Below are positions 1 through 64,000 of a stretch of DNA of 64,000 nucleotides, piece after piece. Position 1 is the stretch's first letter. Each line of letters opens with the position of its first letter. The stretch covers positions 1-64,000 of the forward strand of contig WHVD01000212.1 in assembly GCA_015178975.1 (NCBI GenBank), written 5' to 3'. Position numbers and translations under genes: made by a program. This DNA comes from Hysterangium stoloniferum (lineage: Eukaryota; Basidiomycota; Agaricomycetes; Hysterangiales; Hysterangiaceae). Under the pieces are notes generated by a model. It did no database searches. It was not told the DNA's origin and saw only the letters and a list, made by a program, of their open reading frames with translations.

Positions 1-118
1 GTATTGGATTCCCCTTCGAAGCATGTTCCTTGCTGAAGTGAACGCAGGAACGTAATCTTGGTCCCTGCGCAAGGAAAGTAAGAGGCCTCGAATCCAATAC
101 CCTCATCCCAGTCGTCTG

Positions 119-3100
119 ATGAAGGAGGATACTACGATCCTTTATCGAAAACGGGATCCTCCCAGTGGTTACTCTAGCATAGGAGTTGCAGCGCTCCATG
201 TTTTCGGTCATGTAGGACTCCCGATTCACCCGAGCACGTTAAAATTCGAATGGACACGGGAGCAGATCTTTCCCTTATATCGGAGGAATTCTACAAGGAG
301 CCTGCAGGGCATAATATAAGTTGAAACAAGGACTCAAGTTACGTCTAATCCAGCTCACGGGTAACGCTAAGGTTATCGGATATGTTAATATTCCCATTTA
401 CCTGGAGGACGACAGTGGAACGTTACTGAAGTTCGCGGCAGAAACTTATGTCGTTAGAGGAATGACGGTGCCAATTCTTTTGGGAGAAGACTTCCATATT
501 AATTATGAAATTGGTACTCTAAGAGATCAGCCGTTGGGATCTAGACTTATTCTCCCGGGACGACAGGGTTTTATTCCAGCCAGTTCTTCTAAGGAACCTC
601 AACCTTTTGACCTTCACCGTCAATAAGGCCCCTTTCGGGAAGCATGAGAAGGAGTCATCCAAACTCACCTCTCTCCCCGATAAAGGTGTGCGTACTGAAA
701 GAGTCGCGCGAGCCTTGGAGGATTGCACTATCGATCCAGAGTCAGCCAGACTAGTGCCTATTTTTGTTGAAGATCTAAAGGGCAAGGAATGGATTGTTGA
801 AGGAATTGTACTGCAAAACGAGGACGGTTCTATATTAGCCACACCAATCACGGCAATTTCAAGGAATAGTGCGGCAGTACCTTTAGCCAATCCATCGCTA
901 ACCCCTAAGACTATCCGACGAGGGGAGACAATAGGGATAATTCATGACCCTGCTCGTTGGGCTCACAAGCCCAGGTCACTCGAGGAGAAAGGTTTAATGG
1001 TAGCAGGCGCGACCAAGATCGCACACCTTATCGAAAGTCTCTCTCAACTTGAGGAGGACCGTCAAGTCACCTCAGAAAGGCCTAAGCCACCTGTTGAACC
1101 AGAGATTGCAGACGATTTCGAACCGCCTGGTCCTAAGATGGCTGCAGTGGCTGATAATGAGAACTTTGCCTCAGAGGATCTTCACAAGTTAGTCAATTTG
1201 GGACCGGATATACCAACGGAGGTCCTGCCACGTCTCAGATCAGTTTTGACTGAGAACGTTAAGGCTTTTGGAGTCGACGGATGGTTAGGGCAAGTGGAAT
1301 GTAGAGTCCCTGTCCCCTTGAAAGAGGGCGCCCAGCCCATATCCATGCCTATGTTCCCTTCGTCCCCTGCCAATAGGAGAGTTATAGACGAGCAAATGGA
1401 TACCTGGTTCAAACAGGGTGTCATTGAGCCATCTAAAAGCCCCTGGGGGCGCCAGCCTTTGTAGTATATTGCAATGGTAAACCACGGGTGGTCATCGACT
1501 ATCGGAAACTTAATCATCTCACTGTTCCAGATGAATTCCCTTTACCATGTCAATCGGAGATCATGCAGGCACTGTTGGGATCAAATGTTCTTTCTTCTTT
1601 CGATGCACTAGCTGGGTTTACTCAATTAGAAATGTTGGAGGACGATAAGCCCAAAACAGCCTTTAGATCTCATAGAGGGCTGTGGCAATTTAAAAGGATG
1701 CCGTTCGGGCTCAGAAATGGCCCCTCCACATTTCAGCGCATCATGCAAACAGTCTTAGCACCCTACTTGTGGATTTTTTCGTCTAGTCTACATTGATGAC
1801 ATAGTCATATTCTCTAAGAACTGGGATGATCATTTGCTTCACCTGAATCAGGTGCTTGGCGCTATCGCTTCGGCTGGTATCACTCTCTCTCCCAAGAAAT
1901 GTTTTATCGGATATAATTCGATATTGTTATTGGGTCATAAAGTATCTAGGCTGGGTTTTTCAACCCACCAAGAAAAAGTTCGCGCTATATTGGAATTGGC
2001 CCCACCCACTAAGGTTTCTGATCTACAACGGTTCCTTGGAATGGTCCTTTACTTTTCAGCATATATACCATTTTATTCATGGATGGTGTCCCCTTTATTC
2101 TTGCTCCTAAAAAAGGGAACACCTTGGACGTGGACTGCTGAACATGTCCGAGCTTATGAGGATGTTAAAACCGCATTAGGATCAGCTCCAGTGCTGGGAC
2201 ATCCAGTTAGTGGGATGCCCTACCGATTGTATACGGACGCTTCGGATTTTGCCTTGGGTTGTTGCCTCCAACAAGTCCAGAAGATGGCTTTAGGAGATTT
2301 AGTGGACACTAAAATCTATGCCCAAGCCAAATTGGCTTTTGACTGTGTGCAGGACGTGCCATCCTTTGTTCATCGGTACAAAACCAAACAGCCCGAGATT
2401 GAGTGGTCGGATTCGTGGGGATCCACTTTTGAGGCGACCAAAGTTACTGTTGAACGAGTCATTGCATATTGGAGTCGCATGCTGAAAAGCGCTGAGCGTA
2501 ACTATTCTGCTACTGAACGGGAAGCATTAGCAGCAAAGGAGGGACTAGTCCACTTTCAACCTTTCATTGAAGGTGAACATGTCCTGCTCATTACGGACCA
2601 TGCAGCTCTGCAATGGGCTAGATCTTACGAGAACACTAATCGTCGACTAGCCGCATGGGGGGCGATATACGCTGCATTTCCAGGTCTCGAGATTTTGCAT
2701 CGAGCAGGGAGAGTTCACAGCAACGTGGATCCACTGTCCAGACTCCCTCGAGTACCAGCCTTCGTGAGCCCTATTAGAGATGATTTGCAGGCTATTACTT
2801 CGACCTCTCTGGACAAGAGTACTGAGGAAAAACTATGGAAAGACGAACCCGCTAAGAAAGCGGTCTTCTCTACCATACTCGATTCTATGGAGCCTTTCGG
2901 AGTAACTCAAAAGGTCCGACGGTCAGAATGGGATGCTCATAACGCAATAAGGAATGACCAGGAAGACGAGTCTGACTTCGCATTGCGTCATCCTCAGCTA
3001 CTAATCAGCATCGAGGAAGGATATATAAAGAAATTTCTAGAGGGTTATTCAAAGGATCTGGTTTTCAGGAATCTCTACGCTTTAGATACCCCTTCACCCA

Positions 3101-4521
3101 ACGTGGTTGTTACTCCTTCTCACTACTTCGTGGGAGCAAACCGACTCCTGTACTTTCGTGACTCGGACTGGAAAAGTCGAGTCTGTGTACCCAGAACCAT
3201 GATTAACTCGATTCTAAGGTTGGTGCATGATACCCCTTTTGAGGGAGCACACGCCGGAGGCCAGCGGTTGTTCAACCTGATGAAAGACCGGTTCTTTTGG
3301 CCAAGAATGCTACAAGATTGCGTGTCGTACGCGCGTACCTGCGATATCTGCCAAAAAACCAAAGTCGATCGCACCACTTGTCAAGGAGCCCTCAGACCGG
3401 CTGACATACCTTTTAGGCCATTCGAGGTAGTTTCTATGGATTTAATCACTGGACTACCCGATTCAGGAAAGGATTCGTATTCCGCAGTCTTCGTTGCTGT
3501 TGATAAATTGATGCGTTATGCTATTACAATACCTACCTTTTCGAACCTTACGGCTGAAGGATTTGCACGAATATTTGTCAAACAGGTAGCAAGCCCCTTC
3601 GGACTGCCCTCTCGAATAATCTGTGACCGGGATAAGAGATGGACCTGCAGGTTTTGGCAGGAAGTCTGTAAGATCTATGGTACCACCCTTGCGGTATCTT
3701 CGGCTCATCATCCTCAAACGGATGGGCAAACGGAGAATATGAATGCGACCATAGAACAGATGCTTCGAGCCTATTGTGCCTCTGCTAAGGAAAGCTGGTC
3801 CCAGTGGATTGAGGTAGTTGTTCACGCATACAACTCGACTGTTCACAGTTCCACAAACTACGCCCCGGCCTTCTTATTAATGGGATACCTCCCAAGAGGA
3901 ATGTCCCGAGTCCTAGGAGGTGACAAGCCCCTAGTTCCTAGAGAACTATCAGACAGCCCTATGGCTGACCAATGGATCCTCGAGCTAGAAAATCATCAGC
4001 AGATGGCGCGGGATTCAATCGCTCGAGCCCAAGAGATTCAAGCACGAGCGTATAACAAGAAGCAAAGACCTGTAGAAGATATCTCTGAGGGAGACTTTGT
4101 ATTGGTGAACCCCCACTCCCTCGAACTGGTGGAAGTCAAGGGAACGGGGAAGAAACTAATACAAAGACGGATTGGACCATTTGAGGTCCTTGAGAAATTG
4201 AACTCTCAAGTATTTAGGCTTAAGATTCCCCCGGAGTATCCTATGCATCCAGTCATTAATCGGGATCATCTGCAGAAATATCAACCCTCTCCTTCCAAGC
4301 TAGGTCCGAGACCCCAACTTGAGAACCTAAGAGAGTTGAAATCAGATCACGAAGAATATGAAGTCGAAGCTATTGTTGGACATAGGAAACAGCGAAATTG
4401 TCTGCTATTTAGGGTGTGGTGGAAAGGTTATGGACCCGAGGAGGATTCGTGGTTAAGCAGCACTGACCTTAGAAACGCTCCGGCACTTCTGAGGGCGTAC
4501 AAGGCGCTGTTCAACATTTAA
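119..4521 (+). pseudogene. pol: pol region of gypsy A1: PR, RT, RNase H, IN, chromodomain
   Basis: A retroviral-type protease motif (DTGAD) lies near 254. The reverse transcriptase follows at about 1470-2120, with the palm motif YIDDIV near 1790-1805 and the flanking MPFGLRN motif. RNase H is at about 2220-2750, with YTDASDFALG and a TDHAALQW segment. The integrase head (HHCC type, ending CDICQKTK) is near 3220-3370, and the catalytic core runs to about 3760 with D in SMDLITGLP, D in ICDRDKRW and E in TDGQTENMN. A chromodomain ends the region at 4350-4520 (FRVWWKGYGPEEDSW). The protein would copy and integrate the element. Between the RNase H start and the YWSRML motif there is an insert of roughly 60-70 residues not usual in this family. 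Broken, a few breaks. Confidence 0.92.
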
Positions 4522-4751
4522 CGGGATATATGCGCTCAAGGAATCATCTATTCCCTCTCTTTTATAACTTCCTTTCAGAAATATCTCAGTTATTCGGTGA
4601 GCCATCTCGTTGGCTTTTATTCTTTTTCATTTTTCTATCCCTTCGGTCGATTGGGACAACCATTAATTGGCAGCGGACACATTTCCCCAAAACCCGGCCA
4701 CAATTAATGAATTTTAGTTAACGACCAACCGAGCGGAGTTTCAATTCAATA

Positions 4752-4759
4752 TATATAAA
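4752..4759 (+). promoter_or_regulatory. TATA-like box upstream of the accessory ORF (A1)
   Basis: TATATAAA lies about 112 bp before the ATG of the downstream frame at 4871, in an AT-rich gap of ~350 bp between pol and that frame. The same motif sits at the matching place in copy A3 (39082-39094), and a weaker AATATAAAA occurs in family B near 11886. I infer a possible internal promoter; no transcript evidence is available. Confidence 0.4.
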
Positions 4760-4870
4760 AAAAAAGTACACGTAAATTCGCATAAATTTTCTTTATCTTT
4801 CACACCACGTCCTTCACCTATCTACAGCCCTTCCCTCTATCTTCAACTTCACCACTTTTATCGTGCTATA

Positions 4871-6898
4871 ATGCTCCCTTTCCAACAAAACAAGCAAGTC
4901 CTCCCTAAGTTCAAAAAGGTCCCGCGAGCCCTGACAGCCAGTACATCCACGACCGGCAGGGGATTCATCACCCGCGTGCCTCGTACAGACAATGTCGAGA
5001 GCAATTGGGGTACCCAAGAATCAACCCCCCTGTCGACTTTCTCCTTTGGTGATGAGCCGGGGAAAAATACTGGTACGGATTGGAGCAAGCCGTTAGGCCC
5101 CTCCGTCAGACCATCATCTGAGGAAGTCGCTGTTAGCATGCGGAAGCAGGAAATGTTCATGGAAGAACACAATGCAAGGAGACTCACCCGCAAAAGAGAA
5201 AGGCGTGCTGAGTATAGAAGTCAACAGGAGGTGAGGGGAGCAAGAGAAGGAGTCCCCTCCAAGCGGCAGCGGCGTGAGTACAGAGCACAATGCGGAAACA
5301 GAGCTTCCGTGCCGATCCTTCCCCCCGCAGGAGAGAAATGGGCCGACTTCGCGGAGACCGATGATAGCGAGGGTGGGACGCCTTGTATTAGGACGACGGG
5401 AACCAAGACCTGGAAGGAGAAGGAGGGTACCATCTTTTACGACTGGGAGCTACTTCGACGCATTAAGTTGCAACGCATAGTTCTCACCCGAGGGGACGGT
5501 CAAACGCTGCCCCAACAAGAAAAGGGATACCGTAGGGGACCAATTGAGTTTTCCTCGGACGAGAACAGGAATGGCGTGTATAGCATCCGATCTCTGGGAG
5601 AGGATTGCCATGAAGGGTTCCTTCTCCCGTCTAAAGTTTGTTTCGTAACCAGCGACCCCAACCAAAGACAAACGCGGAGACCGTCATCCAGAGTATGGAG
5701 GGGTCACCGCCCTAGTCAACAGTCACTGGAACGCGAACCTTCCACGATTCCGGTCCCACATCTCTCGCCAACGTCGAGGCCCCTTCCCATCATTCACCCT
5801 ACACACACTCCCTCAGCCCCGATTCTAACGCCTCATTTACCTCCCTCTTCAAAAGCTGTACCAGTCCCAACCTCACTTGGGATGTCGAGGCCCCCTCCCA
5901 TCCTTCACCCGACACACACTCCCTCTGCCCAACGCGAACCTTCCCCAATTCTGGCACCTCATCTCTCTCCCTCCCCGAAAGCTATACCGGTACCGACCCA
6001 ACTTCCGCCGTCACCGGGTATCCCTCCCGACTCTCCGTATTCATATTGCGTGTCCTTGGGTAGCCCTATCCAGGACCTTCCACCAGAGCGAATGGATGTC
6101 GATTTGGACCCCCCTACACCGGACGTCATTGATCCCCTGGCAAGCAGAAAGGTGAAGGAGATGCAGAAAGCCACCACTCCTCTCCGAGAACAATCCCCTA
6201 TTCCCGTCCTTGACAGCCTGGTTCCCCTCACTGAGCCCGTATCCACAACTTTCTGGATGCGAGTAGCTGTCAACTACCCTTCCGAACAGTTTCCTGTCAG
6301 AAGGGTGCTATCAGAGCTCGTACCAGTACTTCAGCAACCGGTCCTTCAAGGGAGCCTCAAGGGTTGTCGCGGTCTGGCTCCGTTGTCGGAGATAATGGAG
6401 GATTTCTATCTCTCCTTCGAGGATCTCGCAGAGGGGAAGAACTTTGCACGAGCAGCACAGGAGATTAAACTCTCTATGTTCCGGCACATCATAGTGGAGC
6501 TTCACCGTCTGCCCCCAGACTCAGCGAATGTCCTCTCTATTGCTGGCTTAGTAGATTTACTCGAGGCCCTCGTCCTGACGCCTCCCACAGAGACCACCAT
6601 GCAGCCACATGTTCCTGCCCTACTGCCCGCATCTTCGTTTCCCCTCCCCAATGCTCCTCTTCTCGCGCGGATTTCCGCTCCACCGGTTAGTGTCCGTGCA
6701 GTCGTTCGTTGCAGAGAGATAGCCTACAGACGATGGGCCAACTCCTTGTACAGGAATTCTAGTGATTTGACTCGGGCGAGAATAGCTGAATCCTTCAGAG
6801 TAAAAAGGGAACGATGGGGAACCCTCATTTTGGACCTTGGGGGATCCTCACAGGAAGCTTGGGGCGGCGTCCCAGATGCTCTTCGACACCTAGTATAG
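4871..6898 (+). CDS. accessory ORF between pol and 3' LTR of gypsy A1
   Basis: A 675-residue uninterrupted frame, the best preserved of three copies (others at 39206-41326 and, in family B, 11967-15095). Residues 1-90 are polar. About residues 100-145 are strongly basic, with RKRERR and SKRQRREYR, which could be nuclear localisation or nucleic-acid binding. About residues 265-400 are proline-rich with an imperfect repeat built on RPxPIxHPxHTPSA. The C-terminal ~220 residues look globular and helical, with a conserved LGGSSQEAW near the end. I see no signal peptide, membrane segment or furin-like site, so an envelope role is unlikely. Its position after pol and its own TATA-like box suggest separate expression. 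I do not recognise the family. It stops 25 bp before the 3' LTR. Confidence 0.75.
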   Translation: MLPFQQNKQVLPKFKKVPRALTASTSTTGRGFITRVPRTDNVESNWGTQESTPLSTFSFGDEPGKNTGTDWSKPLGPSVRPSSEEVAVSMRKQEMFMEEHNARRLTRKRERRAEYRSQQEVRGAREGVPSKRQRREYRAQCGNRASVPILPPAGEKWADFAETDDSEGGTPCIRTTGTKTWKEKEGTIFYDWELLRRIKLQRIVLTRGDGQTLPQQEKGYRRGPIEFSSDENRNGVYSIRSLGEDCHEGFLLPSKVCFVTSDPNQRQTRRPSSRVWRGHRPSQQSLEREPSTIPVPHLSPTSRPLPIIHPTHTPSAPILTPHLPPSSKAVPVPTSLGMSRPPPILHPTHTPSAQREPSPILAPHLSPSPKAIPVPTQLPPSPGIPPDSPYSYCVSLGSPIQDLPPERMDVDLDPPTPDVIDPLASRKVKEMQKATTPLREQSPIPVLDSLVPLTEPVSTTFWMRVAVNYPSEQFPVRRVLSELVPVLQQPVLQGSLKGCRGLAPLSEIMEDFYLSFEDLAEGKNFARAAQEIKLSMFRHIIVELHRLPPDSANVLSIAGLVDLLEALVLTPPTETTMQPHVPALLPASSFPLPNAPLLARISAPPVSVRAVVRCREIAYRRWANSLYRNSSDLTRARIAESFRVKRERWGTLILDLGGSSQEAWGGVPDALRHLV

Positions 6899-6923
6899 CA
6901 CATCCCTTCGAACTGGGGGGCAC

Positions 6924-7566
6924 TGTAAAGGGTATGCATATATGCATACCTGGACTAAGGAATAATAACTGGATTATAGTACTTTATTATTTACCTTTTA
7001 TTTTCTTTCTTTATATTCTTTCTATATTTCGAGCACACCTTGATTTTGTAGTTTGAAGCTTTGTGTATATGTATGGGTGCTCTCGGCGCCAAAAGAGACA
7101 GACAACTTTTACCCAGCAGACACCACCTCGTAACGACTCAGACGTCGAATAGCGAGAGGTGTCAAGGGTAGTATCTCAGCTACCATAAGGGTAGCATTCT
7201 CTAGTCTACTAATAGCCTTTTGGACTCGAACCGCTAAGGTCGAGTTCCGCTTTCAAGACTTTGCGCTCGTCGACACCGTAGTCGACTCACGCTACTATTA
7301 CTCTATCCTAGACACTCAGTCTTTAGCTGAGTATCTTACTTATTTCTAGCTACTAGTTGTACCGTAAAAGGTCAACTCATTATCTTACTGTTCTAAGCCG
7401 TCACGAGCAACTATACAGTTGCTCTTGAGGCGTGCAGTGCATTCTTACACTAGTACTAACAGTCTAGTAGTCTATAGTATTGTACTGACGGTCAATACTC
7501 TTCAATAGTAGTTGAATAAACACTATTCTTCGTATATTGAGCGGTCAGAATCCACCACTCTTCACA
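6924..7566 (+). repeat. family A LTR, 3' LTR of A1
   Basis: 643 bp, starting TGTAAAGGGTATGC and ending CTCTTCACA. It directly follows the purine tract of A1. Near its start is a perfect 20-bp palindrome, GGTATGCATATATGCATACC. The rest contains several short stem-loops shared with the other LTRs in the window. Family B pol sequence resumes immediately at 7567. Confidence 0.92.
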
Positions 7567-10500
7567 CCCAGACTCCTAGATCTTCGACTGAGAAAGCATC
7601 GATGCAGTCAACAGCAACCAAGATCACCCATCTCGTCGAGAGTCTATCAAAAATAGAAGAGGAGTGTGTCCTTAATCCTCAATCCTCCGGACTGCCCCCA
7701 GAACAGGAACTCGCAGACGATTTCGACCCGGCAGGTCCTAAAACGTCAGAGGTTGCCACCACGGAAATGTTTCGTGTGGAAGATCTGCATAAGCTGGTTA
7801 ACTTAGGACCTGACATCCCTACCGATGTCTCCTCCCACTTGGAGTCAGTATTAACTAAGAATGTCCTAGCCTTCAGAGTAGACGGGCGACTGGGACAAGT
7901 GGATGTCAAGGTCAATGTCCCATTGAAAGAGGGTGTGCAACCCATTTCAATGTCAATGTTCCCAACCTCCCCCAGCTAATAGGAAAGTCATTGATGAACA
8001 AATGGATACTTGGTTCCAACAGGGAGTAATCGAACCGTCCAAGAGTCCTTGGGGGGCGCCAGCCTTTGTTGTCTATCGCAACGGGAAACCACGAGTAGTG
8101 ATCGACTATAGAAAGTTGAACAGTCTAACAGTTCCCGCCGAATTCCCGCTGCCACGCCAGTCGGAAATCATGCAAGCGCTTTCGGGCTCCAACATCTTAT
8201 CTTCCTTTGATGCACTAGCCGGTTTTACCCAACTTGAAATGTTAGAGGAAGACAAGCCGAAGACCGCCTTCAGATCCCATCGAGGACTGTGGCAATTCAG
8301 GAGAATGCCCTTTGGACTTCGTAATGGACCTTCTATATTCCAAAGGGTTATGCAAACCGTACTTGCACCTTACTTATGGATATTCTGTCTGGTTTATATT
8401 GACGACATCGTGATCTTTCTAAGACATGGGATGATCATCTAGAACATTTAGATCAGGTTTTACAAGCCATAATTGCTGCAGGAATCACTCTCTCGCCCAA
8501 AAAGTGCTATATGGGGTATAATTTGATTCTACTACTAGGACATAAGGTGTCTAGACTCGGCTTTTCGACCCATCAAGAAAAGGTCACCGCTATAGTAGAA
8601 TTGGCTACACCTTCTAAGATAGCAGATCTTCAACGTTTTCTAGGAATGGTTCTGTACTTCTCCACGTACATACCATTTTACTCCTGGACGGTTGCTCCAC
8701 TTTTCAACCTCTTGAAGAAAGGCGTTCATTGGAATTGGGATTCTGAACACGCCCAAGCTTTTGAGGACATCAAGGTTGCGTTGAGCTCAGCTCCAGTACT
8801 TGGACACCCCACGAGCGGTATGCCTTATCGGTTATACACAGACACTTTGGACTTTGCACTAGGATGTTGTCTCCAACAAATACAGAAAATGACGCTTAAA
8901 GACCTTAAGGATACGAAAATTTATGCCCAAGCACAAGCAGCCTTAGATCAATCACGAGACATGCCCATCTTCGTTACTCGTTATAAAACCAAGGAGCTGG
9001 AATTCACCTGGATGGATTCCTGGGCCACAGATTTTGACGACACCAGTGTCACGGTCGAACATGTTATCGCCTATTGGAGCCGTATGCTCAAGAAAGCAGA
9101 ATGTAACTATTCAGCCACAGAGCGAGAAGTGTGAAGGGTATGCATATATGCATAATTGGACTAAGGAATAATAGTTGGATTATAGTATTTTATTATTTAC
9201 TTTTAATTTTCTTCATTTACATTCTTTCTATATTTCGAGCATACCCTTATTTTGTAGTTTGAAGCTTTGTGTATACGTATGGGTGCTCTCGGCACCAAAC
9301 GATAGACACTTTTTACCCAACAGACACCACCTCGTAAACGACCCAGACGTCGAATAGCGAGAGGTGTCAAGGGTAACGTCTCAACTACCTATAAAGGTAG
9401 TGTTCTCTCGCATACTCACAGACTTTGAACTCGAACCGCGAAGGTCGAGTTCCACTCTAAGGTCTTTGCACTCGTCGACATTATAGTCGACTCGCGCTAT
9501 TATCCCTTTACTTTAGATATTCGGCCTCTCGTTGATTATCTATCTTACGTCTAGCTACAAGTTGTACCGTGAAGGTCAACTCTTTCATTCTTCATCCTAG
9601 CCGTCAAGAGCAACTGTACAGTTGCTCTTGTGACACATTGTGTGTCTCCTTACTAGTACGGCCAGTCTAGTAATCTACGGTATTGTACTGAACGGTCAAT
9701 ACCTGCTAGTAGTAGTTGAATAAACACTATACTTCATATATTGAATGGTCAGAATCTATCGACTCTTCACAAGAAGTGTTAGCCGCTAAAGAAGGATTAG
9801 TCCATTTCCAGCCCTTTATCGAAGGCGAACATATCCTTCTGATCACTGACCATACGGCATTACAATGGGCCAGATCTTATGAGAATACTAATCGTCGACT
9901 GGCCGCATGGGGGGCGGTATATGCTGCATACCCCGGTCTGGAAATCTTACATAGAGCAGGACGAATACATAGCAATGTTGACCCACTGTCCAGACTTCCT
10001 CGAGTACCAGACTATGCTAGCCCTGTGAGAGACAACCTTTTACTGATCATAGTGGATTCTTATAACCGGAATAATGATGAGACGTTATGGGAGAACAAAC
10101 CAGCGGAAAAAGCTGTCTTTCTCACTCATCATGAGTTAGTCGAACCAGTCGGAACCATGGAAGAGGTCCCCCAAACGAAATGGGACTTGCACAACCTCCC
10201 CAGAAATGATGAAACTGATGAAGCGAATTTTACTCTCTCGAATCCACAATTGCTTATAGAGATCGATGAAAATTACGCTAAGGAACTTCGCGGTGGATAC
10301 CAGAAGGATCCTGCCTTCAGAAATCATTACACCACCGATCCCATTTCTCCAAACATGGTAACTACTCCTTCGCATTATTTCATCGGCAAGAATAAGCTAT
10401 TGTTCTTTCGAGATTCGGACTGGAAAAGTCGAATCTGCATTCCTAGCAGCATGACAACAACCATACTCAAGCTGATACATGATAATCCCTTCGAAGGAGC

Positions 10501-11771
10501 TCATGCAGGTGGCCACAGGCTCTTTAATCTGATGAAAGACCGTTTCTTCTGGCCGAGGATGTTGCATGACTGCGTGGCATACGCTCGCAGCTGCAACATA
10601 TGCCAGAAAACTAAAATTGATCATTCCGCTCGACAAGGAGCTCTTCGACCCGCGGATGTACCTCTAAGGCCGTTTGAGGTTGTCTCGATGGACCTGATTA
10701 CCGGATTGCCTCCTTCTACAGAGGGTGCTTATTCCGCCATCTTCATCGCCATGGATAAACTCACGTGTTTCTTAATCTGTGAACCCACCACTTCAGATCT
10801 ATCCACTGAAGGATTCGCACAAATCTTCATGAATAAAGTAGCCGCTCCTTTTGGTCTGCCTTCAAGGATAATCTGTGATCGAGACAAGAGGTGGACCTGT
10901 AGGTTCTGGAGAGAAGTCTGCAAAGTATACAGAAGTGCCCTTGCAGTATCCTCGTCCCACCATCCTCAGACCGACGGTCAAATGGAGAACGCTAATGCTA
11001 TTGTGGAGCAAATGCTCAGAGCGTACTGCACCTCTTTGAAGGAGGAATGGTCTAAATGGACTCAAGTAGTGGCTCATACCTACAATTCGATGGTTCAAAG
11101 CTCAACAAGCTATGCGCTGGCCTTTTTGCTGATGGGCTACTCACCAAGAGGAATGTCTAGCTGTCTGGGAGGTGACGACCCTGTGGGTCCCAGAGAATTA
11201 TCGGATAGCCCTGTAGCCGACCAATGGATCTTAGAATTGGAAAATCACCGACAAGTGGTGTGGGATTCAATTGCACGAGCACAAGAAACCCAAGCTCACA
11301 GTTACAACAAGAGACGGAGATTGGTGGAAGATATCTCAGAGGGAGATTATGTTCTGATTAATCCCCATTCTCTCGAGCTCATCAAAGCCAAGGGACCCGG
11401 AAGGAAACTTATACAAAGACGGATAGGGCCGTTTGAGGTCTTGGAAAAGATCAATCCTCAAGTCTTCTGACTCCGCATTCCCTCAGAATATCAATTACAT
11501 CCAGTGATTAATCGAGACCATCTTAAAAGTACCACCTCTCCCCTAAGGAATTCGGATCCAGGGAGCTACTCGAGAACCCTCGAGAACTCAATCGTAACGA
11601 TGAGGAGTACGAAGTAGAAGCTATAGTAGGGCACAAAAAGCATCGAAATCAACTCCTTTTCCAGGTTCAATGGAAAGGATATGGACTGGAGGAGGACACT
11701 TGGTTAAATGGCAATGACCTTCGTAACGCTCCTGCTCTTCTTAGAGCTTACAAGACTATTTATCGAATTTA
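7567..11771 (+). pseudogene. pol: pol region of gypsy B (interrupted by a solo LTR)
   Basis: Reverse transcriptase lies at about 7930-8800 with MPFGLRN and YIDDIVIF. RNase H begins near 8820 and resumes after the solo LTR at 9772, with a TDHTALQW segment. The integrase head ends in CNICQKTK near 10610, and the core carries SMDLITGLP, ICDRDKRW and TDGQ-ME motifs to about 11000. A chromodomain follows near 11590-11766 with FQVQWKGYG. The RNase H region has the same long insert seen in family A, so this insert predates the split of the two families. Broken, several breaks. Confidence 0.9.
9130..9771 (+). repeat. solo family A LTR inside gypsy B RNase H
   Basis: 642 bp, TGTGAAGGG to CTTCACA, flanked by the 5-bp target duplication AGAAG (9125-9129 and 9772-9776). 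No internal sequence is present, so it is a solo LTR left by LTR-LTR recombination. It contains a perfect palindrome at 9607-9628 centred on CAACTGTACAGTTG. Confidence 0.95.
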
Positions 11772-11966
11772 ATGATCATTTCACATCCTTACGACGACAA
11801 CGCTGTTTATCTACTTCTAGCTCTACCCCCCACTTTCTTCCCCCTCAGCCTTTCACTTCAATAACCGAGTGGAGCTTGAAATTAATATAAAATATGTAAA
11901 TTCACTAAAGAAAATTTTATTCCCCCTATCTCTTCTCTCCACGTCAACCTCTCTAATCAGTACACT

Positions 11967-14900
11967 ATGTTGCAGGAACAACAACCCAAACCCAGGTTCC
12001 CCAACTTCAAAAGGATACCGTGACCTCAACCTATCAATACCTCTACCACGCCATCTCGTACTGAACAAGTTGAGCACTCCACGAGTAATTCTGGAACGCC
12101 TATGCCAATACCCTCCGCTGTGCAGGGCGACATCGCGGGAATGTCCACCAACTCGGGGAACGGAACTGCCTTTACTCCATACGCTCCTCTTCCCAGACCC
12201 CGATTTCCCAATTTAATACCTCGACCTCAAACTACAGTTCCTACTGCCCCATCACCTCGAACAGAAACTGTCGAGCATGTGGAGGAGACCTTATCGTCCA
12301 TGAATCCTACACGGACAGACTCCCTTTCAAAAGCTGCACCATGGTCCTCTAATACTTGGGGGGCTCCCTCGGGAACATGGAGCGAAACCCCACCACCTTC
12401 TCGTAGTATTTTCCCTTCTACCGAAGAGGAGATCAAAAAGAAACAGCAGTCTGAGGCTTTCTCTGTGCAGGTTCAGGAGGAATTGAAAACGCTTAAACGG
12501 AAGAGGAGAGAGGAGTACTTGGAAGGACAGCGGAGGATGGGGGCTAGGGATAATGTCCCTTCAAGGCGGACACGGCAGGAATGGAGGTGTGAGAGATATG
12601 GCGAAATACACTCAGGAAATATAGTCGGATGAGCTCTTACTATATTTCCTTTATTATTTCTATTTTCTCTCTTTTATTATATCTATAATTAGTTCGACGA
12701 CCTATGTATGCGGTACATCGACTCTTGTGGGCGCACACACACCAGACTTATGTATTCTAGCACCCGTAGTTTAGAACTCAGACACTTTTTACACCGCAAC
12801 CACGACTTACCCAGACACCCATTAGTGTCCTGTAAGTTGTGATTGGTGTATCATCTCGACCGTCACAGACGGGCTTTAGCTATCTACTCTATCAGAGGTT
12901 CAAACTGTACCAGTCGAAACTCAATCCTTATCGCAATTCGCGTGGACCACATCCACACTATTCTATTATTCGACTCTCTAGTACTCTACTTTACTCTCAA
13001 GCAGTCGTCCAGAATCGCACTTGACAGTCGATTCTACTTATTCATTTAGCTCTCTACCTTATTCTAGATAGCTACTTCCTTCTACCGTATTGAACTAAGT
13101 AGTCAATACGCGTTCATTCTGTATTAGACTTCGACAGTCAATACATCTTAGTGTCGTACCTAAACGGTCGATATTCTTCGTATATAGAACGGTTAGAACT
13201 TCCACTACTCTTCACAGGAGGAGAATGGAAGGGCACGATAATTTTTCAATCATCGCTCCCCCTTCGGGTCATAAATGGACGGATTTCACTGAAACGGATT
13301 GCAGTGATGGGAGCACACCATGTGTTCGGAGTGTAGGACAAAAAAGTAGGAAAGGAAAAGACGGGGTCACCTTCTACGATTGGGACAAAGTACGAAGGAT
13401 CAAATTACAAAGCATTGCATTGCGACGTGGAGATGGAGTTGCACTACCTCCCAGACCCCCTTCACAACGTGGACCTCAGGAACGGACCTACTGGATGGGG
13501 CCCGGTGATCTTTCATCTGACTCGGAGGACGACCAATCTCGCTACCCCACCTATGACAGCAAGTACCTCGGTGCTGACTGCCATGAAGGTTTCCTACTCC
13601 CTGACAACATTCACTTCTTCACGAGTGATCCTAACCAATGACGAAAGCTACCAACTTCCGTCAGAGTTTGGAGAGGGTATCGTCCAGCAGACTCTGCGAC
13701 TCCATCCAGTTCCTCTCATCTCCCTCCACCTCCGCCAGTCTCTTCCATACCCACATTACAGCACTTTACACCCTTTTCAGAGTTACCAGGAAGTTTTGTA
13801 CCATCCACCGAGCTGCCTTCTCTTCCCCCTATACCACTACCCCTCCCCTTCGCAGGACATTCCCTTATATCACCGTCCTCATCCATACCCAAGCCTTCTC
13901 CAGCACTGCAGCCAATCTCAACCCTCCACACGTCACCTGACCCTCTCGTCACCTCCCACTCTACTCCGACGCCTTTAGTCCCTGCGGTGTCTAACATTCC
14001 CCTCACTTCCTTGACAACGTGGAGTCCACCGCCCGCCTCTCCCTACTCCCCTTGCATTTCTCTGGGAAGCCCCATTCAGCATCCTAATGATACATTAATG
14101 GATATTGATCACCCTATCCCAGAAGTTCTCGCAACGCCTATGGAGGAAGTCCTCGAGGCGCCTCTCTCAGCCACAGACGTCTCCAAAGAACCCCCCCCCA
14201 GCAATGGAAGTCTTCGAGGGGCCTCCCCCCTTAAGCGAAAAAGCAAAAGGGAAACGAAGAACCGATACTCAGGCCGACGAGCCCCTTGTCATTGACCCCC
14301 CCCCCTGGCCCACCCCATTCGCAGCCCCCCGCAGCCGTCCTCTCCCCTCCACTCTGAGGATATGGCTGGCCCCTCCCGTCCCTTCCAGTCAAGTTGGATG
14401 CGCATGTCCATTAATTACCCCTCCAACATCTTCACCGTGGGACGCACATTAACGCGACTGGGACCAACCCTGTGGCACCCCCTTCTTAAAGGGCATATCC
14501 AGGGGTATAGCGGGTCTCTCACGTTGTCAGACTGCATGAGTGCATTTTATCTACGCGTCAACGACCCTAAGGAAGAGCTGCGTTTAGCGGAGGATATCGA
14601 ACGGGTGGAACTCTCCATGTTTCGGTCCTTACTTGTCAACTCTTCTTGTGTTCTTCCTGACCACACACCAACCCACTCTGCAGTGGACCTCGTTGACTTG
14701 TTGGAGCAACTGTTGCCGGATTCGGACACCTCGAGAGGAATCCCCCCTGGGGGAGACATGAGCTCCACACCGCTCATCACTCCTACCCCACCATCACTAC
14801 ACCCTCGACCCCCTCTCATTGCCCGTATTACTGACACTTCTGCTGATCGCATTCGCACCATAATTCGAACGCGCCAGAAGGCCTACAGTCGTTGGGTCTC

Positions 14901-15095
14901 ATCGATCCAAAAACTGGATGGGTTGACATCCACCAATGACACTTCAAAGCGGGAGGACATCGCTCTTTCCTTTTGTGCCAAGCGTCTCACCTGGGGCAAC
15001 GCTATCCTACACCTTGGGGGTTCATCGCAGGACGCATGGGAGGAGTTCCAAGCGTCCTTCGACATCTTCTTTGACATAGCTCTTCGACCTGGGGG
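11967..15095 (+). pseudogene. accessory ORF of gypsy B (broken, interrupted by a solo LTR)
   Basis: Homologous to the 675-residue accessory frame of A1. The start region (MLQEQQPKPRFPNFKRIP) aligns with MLPFQQNKQVLPKFKKVP of A1. The basic segment with LKRKRREEYLEG lies before the solo LTR at 12588. After 13216 the acidic ETDCSDG and TFYDW segments, a proline-rich stretch, and the C-terminal domain ending in LGGSSQDAWEE are recognisable. Finding all these parts in a diverged family shows the frame is an ancient component of these elements. Broken, a few breaks. Confidence 0.8.
12588..13216 (+). repeat. solo family B LTR inside the gypsy B accessory ORF
   Basis: 629 bp from TGTGAGAGATATGG to CTCTTCACA, flanked by the target duplication GGAGG (12583-12587 and 13217-13221). 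It matches the element's own LTR at 15100-15750 closely, so another family B copy inserted here and was reduced to one LTR. Confidence 0.95.
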
Positions 15096-15099
15096 GCAC

Positions 15100-15750
15100 T
15101 GTGAGAGGTATGGTGAAATACACTCAGGAAATAGTCGGATGAGCTCTTACTATATCTCCTTTATTATTTCTATTTTCTCTCTTTTATTATATCTATAATT
15201 AGTTTGACGACCTATGTATGCGGTACATCGACTCTTGTGGGCGCACACACGCCAGACTTATGTATTCTAGCGCCCGTAGTTTAGAACTCAGACACTTTTA
15301 CACCGCAACCATGACTTACTCAGACACCTGTTAGTGTCCTGTAAGTTGTGATTGGTGTATCATCTCGACCGTCATAGATGGGCTTTAGCTACTCATTCAA
15401 TCTGAGTTTCGAACTGTACCAGTCGAAACTCAATCCTTATCTCAACCCGCGTGGACTACATCCACACTACTCTATTATTCGACTCTCTTACTACTCTATT
15501 ATTCGACTCTCTTACTACTCTACTTGCACTCGAGCAGTCGTCCAGAATCGCACTTAACAGTCGATTCTACTTATTCATTCTAGCTATCTACCTTACTTTA
15601 GATAGCTACTTCTCTCTACCATATTGAACTAAGTAGTCAATACGCGTTCGGTCTGTATTAGACTTAGACAGTCAATACATTGTGGTATCGTACCTAAACG
15701 GTCGATATTCTTCGTATATAGAACGGTTAGAACTTCTACCACTCTTCACA
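15100..15750 (+). repeat. family B LTR, 3' LTR of gypsy B
   Basis: 651 bp starting TGTGAGAGGTATGG right after the tract GGGGGGCAC and ending CTCTTCACA. Compared with the solo copy at 12588 it has a short internal tandem duplication around ACTACTCTATTATTCGACTC (15467-15520). It carries stem-loops such as GAGTTTCGA/TCGAAACTC with a ten-base loop. Confidence 0.92.
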
Positions 15751-16832
15751 CATGGTGGACGGCTTGTTCCTTAGTCGATGTCAAAAAAAAGTGTAAGGCT
15801 GTTGGGATCAGCCTCACTTGGTCAGTAGCGGACAGGACTAGGTTTTCTCTGTTGAGTATTCACAGCTAGTGTAAGATACAAGTATCGATATCTATCCATA
15901 ATTATCCTTGATCAAGAGTTATATACCTTCGACGGGCATCTGATACCAGCGTGATGAACCCAGGGTAATTGGGGCTGTGCTGTAGGTTAGGAAACAGAGG
16001 GCGGTCCGGTTGAATTAAGAGGCGGTCTGATGGATGGAAAGGAGGGTTGTGTGAGTCCATGTGAAACTGATTGATGATGTGTGCTTGTGGTAAGACGACC
16101 AGGATTACAGGTTCAGACTTCAAGTTCGGACTGCTGCACATACATATGTACAGTGCCACATGTTAAAATGTTGGTTGTTGTTTGTAGATTTGCTTTGTTG
16201 TATGTTGTATTTTTGTTTTGCTGTGCTGTAATGCCCTAATATGGAATTGTGTCGTGACTGGCTCGGAATGTATCAATCTCGATTTCATGGCCTCTAATTT
16301 GATTTTTGAGTGAGGCGAACTCTTAGAATGATGCCACGCTTTTAAATGAACTTGAGTTATTTATAATAGGCTTTCAAAGAGATCCTCGAAACAGGTGTGC
16401 GATCTATAATTCTAAACCTTCAAATTCTCCACGTTATAATACCATTAACCATATAGTGATATTATACGGAGAACCTTCAGGTTATAAACAGTGCGACCTC
16501 TTCATGCGCTTCGGGTTCGTCAAGGTGGTACATACTCACCTTGTTAGAAATAAGGAGTTCAATCAGACATTTACAACCTTATGAAACCTTATGAAGTAGT
16601 CAGCGACCGAGAAGATTTAGGAATGTTACGGAACTTTATAGTATAGTAGTTACCATCCAGTATATGTTTGGAGCTTGTAGTTACAGGCTTAAGATAATGC
16701 TTTGATTCCTTCTCATTATTTCCCTGCGCAAGTACCGTATCTACAATACACCTAGTAATAAAGTTATAATTATTAAGGACGACTGGTAATGGCCAGTTGA
16801 AACTACTTGTACAGATTTCACTTTAGATAGCG
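15751..16832. other. gene-free flank with a diverged copy of the inverted-repeat outer end
   Basis: No convincing gene. From about 16100 to 16560 the plus strand resembles, at perhaps 60-65% by eye, the plus strand of the right-arm end at about 27240-27560. Examples are ACTTCAAGTTCGGACTG against ACTCCAAGTTTGGACTG, and TCTCGATTTCATGGCCTCTAATTTGA against a matching stretch near 27408. The flank is therefore an older, inverted relative of the left arm's own outer end. Confidence 0.5.
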
Positions 16833-16849
16833 GCAGTCACAAGTCGTCC
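16778..16849. repeat. small terminal-inverted-repeat element at the outer arm boundary
   Basis: 72 bp with ends GGACGACT and AGTCGTCC and weaker similarity extending inward. The homology between the two large arms stops inside this element (about 16833; mirror point about 27900), so it marks the left breakpoint. It may be a miniature inverted-repeat transposon; boundaries are tentative. Confidence 0.4.
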
Positions 16850-17622
16850 CTATAGTAATATATTCAAAACGACTAGTAAGTAGGAAGGTGACACCGCTTC
16901 CAACTTAAATGCTCTATACGATATGTTATTATTGGGAACTTGAGTAGATCACAGTAGACATTAGAATATATGACTTGGCTTCTATCTATGAGTGAACTAC
17001 TGAGGGTTCCAAATATCTACAGAGAAGAAAATTCTGGAAGGGATGACAGGTATTACTAAAGCTATGTTAAGTATATTCCAAGATATTCTATAATATTCTA
17101 GGGATTTCAGGTTGATTACCAACAGTTATATCGTCATGGGGTATTTTAGAACTGGGAATCTGAAGGTTTACAAGGACGGCACCTGTGACAAAGTACTAAT
17201 TATCGTACGCTTGCCCTCGAAGGCCCCTGAGACTAGCATTATATATAAATCCAGGTCATTTAGAAAGTATAGCACCATTATTTGAGTTCCCTTGACTCAA
17301 AACGAAATCAGAAGCCATGGAATCGAAATTAATACATTTCAAGTGGCAGCCAATATTAATCACAAACACTATTCTATACCAGGCGCAATGCAGTGAGACA
17401 GGTACAGTTTGCAACAAAGCAACTTCACAACCAACAAAGCGAGAATCATAACATATGATACCATCCGTACGTACGACAGTCCAAACTTGGAGTGTGTATG
17501 AGCCACTGTGTCTTCAGCCATGCCAGTTTGATGGCCTTCCAGTACTGAATACAAGACTCGGAGGACCTAGCGTTGATATAAATAATAGTTGAATATGGAG
17601 CATGCAACTGGCCCGTACGTGT

Positions 17623-18735
17623 CTAATTTACAAATGGGTGCCAAGATTTGTAAAGTTTCTCCGCTAACGGTTGGACCGTTGACCAGGAACCGTCCTTTTT
17701 AGCCCCGAAGATTTCAAGCAAAGACACGAACTTAGTCGCCTACAAAACGGAGAGATCAGCCAATCTGAAAATATAAAGTTTTGTTTCAATAACCTTCATG
17801 ACTTCTCTAAGAAATTCGGGGGTCCTTGTCTCAACGAGACTGAGCATGTCCGTGGAATTATCCAACTGATCGAGAGCCGAATAAATCATCTGAATCTGCG
17901 TTGACTTGGGATAAATACTGCCACATAATGGTAAATCAATGTCATGTCAACGTACTTCATTAGCATTTTTCCCGACTACTGTGAGTAAAACCTTCACGTA
18001 GCGCAAATAAAGGTAGACTAGTGATCATTCAAGTCGCATCCCAAGAATGTTTCCAAAAATCATACCAATATCATGGACAAGAGAATAACTTCTTCGATAT
18101 TCAAGCGCGACTCTTGTGGTTTTGGAGTACGTTTTGATGAATCTGTTTTGTTCCTTGTACGCTTCAACGATTGCGGGTCCCATAACTTGTTCGAGTGTCT
18201 TCCTCCCCACTGCTCTACTTACAGAGCTTGTCTTTACAATTGAATAGCATTTGACATGCGTAACGGAAATCTTGCAGTATATGCCGAGCAATCCACGCAG
18301 CTGCTTCAGATTGCAATTTGGAACTATCGCATCCTTCGAACTTGCAAGGTTCCCAATCGTATCGATGGTCCCTTGTTCGTACGAGCTTTGGTGGACGGGT
18401 GCGATAGTCCAAAGAAACCTGAGAGCTTGATGTATGCTACGGAGCAGTGAACTAATAGATAGGCTACATCAATCACCAATGTTGATCTCCATGACAAAGA
18501 ATACCTACTCCTTGTCGGGGCTGTTGAGATCCTCTTCAAATGCCTCAGAGAATGTTTTTCTTGACAATGTTCGAAGTGTACGGCACACGCTCGGGAGCAC
18601 TGCAAGCATAGTTCTCGAAGGGAACGGGGATTCTGGTGATTCTGGCGCGCATATGCTATGAATGTCTTCAGCAATTGTTATTTCGAGAATAAGGAAAAGG
18701 ATGTCATCGGGTTGGTTCAGTAAGATGGAAGGCAT
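17623..18735 (-). CDS. hypothetical spliced protein, left-arm copy
   Basis: Mirror image of the gene at 25997-27109 and identical to it as far as I can read. The inferred first exon begins MPSILLNQPDDILFLILE. A 45-bp intron joins it in phase to a long second exon ending in SYSLVHDI. Downstream exons end in LYKSWHPFVN and a stop. Function is not recognised. Both copies keep open, spliceable frames, so either could be expressed. See the right-arm entry for details. Confidence 0.5.
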
Positions 18736-20653
18736 TACTGGGGGGGTGGGGGGGTGGGTGATGCAACGGACAAGGGATATAGTGGAAATAGTATGAACTC
18801 TCATAGGCAACCACCCACCTTTAGTAGATCTAGCAGCAGTGCATCTGGAACTGGGTGGCGGGTTCGGGGCCGCCTAAGACCTGCCATTGGCTCGGTCTCC
18901 TTGACTTTGCCGAAACCCACAATACACTCCAGGCAATCACAAAAGGCGGTCTTGCTTCTTCTTATTGATCTAATACATTGCCAGAGATCTGATTGTATGA
19001 TATAATACGGATAATAATATTCCTTGGGATCAAGGTTGTAACCCTGTATTTCAAAGCGTCATCTGGCGTGGTGCCATCCTTTTATCTCCATTCCTCATAG
19101 TGCATCGTATTCGATATGTTGCTTAAGTGGTCTGTCTCGGAGTTCTCTGATATTTTTCAGAGTGGCTCACTCGAGTTTCTTTCCATATGCGATGCTCAGG
19201 CTTCTTTCTATATGCGGGGTCCAAATTAAAGGGGCATTGTTTTCCGCACGTAACAACTCTGTTTTTATTAAATTGGAAGCTGAAATAGCTACTTAAAGTA
19301 CGTTCAGCCACCGTTGCTTGTTGGTGAAGCGTGGAAAACTGTTATAATCAGATGGCCAGGTAAATAAAATAGAAGGGAGATACTCTGGTTAGGCTTAGTG
19401 GTTTCCAGAACTTTATTGTCGGACGCCCATAAGCTGCCACTTGAAAACTTCATACTTGTTCGGGATGAAAATGCATGCTGCTCTCGCCACCCTGTCGCAA
19501 AAATGTTTGAAAACGACATTTACTTACCTATAGGAAGTGTATTTAAACACGCTATCAGCTCTGAAATACCCCCAAGCGAGGGGAATGAACAGCCAAAATG
19601 GACGGAAAAGGGGTGATTAAGACATAATGAGGGCATGGTGCATGGGGACGGTATTTAAGCGATGCCATTAGTATAAAATAATCATCGAGACAATCGGGAA
19701 AACTCGCCACCGAATTTGGAATACTTGGTCACCTACTACACACTGAAAAAATCCACATGCCGTTAAAATTTAGACTCAATTCGGATAGATGTACTGCGAG
19801 GAATTTTGCCATGCGGAGAACGGTATCCATTAATAGTATAATCAACATCTTGCTAGGGCCGACCTGGTATACGTCGGTACACCGTGGACGCAAGCAAAAA
19901 GCGTTGGGATTACTAAGCTACTGTACAAAACTACATAGCCTAGCACGAGATATATTGGTGACCCACAAGTGTCATCACGGTGAGATTACTACTGAAAAGT
20001 CAAAATGTTAACACGACCCGCCACTAATTAATATCGCGACAGGAACGAGCTAGCAGTTGATGATCGATTCATGGCTGCATACCTCGCTGACGCGTATAAA
20101 AAGCCAAGTCTTTATAAAATTCTATCACCTAAGAGCCAAAATTCGGCATTCACGTTTTGTTCTAACTGATTCCACTGTGTGAAGATGCAAGCGCTCAACC
20201 ACTCATATATGTGAACTTGAAAGTGAGTGTGCCAAGTAGCCTGTCTGGCAGGGATATATTAAACACAACCAGAGAAGAGAGAGATTTCTTTTTTTTTGTG
20301 TCCTATTCTTGGCAATGACCATGCATACACTCCTTGTAAAGCTTGCACTCACCATCTAATTCGGCTAGTAACTACTTCCATACCAAGAATATCACTCTCT
20401 CGAAGTTTTTTGAATAATACAGAACGTACAAATTGATGCTTGTATTAGTTGGCCGACTGTCATAGGCAATTTGACGAGAGAACAGAGGGACAACGTACAG
20501 CACAGATCTCGACAGCTCACACTTGCGTCTCAATTTCCAAATAGAATATTCTCTTTTACTGTTCAAGCTATGCTTTATCTTGGAATCATTCTTTCTCAGG
20601 TTATTTTTTAGATAATTTGTCCATTGGCCGTTACATCGTTTGTCAAAAGGAGG
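18736..20653. other. intergenic DNA of the left arm
   Basis: 1.9 kb between the two gene copies in the left arm, mirrored at 24079-25996. It has short random open frames only and a G-run (GGGGGGGTGGGGGGGTGGG near 18740) next to the inferred start of the hypothetical gene. I see no RNA gene or transposon terminus. Confidence 0.5.
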
Positions 20654-21425
20654 TCAACCAAGCTCGACAATGGATGGGGCTGCAGCGAATTCAACTAAAA
20701 ATATTTTCGTTTCTGCAAGAATTACCAGTCTTCCTTTACCAGCAAAGATATGGTTTGCCGTGACTGTGTTAATGAACATCTTTCCGAGAAGCACACCGGA
20801 AGGGTCGTATACCTTTTGAGAAGAGAAAAATATCCTCAGAATAATGAAGAGGGACAATGGACGTAACTGACCTGAACACCGTCTCCGCAAGACGCATAAA
20901 CGTTGCCCTCGCTATCCACTTGGACACCATCAGGAATTCCGGTATCCATATAAGCCAGGACCCGTCGGTTCAGGAATGTTTCTGTTACGGGATCAACGTC
21001 AAATGCATAACTAGACGAGTGATAAGTAAGGTAATAATAGCAAGCAAAATCCGCCTACATCGTAGCCGGTCGTGTCGAGTCAACTGTTGTTCCAGTGGCA
21101 CCAGTGTCTGCGCTAATTATCCGCTCAAAAATGGCATGCAGGGATTACTTTTTTGAATCAAAGCACCCACATGTACGCAATCCTGCCGTCTGGTGAGAAA
21201 GCAATACCGTTACATTTATCAAATCCGTCAGCGACGACGCGTAGCTGGCTCGTTGTAGGGTCGAAACGGTAGACTTGATTAGGAAGCTATGGAGATACAA
21301 TGAGTTTCTCAACAACAAGTATTTTGACGGGAGAAAAAGAGACGAACAAGAGAACAAGAGGTGCTGGTCGGAAGTTGTTAATGAAGCCGTATCTGCGCGC
21401 ATGTTCCCATGAATGGCATCCATAC
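20654..21425 (-). pseudogene. 3' fragment of the SMP-30/lactonase-like gene, left arm
   Basis: Reverse-complement copy of the last five exons (exons 5-9) of the gene at 22379-24078, from the YGFINNFRPAPL exon to the stop. The exon reading frame is kept; one third-position change (ATT for ATC in GFIN) is silent, and an 8-bp tandem addition falls at the start of intron 5. The signal peptide and first four exons are absent because the arm ends at about 21425. It is a truncated by-product of the inverted duplication and has no obvious promoter. Confidence 0.85.
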
Positions 21426-22378
21426 TATCATAATTGGATCCGTCAAAGGGATCCATCCCACAGTCACCAAAGAATCTCTAGTGAACATATATGTATAATT
21501 TTCTTTGTCTGTGTCTAAATATTGAAATCTGATCATTAGAAATTCCTACAAGGCTTTGAGATCATCTTGTCATCTGAGCGGCCATGACTCCTGAAATGAG
21601 CTACAATTGGAGAGAATATCTTGTTCTAAATTTGGATCTGAAAATTTCTGTACCGTGGCAGGACCTCATTTCTATTGATATCTCAAGATATCTACGTGCG
21701 TGTTTCGGATCAGGCCTTGATGCGAGTAGCTTGGCAGAACTTGAGCTTTTATCTTCAAGTCCAAAGCCCGGTTCAATTCGGATTTCTAGGTCTTCATATT
21801 AATCGAGCAAACCGAAATTTGGGCACGATTCAATTGAGCAAAATTTCAGGGCTACTATTCAATTTAGACAACAGCACGACCGCGTAACGGCATGCGGTCA
21901 CAATTCGCCGATTTCGTTCGTGGCATTGCTAAACACAGTCTGGGCGAGTAGCAAAAATAGAACGGCAGGGCTAATAGCTCGATATTGTTCCTATAACCTC
22001 AAGTTGAACTTGGAGGGGATGCAAACGATCTCTAGTCTCCCAAATCACGATGTTGAAACTCGAAATTCTGTTCCGAGGCATGGTTCCATTGGAATACATG
22101 TCGTTTTCGATTTTTTCCCCCTAGACATAAGACGTAAGTAAAATCACACCGTGGGGCAGTTTAATTTAATTTGTACGCGATTAGTCTATACATGTGAGTT
22201 TAGATTGGAAGCGAAGAGGTCATATGACATTAATCGTGCAGGGAAGCCAAGGTGGTCTCCCAAAGCATCGACTATTGAAGCCTTCAGGATAATCATTTAA
22301 AGCCCCCCGAATATTACCAAATAACGTCCCCGACTTCCCTTGACCATCTTCTTCTGCTCACATTAACTACTCACGAAT
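21426..22378. other. spacer and promoter side of the lactonase-like gene
   Basis: Unique DNA between the arms. No convincing gene; two overlapping short frames near 21584-21887 look random. The last ~100 bp, rich in C and T (CCCCGACTTCCCTTGACCATC near 22330), is a typical fungal pyrimidine-rich leader just before the ATG at 22379. Confidence 0.5.
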
Positions 22379-24078
22379 ATGACCCATCGAGCCCACAATT
22401 CCTTCTTCTCCGGTCTTTTCATTGCATTTCTGCTAATGGTACAGACTGTCTCAGTCATTCTAGCGCAAGATGTGAAGCTACCAGCTCAGACTGTGGTGTG
22501 TGCCAGCATTCTGGGTTGACAATGCTCTCTGAATACTCAGCGTTAGTTAATTGACGTGCCGGCACTGGCCATTCTCGGTGATAATGGTATATTTAGGACG
22601 AGCACGACACCTTTCAATCCAACCGGCCACGAACCACCGTTCTTTCAAGCGTGGGACATGCGATTTTTGGATATCTTAGGTCCCAATCCATCTGTTAGAA
22701 TCATCGCAGAGAGAGATGATTTCGCTTTTGCACACGAGGTGTGATACTTTATTACTCGAAACTGAATGACAAGTCTCATATCAGCCGTACACTACCAGGC
22801 ACCTATTTGGGATCCAACAAGTGATCGTATTTTTTTCGCCAGCAATGATGGAGTAAGACCCGAGGTATTGTCAGGGGGGAGTATTTCTGATATATATTAT
22901 GACCAGGGCGCATTGGGGATGAGTGATTTGAATCACAACAATCAGGTCTCATTTATAAATTTGAAGGACGTTAAAGGGTCAGGGCCTCAGAATATCACGT
23001 TTACAAAAGTAATATCCACTTATTTGGCGCTAAAAATGCTGATATTTTCTACTTATAAGGTGCCAATATCCCCAGATATCCAAATGGTGAACGGCGGAAC
23101 ACCATACAAGGACAAATTGCTGTTCATCACATCCGGACGAGGTAATTCACCGCCCGGCCTATCCCTTGTAAATCCAAATCCACCATTCAACTCGACGACT
23201 ATCCTGGACAATTTACATGGCAGACAGTTCAACTCACTTAATGATGCCAAGGTTCATCCCAAAAGCGGTGCCATCTTTTTCACGGATGTCGTGTGAGTAA
23301 CAGGAATGTAAATAATGTGGATGCCGTTCATGGGAACATGCGCGCAGATACGGCTTCATCAACAACTTCCGACCAGCACCTCTTGTTCGTCTCTTTTTCT
23401 CCCGTCAAAATACTTGTTGTTGAGAAACTCATTGTATCTCCATAGCTTCCTAATCAAGTCTACCGTTTCGACCCTACAACGAGCCAGCTACGCGTCGTCG
23501 CTGACGGATTTGATAAATGTAACGGTATTGCTTTCTCACCAGACGGCAGGATTGCGTACATGTGGGTGCTTTGATTCAAAAAAGTAATCCCTGCATGCCA
23601 TTTTTGAGCGGATAATTAGCGCAGACACTGGTGCCACTGGAACAACAGTTGACTCGACACGACCGGCTACGATGTAGGCGGATTTTGCTTGCTATTATTA
23701 CCTTACTTATCACTCGTCTAGTTATGCATTTGACGTTGATCCCGTAACAGAAACATTCCTGAACCGACGGGTCCTGGCTTATATGGATACCGGAATTCCT
23801 GATGGTGTCCAAGTGGATAGCGAGGGCAACGTTTATGCGTCTTGCGGAGACGGTGTTCAGGTCAGTTACGTCCATTGTCCCTCTTCATTATTCTGAGGAT
23901 ATTTTTCTCTTCTCAAAAGGTATACGACCCTTCCGGTGTGCTTCTCGGAAAGATGTTCATTAACACAGTCACGGCAAACCATATCTTTGCTGGTAAAGGA
24001 AGACTGGTAATTCTTGCAGAAACGAAAATATTTTTAGTTGAATTCGCTGCAGCCCCATCCATTGTCGAGCTTGGTTGA
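22379..24078 (+). CDS. secreted SMP-30/gluconolactonase-like protein
   Basis: Nine exons inferred from GT-AG sites and frame: 22379-22495, 22547-22738, 22799-23008, 23060-23292, 23348-23384, 23446-23561, 23620-23673, 23722-23860, 23920-24078. They sum to 1257 nt, an exact 418 codons plus stop. The start MTHRAHNSFFSGLFIAFLLM followed by ...SVILAQD is a signal peptide. Family signatures follow in order: HEAPIWDP, FFASNDG, LLFITSGRG, FNSLNDAKVHPKSGAIFFTD, LPNQVYRFDP, VADGFDKCNGIAFSPDGRIAY, IPDGVQVDSEGNVYASCGDG. These match the six-bladed propeller of the SMP-30/lactonohydrolase family, which hydrolyses sugar or other lactones outside the cell. The acidic metal-ligand positions (E in HEAP, N in LND, N in CNGIAF, D in PDG) appear present. 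Substrate unknown. Exons 5-9 lie in the right arm. Confidence 0.88.
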
Positions 24079-25996
24079 CCTCCTTTTGACAAACGATGTA
24101 ACGGCCAATGGACAAATTATCTAAAAAATAACCTGAGAAAGAATGATTCCAAGATAAAGCATAGCTTGAACAGTAAAAGAGAATATTCTATTTGGAAATT
24201 GAGACGCAAGTGTGAGCTGTCGAGATCTGTGCTGTACGTTGTCCCTCTGTTCTCTCGTCAAATTGCCTATGACAGTCGGCCAACTAATACAAGCATCAAT
24301 TTGTACGTTCTGTATTATTCAAAAAACTTCGAGAGAGTGATATTCTTGGTATGGAAGTAGTTACTAGCCGAATTAGATGGTGAGTGCAAGCTTTACAAGG
24401 AGTGTATGCATGGTCATTGCCAAGAATAGGACACAAAAAAAAAGAAATCTCTCTCTTCTCTGGTTGTGTTTAATATATCCCTGCCAGACAGGCTACTTGG
24501 CACACTCACTTTCAAGTTCACATATATGAGTGGTTGAGCGCTTGCATCTTCACACAGTGGAATCAGTTAGAACAAAACGTGAATGCCGAATTTTGGCTCT
24601 TAGGTGATAGAATTTTATAAAGACTTGGCTTTTTATACGCGTCAGCGAGGTATGCAGCCATGAATCGATCATCAACTGCTAGCTCGTTCCTGTCGCGATA
24701 TTAATTAGTGGCGGGTCGTGTTAACATTTTGACTTTTCAGTAGTAATCTCACCGTGATGACACTTGTGGGTCACCAATATATCTCGTGCTAGGCTATGTA
24801 GTTTTGTACAGTAGCTTAGTAATCCCAACGCTTTTTGCTTGCGTCCACGGTGTACCGACGTATACCAGGTCGGCCCTAGCAAGATGTTGATTATACTATT
24901 AATGGATACCGTTCTCCGCATGGCAAAATTCCTCGCAGTACATCTATCCGAATTGAGTCTAAATTTTAACGGCATGTGGATTTTTTCAGTGTGTAGTAGG
25001 TGACCAAGTATTCCAAATTCGGTGGCGAGTTTTCCCGATTGTCTCGATGATTATTTTATACTAATGGCATCGCTTAAATACCGTCCCCATGCACCATGCC
25101 CTCATTATGTCTTAATCACCCCTTTTCCGTCCATTTTGGCTGTTCATTCCCCTCGCTTGGGGGTATTTCAGAGCTGATAGCGTGTTTAAATACACTTCCT
25201 ATAGGTAAGTAAATGTCGTTTTCAAACATTTTTGCGACAGGGTGGCGAGAGCAGCATGCATTTTCATCCCGAACAAGTATGAAGTTTTCAAGTGGCAGCT
25301 TATGGGCGTCCGACAATAAAGTTCTGGAAACCACTAAGCCTAACCAGAGTATCTCCCTTCTATTTTATTTACCTGGCCATCTGATTATAACAGTTTTCCA
25401 CGCTTCACCAACAAGCAACGGTGGCTGAACGTACTTTAAGTAGCTATTTCAGCTTCCAATTTAATAAAAACAGAGTTGTTACGTGCGGAAAACAATGCCC
25501 CTTTAATTTGGACCCCGCATATAGAAAGAAGCCTGAGCATCGCATATGGAAAGAAACTCGAGTGAGCCACTCTGAAAAATATCAGAGAACTCCGAGACAG
25601 ACCACTTAAGCAACATATCGAATACGATGCACTATGAGGAATGGAGATAAAAGGATGGCACCACGCCAGATGACGCTTTGAAATACAGGGTTACAACCTT
25701 GATCCCAAGGAATATTATTATCCGTATTATATCATACAATCAGATCTCTGGCAATGTATTAGATCAATAAGAAGAAGCAAGACCGCCTTTTGTGATTGCC
25801 TGGAGTGTATTGTGGGTTTCGGCAAAGTCAAGGAGACCGAGCCAATGGCAGGTCTTAGGCGGCCCCGAACCCGCCACCCAGTTCCAGATGCACTGCTGCT
25901 AGATCTACTAAAGGTGGGTGGTTGCCTATGAGAGTTCATACTATTTCCACTATATCCCTTGTCCGTTGCATCACCCACCCCCCCACCCCCCCAGTA
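24079..25996. other. intergenic DNA of the right arm
   Basis: Mirror of 18736-20653. No supported gene. Short frames, for example near 25213-25428, have no recognisable family. A C-rich run (CCCACCCCCCCACCCCCCCAG) ends three bases before the inferred ATG at 25997. Confidence 0.5.
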
Positions 25997-27109
25997 ATGC
26001 CTTCCATCTTACTGAACCAACCCGATGACATCCTTTTCCTTATTCTCGAAATAACAATTGCTGAAGACATTCATAGCATATGCGCGCCAGAATCACCAGA
26101 ATCCCCGTTCCCTTCGAGAACTATGCTTGCAGTGCTCCCGAGCGTGTGCCGTACACTTCGAACATTGTCAAGAAAAACATTCTCTGAGGCATTTGAAGAG
26201 GATCTCAACAGCCCCGACAAGGAGTAGGTATTCTTTGTCATGGAGATCAACATTGGTGATTGATGTAGCCTATCTATTAGTTCACTGCTCCGTAGCATAC
26301 ATCAAGCTCTCAGGTTTCTTTGGACTATCGCACCCGTCCACCAAAGCTCGTACGAACAAGGGACCATCGATACGATTGGGAACCTTGCAAGTTCGAAGGA
26401 TGCGATAGTTCCAAATTGCAATCTGAAGCAGCTGCGTGGATTGCTCGGCATATACTGCAAGATTTCCGTTACGCATGTCAAATGCTATTCAATTGTAAAG
26501 ACAAGCTCTGTAAGTAGAGCAGTGGGGAGGAAGACACTCGAACAAGTTATGGGACCCGCAATCGTTGAAGCGTACAAGGAACAAAACAGATTCATCAAAA
26601 CGTACTCCAAAACCACAAGAGTCGCGCTTGAATATCGAAGAAGTTATTCTCTTGTCCATGATATTGGTATGATTTTTGGAAACATTCTTGGGATGCGACT
26701 TGAATGATCACTAGTCTACCTTTATTTGCGCTACGTGAAGGTTTTACTCACAGTAGTCGGGAAAAATGCTAATGAAGTACGTTGACATGACATTGATTTA
26801 CCATTATGTGGCAGTATTTATCCCAAGTCAACGCAGATTCAGATGATTTATTCGGCTCTCGATCAGTTGGATAATTCCACGGACATGCTCAGTCTCGTTG
26901 AGACAAGGACCCCCGAATTTCTTAGAGAAGTCATGAAGGTTATTGAAACAAAACTTTATATTTTCAGATTGGCTGATCTCTCCGTTTTGTAGGCGACTAA
27001 GTTCGTGTCTTTGCTTGAAATCTTCGGGGCTAAAAAGGACGGTTCCTGGTCAACGGTCCAACCGTTAGCGGAGAAACTTTACAAATCTTGGCACCCATTT
27101 GTAAATTAG
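25997..27109 (+). CDS. hypothetical spliced protein, right-arm copy
   Basis: Exon 1 (25997-26223) starts MPSILLNQPDDILFLILE, a leucine-rich start that faintly resembles an F-box but is not convincing. A 45-bp intron (26224-26268) joins it in phase to exon 2, which reads through LLRSIHQALRFLWTIAP, LKQLRGLLGIYCKISV and TLEQVMGPAIVEAYKEQNRF to SYSLVHDI near 26664. A later exon (about 26815-26937) reads IYPKSTQIQMIYSALDQLDN and on to EFLREVMK. A 54-bp intron follows, and the last exon reads ATKFVSLLEIFGAK to SWHPFVN and a stop at 27107-27109. The join between exon 2 and the IYPKS exon is unresolved. The protein seems largely helical and cytosolic, with no signal peptide. I do not recognise the family. 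Confidence 0.5.
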
Positions 27110-28553
27110 ACACGTACGGGCCAGTTGCATGCTCCATATTCAACTATTATTTATATCAACGCTAGGTCCTCCGAGTCTTGTATTCAGTACTGGAAGGCCA
27201 TCAAACTGGCATGGCTGAAGACACAGTGGCTCATACACACTCCAAGTTTGGACTGTCGTACGTACGGATGGTATCATATGTTATGATTCTCGCTTTGTTG
27301 GTTGTGAAGTTGCTTTGTTGCAAACTGTACCTGTCTCACTGCATTGCGCCTGGTATAGAATAGTGTTTGTGATTAATATTGGCTGCCACTTGAAATGTAT
27401 TAATTTCGATTCCATGGCTTCTGATTTCGTTTTGAGTCAAGGGAACTCAAATAATGGTGCTATACTTTCTAAATGACCTGGATTTATATATAATGCTAGT
27501 CTCAGGGGCCTTCGAGGGCAAGCGTACGATAATTAGTACTTTGTCACAGGTGCCGTCCTTGTAAACCTTCAGATTCCCAGTTCTAAAATACCCCATGACG
27601 ATATAACTGTTGGTAATCAACCTGAAATCCCTAGAATATTATAGAATATCTTGGAATATACTTAACATAGCTTTAGTAATACCTGTCATCCCTTCCAGAA
27701 TTTTCTTCTCTGTAGATATTTGGAACCCTCAGTAGTTCACTCATAGATAGAAGCCAAGTCATATATTCTAATGTCTACTGTGATCTACTCAAGTTCCCAA
27801 TAATAACATATCGTATAGAGCATTTAAGTTGGAAGCAGTGTCACCTTCCTACTTACTAGTGGTTTTGAATATATTACTATTAGGGACGACTTGTGACTGC
27901 CACTTAACGCTATTCATACAGATTTCGACGTAATATAGGCACATAGTATATTAGACTTGGTTACGAGTCTAGATAGCCCCCCGAACAAGCAATCCCACAC
28001 AGCCGCTGAGCTAAAATTCCTTTCCATCACTGGCATTGCCACCGCACTGCCCCAGGTTTTCCTATCATTCATTTACAGAGAAACAAGTTTAGACCTACCT
28101 TTTTTCTAGAGGGATACCTTGCTTATGAGGGAAATCCGGAACATACAGAGACAGATGCAGAGTAAAATAGTGAGATTGATATGACGAGTATGGGTAGGTA
28201 CAAGTTGTATGCTGAGAGTCCTGCCTTGACTTCTTACAATATTTCTCCCAGCTTCCCATATTTAAAATTTCACCTGCATGGAACTACATCAGGAAGAGTC
28301 TAAATGCCAATTGGGATTGTTTCATTACAAGATGCATTTATGCCTGTAAGTGCAGTTGGACCCACATGTACCACATTATGGTCACTGATGTCAATTGGAC
28401 TGATAAAAACTGAGATGTGGAGGACATCTAATGCTTTTACTCAATCAATCCTTGACAAGCTCACATCGTCAGCCGTAAGGTGAGTGTCGATCCCGCCGCC
28501 CGCCCTGACTCGCAAATCATTCTCCAGTTTAAGACCAACTGAAGCAGACCTTT
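27110..28553. other. arm end and flank without a gene
   Basis: 27110-27900 is the outer non-coding end of the right arm (mirror 16833-17622). 27901-28553 is unique flank. A short minus-strand frame at 28441-28629 reads LKLENDLRVRAGGG but has no clear start, family or partner exon, so I leave it uncalled. Confidence 0.4.
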
Positions 28554-28669
28554 TATTAGGTATAACGAGTATTGCAGAAGTAAGCGTGCGTATGAAAAAG
28601 GTGAGACAAAATGTCTCGAAAAGATGCAATGTGTTGTATTGTTCAATCTCCTCTTGAATGTACTATTAT
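28554..28669 (+). repeat. 5' LTR fragment of the copia element (left piece)
   Basis: About 116 bp matching 46625-46740 at roughly 95% by eye, including GAAAAAGGTGAGACAAAATG. The gypsy LTR begins at 28670 directly after it. Confidence 0.85.
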
Positions 28670-29310
28670 TGTGAAGGGTATGCATATATGCATAATTGGA
28701 CAGTGGATTATTATGCACATTATAGTACTATATTATCTAGTTTCTATTTCTTTTCTTTAATTCCCTATATCCTTCGAGCATACCCGTATTTCTTAGTTCG
28801 AAGTCTTGTGTATACCTATGGGCGCTCTCGGCGCCAAACGATAGACACTTCTTACCCAGCAGACACCACCTCGTAAACGACTCAGATGTCGAATAGCGAG
28901 AGGTGTCAAGGGTAACGTCTCAACTACCTATAAAGGTAGTGTTCTCTCACATACTAACAGACTTTGGACTTGAACCGCGAAGGTCGAGTTCCACTCTAAG
29001 GTCCTTGCACTCGTCAACATTATAGTCGACTCGCGCTACTATCTCTTTACTTTAGATACTCAGCTTCTCGTTGATTATCTATCTTACTTCTAGCTACGAG
29101 TTGTACCGTGAAGGTCAACTCTTCATCCTTTCATTCTAGCCGTCAAGAGCAACTGTACAGTTGCTCTTGTGATGCGTTGTGTGTCTCCCTGCTAGTACTG
29201 CCAGTCTAGTAATCTACGGTATTGTACTGAACGGTCAATACCTGCCAATAGTAGTTGAATAAACGCTATACTTCGTATATTGAACGGTAAGAATCTATTG
29301 ACTCTTCACA
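28670..29310 (+). repeat. family A LTR, 5' LTR of A3
   Basis: 641 bp, TGTGAAGGGTATGC to GACTCTTCACA. It carries the series of stem-loops typical of the family, for example AGTTG-TACCGTGAAGGT-CAACT and GTATTG-TACTGAACGGT-CAATAC. Confidence 0.93.
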
Positions 29311-29311
29311 G

Positions 29312-29329
29312 TGGTGATCTGGGCCAGAC
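29312..29329 (+). promoter_or_regulatory. primer binding site of gypsy A3
   Basis: TGGTGATCTGGGCCAGAC starts one base after the LTR. TGG at the start fits pairing with the 3' CCA of a tRNA. I cannot assign which tRNA from this window. Confidence 0.6.
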
Positions 29330-29387
29330 CGTTCTTTTCCTACGAAGAAAGATCTTATTATTGGACTACTAAAACTCGAACACGCAA

Positions 29388-32028
29388 ATGACTACGGGCA
29401 AGAACCAAACACCTAGGTCTTCATCAGCTCCGAGTAGCTCCATGCCTCGTCAAAAATCCGCTAATTTGGAACCACCCCGTAACGTCACTTTGAGGAAGTC
29501 TTCGTCGACTCTCCAAGGATCAACTCCTCTGGAGGATCCTTCCGGAGTAGTAGCGGATTTGTCAACGAACATTCCACCCGACCCACCTGAAGAACGCTCA
29601 TCACTCGGGCAGTTGAATGCCCCTGGAGCCAACGTTGAGCCTGGTTGAGCACCCTCGCCTGTTCTCAGGTTCCCTCTGAGACAGGTTATTCTCAAGCAGT
29701 TCCTCGGAGGTCATATGATTTATGCTCAGCCCATCGACTTACAATGGGATATGTACTACACCGATCGAATCTCCGAGGATCTGGTTACCCCCTTTGTAGA
29801 GGAGTACAATATGGATTATCCCATTTTACCAGTGACTGTAGCAGTGTGGTTAGGTCGTTACCAGGCGATCTTATCGGCACGAGATTTATTCACGCGACCA
29901 GGGAACCTTGAGGACTTGACCCGATCGATTCCTGAATGGTCAAACGAGGTGACTACCGCTACAGAAGGAGGAAGAAGGATTCTCAAGTGGGAGGTGTTTT
30001 CTCTATTCCTTGAAGCACTTCGTACGCATGATGATGCATTGCAGATCCTGCACGTCCTGCTCCGTGGAGACCATGTCGTGCCTAAGGTTGACTACCAGTA
30101 CATGTACATCTGCATGTTGGAGGAGTCTCTCAATGGAGTCACGCCAAATCTGCCATTTGCGTACTTCACTTTAGGGGGTCGGCTGAAGCGAAATCAAAGA
30201 AGACTCGATAAGATGGTTTTAGAGGTACTCCTCCCCTATAATGACTCGATTCAGGTCCCCAATTCGCCTATCTCCACGACTAATTCATTCGTTCGCAACC
30301 TAAATGGGTCTCCAGATACTCGTTTCCTATGTTCTCTCAATTGCCCTGTGATAATGGAGGACTTTCCGCTGGACTTGAGGATGCAGGTGATAGAACGCCT
30401 TCAAGAAAAGAGGATTGAGGTCTGTGCTCCCTTTCATCAACCTCAGCCGTGTCGACTCCTGAACACGATGGAGATAGAGAGACAAATCGCAATGGAATCT
30501 GGTCCCATGCCTTTTCAGGGAGATCCTCGCTCTCGCGTTGCATTTGAGGGAGTTTCCAACAGCCCTAACGTCGAGAACGAGGTGACCACTGTCAGAAACT
30601 GATCGGTCGCCAGCAAGGGTCGACCGTCCTTCTCTACAGTGTTCACTGAGGGTATAGCTGGCCCAGTTGCTGGTCGAAAATCGCTGAACCCAGACGGTCC
30701 CCGCCATTCTCTGCCGATCACTTCAAATCCTTTCTTGCCATCAGGAGGACCCCCTAGTGATTCATCCGGGAGTTCAAATACTTCAGACTGAGGAGGGAAC
30801 TCAGGAACGTGGGGAGCGCCACAATAGAGCGCCTAATACCCCTTTTTGAACTCCGATGCGGTCTCAAGCTAGCGTGCTTATTGATGACTTACCTAAGGAC
30901 AAGAAGATCACTCTTAACACCAGCGACCTCAAGATCAAATGGTCTGACCTCCCCGAATACAATGGAGCCCAATCCAAGGCCTTGGATTATATCATGGACA
31001 TCATGAGTCTAGCGGAGATATCAGACTCTTTGAGTGTGATGTTAGGACTTGCTCTGCCAAGACGACTCACGGGAAATGCTAAGGTCTGGTGGAGCACCCT
31101 AGACCGTGAGCATCGTACTGAATTCAGTCAATCTCATGGGTCATTTCTATGGGGCATTGTGGAAGGATTGCTTGGAACTCGCTGGCGTGAATCCTTGGCC
31201 TTAGAATGGGAAGCCATGAAATTTCGACAAGCTGGTCACGATCGTGAGACACCCGTCCACTATATCCAGCAGAGAGTTAAACTCTATCATTTCCTGTACG
31301 GGTTCCACCAGGACAGAGGAGATGAGATGTGCAGACTCATTCTCACGCTGCCTACAGAATGGCTCTATCTTCTTCAAGGACAACCCATCGACGATATCAT
31401 GAGTTTGCAGACTTATGCTAATAACCTTCAAGAAGCTCTGATTAACGCTTGGGTCCAAACACACCGGGAACGCTACAGGTTTCAGAAACCACGCGTAATG
31501 TTATCAGAGGGTCAGGAAGTGGATTTTAGAGTCACCGATGACTGCTCTTCACCTAACCATGTTCTCGTTAGTCTCACTAACGAGAGAGGCTCGACGAGAA
31601 GGACCATCCCTGACGTCGCCAATCCAATGCAGGGAAAGCGTCACAGAAAAATGTTCTTCGAGAGGAGTAACAAGAAGAGCTCGGTCAAACCCACCAAGGA
31701 ATGTTGGATATGCGGAAGTCCGGAGCATTTCAAGATAGACTGCCCCCAAGCTGGCAAGATGTCTCATTACATCTCTATCAACAAATGCTCCGCACAGGAT
31801 ATGTCGGAGGAAGCTGAGGAGCAAAGGTTATATGAAGCTGTTCATGGACTATCTATACAAGGACAAGTAAATAGCTCTGATGACGAATTGACTTTTGTTT
31901 CCATGTATGTGCCCCGAGTCGGAGACACATTAGTAAGGGGGGAGGAAAATCGAACGACTAGTGAAGCTCTTCCATCTGAAGTTTATGTATCCATACTCGC
32001 CGCAGATTTCTTCGAAAAGGGAGACTGA
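29388..32028 (+). pseudogene. gag: Gag region of gypsy A3
   Basis: The first part (29388-30602) reads as a long leader with no family I recognise, including RISEDLVTPFVEEYNMDYP and LFLEALRTHDDALQILHVLL. The second part (30856-32028) holds the capsid-like retrotransposon Gag domain (LPRRLTGNAKVWWSTL, YIQQRVKLYHFLYGF). It ends with one CCHC zinc knuckle, CWICGSPEHFKIDC, near 31704-31743. The protein would package element RNA. The N-terminal extension of about 390 residues is unusual for Ty3/gypsy Gag. Broken, few breaks. Confidence 0.82.
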
Positions 32029-34118
32029 TTGAGTGCTCATTGGCAGGACCTTGAAGGCCTGACTGAGAAGTACGGGCAGACTGGAGATTCTCACGAACAA
32101 ATCAGCTCAAACTCGCTCTGTTCGCCTGGAACTGATGTTGACACATTCCCGTTTGATCCTGGAAACCCCCCCCGACTTACTACCGTACGAGGACTCGGAT
32201 TCGGAGGACAGCGACAATGACACGGTATTGGATTCCCCTTCGAAGCATATTCCTTGTCGAAGTGAGCGCAGGAACGTAATCTTGTCCCTGTGCAAGGAAA
32301 GTAAGAGGCCTAGAATCCAATACCCTCGTCCCAGTCGAGTGATGAAGGAGGATACTACGATCCTTTATCGAAAACGGGATCCCCCCAGTGGTTATTCTAG
32401 CATAGGAGTTGCAGCGCTCCATGTTTTTGGTCATGTAGGAACTCCCGATTCACCCAAACACGTTAAAGTCTGAATGGACATGGGAGCGGATCTCTCCCTT
32501 ATATCGGAGGAATTCTACAAGGGGCTGCAGGGTGTATATAAGTTGAAACAAGGACTCAAGTTATGACTAATCCAGCTCACGGGTAACGCTAAGGTTATCG
32601 GATATGTTAATATTCCTATTTACCTGGAGGATGACAGTGGAACATTACTGAAGTTCGCGGCGGAAACCTACATCGTTAGAGGAATGACGGTGCCAATTCT
32701 TTTAGGAGAAGACTTTCATATTAATTACGAAATTGGTACTCTAAGAGATCAGCCGTTGGGATCTAGACTTATTCTCCCGGGACGACAGGGTTTTATTCCA
32801 GCCAGTTCTTCTAAGGAACCTCAACCTTTGGCCTTCACCGTCAATAAGGCCCCTTTCGGGAAGCATGCGAAGGAGCAACCCAAGCTCACCTCTCTCCCCG
32901 ATAAAGGCGTGTGTACTGAAAGAGTCGCACGAGCCTTGAAGGATTGCACTATCGATCCAGAGTCAGCCAGACTAGTGCCCATTTTTGTGGACGATCTAAA
33001 GGGCGAGGAGTGGATTGTTGAAGGAATTGTATTGCAAAACGAGGACAGTTCCATATTAGCCACATCAATCACGGCAATTTCAAGGAATAGTGTGGCAGTG
33101 CCCTTAGCCAATCCATCGCTAACCCCTAAGACTATCTGACGAGGGGAGACAATAGGGATAATTCATGACCCCGCTCGTTGGGCTCACAAGCCCAGATCAC
33201 TTGAGGAGAAAGGTTTAATGGCAGCAGGTGCGACCAAGATCACACACCTTATCAAAAGTCTCTCTCAACTTGAAGAGGACCGTCAATTCACCTCAGAGAG
33301 GCCTAAGCCATCTGTTGAACCAGAGATTGCGGACGATTTCGAACCGCCTGGTCCTAAGATGGCTGTGGTGGCTGATAATGAGCAATTTGCCTCAGAGGAC
33401 CTTCACAAGCTAGTCAACTTGGGACCAGATATACCAACAGAGGTCCTGCCACGTCTCAGATCAGTTTTGACTGAGAACGTTAAGGCTTTTGGAGTCGACG
33501 GACGGTTAGGGCAAGTGGAATGTAGAGTCCCTGTCCCCTTGAAAGAGGGCGCCCAGCCCATATCCATGCCTATGTTCCCTTCGTCCCCTGCCAATAGGAG
33601 AGTTATAGACGAGCAAATGGATACCTGGTTCGAACAGGGTGTCATTGAGCCATCTAAAAGCCCCTGGGGGGCGCCAGCCTTTGTAGTATATCGCAATGGT
33701 AAACCGCGGGTGGTCATCGACTATCGGAAACTTAATCATCTCACTGTTCCAGATGAATTCCCTTTACCACGTCAATCAGAGATCATGCAAGCGCTGTCGG
33801 GATCAAATGTTCTTTCTTCTTTCAACACGCTAGCTGGGTTTACTCAATTAGAAATGTTGGAGGACGATAAGCCCAAAACAGCCTTTAGATCTCATAGAGC
33901 GCTGTGGCAATTTAAAAGGATGCCATTCGGGCTCAGAAACTGTTAGAATACTTTGTATTGCAAGCCTTTGATGTGTTTTACGCTCGGCTATTTCGTACTT
34001 TACAGTAGCTTAGTCATCGTAAATAAAACCTTGTCCGTTTTCCTTACGCTGTCATCGAACAGGTTATGGGCCCCGCCCCGTTGCTTTAAAAGTCACACTA
34101 ATACTATCTCATCATCTT

Positions 34119-34915
34119 ATGTCTAATATCAATGCCTTACTTGTGAGTATCCCAAAATCTTGGGTGATAACTACCACGAATGGAAGTTTTCACTGTCAAT
34201 GGTTTTGCGGCATGCTGGATCATGGAGTGTTGTTAATGGTGGAACAAAGGCACCTAAGGATGAGAATAGCAAGGAGTATTTGGATTGGGCAAAGCATTCG
34301 GAGGATGGTTACACGGCAATTGGATTGACAATCGCGTCAAGCCAACAATCATATATTCGGGATTGCACCACTGGACCAGAGGCATGGCAAGTGCTTGCAA
34401 AAATCTATCAGGCAAATAATTGGGCCAATCGGATTTCGTTGAAATGCCAGCTCTATATGTACCAGCACGATGTCAAAAATCCAGTGATGGAATATGTCCA
34501 TGGCATTTTGACTCTGGCTTCGCAGCTTCGAGCGATTGGAGTCGAGTTACGTGATGAGGATGTGCCAGATGTCCTCATCTATTGTTTGGCTCCAGAATTT
34601 GGTGCGGTAGCAACTGCTCTTATGCAGCGTGTGGGATCACTTACAGTTGAAGAAATTTCCGCGGCGCTGGTAGAAGAAGAAAGCCATCTAAAAGGGCGGA
34701 AAGAAAATGAGAGTCAAATTGCCATGAAAATGAAAGTTGACTCACCAAATATGCAACAGCTGAAGAATTGCTATAGATGCAACGGCGAAGGTCACATTGC
34801 GCGTTTTTGTCCCACGCCGAGGCCGGTTGTTTCGTCTTCAAGTGGATTACCTACCAAAAACCAGGAGATCCCCACTGATAGTGCAGGGATGAGTGCTTAT
34901 ATTTTACACACTTGA
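34119..34915 (+). pseudogene. gag: copia-type Gag of the gag-only element
   Basis: Starts MSNINALLVSIPK and carries the copia Gag (UBN2-like) pattern: DNYHEWKFSLSMVL near the start, AWQVLAKIYQ, and RISLKCQLYMYQHDVKNPVM with the usual spacing. A CCHC knuckle CYRCNGEGHIARFC follows near 34770-34811. The rest of the frame is short and polar. Gag would assemble particles that carry the element RNA. At least one break is present. Confidence 0.85.
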
Positions 34916-35046
34916 AATTATCGCGTGGACTAGGAGTTGCAGGTAGAGCTCCAAGGTCCGGCAGTTGTTTGTAATCTGGGAGGTTGGGGGAATGCGTTCT
35001 AGGAGCGAGGATGCTCTGAGGTTCGGTTTGACGCCAAATGTACCAG

Positions 35047-35264
35047 ACGGGTATTGCGTCTAGTGGGCGCAGCGGGTTTCTCAAAAGTTTCGAGTGGATT
35101 CTGCGTCTAGTGGGCGCAGCAGGTTTTCATGTCAATTTTCATGTCAATTTTCGGATGGGTTTTGCATTGAGTGGGCGCAATATTTTTTGTGTTAAAATTG
35201 GTTTATTTCTTGTTTTTCGTGTGTATGGTCTTACTGCACACTTCAATGACTTGCAAAGTGGGCG
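35047..35264 (+). repeat. repeated AGTGGGCG motif leading to the 3' LTR of the gag-only element
   Basis: GCGTCTAGTGGGCGCAGC occurs twice (near 35056 and 35103), a looser TTGAGTGGGCGCAA lies near 35167, and AAAGTGGGCG lies directly before the 3' LTR at 35265, where the plus-strand primer tract is expected. The shared AGTGGGCG core suggests duplicated primer-tract-like sequence. Confidence 0.6.
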
Positions 35265-36515
35265 TGTTAGAATACATTGTATTGCAAGCCTTTGATGCGT
35301 TTTACGCTCGGCTATTTCGTACTTTACAGTAGCTTAGTCATCGTAAATAAAACCTTGTCCGTTTTCCTTATGCTGTCATCGAACAGAAACAGCCCCTCTA
35401 CATTTCAGCGCGTCATGCAAACAGTCTTAGCACCCTACTTGTGGATTTTTTGTCTAGTCTACATCGATGACATAGTCATATTCTCTAAGAACTGGGATGA
35501 TCATTTGCTTCACCTGAATCAGCTGCTTGGCACTATCACTTTGGCTGGTATCACTCTCTCTCCCAAGAAATGTTTTATTGGATATAATTTGATCTTGTTG
35601 TTGAGTCATAAAGTATCCAGGTTGGGTTTTTCGACCCATCAAGAGAAAGTTCACGCTAGATTGGAACTGGCCCCACCCACTAAGGTCTCTGAACTACAAT
35701 GGTTCCTTGGAATGGTCCTTTACTTTTCGGTGTATATACCATTCTATTCATGGATGGTGTCCCCTTTATTCTCGCTCCTAAAAAAGGGAACACCCTGGAC
35801 GTGGACCGCTGAACATGTCTGAGCTTATGAGGATGTTAAAACCGCACTAGGATCAGCACCAGTGCTGGGACATCCAGTTAGTGGTATGCCCTATCGATTG
35901 TATATGGACGCTTCGGATTTTGCCTTAGGTTGTTGTCTCCAACAAGTCCAGAAGATGGCTTTAGGAGACTTGATGGATACTAAAATCTATGCCCAAGCCA
36001 AGTTAGCTTTTGACCGTGCGCAGGATGTGCCATCCTTTGTTCATCGGTACAAAACCAAACAGCCCGAGATTGAGTGGTCGGATTAATGGGGACCCACTTT
36101 TGAGGCGACCGAAGTTACCGTTGAACGAGTCATTGCATACTGGAGTCGCATGCTGAAAAGCGCTGAATGTAACTATTCTGCCACTGAACGGGAAGCGTTA
36201 GCAGCAAAGGAGGGACTAGTCCACTTCCAACCCTTGATTGAAGGTGAACACGTTCTACTCATTATGGACCATGCAGCTCTGCAATGGGCTAGATCGTACG
36301 AGAACACTAATCGTCGACTAGCCGCATGGGGGGCGATATACGCTGCATTTCCAGGTCTCGAAATTTTACATCGAGCAGGAAGAGTTCACAGTAACGTGGA
36401 CCCATTGTCCAGACTCCCTCGGGTACCAGCCTTTGTGAGCCCTATTAGAGATGATTTACAAGCTATCACCTCGACCTCTATGGACAAAAGCACTGAGGAA
36501 AAACTATGGAAGGAC

Positions 36516-37160
36516 TGTGAAGAGTCGATAGATTCTGACCGTTCGATATATGAAGAATAGTGTCTATTCAACTACTATTAGCAGATATTGACCGTACAGT
36601 ACAATACTGTAGATTACTAGACAAGCTGTGCTAGTAAGAAGACATGCTATGCATCACAAGAGCAACTGTACAGTTGCTCTTGACGGCTAGAATGAAAGAA
36701 TGAAAGAGTTGACCTTCACGGTACAACTCGTAGCTAGATGTAAAATAGATAATCAATGCGAAGCTGAATATCTAGAGTAAAGAAATAATAGCCCGAGTCG
36801 ACTATAATGTCGACTAGCGCAAAGACCTTAGATTGGAACTCGACCTTCGCGGTTCGAGTCCAAAGTACGTTAGTATGCAAGAGAATACTACCTTTAAAGG
36901 TAGTTGAAACGTTACCCTTGACACCTCTCGCTATTCGACATCTGGGTCGTTTACGAGGTGGTGTCTGCTGGGTAAAAGTTGTCTGTCTCTTTTGGCGCCG
37001 AGAGCGCCCATACGTATACACAAAGCTTCGAACTACAAAATCAAGGTGTGCTCGAAATATAGAAAGAATATAAAGAAAGAAAATAAAAGGTAAAGAATAA
37101 AGTACTATAATCCAGCTATTATTCCTTAGTCCAGGTATGCATATATGCATACCCTTTACA
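36516..37160 (-). repeat. solo family A LTR, reversed, inside gypsy A3 pol
   Basis: 645 bp, reading TGTAAAGGGTATGC on the minus strand, flanked by the target duplication AGGAC (36511-36515 and 37161-37165). It has the perfect 20-bp palindrome also seen in the A1 LTR and starts TGTAAAGGG like it, so it came from the A1 subtype rather than the A3 subtype. Confidence 0.95.
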
Positions 37161-39081
37161 AGGACGAACCTGCTAAGAAGGTGGTCTTCTCGATCATAAA
37201 CGATTCCATGGAACCTTTTGGAGTAACTCAGAAGGTTCGACAGTCGGAATGGGATTCTCATAATGCAGTGAGGGATGATCAGGAGGACGAGTCCGACTTT
37301 GCACTGCATCATCCTCAGCTGCTAATCAGTATCGAGGAGGGATATATAAAGAAATTTCTAGAAGGATACTCGAAGGACCCAGTCTTCAGAAACCTCTATG
37401 CTCTAGATACCCCCTCATCCAATGCAGTTGTTACTCCTTCTCACTACTTTGTAGGAGCAAACAGACTCCTGTACTTTCGTGACTCGGACTGGAAAAGTCG
37501 AGTTTGCATGCCCAGAACCATGACTAACTCTATTTTAAGATTGGCACATGATAATCCTTTTGAGGGAGCGCACGCCGGAGGTCAGCAGTTGTTCAACCTA
37601 ATGAAAGACCAGTTCTTTTGGCCAAAAATGCTGCAGGATTGCGTGTTGTACGCGCGTACCTGCGACATCTGCCAAAAAACCAAAATTGATCGCACCACTC
37701 GTCAAGGAGCCCTCAGATCTGCCGACGTACCTTTTAGGCCTTTCGAAGTAGTTTCTATGGACCTGATTACTGGACTACCTGACGCGGGAAAGGATTTGTA
37801 TTCAGCAGTTTTCGTCGCCATTGATAAATTAAGGCATTTTGCTATTACAATACCTACTTTCTCGAACCTTACGGCTGAAGGATTTGCACGAATGTTTGTC
37901 AAACAGGTGGCCAGCCCCTTCGGACTACCCTCTCGAATAATCTGCGATCGGGACAAGAGATGGACCTGCAGGTTCTGGTGGGAAGTCTGTAAGATTTATG
38001 GCACCACCCTTGTGGTATCTTCTGCCCATCATCCCCAAACGGATGGACAGATGGAGAATATGAATGCAACCATAGAACAAATGCTTCGAGCCTATTGTGC
38101 TTCTCCTAAGGAGAGCTGGTCCCAATGGATTGAGGTGGTAGTCCACGCGTACAACTCAACCGTTCACAGTTCAACGAACTATGCTCTGGCCTTCTTATTA
38201 ATGGGATACCTCCCGAGAGGAATGTCTCGAGTTCTAGGAGGTGACGAACCCCTAGTTCCTAGAGAACTATCAGACAGCCCTATGGTCAACCAATGGATTC
38301 TCGAACTAGAGAATCATTGACAGATGGCGCAGGACTCAATTGCTCGAGCCCAAGAGATTCAAGCACGAGCGTATAACCAGAAGCAAAGACCTGTAGAAGA
38401 TATCTCCAAGGGAGACTTTGTATTGGTGAACCCCCACTCCCTCGAACTGGTGGAAGTCAAGGGAACAGGGAAGAAACTAATACAAAGACGGATTGGACCA
38501 TTCGAGGTCCTTGAGAAATTGAACTCTCAAGTATTTAGGCTTAAGATTCCCCCAGAGTATCTGATGCATCCAGTCATTAATCGGGATCATCTGCAGAAAT
38601 ATCAACCCTCTCCTCCCAACCTAGGTCCAAGACCCCAACTTGAGAACCTAAGAGAGTTGAAATCAGATCATGAAGAATATGAAGTCGAAGCTATTGTTGG
38701 ACATAGAAAACAGCAAAATCGTCTGCTATTTAGGGTGCGCTGGAAAGATTATGGCCCCGAAGAGGATTCGTGGTTAAGCAGCACTAACCTCAGAAATGCT
38801 CCAGCACTTCTGAGGGCATACAAGGCGCTGTTCAAAATTTAACGGGATATATGTGCTCAAGGAATCATCTATTCTATCATTTATTCCATTTCTTTCGTAA
38901 CTTCCTTTCAGAAATATCTCAGTCATTCAGTGAGCCATCTCATTGGCTTTTATTTTCTTTCATTTTTCTATCCCTCCAGTCGATTGGGACAACCACTAAT
39001 TGGCGGCGGACACATTTACCCAAAACCCAGCCACAATTAATGAATTTTATTTAACGACCAACCGAGCGGAGTTTCAATTCA

Positions 39082-39094
39082 ATATATATATAAA
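39082..39094 (+). promoter_or_regulatory. TATA-like box upstream of the accessory ORF (A3)
   Basis: ATATATATATAAA lies about 112-124 bp before the ATG at 39206, at the same relative place as in A1. Conservation between copies gives only mild support because the copies are close relatives. Confidence 0.4.
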
Positions 39095-39205
39095 AAAAAA
39101 AGTACACGTAAATTCACATAAATTTTCTTTATCTTTAATACCACATCCTTCACCTATCTACAGCCCTTCCCTCTACCTTCAACTTCACCACTTTATCGTG
39201 CTACA

Positions 39206-41326
39206 ATGCTCCCATTCCAACAAAATAAGCAAGTCCTCCCTAAGTTCAAAAAGGTCCCGTGGGCCCCGACAGCCAGTACATCCACGACCGGCGGGGGATT
39301 CATCACCCGCATGCCTTGTACAGACAATGTCGAGAGCAATTGGGGTACCCAAGAATCAACCCCCCTGTCGACTTTCTCCTTTGGTGATGAGCTGGGGGAA
39401 AATACTGGTACGGATTGGAGCAAGCCGTTAGGGCCCTCCGTCAGACCGTCATCAGAGGAAGTCGCTGCTACTATGCGGAGGCAGGAAACGTTTATGGAAG
39501 AACACAACGCAAGGAGGCTCACCCGCAAAAGAGAAAGGCGCGCTGAGTATAGAAGTCAACAGGAGGCGAGGGGAGCAAGAGAAGGAGTCCCCTCCAAACG
39601 ACAGCGGCGTGAGTACAGAGCGCAATTCGGAAACAGAGCTTCCGCACCGATCCTTCCCCCCCCGGGAGAGAAATGGGCCGACTTCGCGGAGACCAATGAT
39701 AGTGAGGGTGGGATGCCTTCCATTAGAACGACGGGAACCAAGAGCTGGAAGAAGAAGGAGGGTACCATCTTTTATGACTGGGAACTACTTTGACGCATTA
39801 AGTTGCAACGAATAGTTCTTACCCGAGGGCACGGTCAAACGTTGCCCCAGCGAGAAAAGGGATACTGTAGGGGACCAATTGATTTTTCCTCGGATGAGGA
39901 TGAGGAGGAAGACAAGAACAGGAATGGTGCGTACAGCATCCGATATCTGGCAGAGGATTGCCATGAAGGGTTCCTCCTCCTGTCGAAAGTTTACTTTGTA
40001 ACCAGCGACCCCAACCAAAGACAAACACGGAGACCATCATCCAGAGTATGGAGGGGTCACCGCCCTAGTCAACAGTCACTGGAACGCAAACCTTCCATGA
40101 TTCCGGTCCCACGTCTTTCGCCAACGTCGAGGCCCCTTCCCATCATTCACCCAGCACACACTTCCTCAGCCCCGATTCTAACGCCTCATCTACCTCCCTC
40201 CCCAAAAGCTGTACCGGTCCCAACCTCACTTAGGATGTCGAGGCCCCCTCCCATCCTTCACCCGGCACACACTCCCTCAGCCCAACGCGAACCTTCCCCG
40301 ATTCCAGTCCCATGCCTTTCACCAATGTCGAGGCCCCTTCCCATCCTCCTTCTGGCACACACTCCCTCAGCCCCAATTCTGGTGCCTCGTCTCTCTCCCT
40401 CCCCGAAAGCTATACCGGTCCCAACCCCACTTCCACCGTCACCGGGTATCTGTCCCGACTCTCCATATTCATATTGCGTGTCCTTAGGTAGCCCTATCCA
40501 GGACCTTCCACCAGAGCGAATGGATGTCGATTTGGACCCTCCTACACCGGACGTCATCGTTCCCATGGCAAGCAGAAAGGTGAAGGAGATGCAGAAAGCC
40601 ACCACTCCTCTCTGAGAGCGATCCCCTATTCCCGTCCTTGACAGCCCGCTTCCCCCCACTGAGCCCGTATCCACAACTTTCTGGATGCGAGTAGCTGTCA
40701 ACTACCCTTCCGAACAGTTTCCTGTCAGAAGGGTGCCATCACAGCTCGTGCTGGTACTTCAGCAACTGGTCCTTCACGGGAGCCTTAAGGGTTGTCGCGG
40801 TCTGGCTCTGTTGTCGGAGATAATGAAGGATTTCTATCTCTCCTTCGAGGATCTCACAGAGGGGAAGAACTTTGCGCGAGCAGCTCAGGAGATTAAACTC
40901 TCTATGTTCTGGCACATCATAGTGGAGCTTCACCGTCTGCCCCCAGACTCAGCAAGTGTCCTCTCTATTGCTGGCTTCGTAGATTTACTCGAGGCCCTCG
41001 TCCTGACGCCTCCCACAGAGACCACTACGCAGCCACACGTTCCTGCCCCGCTACCCACGTCTTCGTTTCCCCTCCCCAATGCTCCTCTTCTCGCACGGAT
41101 TTCCGCTCCACCGGTTAGTGTCCGCGCAGTCATTCATTGCAGAGAGAAAGCCTACAGACGATGGGCTGACTCCTTGTACAGGAATTCTAGTGATTTGGCT
41201 CGGGCGAGAATAGCCGAATCCTTCAGAGTAAAAAGGGAACGATGGGGAAACATCATTTTGGACCTTGGGGGATCCTCACAGGAAGCTTGGGGTGGCATCC
41301 CAGATGCTCTTCGACACCTTGTATAG
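39206..41326 (+). pseudogene. accessory ORF of gypsy A3
   Basis: Close relative of the A1 frame at 4871-6898, with the same layout: polar start, basic RKRERRAEYRSQQ and SKRQRREYR segments, a proline-rich HPAHTPSA repeat region with one more repeat than A1, and the C-terminal domain ending LGGSSQEAWGG. The repeat-number difference shows the proline-rich part is variable while both ends are conserved. Broken, two or so breaks. Confidence 0.82.
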
Positions 41327-41351
41327 CACATCCCTTCGAACTGGGGGGCAC

Positions 41352-42341
41352 TGTGAAGGGTATGCATATATGCATAATTGGACAGTGGATTAATATGCAC
41401 ATTATAGTACTATATTATCTAGTTTCTATTTCTTTTCTTCAATTTCCTATATCCTTCGAGCATACCCGTATTTCTTAGTTCGAAGTCTTGTGTATACCTA
41501 TGGGCGCTCTCGGCGCCAAAAGACAGACATCTTTTACCCAGCAGACACCACCTCGTAAACGACCCAGACGTCGAATAGCGAGAGGTGTCAAGGTGTGAAG
41601 AGTCGATAGATTCTGACCGTTCAATATACGAAGTATAGTGTTTTATTTAACTACTATTAGCAGGTATTGACCGTTCAGTACAATACCATAGATTGCTAGA
41701 CTGACCGTACTAGCAAGGAGACACGCTACACGTCACAAGAGCAACTATACAGTTGCTCTTGATGGCTAGAATGAGAGAATGAAAGAGTTGACCTTTACAG
41801 TACCACTCGTAGCTAGACGTAAAATAGATAATCAACAAGAGGCTGGATATCTAAAGTAAAGAGATAGTAGCGTGAGTCGACTATGGTGTCGAGGAGCGCA
41901 AAGACCTTAGAGTGAAACTCGACCTTCACGGTTCGAGTTCAAGTCTGTTAGTATGCAAGAAAACGCTACCTTTATAGGTAACTGAGACGTTACCCTTGAC
42001 ACCTCTCGCTATTCGACGTCTGGGTCGTTTACGAGGTGGTGTCTGCTGGGTAAAAGATGTCTGTCATTTGGCTCCGAGAGCACCCATAAGTATACACAAG
42101 ACTTCGAACTAAGAAATACAGGTATACTCAAAGAATATAGGGAATTAAAGAAAAGAAATAAAAACTAGATAATATAATACTATAATGTGCATATTAATCC
42201 ACTGTCCAATTATGCATATATGCATACCCTTCACACAAGGGTAACGTCTCAGTTACCTATAAAGGTAGCGTTTTCTCGCATACTAACAGACTTTGAACTC
42301 GAACCGCGAAGGTCGAGTTTCACTCTAAGGTCTTTGCGCTC
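41352..42341 (+). repeat. 3' LTR of gypsy A3, interrupted by a solo LTR
   Basis: Starts TGTGAAGGGTATGC after CTGGGGGGCAC. Family A LTR sequence runs to 41593 and resumes at 42241 after the reversed solo LTR, ending at about 42341 next to a family B LTR fragment. Confidence 0.88.
41594..42235 (-). repeat. solo family A LTR, reversed, inside the A3 3' LTR
   Basis: 642 bp, TGTGAAGAGTCG to CCCTTCACA on the plus strand, flanked by the target duplication CAAGG (41589-41593 and 42236-42240). An LTR of the same family lies within an LTR, in opposite orientation. Confidence 0.95.
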
Positions 42342-42573
42342 CGTGTCTGGGTAAGTCGTGGTTGCGGTGTAAAAAGTGTCTGAGTTCTAAACTATGGGCA
42401 CTAGAATACATAAGTCTGGCGTGTGTGCGCCCACAAGAGTCGATGTACCGCATACATAGGTCGTCGAACTAATTATAAATATAATAAAAGAGAGAAAATA
42501 GAAATAATAAAGGAAATATAGTAAGAGCTAATCCGACTATATTTCCTGAGTGTATTTTGCCATACCTCTCACA
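42342..42573 (-). repeat. family B LTR fragment, reversed
   Basis: About 232 bp matching the first part of the family B LTR in reverse, ending CATACCTCTCACA at 42573 where copia LTR sequence (TCACTAAACAAAAC) resumes. It shows a family B insertion hit the copia 5' LTR as well. Confidence 0.88.
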
Positions 42574-42619
42574 TCACTAAACAAAACTTATCCATGTATT
42601 TAGTACTTAAACGTCTTTA
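42574..42619 (+). repeat. 5' LTR fragment of the copia element (right piece)
   Basis: TCACTAAACAAAACTTATCC through ACTTAAACGTCTTTA. It matches 46814-46851 plus 47129-47150 of the 3' LTR. Confidence 0.8.
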
Positions 42620-42636
42620 GGTTATGGGCCCCAGCT
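42620..42636 (+). promoter_or_regulatory. copia primer site matching an internal tRNA-iMet segment
   Basis: GGTTATGGGCCCCAGC follows the LTR. Its reverse complement contains GGGCCCATAACC, the anticodon-loop region of eukaryotic initiator tRNA-Met (CAU anticodon). Drosophila copia is known to prime from a half-molecule of this tRNA. The gag-only element has nearly the same site at 34062. Confidence 0.7.
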
Positions 42637-42778
42637 CTTTATATTGATAGCAAACAATTAACAAGCCATCCTAATTAATTGCTGAAATGATTACCCTGGA
42701 CAAAATTAAGAATTATGAAATAAGCACTGGGAGTGCTTACCAAGTTTTTCCGAAGTTACGCAAAGACAATTATTTTAC

Positions 42779-43625
42779 TTGAAGTGTGAGTATGAAAACC
42801 ATCTGGAGTCTTTGAATCAATGTAAGGTTGTAATTGGAGAACTGGTGGATCCTATCCACACAGATGCGAAGGTTCCAACAATGGAGGAACTTGAGATTGA
42901 AGAGGCCTGGGAACTTCGAAAGAAGAGGGCCTACAGCGAGATAATGCTCCACGTTGAAGATGAGCCCAGGGTGGCTATAATGGTGGATAGTAATCCAGTC
43001 CATGCATGGGAAACTTTGAAGACGACTTACAGAACGCGATTGGCCAATAGTCGTGCGACACTACTTTCCAAACTCATTCGTATGCATTACAACGGGACAG
43101 GAATTATCGAATATAAATCCCAAATGGACTCCATCAGACTTAAATTGTTGGAGGCTGGTCATGCCATCATGAATGCTGACTACCTCAGCCTATTCGTGAG
43201 TATGCTACCCGAGGATTTCGATATAATGTCAATGACAATTGATTATGACATTGATACTGTCGAAGAAGTAGTCAATAAACTGCGTCAAGTTGAGATTCAA
43301 AAAGAAATACATCCAGGCTATGGTGAAGGTTCCACATTTCATGCCCAGAGGGGTACTGAAGGTTCCACGTTTTGCCCCCAAAAGGGAATCAGTATGCAGC
43401 GAAGAGTGTATCATAATAGGGGTCGTGGTCGTGCCACCATTCCATGAGGAACACAGATCAGGAGGAGTACTCCACAATCTGGTTGTTTCGAATGCGGGGA
43501 TTTGTCGCATTGGGCAAGCGATTGTCCTAAGAGAAAGCAGCAATATGCTCAGTGATCTGAAAATTGGAAGAACCAAAATAGAAGTAACGACTCATCTGGA
43601 AATACGCCATCCCCTCAGTCGCAAG
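42779..43625 (+). pseudogene. gag: Gag region of the copia element
   Basis: UBN2-type Gag: ELEIEEAWELRKKRAYSEIM, AWETLKTTYRTR, MDSIRLKLLEAGH and LFVSMLPEDFD in the usual order, followed by a zinc-knuckle-like CFECGDLSHWASDC near 43477-43518. Broken. Confidence 0.8.
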
Positions 43626-43632
43626 TAGGGGA

Positions 43633-46460
43633 GTGTTTACCGCCGTCGAATCCACATTTTTCTTGAGCAAGGAGAGTGTGTCACATAAATATTTCCTGGA
43701 TTCTGCAGCATCAGGACATTATGTGCTGAGTATGTATGACTTACACAATTTCATGGCATATAAAAATCCGAAGAAAATCCAAATGGTGAATGGGACTTAT
43801 ATTCATGCCAGAGGTATTGGAACATTGCATTTCAAGGTTACGAAACATGGACCGGAGTTTATAGGTGAAATTCCCAACGTCGAATGGACTCCTGAAGTTA
43901 AGGTGTGACTCCTTAATCCCACACAGTTTTTCAAAGATGGATATTGCGTTATGTTGAGCAAAACAGGTTCTACAATTGTCAATTCATCAGGCCGTACACT
44001 CATTGAGGTGAATGAGAGGGGTAATGTATACCCTTTCCAGCTGGATACAATCTCCATGTCACTACCAGTATGCGAATATATGAATTTATCAGAAGATGAA
44101 TTACAAAATAGGTTGGAAGATGTACCTATGATATTTTCTGCAAATTTGACATGCAATATTATGTGATGGCATCAGCATTTGGGGCATTTGAGCATGAATG
44201 CTATTAGGAATCTTGCATGACATTTTGTGACTGGAATGGAAATTGAAGAAATTGAAGGTTTTGAAGCTGACTGCATTGCATGTATTGAAGGTAAACAGCC
44301 ATATATGCCGCAGCAAAATGGTGTTGCAGAAAGAGGTATACACACCATTACTGAAGGGGCAAGAACAATGTTATATGCGACAAAAATAGTGGAAGGTGCA
44401 CGAAACTTACTTTATGCATCAAAACTCCCTAAATTCTTGTGGTCTATCGCAGTCAAAACAATGGCATATTTGAGGAATCGTAGTCCATTGCATGCAAACA
44501 ATGGACATACACCTATTGAAAGGATAACTGGAGAAAAGCCGGATTTAGCACATTTGCGGATATTCAGAAGTCCAGTTAGTGTGGCAGTTCCTAAGCAAAG
44601 ACATCAGAAGCGGGACTCACGTTCAAAGATGGGTTATATGGTTGGGTATGAACCATATTCATCTGGATATTTAGTGTGGTTCCCTGGAGCGAGAAGGATC
44701 GAAAAGGTATGAGATGCAATATTCCATGAAGATGCAATGACTTTGCCATCACCGGTGCCTTATGGAGACGAAGGTCAATTTAGGAATATAAATAGCGTAC
44801 CTCCAATGCAACCCGAGAAAGAGCCTCAGCCTAGCCTCACGATCCGTATCCCGCCTTGTCCTTGACCTATCAAAGAAAAAGAGGAGACTACGATGAGAGA
44901 AGAGTCTCAATTAGTGTCAAACGTACCTGACTATCCTCGTGGAATAACAGATCTGGTAAAGTACGGGAAGGAATTTGAAGTTCATTGTCAGTTGAAGAAA
45001 AAGAATTAGAAGATTCTAACATACTGGTTGTTTTCTCGACATTGGGCAATCCGACGATAGAGGAGGCATTGAATATGCCGGGAGATGAAGGATTAGCTTG
45101 GGAAGAAGCTAGACAGATGGAGTGGAAGAATATGGTAGAACATAACGTATTCCGCACACCTGAAGAACCACCACCAGGAACATGTGTTTTAAAAACCGGA
45201 ACAGTGTGTTGTGGATCGTACAAGAACAGCGAACTAATAAAGAGGAAAGTACAAATTGTTGTAAAAGGATTTAGTCAAATTCTTGGATTACATTTTAATG
45301 AAACATACGCACCAGTCATGAAGTGGGAAACATTCCGAATTTTACTGGCACTGGGAGCAATAACAAATTCAGCTATACGTCAATTTGATGTTAAATCGGC
45401 ATACTTACATGGCATGATGAAAGAAAAGGTTTGGGTTCAACAACTGGAGGGGTTTGAAGAACCCAGAAAGGAGAATTTAGCATTGCCGTTATTGAAGGCT
45501 CTATATGGAACAAAACAGGGAGGCAATGAGTGGAGAAAAACACTGTATGATTTTATGGTTAAAGAATTCACCTGGTTCTGTTCCAATTTTGATAGCGCTA
45601 CATTCTTCAAAATATGGGATGACGGAAGTTGGGCCATAGTTGCATTTTGGGTGGATGACGCAACTGCCATAGGTGATGAAAAACGGCTCCTAGATCTCGA
45701 AAAGGCATTCTGCAAATGATTTGGAATTTCGAGCGAAGGCAAGGCCCATTGGATATTGGGAATGAGTATCCGTCGAGATGCTGAATTGAAATCAGTATTC
45801 ATATCACAGAAGGAATATATCAAAAATATAGCAAAGAAGTTCAATGTACAGAATTCCAAGCCAATTCGAACTCCCATATCACTAGGAATCGATTTCACCT
45901 CTATTATTCGTCCAGATACTGAAGAAGAACAAAATGAAGTTGAAAAATTGCCCTATCGCAAACTTATCGGAAGTTTGATGTTCACAGCTACAGTATCGCA
46001 TCCCGATATTGCATACTCTGTTAGCAAACTATCTCAATATTCATCAAATCCCGCGAGAATGCATTGGGACTTAGCTAAGTGCATCCTGCAATACTTATAC
46101 ACGACTCATGATTTCAAGCTTCGATTGGGAGGACAAGCTCTTTGTCTACATGGATATTCAGATGCCAATTTCACAGGAGATCAGGAGGATAGACGTTCAA
46201 CAGGTGGATATGCGATTTTTTTAGGTTCAGGAGCAGTATCTTGGTCTTCGAGGAAGCAGTCAACAGTTGCCCTTTCATCCACAGAAGTGGAGTATATTGT
46301 GCTTTCGGAAGTGGCTCGCGAAATTATGTGGATGCATCATTTCCTCGAAGAACTTAATATAATATATGAAGAACCGATGGCAATTTTCGAAGACAATCAA
46401 GGTACTATCGCATTCGCTCAAAACCAATGCGCTTTGAGAAGGATGAAACACATTGAGTGA
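43633..46460 (+). pseudogene. pol: pol region of the copia element: PR, IN, RT, RNase H
   Basis: Protease motif DSAASGHYV lies near 43699. An integrase segment MPQQNGVAERGIHT is near 44310. RT has FNETYAPVMKWETFRILL and FDVKSAYLHG near 45295-45410 and a metal-binding WVDDATAIGD near 45650. RNase H shows SDANFTGDQEDRRSTGGY near 46160 and ALSSTEVEY near 46270. The order IN-RT-RH is that of Ty1/copia. Broken, many breaks. Confidence 0.88.
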
Positions 46461-46624
46461 AATACCGCTTCATTCGTCATTTGATTGAAAACAGCACTAT
46501 CCAACTCATATATTGATTGACTAAACAAATGATTGTGGATATATTGATGAAACCACTCTCCTCACCCATTCACTACCATCACACAGGACGTTTAGGACTT
46601 ACTTCTTCAAAACTCGAGGAGGAG

Positions 46625-47150
46625 TATTAGGTATAATGAGTATTGCAGAAGTAAGTGCATGTATGAAAAAGGTGAGACAAAATGTCTCGAAAAAATGCAA
46701 TGTGTCGTATTGTTCAATCTCCTCTTGAATGTACTATTATATACGTGTAGTATAGCTAGGGAATCTCTCAGCGAACATTTAACCACTGAGAGTAAGTGAT
46801 ATGTTTATTGCCTTATCACTAAACAAAACTTATCTATGTATTTTGTAAGTCTGGTGCCCCAGTCTTACACTTTCACTCATTGTTCCCGTTATGTGTTCAC
46901 TCTTTGTTATGCATTCACTCTTTGTTATGTGTTCCCTTTGTTCTTTGTTTCCTTTGTTCCCTTCTTTTGTTCTATTGCCACATTACCATGACTTATATAG
47001 CCCAGGATGTTTCCCTTCTCTCCAGACACCGTAGCTATACTTCCTGTATCCAGTCCTGTTCCAGACTATACACCGTGGTCCTGTCAACTCGTGTGACCGC
47101 CAGTGATCCCATTGACAACGGGATTCCATATTTAGTACTTAAACGTCTTT
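46625..47150 (+). repeat. 3' LTR of the copia element with a solo LTR inside
   Basis: Starts TATTAGGTATAATGAG after a purine tract (CGAGGAGGAG) and ends ...AAACGTCTTT near 47150. It is split by the LTR at 46852-47128. A partial LTR-like echo (GCGAACGTTTAACTGCTGAG, TACTTAAACGTCTTTACC) follows to about 47210. Confidence 0.78.
46852..47128 (+). repeat. solo LTR of a separate family inside the copia LTR
   Basis: 277 bp, TGTAAGTCTGGTGCC to GACAACGGGATTCCA, flanked by TATTT (46847-46851 and 47129-47133). TG...CA ends and a perfect 5-bp duplication identify it as a solo LTR. It has no relative elsewhere in the window. It is rich in TTTGTT and TTCCCT runs. Confidence 0.88.
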
Positions 47151-49173
47151 AGGTATTGTATAATACAGCGAACGTTTAACTGCTGAGATACTTAAACGTC
47201 TTTACCTTTATACAATACAACAAGCACTATAATAAATGGATAACAACGTATTAGCCAGTACTGTAGTATATGTAGCATACTCGATACTGCAGCGCGAAGT
47301 ACTTGTCCAATCCTTCAAAGCTCGCACACATCACACAATCTCTGTTTCTCCTTCAGAATCAGCATCAAGCCAATGTCTCCTCTCCCTCTGATGCTTCTCC
47401 TACTGGCATGTCTTCTCTAGCCTATATCTTTCCTGTCTCTCCATCTGATACTCCTCATCCCGTAGTGCCTTCTCCAGCCTTTATCCTTCCCCCCCGTTCT
47501 CGCTTTTCCTTCTCCCTCTCAAAATTTATGCCCTCGGTTTCATGAGTCTGAGCTTTCTGTTTGTCTGTGGGGGGTGATCATGGAGAGTGATTTTAATCAT
47601 CTCTACTTAACGAAGAGCCTAAAACATTACCTGTTGCCTGCATGATTGAAACACATAATCTAAAATTCTGCGAAGAATCAATATAACGATAAAATATAAC
47701 ATCGATTGTTGCGATCATAAAACGACGAAAAAAAAAAACCTTCCTGGTAATGAGACGATATAACAAGAGGTAATTCTTGTACATAGCTGCAGAAAGGATA
47801 ATCCGATCTCAGGCTGGGAGCTGAAAGCGTAAGTGAAAGGGGAATCCCGCCGCTCAGTGATCAGTAACTGGTAGCAGTGCGGCTCTTAGAGATACTTCTC
47901 TACTACTGAAGGTTGCCTCCCAGTTTAACATTTCTTTCGAGAGCCAGCGATTAGAGAAATGTTGATAGACAATTTTGCGTCAAACAATAATATGTATTTT
48001 CCCCTTTATGTTCTGATCCTACCCTTCCTTAGGCTTCAGGTTATATACTGACTTCCCGCGTTTCGGTTGTGTGACTAGTCTAGATTTGTAGAATGAATAA
48101 TATACATCAGAGGGAGAGATTGACCATATATGTATGTGCTTGAGGAGAAATGAGCAGAACATCGAGAAAGGCGGCGGGTAGAAATGTCAAGGTCATATGC
48201 ACCGTCTTGCACATCGTGACACAATATAACCTAATTCGGTGTTACATCTGATCCTTTCAGCTGTTCCCCAACAAGAATAACCATTGATGGACCAATCCCC
48301 GATATCAGCTAGTCATTCTGATATGTGATATCAGAGATTCGACAGTCGTGGGAACTGTGGTTGGCTTAGCGTGAGTCTGAAGTCTAGTACACTGTCAGTG
48401 GTCCCGCTTGTGAGCTGCAAGATGTGAAGATGATAACCCAAAATGGATATAAAATAGAATGGATCAGTGGTGCTCCCGCCAATGGTAATCGACAATCGGT
48501 AGAGTGATCTTGATACTGACGGGGGAAGTAGTAGTACATTTTGATTTTGATTCATGCCTGTAGCGAACTGAGCTTGTTGGAACTTATTCCTCTCCTTTTT
48601 AATCGTGAAGTAATACAAGTAATACACAGTAGCATGATGGCTGCAGAGTGAATATGGGCATACTTATTCATATCCCCTGAAAAGACCTTGCGACAAAAAC
48701 AGAAATGTAATTCCAGATATATAAACATCAATAAAGAATTACAGTGCTCCGTTACGGAGGCGAGTGGGGCAGGGATCAACAAATGTGCCTTTTGTGGTAC
48801 CTCGATTCTCACAATGAGATTACAACAACCATTTTTGTGGCAGTTTATAATCGTGTGAGTATCTGTCGGCCGATTAGAACAGGTAACAGTCGATCCCAAG
48901 CCTAATATAGAAAGCCGCAATCAGGCCATTGGAAAATCGGAGAGCTCTGGGAATATGCTTAGAGTGTGAGCATGTTATCTATTTTAATGTGTTTTATTTA
49001 TAGCTTTAGGTGTACTTTGTTGCGTCCCTCGTCCCTGGGATCAAATGGCTGTAGATGATTACGTCATGATACTGCATTTTTCCCATCGAGTTGGACTCGA
49101 AAGTTTCATAAAACCAAAACTAAAACTAAAAACCAAACCTTACACTCTTTTCACTCTTTGTCGACTTCTCATT
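47151..49173. other. intergenic DNA with one dispersed repeat
   Basis: No supported gene. A frame at 47303-47545 is serine- and proline-rich with no family. Positions about 47665-47775 (AATTCTGCGAAGAATCAATA to GATATAACAAGAGG) resemble 61320-61400, so a dispersed repeat is present. Two overlapping minus-strand frames at 48331-48920 look random. 49090-49173 is a CA-rich, T-rich leader before the chorismate mutase gene. Confidence 0.5.
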
Positions 49174-50046
49174 ATGCGTATCGCAGTATTATCAGTTCTC
49201 GCAGCCTCATTCCTATCTCTTGTTTCTGCCATTGTCGTTGCTCCCCAAGTTTCCCAAGCCTCAGAATACTTCCTTACTCCAACTCTCACCGAAGTGCGTG
49301 ATATTCTTGCGAGGATTCAACCCGCCATAATCAGTACGCTTGTACAACGTATGTCCCTCCCCGTCAAACCATCCCTCTACCAAGGCTCCTCCTGCGCTCT
49401 CCATAATTACATGTTCACTCGCGAAATGACCGCATCCTCCCTCGGACGCTACGCCTACGGAACCCTTGAGTCCGCATTCACGTTCAACACAATCACACCC
49501 GACAAAACCACCGCGAACAACACTTATCCCCCCGGCCGTTACCACAGCAGCGACTTCAGCCCTGCAGCCAACCTCACCGCTTGGTACACGGACACCCTTA
49601 TCCCCCTCCTCGACACTACCATTGGCGGATACTTCGCCCACCTCTCCAACGCCACCACGAACCTCTTCCCAGACCGTTTCGACGACGACGCCGTCCTCGC
49701 CCTTGACGTCCAGCTCCTCCAGGTGATGGCCAACCGCGCCTCCGTCAGCGCCGCTGTCGCCGAGGCGAAATTCGCCTCAGACGTACCCGGCTTCACGTCT
49801 TTCATCCGAGCGAACAACGTCACCGCCATTCACACCGCGCTCCAGAATGTCACCCAGGAAGGCGTCGTCCTTGCCTCTGCGGATGCCGCTGCGAATGCGT
49901 TGGCGACGGCCTATATCGCTGCCGGTGCAATTCTTCCTGCGGACTTTGTTACTGCTGTTAGGACTGCGGCCCATGCGTTGTATCGCAATCTGATCGATTT
50001 GACGACCCTCGGAGAAGTCACGTATATTCTGCAAAGACTTCATTAG
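49174..50046 (+). CDS. secreted chorismate mutase-like protein
   Basis: Single-exon frame of 290 residues. I start it at 49174 because MRIAVLSVLAASFLSLVSA is a clear signal peptide; an upstream in-frame ATG at 49045 would bury it. The mature part follows the eukaryotic AroQ chorismate mutase pattern: LTEVRDILARIQPAIISTLV aligns with the N-terminal helix (family form LxxIRxxLxRLExTIIxxLxER), then ...CALHNYMFTREMTAS, then LALDVQLLQVMANRASVSAA with VAEAKF, and LTTLGEVTYILQRLH at the end, as in the usual LTKEVQVEYLLxRL. The enzyme turns chorismate into prephenate. Secreted forms such as Ustilago Cmu1 act as effectors that lower host salicylate. Codons are GC-rich at third positions, unlike the AT-rich surroundings, as in an expressed host gene. 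Whether all active-site residues remain needs alignment; several canonical E and R positions look altered. Confidence 0.8.
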   Translation: MRIAVLSVLAASFLSLVSAIVVAPQVSQASEYFLTPTLTEVRDILARIQPAIISTLVQRMSLPVKPSLYQGSSCALHNYMFTREMTASSLGRYAYGTLESAFTFNTITPDKTTANNTYPPGRYHSSDFSPAANLTAWYTDTLIPLLDTTIGGYFAHLSNATTNLFPDRFDDDAVLALDVQLLQVMANRASVSAAVAEAKFASDVPGFTSFIRANNVTAIHTALQNVTQEGVVLASADAAANALATAYIAAGAILPADFVTAVRTAAHALYRNLIDLTTLGEVTYILQRLH

Positions 50047-51300
50047 AGGCTGCAGAAGATGGTTTGTTATGGGTAAAATTTATTGTGTGCATTATTTTTT
50101 ATTTATAGTGCGTTCCCTCTTTTTCCCGTCCTACCATGTTCATATTTACCTCTCACAGACAGAATGCATCGAACACTGAACATCATTCATTTTTGTATAT
50201 GTATACAGACCTTACATACACATGTACATAATTCCTCGGTCTTTTCGACGGATCTCTGCGGTCCCCACCGACCTTCATGTCACACCGATCTTAGATCCCA
50301 AGATCCATCCTACTCACTCTCCATCTTCACCCTATTCAATATCCAATGTCAAATACCCACTTCACATCTTTTACTACTGTTGTTCGGTTAATTCCTAGAT
50401 CCTCTAGAGACATAAAAGACAACATGATGTATGATGCGAAATTTATTGTAGGTGGATGAACATTGAATGATGTCGAGGATGGATTGAAAACATATTTCAA
50501 TATCACCTTGACAAACTGGAAGATTGACTAGGGATTCATAGGATGCACTCTTATATTGCAAATTGTACGTGCTGATTCTTTGCTAGATGCCTTCATATCT
50601 ACAATTCATAATCTTTAGGTATGGTTCCCCTCTCTAGATTCATCGACCTCCCTCAGAACGATAATCGAAGTAAAATCAATTTCTTGTCTCATAAAAGCCA
50701 ATAGACTCTCAGAACTCATATATCACCCCGCAAGCAGTGACTCCCAATTTCATCACGGGCAAATTTCGAAAAAAAATCACCAAGTCCTCCAATACCCCGT
50801 TCACATTTCTATCTAGTTTTTTCATCTTGGTCGCTGTGGGAACGTAGAACATTTATATTCCATTGTCACCACTCAGACTTTTCAAACGGCACCAATAGTG
50901 AACTACTCACGGTGGCACATGACCACAGACACCGACAGCAGCCTTTCATCACGGCTTCACATGTAGCATGAACAGATACTACCCCGCCCATGTGTCGCTA
51001 AATGATAATCTGTGCCTGTTTCGTATGCCGTCTACTTCGTTTTTTTCTGGTTCGCGTCTGTCGGTGTTCCGTCTTTGGAAAAAATAAGAGACAAGCCCGT
51101 TGATCCAGACTGAAGTTTCCGTCAAGGCACCTGGCCGCAAGTTGAACCGTGGTGCCTCGGAGGTGCGTTCCGTTTGATAACACATCAGGGATTTGGGAAT
51201 GTCTACGCCCTGTATGTAAACTACCTAGACTCTCTAGACTACACCACCAAGCGTTTGGGGTCACCCTGACAGCAAAGGACGTGTGACATACACCGGATCT
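50047..51300. other. intergenic DNA
   Basis: The 3' side of the chorismate mutase-like gene and about 1.2 kb in which I see no gene, RNA or transposon end. Minus-strand frames near 50979-51264 overlap in two frames and have no family. Confidence 0.5.
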
Positions 51301-51596
51301 CCAAAAAAATTTAGAATCCTTAGTAGAGCCTCATTTTATATAAACTTCAACAATCATCCATTTAATTGTTATAAAAGTTAAAATTGGTATGGGATCTTTT
51401 GAGGATCCAAAAGTTCTAAACCCTGCAATGACATGTTAGATTCATAACCGAGTTAAAGGATCCAAAGTTCGTGGGATTCTAAACCCGCCAATCACATGTT
51501 GGATCCTTAACCGAGTTCAAGTCGGTTAAGGATCCGACGAGTGATTGGCAGAGTTTATATAAAATAAGCCTCTACTGAGGATCCTAAAAAAATTTG
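51301..51596. repeat. MITE with ~50-bp terminal inverted repeats
   Basis: About 296 bp. The left end CCAAAAAAATTTAGAATCC... and the inverted right end CCAAATTTTTTTAGGATCC... pair over roughly 50 bp, including TAGTAGAG and CATTTTATATAAACT. It carries no coding capacity. An internal perfect hairpin, GGATCCTTAACCGA / TCGGTTAAGGATCC, lies near 51500-51535. The target duplication is not clear. Confidence 0.75.
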
Positions 51597-52861
51597 GACC
51601 TAAGGCTTCTCCCGGTGATATCGCAAACTATCACTGGGACAGTCGCAACTTATCCCTCAAGGCAACTTGGTGCCTGGTGTGCCTTGACCGCTATGTTTAG
51701 ATTCCCATCATTGTTGTTTTGTTGTTTTCCTCTCCTTTCACCTCATCCTATTCAAGTAGTTTCTGTTAAGATAAGATAGTTGTTTGCTTTGCTATGGTTA
51801 TATTATACATGGGTTGGCGTTCAAAACAAAAGAAAGGAAGGAAAGCGATGGTTGATTAAACCGCGAGCTCTCTCCTCGCTCTCCTAGATGGCCCTAGACA
51901 ATATATACGGCATACTTACTGATCTTCCCATTCCCTGATGCAGCACCCTTATGTGCATGAAATAATTGAAATTCCAAGCCGGATATGATACCATATCACA
52001 TGTATGCATATCACCCGTGAACTTGCAACCAAACACTGATCAATCTCTATATTGGTATACATATCGTGTAGGGTACCAATAGTTGTACTCGGTTGGTGCC
52101 CTTCCTTTCTCGAGTGTAGTCCATGGCTTTCTAGGGTCATGAATAAAACAAGTACATCCTGCACTATTGCTGTAGTGGGCACATTCCCAGACAATAGCGA
52201 GGTGCTTATGACCGCTCACTATTCGGAGTATGTGGCATGCTGCCTGGTGGCTTGGCGAGTGCCCAGGCCCGCAATCACCACAATGTTATAATATTATAAT
52301 AACAGATACCTCAAAGCTTTCGATCGATTTCTATTGTTTGCCGTACGTAGATAGCAATTCTTCGTCACCTGCTACATGGTGCAAACACCTAGACACCACC
52401 GCCACTTTCAAACAGAGAGGCCAAATTATTCACGAAGTTTTTTCGTTTTCACTGGACCCCTTCCTTCCAACACGGCTCTGAGAGTTTTCATGACTATTGT
52501 TAATCCCGCACTACTATAGAGTATATGCGTTTGGATTTAGTACAGGCAACTGTGGCGATAGTAGTGTATAGAATTTGATATTTGCTACATGCCTCACCCC
52601 GAGAATGACCATGCATGGCGAAAAAGCACAAGAAACGATCTGTTGCACGCGCCGGAGGAGCCATTGCCAACAAAAATCACTTGTACGGAACGAGGCGGAC
52701 GCAAGTTCTGAGTTGACGGAGTCTCCGTTTTGCACATTGATCTGAGCAGTGATTCAATTATATTCACAGAGTCCGAAAAACTACTCCAAAAAGACCCTCA
52801 GCTTCGAGTTTGCCATGAGTTGGGAGACGATTCAACAAAAAATGTGCAAAAAAGTAGAGAT
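51597..52861. other. intergenic DNA
   Basis: No supported feature. Short frames on both strands near 51949-52481 have no recognisable family. Confidence 0.45.
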
Positions 52862-52931
52862 GGTCACGCTCGGATTTGAACCGAGAACTTATTCAATAGG
52901 TAGATTAAGGTTGCCATTGCACTACGTGACC
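52862..52931 (-). pseudogene. degenerate tRNA-like sequence
   Basis: On the minus strand GGTCACG and CGTGACC form a full 7-bp acceptor stem, followed inward by a good T arm (CTCGGTTCAAATCCGAG) and a B-box. The 5' half has a D-loop-like TAGTGCAATGGC, but neither a D stem nor a standard anticodon stem-loop can be drawn. I read it as a tRNA pseudogene, perhaps of an arginine tRNA, or the head of a tRNA-derived SINE. Confidence 0.5.
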
Positions 52932-52971
52932 CCCACATCAGACCTCCAGGCCGGTAGTTATTAGAGAGTAT

Positions 52972-53063
52972 TTGCAACTAATATATATTAAGAATGTGTT
53001 CCTGATATGAATATTAGGAACCAATTCAGTTTACTAATATTTCATTAGTTGCAAATACTCTAT
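52972..53063. repeat. short foldback element
   Basis: 92 bp with ends AGAGTATTTGCAACTAATA and its near-perfect inverse ATTAGTTGCAAATACTCT. A second inner pair, GGTTCCTAATATT / AATATTAGGAACC-like, surrounds the centre. Almost the whole unit can fold into one stem. A candidate MITE. Confidence 0.65.
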
Positions 53064-56000
53064 ATTTATGTAAGTCCTATTGCAACCGCATACGAGAATG
53101 AAGTCCATGAAATTAAATTCTGGAATACTGCAGTATATTTTTAAAAAAAGTGTAAGATTGCCTTCTGCTCGGACTTCTTCCTCGGCCCATATACTCAACT
53201 TCATGTCCTGGCAACCTGGCGCTCTCGTCGAACACATTACACATTGACAAGATACGATATTTGAAATGGATAATGGATCTCCTACTACTTTAAACTTATA
53301 ATGTCGACTTCATTACCTCTATGTTTGCTTCGCTCTTGTTCCTATGTAGATCTTCAAGCTTCAAGCTTAAACCATGGACTCAAAGTTCATTTTGTATTCC
53401 TTCTCTTTTGTTAGAATTCCCAAACAGGTTGCTTTCTCATTCTCTCTGTTTCTTGTACTCCATCTCTAATATCACTTCAACTTGTTCAGACTACTGTTTC
53501 CCATGTTCTGGAAGCAACCCCCTGATAGAAATGACTTCATTCTGCCCAACGGTGTGTGCCTCTCCCAAAGCATGACGTTTGCTATTTTTCCAGAGTCTTT
53601 AGTGATGAATTTTCGGACACCTCTCTGGCTTCGCCAAGCTCCTAGTTTAATATTCTCCAAGGATCCTTGCATTCAAGCCGCAAGTGCGCGCCAGTGAACC
53701 CACTTGAGTGTTTTCCTATGGACACTATGCTTAGAAGGCTTGGTGGATTCAGAAAGTGGGTTTTTCATGGTTTAACGCTGTATTTCAGCCTCCAAGTCCT
53801 AGGTCTCTTACTAGTACCTTGACATGAACCGATCCATCACTGCCAAGCCGTTCGTCATGAACTTTCAGGCTGTATAGATAGCAGGAAGACTTTACGCCTA
53901 AGTCACATCCTAGTACGATCTTATGGACTATTTTATAGAGTTGGCCAGAACACGTGGCAGAAGCTAGTGCCAAAGACCTGTATGTGGCGACGATACTCCC
54001 ATAGTTGGATAAGCTGCATTAGATCTCGGGGGATGAAACCACCGTATCAAGCCTACTCCACGAACTTTCCAAGGCTTTCAACTGAACTTAATCTTTCCCT
54101 ACAGCTGACTATATGGCGCTTTTCGATCTCAGAACGCCCTTGGAAAAGATTTGGAAAAGGCTTCGAAAACATGATGTCCCGAATCATTCTCCATGAGTAT
54201 TCCGAGATCGCCCGCGCCCCCGAGGTGGATATATTATTACACGACGCCTTTGAGCCCACTACTTATTGTGAACGTTATACTGCGTGGTATATTAACTCCA
54301 CAAAACATATGAAGACAAATAAATGATCCCCCTTATATGCCAAGTGTCGCAACACACCTACTTCGCCATGGATTCCTTCCATATAACGCCCGGCGAATCA
54401 AAACTTGAAGTTCATCAGGAAACACTGATGAACATGGACGAAAACGTATAACCATCAAGTCTTGCGGAGAGAGCTCAGAAACAGCTCAATACACGCCTTA
54501 TCCTTGTTGTACAAGTCAGTGGTATATACATAACTGCCACTCCGGCGTGGTTTACTTGAACTGCGTCTCTGTCCCTAAGATCCATACACCCTCTATGATT
54601 CATCCGCCGGCTCTTGAAGTATACACGGAATATACCCGCAACAACCCCGGAACAACATTAACACTTATCATTTAGATTGTCGAGCTTCATCCAAGGCTAC
54701 AAAGGACCCATTAATATTTTTTCCATACATTGTTTCATAGGTCCTTGCTTACAAACTCGAGCGCGTGATAGAGACACCGCATTTCAACAAACACTACTGT
54801 GCCTTAAGTTTCGAATGCCAACTCCAACCTAACCCTTACGCCATCAAGGTTGTAACCATTTAAGCCTCCATCGTTTCGTTCTTTGATCTCCTCCTCTACT
54901 TTTAATGAAGTAATTAATAAGTGATGAATGAAACGGCAACGATACCAAAAAGCAGCATGCCATCAAGCTCCCTCGGGAAAGTGCAGAAACCCCGCATGTC
55001 AAATAAGACTTCTTTTTGCCATCTCCTTTGTCAATCTCGCATATACGGTAATACCGCATATTAGTTCAATCTGACCCCTCTTGACCTTCTTGAGGTATCG
55101 ATGGGGCTTGTCTGTCGAATACTATTATAAGACACCGCAGCATAGGTCCCTCCGTATCTTACATAGTTCAACCCTGACTCGACCTCGGGACCCGCCGGAG
55201 AGCCATGAGGTCGACTCTCAGATTTGGATACGTCATGACACTTCAAGGGTCTTCTCTGTTCACACCACCCATGGAGTGCTGAGACGCTGTTTATCTGCGG
55301 TGCAAATGTGAGCACCGTCGTACGCCACAATTTCTGACGTCCACAGTGATGCCGTAGTGTAATATGCTATAGTAATCGAGATGACACGATTGGTTATCCT
55401 AAAGGGTGTGGCGTCAGGTCGACTGAGGTCCGTTGACCCGTCGCGTACACATAAGGATATCTCGAGAATACCATGTCAAAACGTCCATCAAACGTGAGAG
55501 CATGGTACATAGATGATAGAACCCAGCTCTAGTCTGGGCTCTTTCTTGCATAAAATAAGGTAAAGACCAATGCCAGTGGTAATTGCTACAATATATCTCT
55601 CAGGGCTGAGTGGGTATTAACATGTATAAATATCAGGATTTTTGGAACACAAAGAGTCATATCGGCTATATATATATAGGCGCCTCACACAAACCCCGCT
55701 CACCGCCTCCTCATGCTGCTAGGAACATCCGCTTCAGGCGGCGGCAATGCAAACCACTGGCAAGGTTCCCTCATTATGTAATTATGTAGGTATAACTTAT
55801 ATATCGCCAAGAGGCCATAATCGCGATACCAGAATGAGCGTTGATGCGGTACGAGGTTCATACTTACAAAAATAGAAAAATTAAACAAATATTCCGATAC
55901 ATTTCTCTTGATAGAGTGGTTGAAAAATAAAAAGACAACATCATAGTACTATTTTTGCATAGAAACTTTCTGATGTGTGGCGTGTGATTGCAAACAGAAA

Positions 56001-56223
56001 ACTTCTCCAGTTGATTAGGGCTAGCCACAAGCGGGAGACCTACAGGGCCACATTCGGTGCTCATATGTTCCGATTGGCAGCTGGTGGAATTGGGGTCCTG
56101 ACAACTGCTGAATAATATTCCAGTTATTTGATGACAAGAGCAATTTCCTCGAAAAATATAGGGGTTATAATGCAGCGTGTTCTCACTGGGAGATCAACCT
56201 GTGCCAGCTGTGGAATTCCGCCA
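53064..56223. other. gene-poor region
   Basis: 3.1 kb in which I can support no gene. Frames at 53472-53697 and 53967-54326 overlap frames on the other strand and have no family. The plus strand near 55640-55690 is TATA-rich. A remnant of a broken host gene around 53700-54300 is possible but I cannot show it. Confidence 0.4.
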
Positions 56224-57746
56224 TGTCCTCGCTGTCCAAGGCCGCTGCGTCTGCCTTGATCAAGCAGAATGTCACAGTGAATTACACCTTTCTATTGTAT
56301 CTATCAGGCACTGTGCTCACCATGTATAACAGTATTTGGACAGTGTGTCGCATTGCAAACGGAAGCTGAGCATGACCATGCTAAAGTCTATTTTTTAGTC
56401 GTGGCCGCGGCAGTCCTCATGTACGACTACCTTCTCACCGTGGAGAGGGAGGCCCGTCTCGTGTGGCCTGTGCCATGGAATGTCGGGAAAATTTTATTTT
56501 TCTTGACACGGTGAACACGCTTTATTTCAATACCACGAACGACTACTCAGCTGCATTGATAGATATCCGGTATTTGCTGATACCTTCATGGTTCTATATC
56601 GTTTGTCCGTCATCAGTCATATTATTCCACCTCTCACGTTCTCGTCGTGCGGCTATAGACCAATTCGCAATTCTTTCAGCAGAAGAATGTCAAACTCTCT
56701 ATCGCACCATTGGCTGTATGTCATCTCTTTCTTCAGCTATCCTCCCCCGTCACCCACGTCCGAGTCCCTCACAGTTCTCCTCGGCGTCGGAACCCTGATC
56801 TCAGAAACAATCCTGGCATTGCGTACTTGGGTAATTTGGCACCGTGACCACCGTATCGGGATCTTCCTCGCTGTAACCCTTGCCGGATTATGGGTACCTG
56901 TATTTTACTTTCTCAAAGTTGCGCTGTATTCCCTCGTTTGTGAGTATATCGACTGCTATCCGAATTATTCCAGAAGTAATGCATTTTGTCGTAGTTGTGA
57001 GCCCTCCCGGTCCAAATCTCCCGGGCTGCTTCTTAGACAAACAAAATCCCATCTTATGGCTTGTATTTATATTCGTGATGACGTTTGAAACAAGTACGTC
57101 TTCCTCCCTCCTTTCATTATTATTTTGTTTCGACCTCCCCATCCATCCAGTTGTTTTGGCTCTCACACTGGTAAAGGGTGTACAGCATTGTATGTCACCT
57201 CACTTTCCTTATTTATCAATAACGCCTACCCTCCTTACAGTCCGTGGGGAAAGCACTACACTTATATCTGTCCTCTACCGTGATGGTATCATGAATTACA
57301 TATATCTCTGTTTACTCTCTGTTATCAATGTCGTCGTACTCCTCACTGCCCCTCATGGTTATTCCACTCTCCTCACCGCAACACAACGCGCCCTCCACTC
57401 GATCCTATCCGCTCGGATTCTCTTGCATCTCCGCGAGGCGGCTGTGTCGCGCGTACATCACAGATCTACGACGACAACGCCTTCATCGCAGAGAGAGAGC
57501 TCGATGGGCGGCTTCACCGTTGGGAGGTCAAAGTGGAGCAGCCCTGATGCCACTAGGATGGGTTCAGTGTCTTATGTAAAGGACGGACTGGTATCCCAGG
57601 CTCACCACGATACCCAACATGAGCTTGGCCCAGAGGATATGTTTGCTGGACCACACGAAGCATTACTCCCGGACACAGTTACGTGGTTTGGAGAGGAGGG
57701 AGAGATTGAGAAAGAGCATGTGCCGCTGGTGGGTGTGGCGCCGTGA
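56224..57746 (+). CDS. DUF6533-domain seven-helix membrane protein
   Basis: Spliced gene whose exons join in phase. The DUF6533 core reads YFLVVAAAVLMYDYLL, then EREARLVWPVPWNVGKILFF, with a short intron joining it to YPVFADTFMVLY; next HQFAILSAEECQTLYRTIG, FLLGVGTLISETILALRTWV, LAVTLAGLWVPVFYFLKVAL, PNLPGCFLDKQNPILWLVFI, IVLALTLVKGVQH, then LYRDGIMNYIYLCLLSVINV and LLTATQRALHSILSARILLH. The C-terminal ~100 residues are polar and cytosolic (SSMGGFTVGRSKWSS), ending EKEHVPLVGVAP. At least five introns are predicted. The first exon (MSSLSKAAASALIKQNVT from 56224) and its join are uncertain. The family is abundant in mushrooms, of unknown function, GPCR-like in topology. Confidence 0.82.
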
Positions 57747-58966
57747 TGTTTCTGTTTCTGTTCGGTCATTCGGCGGGAAAGGGCGCGCTAGGACTATCAT
57801 TATCTCAGGCATACCATCATTACGGCTCGCCACCGTTTCGTCATAAAAAAAGCATACCCTAATGATCATCGCCTCTCATTTTTTTGTACTTGTTAGTTAT
57901 GTAGCAGAGTCCAATATAGGACAGAAAATCTTCTGTAGCAGTAGAAGAGAGTACCGTATCGCGGGCCATTACAACGTCATCAAAACCGAAGCTATCCTTA
58001 TCATCCACAAGCTCGCTGAGAACCTGGCAGCGGGTCTGAGAGGCCACGCCTTCACCGTTCAAGTCTGACTGTAATTGGTGATTGCCATACCATAGGAGAG
58101 AGAACTTCTGCAATACATTGATATATTTACGGCTTACAACTGAGTAGCAAAAGTAATGGGGTGATTGTATAGTTCCATTGCTAGAATATTTCAATATGGT
58201 ACAGCTATAGATACAGGCCAAGCTCAACTATGGATTGTATTGTTTCTTGCTGTAAGAGGTCCTTATGCACAGCTATGGATACAAGTAAAGTTCACTATGG
58301 AATCTATACGGACTACTCAGCTATAGTGCATGCCGCTGCTACAATAAAAAGTTGTTGGAGACGGCTGCGTGGATTCCTGTCTAATCTGCGTTGGGTGTAT
58401 ATTCCACTCCTTACCAAAACACGATATCTTCTTCAATTCGGAAAAATTATCTCACTAAATGTACTATTTTCCCGCTTGAGAAGATCAAGGGTACTGCGGA
58501 GAATGGCTTGCTTGTCGCCCGCTTCCCTTGGTCCAATCCGAAGCAGGAAGCGAACAGAATCGTCGTTGCTTAAACGATGTTCAACTTCGTTCTCATGAGC
58601 TCTTTTACTCAGACTACGGTTTCAATAGCATCTTCCAAAAATTTACGTAGATGGCACTGGCAACTGATGCGAGTCTTGATCGCATACCCAAGCTATATAG
58701 AGCGTACTTAAACTTAATCAAATGATACGCAAGACCCTTCATTACGTACTTAATTCTAGCGATCTGTGATACCTATTCTTTCTGATACTGACTCTTCTCA
58801 GAATAGTCAGTGCAGGATGCTACAGCTTGTAGATTTTTTTGGTATGTTCTCCATTTTAATTGTAACGTATGTTTTATTTCTCCAAAACTCCAAACCTCAT
58901 AGGAATGATAGAGGTGCGAATCGAGGATCTACATAAATAAACTCCTACAGAACGAGCGTCGGGTCG
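57747..58966. other. intergenic DNA with a partial tandem repeat
   Basis: No supported gene. Around 58195-58300 a ~65-bp unit (CAGCTATAGATACAGGCCAA, CAACTATGGATTGTAT) is repeated imperfectly. A frame at 58230-58598 has no recognisable family. Confidence 0.45.
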
Positions 58967-59027
58967 GGTCGCGTAGCGCAACGGCAAATTCATTAGTTGA
59001 TTTCCCGGTTCAAATCCGGGCGTGACC
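58967..59027 (+). pseudogene. shortened tRNA-like sequence
   Basis: GGTCGCG and CGTGACC pair as an acceptor stem with one G-U. TAGCGCAACGGC is a fair A-box, and CCCGGTTCAAATCCGGG is a perfect T arm with B-box. At 61 nt it is about 11 nt shorter than a tRNA, and the anticodon arm cannot be drawn. It resembles the tRNA-like sequence at 52862 (same arm order, similar acceptor), suggesting a common tRNA-Arg-like source. Confidence 0.55.
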
Positions 59028-60966
59028 ATCCTCCTTTTTGATTTAATTGGAGTTGTGACAATGCTGTGGTGTGATTCCGGAGTTCTTGAATGAGTTACAA
59101 GTTACTGAACGTTTTTACTCAAACTTTAGCACTCAGTCTTTGGACCTTCATGCCACTGAGATGTAAAATAATTTTACGAAGAATAACATATTACCCCTAA
59201 ACCCCTTTCAACTGCTTTGTCGGTCTGAAGATCAACTTTATTTATGGCCACTTCTTATATTGCTCAGTCCTGACCCTGACCTATTGTGGGATAGAGTAGT
59301 GTCAGGTCTATAAGTGATGGAACAAGGTAAAACACACGGTATAATACAAAAAGACGGATAAAGGAAAAGAAAGGTTGAGCACAGCCAAGACAGCACGGCC
59401 CGATACACTTACAACTTCAGCAGTAATTGGCAACAGCTGACAACGATTGACACAAGTATAGTGATGGCGTTTCTCATTGCGCTTTGTCGGTTCCTGGTCC
59501 TTTCCACATTACAGCGGAAGTTATCGAGCTTCTAGCGGTTTTCTAGCTGACAGTCCCCCAGACACGTAGTTAGCCTTCGCCATCGCGTGTGCCACAGCTT
59601 CTATCTAATTCGCGTTTCAGTGGCATCTCAAAAGCTCACACCGACTGGCTTGGCTCAAATATATAGTGTGATTTATAGGCTAGAGTAAGCCAAAGTTAGC
59701 ATATCTTAGTTGAAGACGAGCCGCGTTGATGTAGCCGAGGTAATACGCTATTGGATCACTGGCAATCAAGTATGCATGATCCTTTATCGCAACGAGCAAA
59801 CACAGCACTGAAGGCCTAATTTGGAATATGGTCTAAAATCCATGGAATATAAAATATGTCTGGGACATATTATATATTCTACGGATATTCTAATCAATTC
59901 CCCAAGTACTTTCCAAATTGAATTTGTCAGAATATCTTTGAATATTCTCAGACATATCGTATATATAGTCCATGAATTTTAGAACATGATTAAAAATTTG
60001 GGCCCCAGCATTTGAAGTCAAGTTCTTCCCTATTTTTTCTCTCGTAGTTGTTATTGTGCCTTAACAGCCTTTAATTAATACAATAACCCAGGGGTTGATA
60101 TGAGGGGTGCGACTATGCCTCGCGTGCATGCCAAATGTCAATAATACAGGAACATTCTCAAACAACATTAAACATTATGAAGAACCTTCGTTTTGCATCA
60201 GATATATGTTAATGTATACAGTGATGTAACAGTTCATTCTCAGCTTCCTAAATGAGCCGTCCACTCTACATGTCTTCGTACGTTACTGCCTAACTTAGAG
60301 AAATTGTTGAAGATCCAGTACTTCGAGGGTCTTTCACGAATTCGTGTAGAATGTAAATAATCTAATAAAATGAGTGTGTCATGAATGCATCATAAATAGG
60401 CATGAGTGTCGTATGAAGGGCTCGCAGAACTCACCAATGGCTACGGGTTAGTAGGTTACAGCGAATCAGTATCTGAAGAAAACTTGATGCGCTGGCTGCG
60501 GCAGGTTAAAGATATTAAAAGCGTGTGTGTTGTTTCTAGTTACGGCTTCACTGGCAAGCTTGCATACATGCGAGACGAGTCATAATTGATAACGGTAGCT
60601 CATTCGGGGATATTCTCGAATGGAAAGGAAGTGAACGAGGGAGGAACTACTAGAACAATGAATGGCGGTAAACTCGGACTAGGTTGCTCGGCGTGTCGGG
60701 CGAGAGGTTACATCAGTCAGGAATGTGTTCTTGGTGGAAAGTTCGAAACCGACAAATGGAGAGGGAATTGAGATATGGGTGAGGCGATAATAAGATGCGA
60801 AGGTTATTGAAACGATCAAAAGTATAGTGATCCACAACAGAAATGGCTGGCAAGTCTTATGCACTCTCAACGAGCTGTTGTTTGATAGACACGGAGGCTT
60901 TTGACAGAGTAAGAGGAGGGGAATCATGTACAGAGGGGAATAGTAATATCACATATATGGCTACTT
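59028..60966. other. intergenic DNA
   Basis: No supported gene apart from the palindromic unit at 59813-60004. A frame at 60586-60771 contains CSACRARGYISQEC, which lacks the histidine of a CCHC knuckle and has no context, so it is not called. Confidence 0.45.
59813..60004. repeat. imperfect 192-bp inverted repeat
   Basis: Ends GGCCTAATTTGG and CAAATTTGGGCC-like sequence. The arms share TCTAAAATCCATGG / CCATGAATTTTAGA and ATATGTCTG / CAGACATAT. A candidate old MITE. Confidence 0.5.
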
Positions 60967-61150
60967 GTGCTCTCTGAGTGCTCTCCGAGTGCTCTCCGAG
61001 TGCTCTCCGAGTGCTCTCCGAGTGCTCTCCGAGTGCTCTCCGAGTGCTCTCCGAGTGCTCTCCGAGTGCTCTCCGAGTGCTCTCCGAGTGCTCTCCGAGT
61101 GCTCTCCGAGTGCTCTCCGAGTGCTCTCCGAGTGCTCGAGTGCTCTCCGA
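60967..61150 (+). repeat. 11-bp minisatellite, about 17 units
   Basis: Unit GTGCTCTCCGA. Fifteen units run from 60967 to 61131 (the first with one change), then one 8-bp short unit and one more full unit to 61150. Because 11 is not a multiple of three and the unit has no stop, all three forward frames and a reverse frame stay open, producing artificial proteins repeating SECSPSALRVL or ALGEHSESTRR. Confidence 0.97.
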
Positions 61151-61593
61151 GGGCTCTCTTTCCTTCTTCAAATACTGTACTTGTTCATATTTACCACTTA
61201 CAGTGACTACTCATTAGCTCTAGTCTGGGGCATGTGATGTCAGGACATCACAAGTGCACACTGGCCTGTAGCCTGTTGATAAAACTCTCAATGATTACAT
61301 GCGAGGATTTCTCTGGAACCCACAGAATTCTGCAAATAATCAATATAATGATAAAAAAGTACCTTCCCCAGTAATGACACATTATAGCAAGAGCAAGTTC
61401 TATCTTTTTGCTTCAAAATATTATTATACTCAATGGGTCACACTTAGAATGAAAAAGGGAGGTGGATGTGAAGTGCTAGAAGTGCAGGAGCTCAGACACA
61501 GACATGGACAAGTGAATAAAGTTTCACTGACGTTAGCTATGGGCCCACAGTGGTACACAACATGTAGCTAATGTGCCATGTAGGATGTCTGGG
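61151..61593. other. spacer with a dispersed repeat copy
   Basis: No gene. 61320-61400 (AATTCTGCAAATAATCAATA, CCCAGTAATGACACATTATA) resembles 47665-47775. Confidence 0.45.
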
Positions 61594-61904
61594 TGTGAGG
61601 AGTATGCTTTTACCACAGTTTCATTGTGGTAAAACACTCCTTTTATTTCATTTATATTTTACATATTCTATTCATATTTTTCTATCTTTCATATTCTTCG
61701 AATATTGCATATTTCATTAGTTCAAAGCATTGTGTATACTTGTGGGTGCACTCAGCACCAATTAGAACTCAGACACACTTTAACCCAAGAACCACCACTC
61801 GTAAGACACAAACTAGGTCTACTACGAGCGGTGATCAGGGTGATGTGTCAGCTACCACATAGGTAGCATTATCTGAACTACTGAATACTTCTGGCCTCGA
61901 ACTA

Positions 61905-62114
61905 CAGTGACTCAAAAAACCCTTCCAATGTTTGGTACTTCAGATGTATATCCTTGATAGCTCAGAGGATAAAAATGCAGAAATATCAAAAATATTTGTA
62001 AGCATGCTCTATCATATATAGATTGTGGAAATACAATTTTATTACATAAGCTCCAAATATGGAAATACTACAAATATATATATACAGGAGACTCATTGGA
62101 AGGGTTTTTTGGCC
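61905..62114 (+). repeat. left terminal inverted repeat of the Tc1/mariner element
   Basis: 210 bp, CAGTGACTCAAAAAACCC to CATTGGAAGGGTTTTTTGGCC. It pairs with 63264-63474. Confidence 0.92.
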
Positions 62115-62274
62115 GGCAGCATTGATGACTATAAATGCTTATAGTCATGTGACCTTGTTGATTGTTCACCTCCAACTGGGCCCTATCAACAAAATCACGT
62201 GATGTCACATGACCACATTGTGCTGCAGTATAAATACATCGCCTTTAGCAACTAGCAATGTCCCAATTCCCAAA

Positions 62275-63234
62275 ATGTGCACTTTGTCTCTTACCAGCCA
62301 GAATCATATCCTCTCACTGCTTGATGCTGGCCATACAGCTAGCCACATTTTAGCTCCTACTAGTTATGGCATTGGCACAGTCTTTAGACTTTACTCCAAG
62401 CATTGTTGTCATCTCTCTAAGTCCATTGGTGGTCACCCCTCCAAGCTTTCCACTACCAATATTCACTATGCACAGCATCTCATCAGCTCTGGGAAGGCCA
62501 ACACTGCTTTTGATGTGGCCAAAGCTCTTAATAATGTCACCAACCAGTCCATCTGTACCCCAACTGTGTGCAATAGTCTCAATATGGTTGGGGGTGCCTC
62601 AATAACCCTTCCAATGTTTGGTACTTCAGATTTACATCCCCGATAACTCATATCAAAGATATTTGTGAATATGCTCTATCATATCTATATTATTCAAATA
62701 CAGTGCCATTACATAAGCTCCAAACATGGAAATACTACAAATATTTATATATAGGAGACTCATTGGAAGGAACTTTTTGTGATGTTTGGAGAAGGATTTG
62801 TGATATTATGGGGCTACATGCTGTGGGAAGGACCTGGGTATTCTTTCAAGATAGATGAGAGAATGGATGGGTACCTTTCTCTCAAGATTATGGAGGAGAA
62901 CCTTCAAGCCAGCCTCAACTATTATGGAAAATATGTGGGTAATGTCATCTTTCAGCAAGATCATGACCCTGAACACACCTGCAAGAAGGCCCAGACTTGG
63001 TTTCAAGATAATGATTTTAATGTCCTCCCATGGCCAGCACAGTTTCCAGACCTCAACCCCATTGAATACTTGTGGAATCATAAAAAGAGGGGATAAGGGA
63101 TATTGAAGTTGTGGGAGAGGGTAGAGGAGGAGTGGAACAAGATTGATGTAGAGGTGTGTCAGAATTTGATTGAGAGTATGCCTAGAAGGGTTGCAGGTGT
63201 GTTGAAGGCAAAGGATAGCCATACTAAGTACTGA
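62275..63234 (+). pseudogene. Tc1-type transposase, disrupted
   Basis: The N-terminal part (62275-62600) shows the Tc1 paired-type helix-turn-helix pattern: LTSQNHILSLLDAGHTASHI, a central GIGTVFRLYSKH, then GGHPSKLSTTNI and SSGKANTAFDVAKALNNVT. The C-terminal part has LWEGPGYSFKIDERMDGY, VIFQQDHDPEHTCKKAQTW with the second catalytic D, and VLPWPAQFPDLNPIEYLWNH with the final E, spaced as in DD34E enzymes. The block holding the first catalytic D is absent; a repeat unit occupies 62600-62772 instead. A stop/frameshift follows KKRG at 63094-63096, after which LWERVEEEWNKIDVEVCQNL and the family's ending KAKDSHTKY continue to a stop at 63232-63234. It cannot encode an active enzyme. Confidence 0.9.
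62600..62772 (+). repeat. third copy of the terminal-repeat unit inside the transposase gene
   Basis: 173 bp, AATAACCCTTCCAATGTTTGG to GACTCATTGGAAGG. It matches both terminal repeats, in the orientation of the left one, and is slightly closer to the right one in its middle (GTGAATATGCTCTATCATATCTA). It may be a MITE insertion or a product of aberrant transposition or gene conversion. Confidence 0.85.
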
Positions 63235-63263
63235 ATATTAGTAGTTTTGTGGGTCAGAGTTGT

Positions 63264-63474
63264 TGGCCAAAAAACCCTTCCAATGAGTCTCCTGTATATA
63301 TATATTTGTAGTATTTCCATATTTGGAGCTTATGTAATGGCATTGTATTTCAACAATCTAGATATGATAGAGCATATTCACAAATATTTTCGAGATTTTT
63401 GCAATTTTCTCCTCTGAGCTATCAAGGATATACATCTGAAGTACCAAATATTGGAAGGGTTTTTTGAGTCACTG
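63264..63474 (-). repeat. right terminal inverted repeat of the Tc1/mariner element
   Basis: 211 bp, GGCCAAAAAACCCTTCCAAT to GGGTTTTTTGAGTCACTG. It pairs with 61905-62114. Confidence 0.92.
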
Positions 63475-63626
63475 TATAACAGTCGAGGCCTCCACTCGAA
63501 CCATTGCACTCGTTGACTCATTCGTCATCTCGTGCTCTTTCTCTCACTTTCTCTTATATTGTACCGAATAGGTCAATATTCTTCCTTTCTACTCATTTCT
63601 TCGTATATAGAACGGTCAGAACTTCC

Positions 63627-63886
63627 GTGTTGAATGGGTTTATGGGTACATTTTGTTGGCCCAGTTAACTTGTTATTTGTGGTTGCAGGTTCATTCAAGG
63701 TGGCTGGGGATTTTTTTGGGTCTGTCTGTATTATTTTGGCATTTGCTGAAGTTTCAGTAAGTTGCCAATTCTCCCCCTTGAAGTGCCAAATTGTCATAAT
63801 GCAAATTACATTTGACTGTAACAGACTTGGTGTCTGGCCAGTAGATATGGACACCATTGCTTCGCCTGTTGAATCCCATCCAGCCC
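63627..63886. other. unassigned 260 bp between two LTRs
   Basis: Lies between the LTR type C end and a family B LTR start. A frame is open on both strands (63634-63891 plus; minus strand reads TIWHFKGENWQL), but neither has a family I recognise. Confidence 0.4.
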
Positions 63887-64000
63887 TGTGAGAGGTATGG
63901 CGAAATATGCTCAGGAAATATAGTCTGGATAAGCCCATACTATATTCCCATTATTATTTCTTCTTTCTCTCTATTCTATTATACACTTATATGAGTTCGA
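63887..64000 (+). repeat. family B LTR, start only (runs off the window)
   Basis: TGTGAGAGGTATGGCGAAAT followed by CTCAGGAAATATAGTC matches the family B LTRs at 12588 and 15100. The rest lies beyond the right edge. Confidence 0.88.

Follow-up and report, generated by a model that had tools for sequence, protein, structure and literature searches.

The central question raised by this locus is why two oppositely oriented copies of one segment of DNA are identical throughout their interior and differ only at their extreme ends. The locus belongs to Hysterangium stoloniferum, a truffle-like forest fungus, whose assembly comprises 111 Mb in 554 contigs; the window that we analysed covers bases 1 to 64,000 of contig C127, which is 118,969 bp long. 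An earlier note had described mirror-image arms of ~4.59 kb around a spacer of ~1.9 kb, and both a mirror-complement test and a gapped alignment bear this out. Position x and position 44732-x are complementary at every base from 16896 to 21352, and an inverted match of 4,457 bp without a single flaw is not a product of chance. In the gapped alignment, 16829-21428 pairs with 23312-27904 at 99.65% identity over 4,601 columns. The intervening 21429-23311 forms a spacer, and the outer flanks of the two arms differ. We are therefore dealing with arms of ~4.6 kb that are at least 99% identical and are accompanied by a unique spacer and unique flanks, as in a palindrome. The features referred to below are the following, with C115 designating the contig that carries a related gene cluster:

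16054..16830, + strand: relic, an old and diverged copy of 27195-27938 in direct orientation, adjoining the left arm on its outer side
16829..21428, - strand: left arm, the derived inverted copy; identical core 16896-21352
17623..18735, - strand: gene X, left copy, identical to the right one (mirror test and protein match)
20654..21392, - strand: headless lactonase copy, exons 6-10 (tblastn; ends mirrored from the right arm)
21429..23311, no strand: spacer, 1,883 bp; lactonase upstream region at 21430-22378, colinear with C115 to about C115:25835
22379..24078, + strand: lactonase (SGL domain), 10 exons, 400 aa, starting in the spacer and ending in the right arm
22907..23384, + strand: stretch unusually like the C115 lactonase (longest unbroken identity 23153-23322, 170 bp)
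23312..23380, no strand: right-arm inner edge zone, with five of the nine arm differences
23312..27904, + strand: right arm, the ancestral arrangement; identical core 23380-27836
25997..27109, + strand: gene X, right copy, 5 exons, 297 aa, orphan
27837..27904, no strand: right-arm outer edge zone, with four of the nine arm differences

The genes of the locus are unequally distributed between the arms. The lactonase, previously credited with nine exons, has ten, and the spliced 400-residue product equals a deposited H. stoloniferum protein (P0001) at 100% identity over the full length. The ends given for it earlier, 22379 and 24078, were correct, as was the crossing from spacer into right arm: the spacer holds exons 1-5 and the arm the remaining five, 6-10, with introns of 48-61 bp between exons. 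Its match to the SMP-30/gluconolactonase family (PF08450) scores 88.9 bits against a cut-off of 26.3, and we regard it as a plain member of this family, a protein without unusual features. It has 1488 homologues at E <= 0.001 among 7430 candidates (120 of the 1488 are listed); within its own genome, matches fall only on C127 and C115 (nine candidates scored). A headless 3´ copy had been postulated for the left arm, and tblastn indeed finds exons 6-10, and only those, on the minus strand.

Each arm also contains a complete copy of the gene which the earlier note could not recognise and which we call gene X. Its product is identical (100%) to the deposited hypothetical protein BU17DRAFT_101131. 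Because this is the sole match at E <= 0.01 among 577 candidates, gene X counts as an orphan at that sensitivity. No Pfam family exceeded its cut-off in a search with this protein, and a structure predicted from the single sequence (mean pLDDT 42.8) was too poor for a structure search. A search of the own genome places further matches to gene X at two sites on C115 and one on C540.

The question of which arm came first can be approached through C115, where lactonase and gene X occur in the same order and orientation as in the spacer and right arm. Upstream of the lactonase the colinearity extends to base 21430, adjoining the left arm (675 of 842 aligned bases equal; score 352, compared with a maximum of 90 in 100 shuffles). 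This colinearity of spacer and right arm with C115 makes the right arm the ancestral one and the left arm an inserted inverted copy. At the outer junction C115 gives no polarity, because its match stops at about 27549, inside the outer end of the right arm. We also considered an old head-to-head pair whose left head has decayed, and rejected it: the spacer follows the C115 upstream region as far as 21430 and holds no mirrored head.

C115 may be the other nuclear haplotype of the same locus. Against this, C115:25837-28500 compared with the left flank scores 86 in one orientation (shuffle maximum 131) and 48 in the other (maximum 89), and the part of the window from 43 to 61 kb has no listed match of more than 60 columns in C115:1-50000. 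Moreover, the ends of C127 and C115 overlap in the way that those of neighbours would. C127:1-1905 equals C115:1-1901 in reverse at 99.6%, the next best match reaching 98% (40 matches scored of 841 candidates), and both segments are at contig ends in dovetail orientation. The two clusters may accordingly be neighbours in direct orientation, with lactonase starts about 45 kb apart; the overlapping sequence is a repeat, so this is offered as a lead only. Upstream of the full C115 gene, at about 24916-24981, there is a short piece resembling the lactonase start (59% of 22 residues), perhaps a remnant of another lactonase copy.

The left edge of the palindrome gives some indication of how the inverted copy arose. 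Directly outside the left arm, 16054-16828 resembles the right end of the locus (504 of 659 aligned bases equal, score 241, shuffle maximum 112), and 16046-16792 resembles C115 more strongly (527 of 662 equal, score 332, shuffle maximum 99). Measured on homologous positions, the inverted left arm begins about 34 bp from where this relic stops. Since the left arm adjoins an old direct relic of the cluster, the duplication appears to have arisen inside a decayed tandem array. The left arm is joined between the decayed direct relic and the lactonase upstream region. We suggest that a local inverted duplication took place within an old cluster in which lactonase and gene X units were arranged in tandem, and that the inverted copy would have been made through a U-turn in replication or break repair. 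Inspection of the inner junction by eye revealed no clean microhomology. An origin by template switch or break-fusion, as the earlier note had it, is consistent with these observations.

How the arms behaved after duplication is best seen in their differences. There are nine difference events, at right-arm positions 23315, 23317, 23326, 23360, 23380 (an 8-bp gap), 27837, 27861, 27880 and 27902. All nine lie at most 69 bp from an arm end in right-arm positions, eight of them within 70 alignment columns, and the 4,457-bp core between them contains none, so that the differences are confined to the edges. If events were uniformly placed, such an arrangement would have a chance of about 0.03^9, or 0.03^6 without the three events within 6 bp of the ends, figures to be read with the 69-bp limit having been picked after the data were seen. 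The control consisted of 16 further repeat pairs in the contig, each spanning 2,000 columns or more; several of them share sequence and are not independent. They carry 110-704 events each, which are spread out: no stretch free of events is longer than 268 bp, and within 70 columns of the ends the events number 0.4 to 1.8 times what uniform placement would give.

The direction of several changes can be determined as well. With C115 as outgroup, two changes fall on the left arm, namely an 8-bp tandem insertion and the base at 23360. A third, at 23326, falls on the right arm, since C115 shares the state of the left one. For 27880 the outgroup is the relic, which has the state of the right arm, hence the left arm has suffered a 1-bp deletion. 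Because both arms carry derived changes at their ends, these ends had time to change. The edge-only pattern suggests arm-to-arm gene conversion as the best fit: following the duplication, each arm would have served as a template for the other, which kept or made the core identical and left about 70 bp at each end to drift. The outcome is that gene X is present twice, complete and identical in both arms, together with a headless lactonase fragment, usable as a template and not as a gene. On the sequence of this one genome, we consider it probable that the locus is a local inverted duplication in an old tandem cluster, with arms homogenised by gene conversion.

Two other explanations of the identical core are possible, namely a single recent copying event and consensus smoothing. 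A wholly identical core is equally expected from one very recent inverted duplication without later conversion, and this counts against conversion. The end differences would then come from error-prone synthesis at the junctions. Replicative rearrangements are known to leave clustered changes near their breakpoints, and the 8-bp tandem insertion and the change at 23360 do sit on the derived left arm. Errors made in the copy leave 23326 unexplained, however, where it is the right arm that has changed, and the changes are similarly dense at both arm ends. We hold this course of events to be somewhat unlikely. That the assembly itself produced the pattern, either as a fold-back artefact or by smoothing different arms to one consensus except near unique flanks, is suggested by the confinement of all surviving differences to within about 70 bp of unique sequence, in a contig which is short and rich in repeats. 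A fold-back read would nevertheless show neither a 1,883-bp unique spacer nor differing outer flanks nor fixed differences at both ends. Here the spacer is colinear with C115, differences occur at the ends only, and we rejected the fold-back because of the spacer and the two different flanks. As for smoothing, the assembly kept apart all 16 other pairs of repeats that are 2 kb or longer, 15 of them differing by 4-11% or about 31%, so arms differing by several percent should have stayed separate too; with a divergence well below 1%, smoothing is possible. In the genome-release study, sequencing was by Illumina, PacBio or both, depending on species (PMC7550596). An assembly effect as a whole appears to us decidedly unlikely.

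Further readings assign the arms a function or a mobile nature. The earlier note had envisaged cruciforms, hairpin RNA and silencing of the locus by itself, for which we find no support. A silencing locus would yield a 4.5-kb hairpin RNA by readthrough, and from it siRNA against its own genes. The arms are perfect enough for this, and the genome has 19 Piwi-domain matches (17 over the cut-off), so silencing would be possible in principle. On the other hand, the gene X copies are directed outward, no known transcript spans both arms, and the lactonase is under purifying selection (see below). The arms exhibit no depletion of CpG or RIP-type (TpA) depletion relative to their neighbours, as would mark a silenced duplication: CpG o/e is 0.88 and TA/AT 0.83 in the arms, compared with 0.84 and 0.77 in 43000-60000. 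We judge such a function highly improbable. Two DNA-methylase matches occur in the genome (38.1 and 27.4 bits). Two Piwi-domain genes on C101 (343538-344706 and 355380-356542), with closely parallel matches about 12 kb apart, are likely a tandem duplicate. Long inverted ends in a repeat-rich contig might also recall a transposon with very long terminal inverted repeats, yet the absence of transposon ends, asserted earlier, holds: a genome search with the outer left end recovers no match apart from itself and the other arm. The outer right end has 43 matches, all of which, the two arms excepted, lie beyond the arm at about 28549-28600. Neither outer end recurs elsewhere in the genome at the search sensitivity used, and C115 presents the right arm as an ordinary local segment. 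With end matches confined to the arms themselves, we rejected a transposon ending in the arms, and give it practically no chance.

The surroundings do contain repeats. Copies of a ~645-bp repeat, 77-97% alike, are at 6924-7566, 9129-9771, 28670-29310, 36516-37160 and 41594-42236, and they have the look of LTRs belonging to nested mobile elements. Within 41352-42235, inverted 242-bp pieces of this repeat, 95% complementary, are 400 bp apart. Open reading frames in 42779-46460 resemble, by eye and from their translations, a copia-type retroelement; 49045-50046 is an intronless 333-aa frame, and 60967-61148 is a tandem array with an 11-bp unit. A dispersed ~195-bp repeat is found inside both arms (16929-17124 and 27608-27803) and, among the matches listed, in 35 more places at 86-89% identity.

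Another process we propose is exchange with the C115 cluster. Comparison of 22254-24092 with C115 gives a longest identical run of 170 bp, above the maximum of 103 in 2000 permutations, and from this we conclude that ectopic conversion occurs in the cluster. Intron identity to C115 is 98% and 92% for the two inside 22907-23384, compared with 74-85% for the seven outside. In 25571-27130 the longest run (108 bp) is within the permutation range (maximum 140) and is not significant. Gene X is 98% identical to C115 in exon 1 and intron 1, 84-92% in introns 2-4 and 78-80% in the flanks; it is this raised identity that may speak for exchange there. The C115-like stretch ends at ~23384 and the core starts at 23380, which led us to consider that the left arm overwrote the right; we rejected this idea as post hoc, and the dN/dS of 0.11 in lactonase exons 7-10 speaks against a long-lived donor role. 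For the whole lactonase, dN/dS against C115 is 0.20, with 0.45 in exons 1-3 and 0.17 in exons 4-6. In exons 7-10 its dS reaches 0.59, as against 0.26 and 0.14 on the spacer side. Taking these ratios as a guide, the lactonase is under purifying selection. For gene X, dN/dS is 0.55.

A farther-reaching thought is that the palindrome acts as a conversion device, the left arm being a spare template that would shield the orphan pair and the lactonase tail from decay in a repeat-rich region, within a wider network including C115 and with no known link to mating type. We find this quite unlikely.

Gene-bearing palindromes of sex chromosomes with arm-to-arm conversion were reportedly described by Rozen et al. 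in 2003. Our locus resembles these in having inverted arms more than 99% identical, a unique spacer and genes in the arms. It differs in that its 4.6-kb arms are far smaller, it comes from a fungus, it has no known link to sex or mating type, and conversion is deduced from one genome. Such palindromes are treated for mammalian and willow sex chromosomes in two papers (PMC8981503, PMC7023750). Outside sex chromosomes, palindromes of collinear gene blocks have been described, and discussed together with gene conversion, in a springtail (Folsomia candida) and a rotifer (Adineta vaga; PMC5490193). These are likewise inverted duplications of gene blocks; their copies, however, are far more diverged (Ks of about 0.2 in one palindrome), and they belong to parthenogenetic animals. 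At the P/R mating-type locus of the basidiomycete Cryptococcus, divergent pheromone gene copies were proposed as templates for conversion repair, with the authors' own proviso "if confirmed" (PMC12510652). Inverted gene copies are common to both loci, whereas the genes in Cryptococcus are mating-type genes. A limited search of open-licence literature yielded no fungal precedent and no account of this H. stoloniferum locus.

In conclusion, the locus is best read as a small palindrome whose arms have been homogenised by conversion, matching known palindromes in kind and in this sense ordinary. If it were merely a recent duplication, it would be ordinary altogether. If our reading is borne out, it would provide a compact and polarised fungal case, with an ancestral arm, an outgroup cluster and drifted ends, in which arm-to-arm conversion may be measured.
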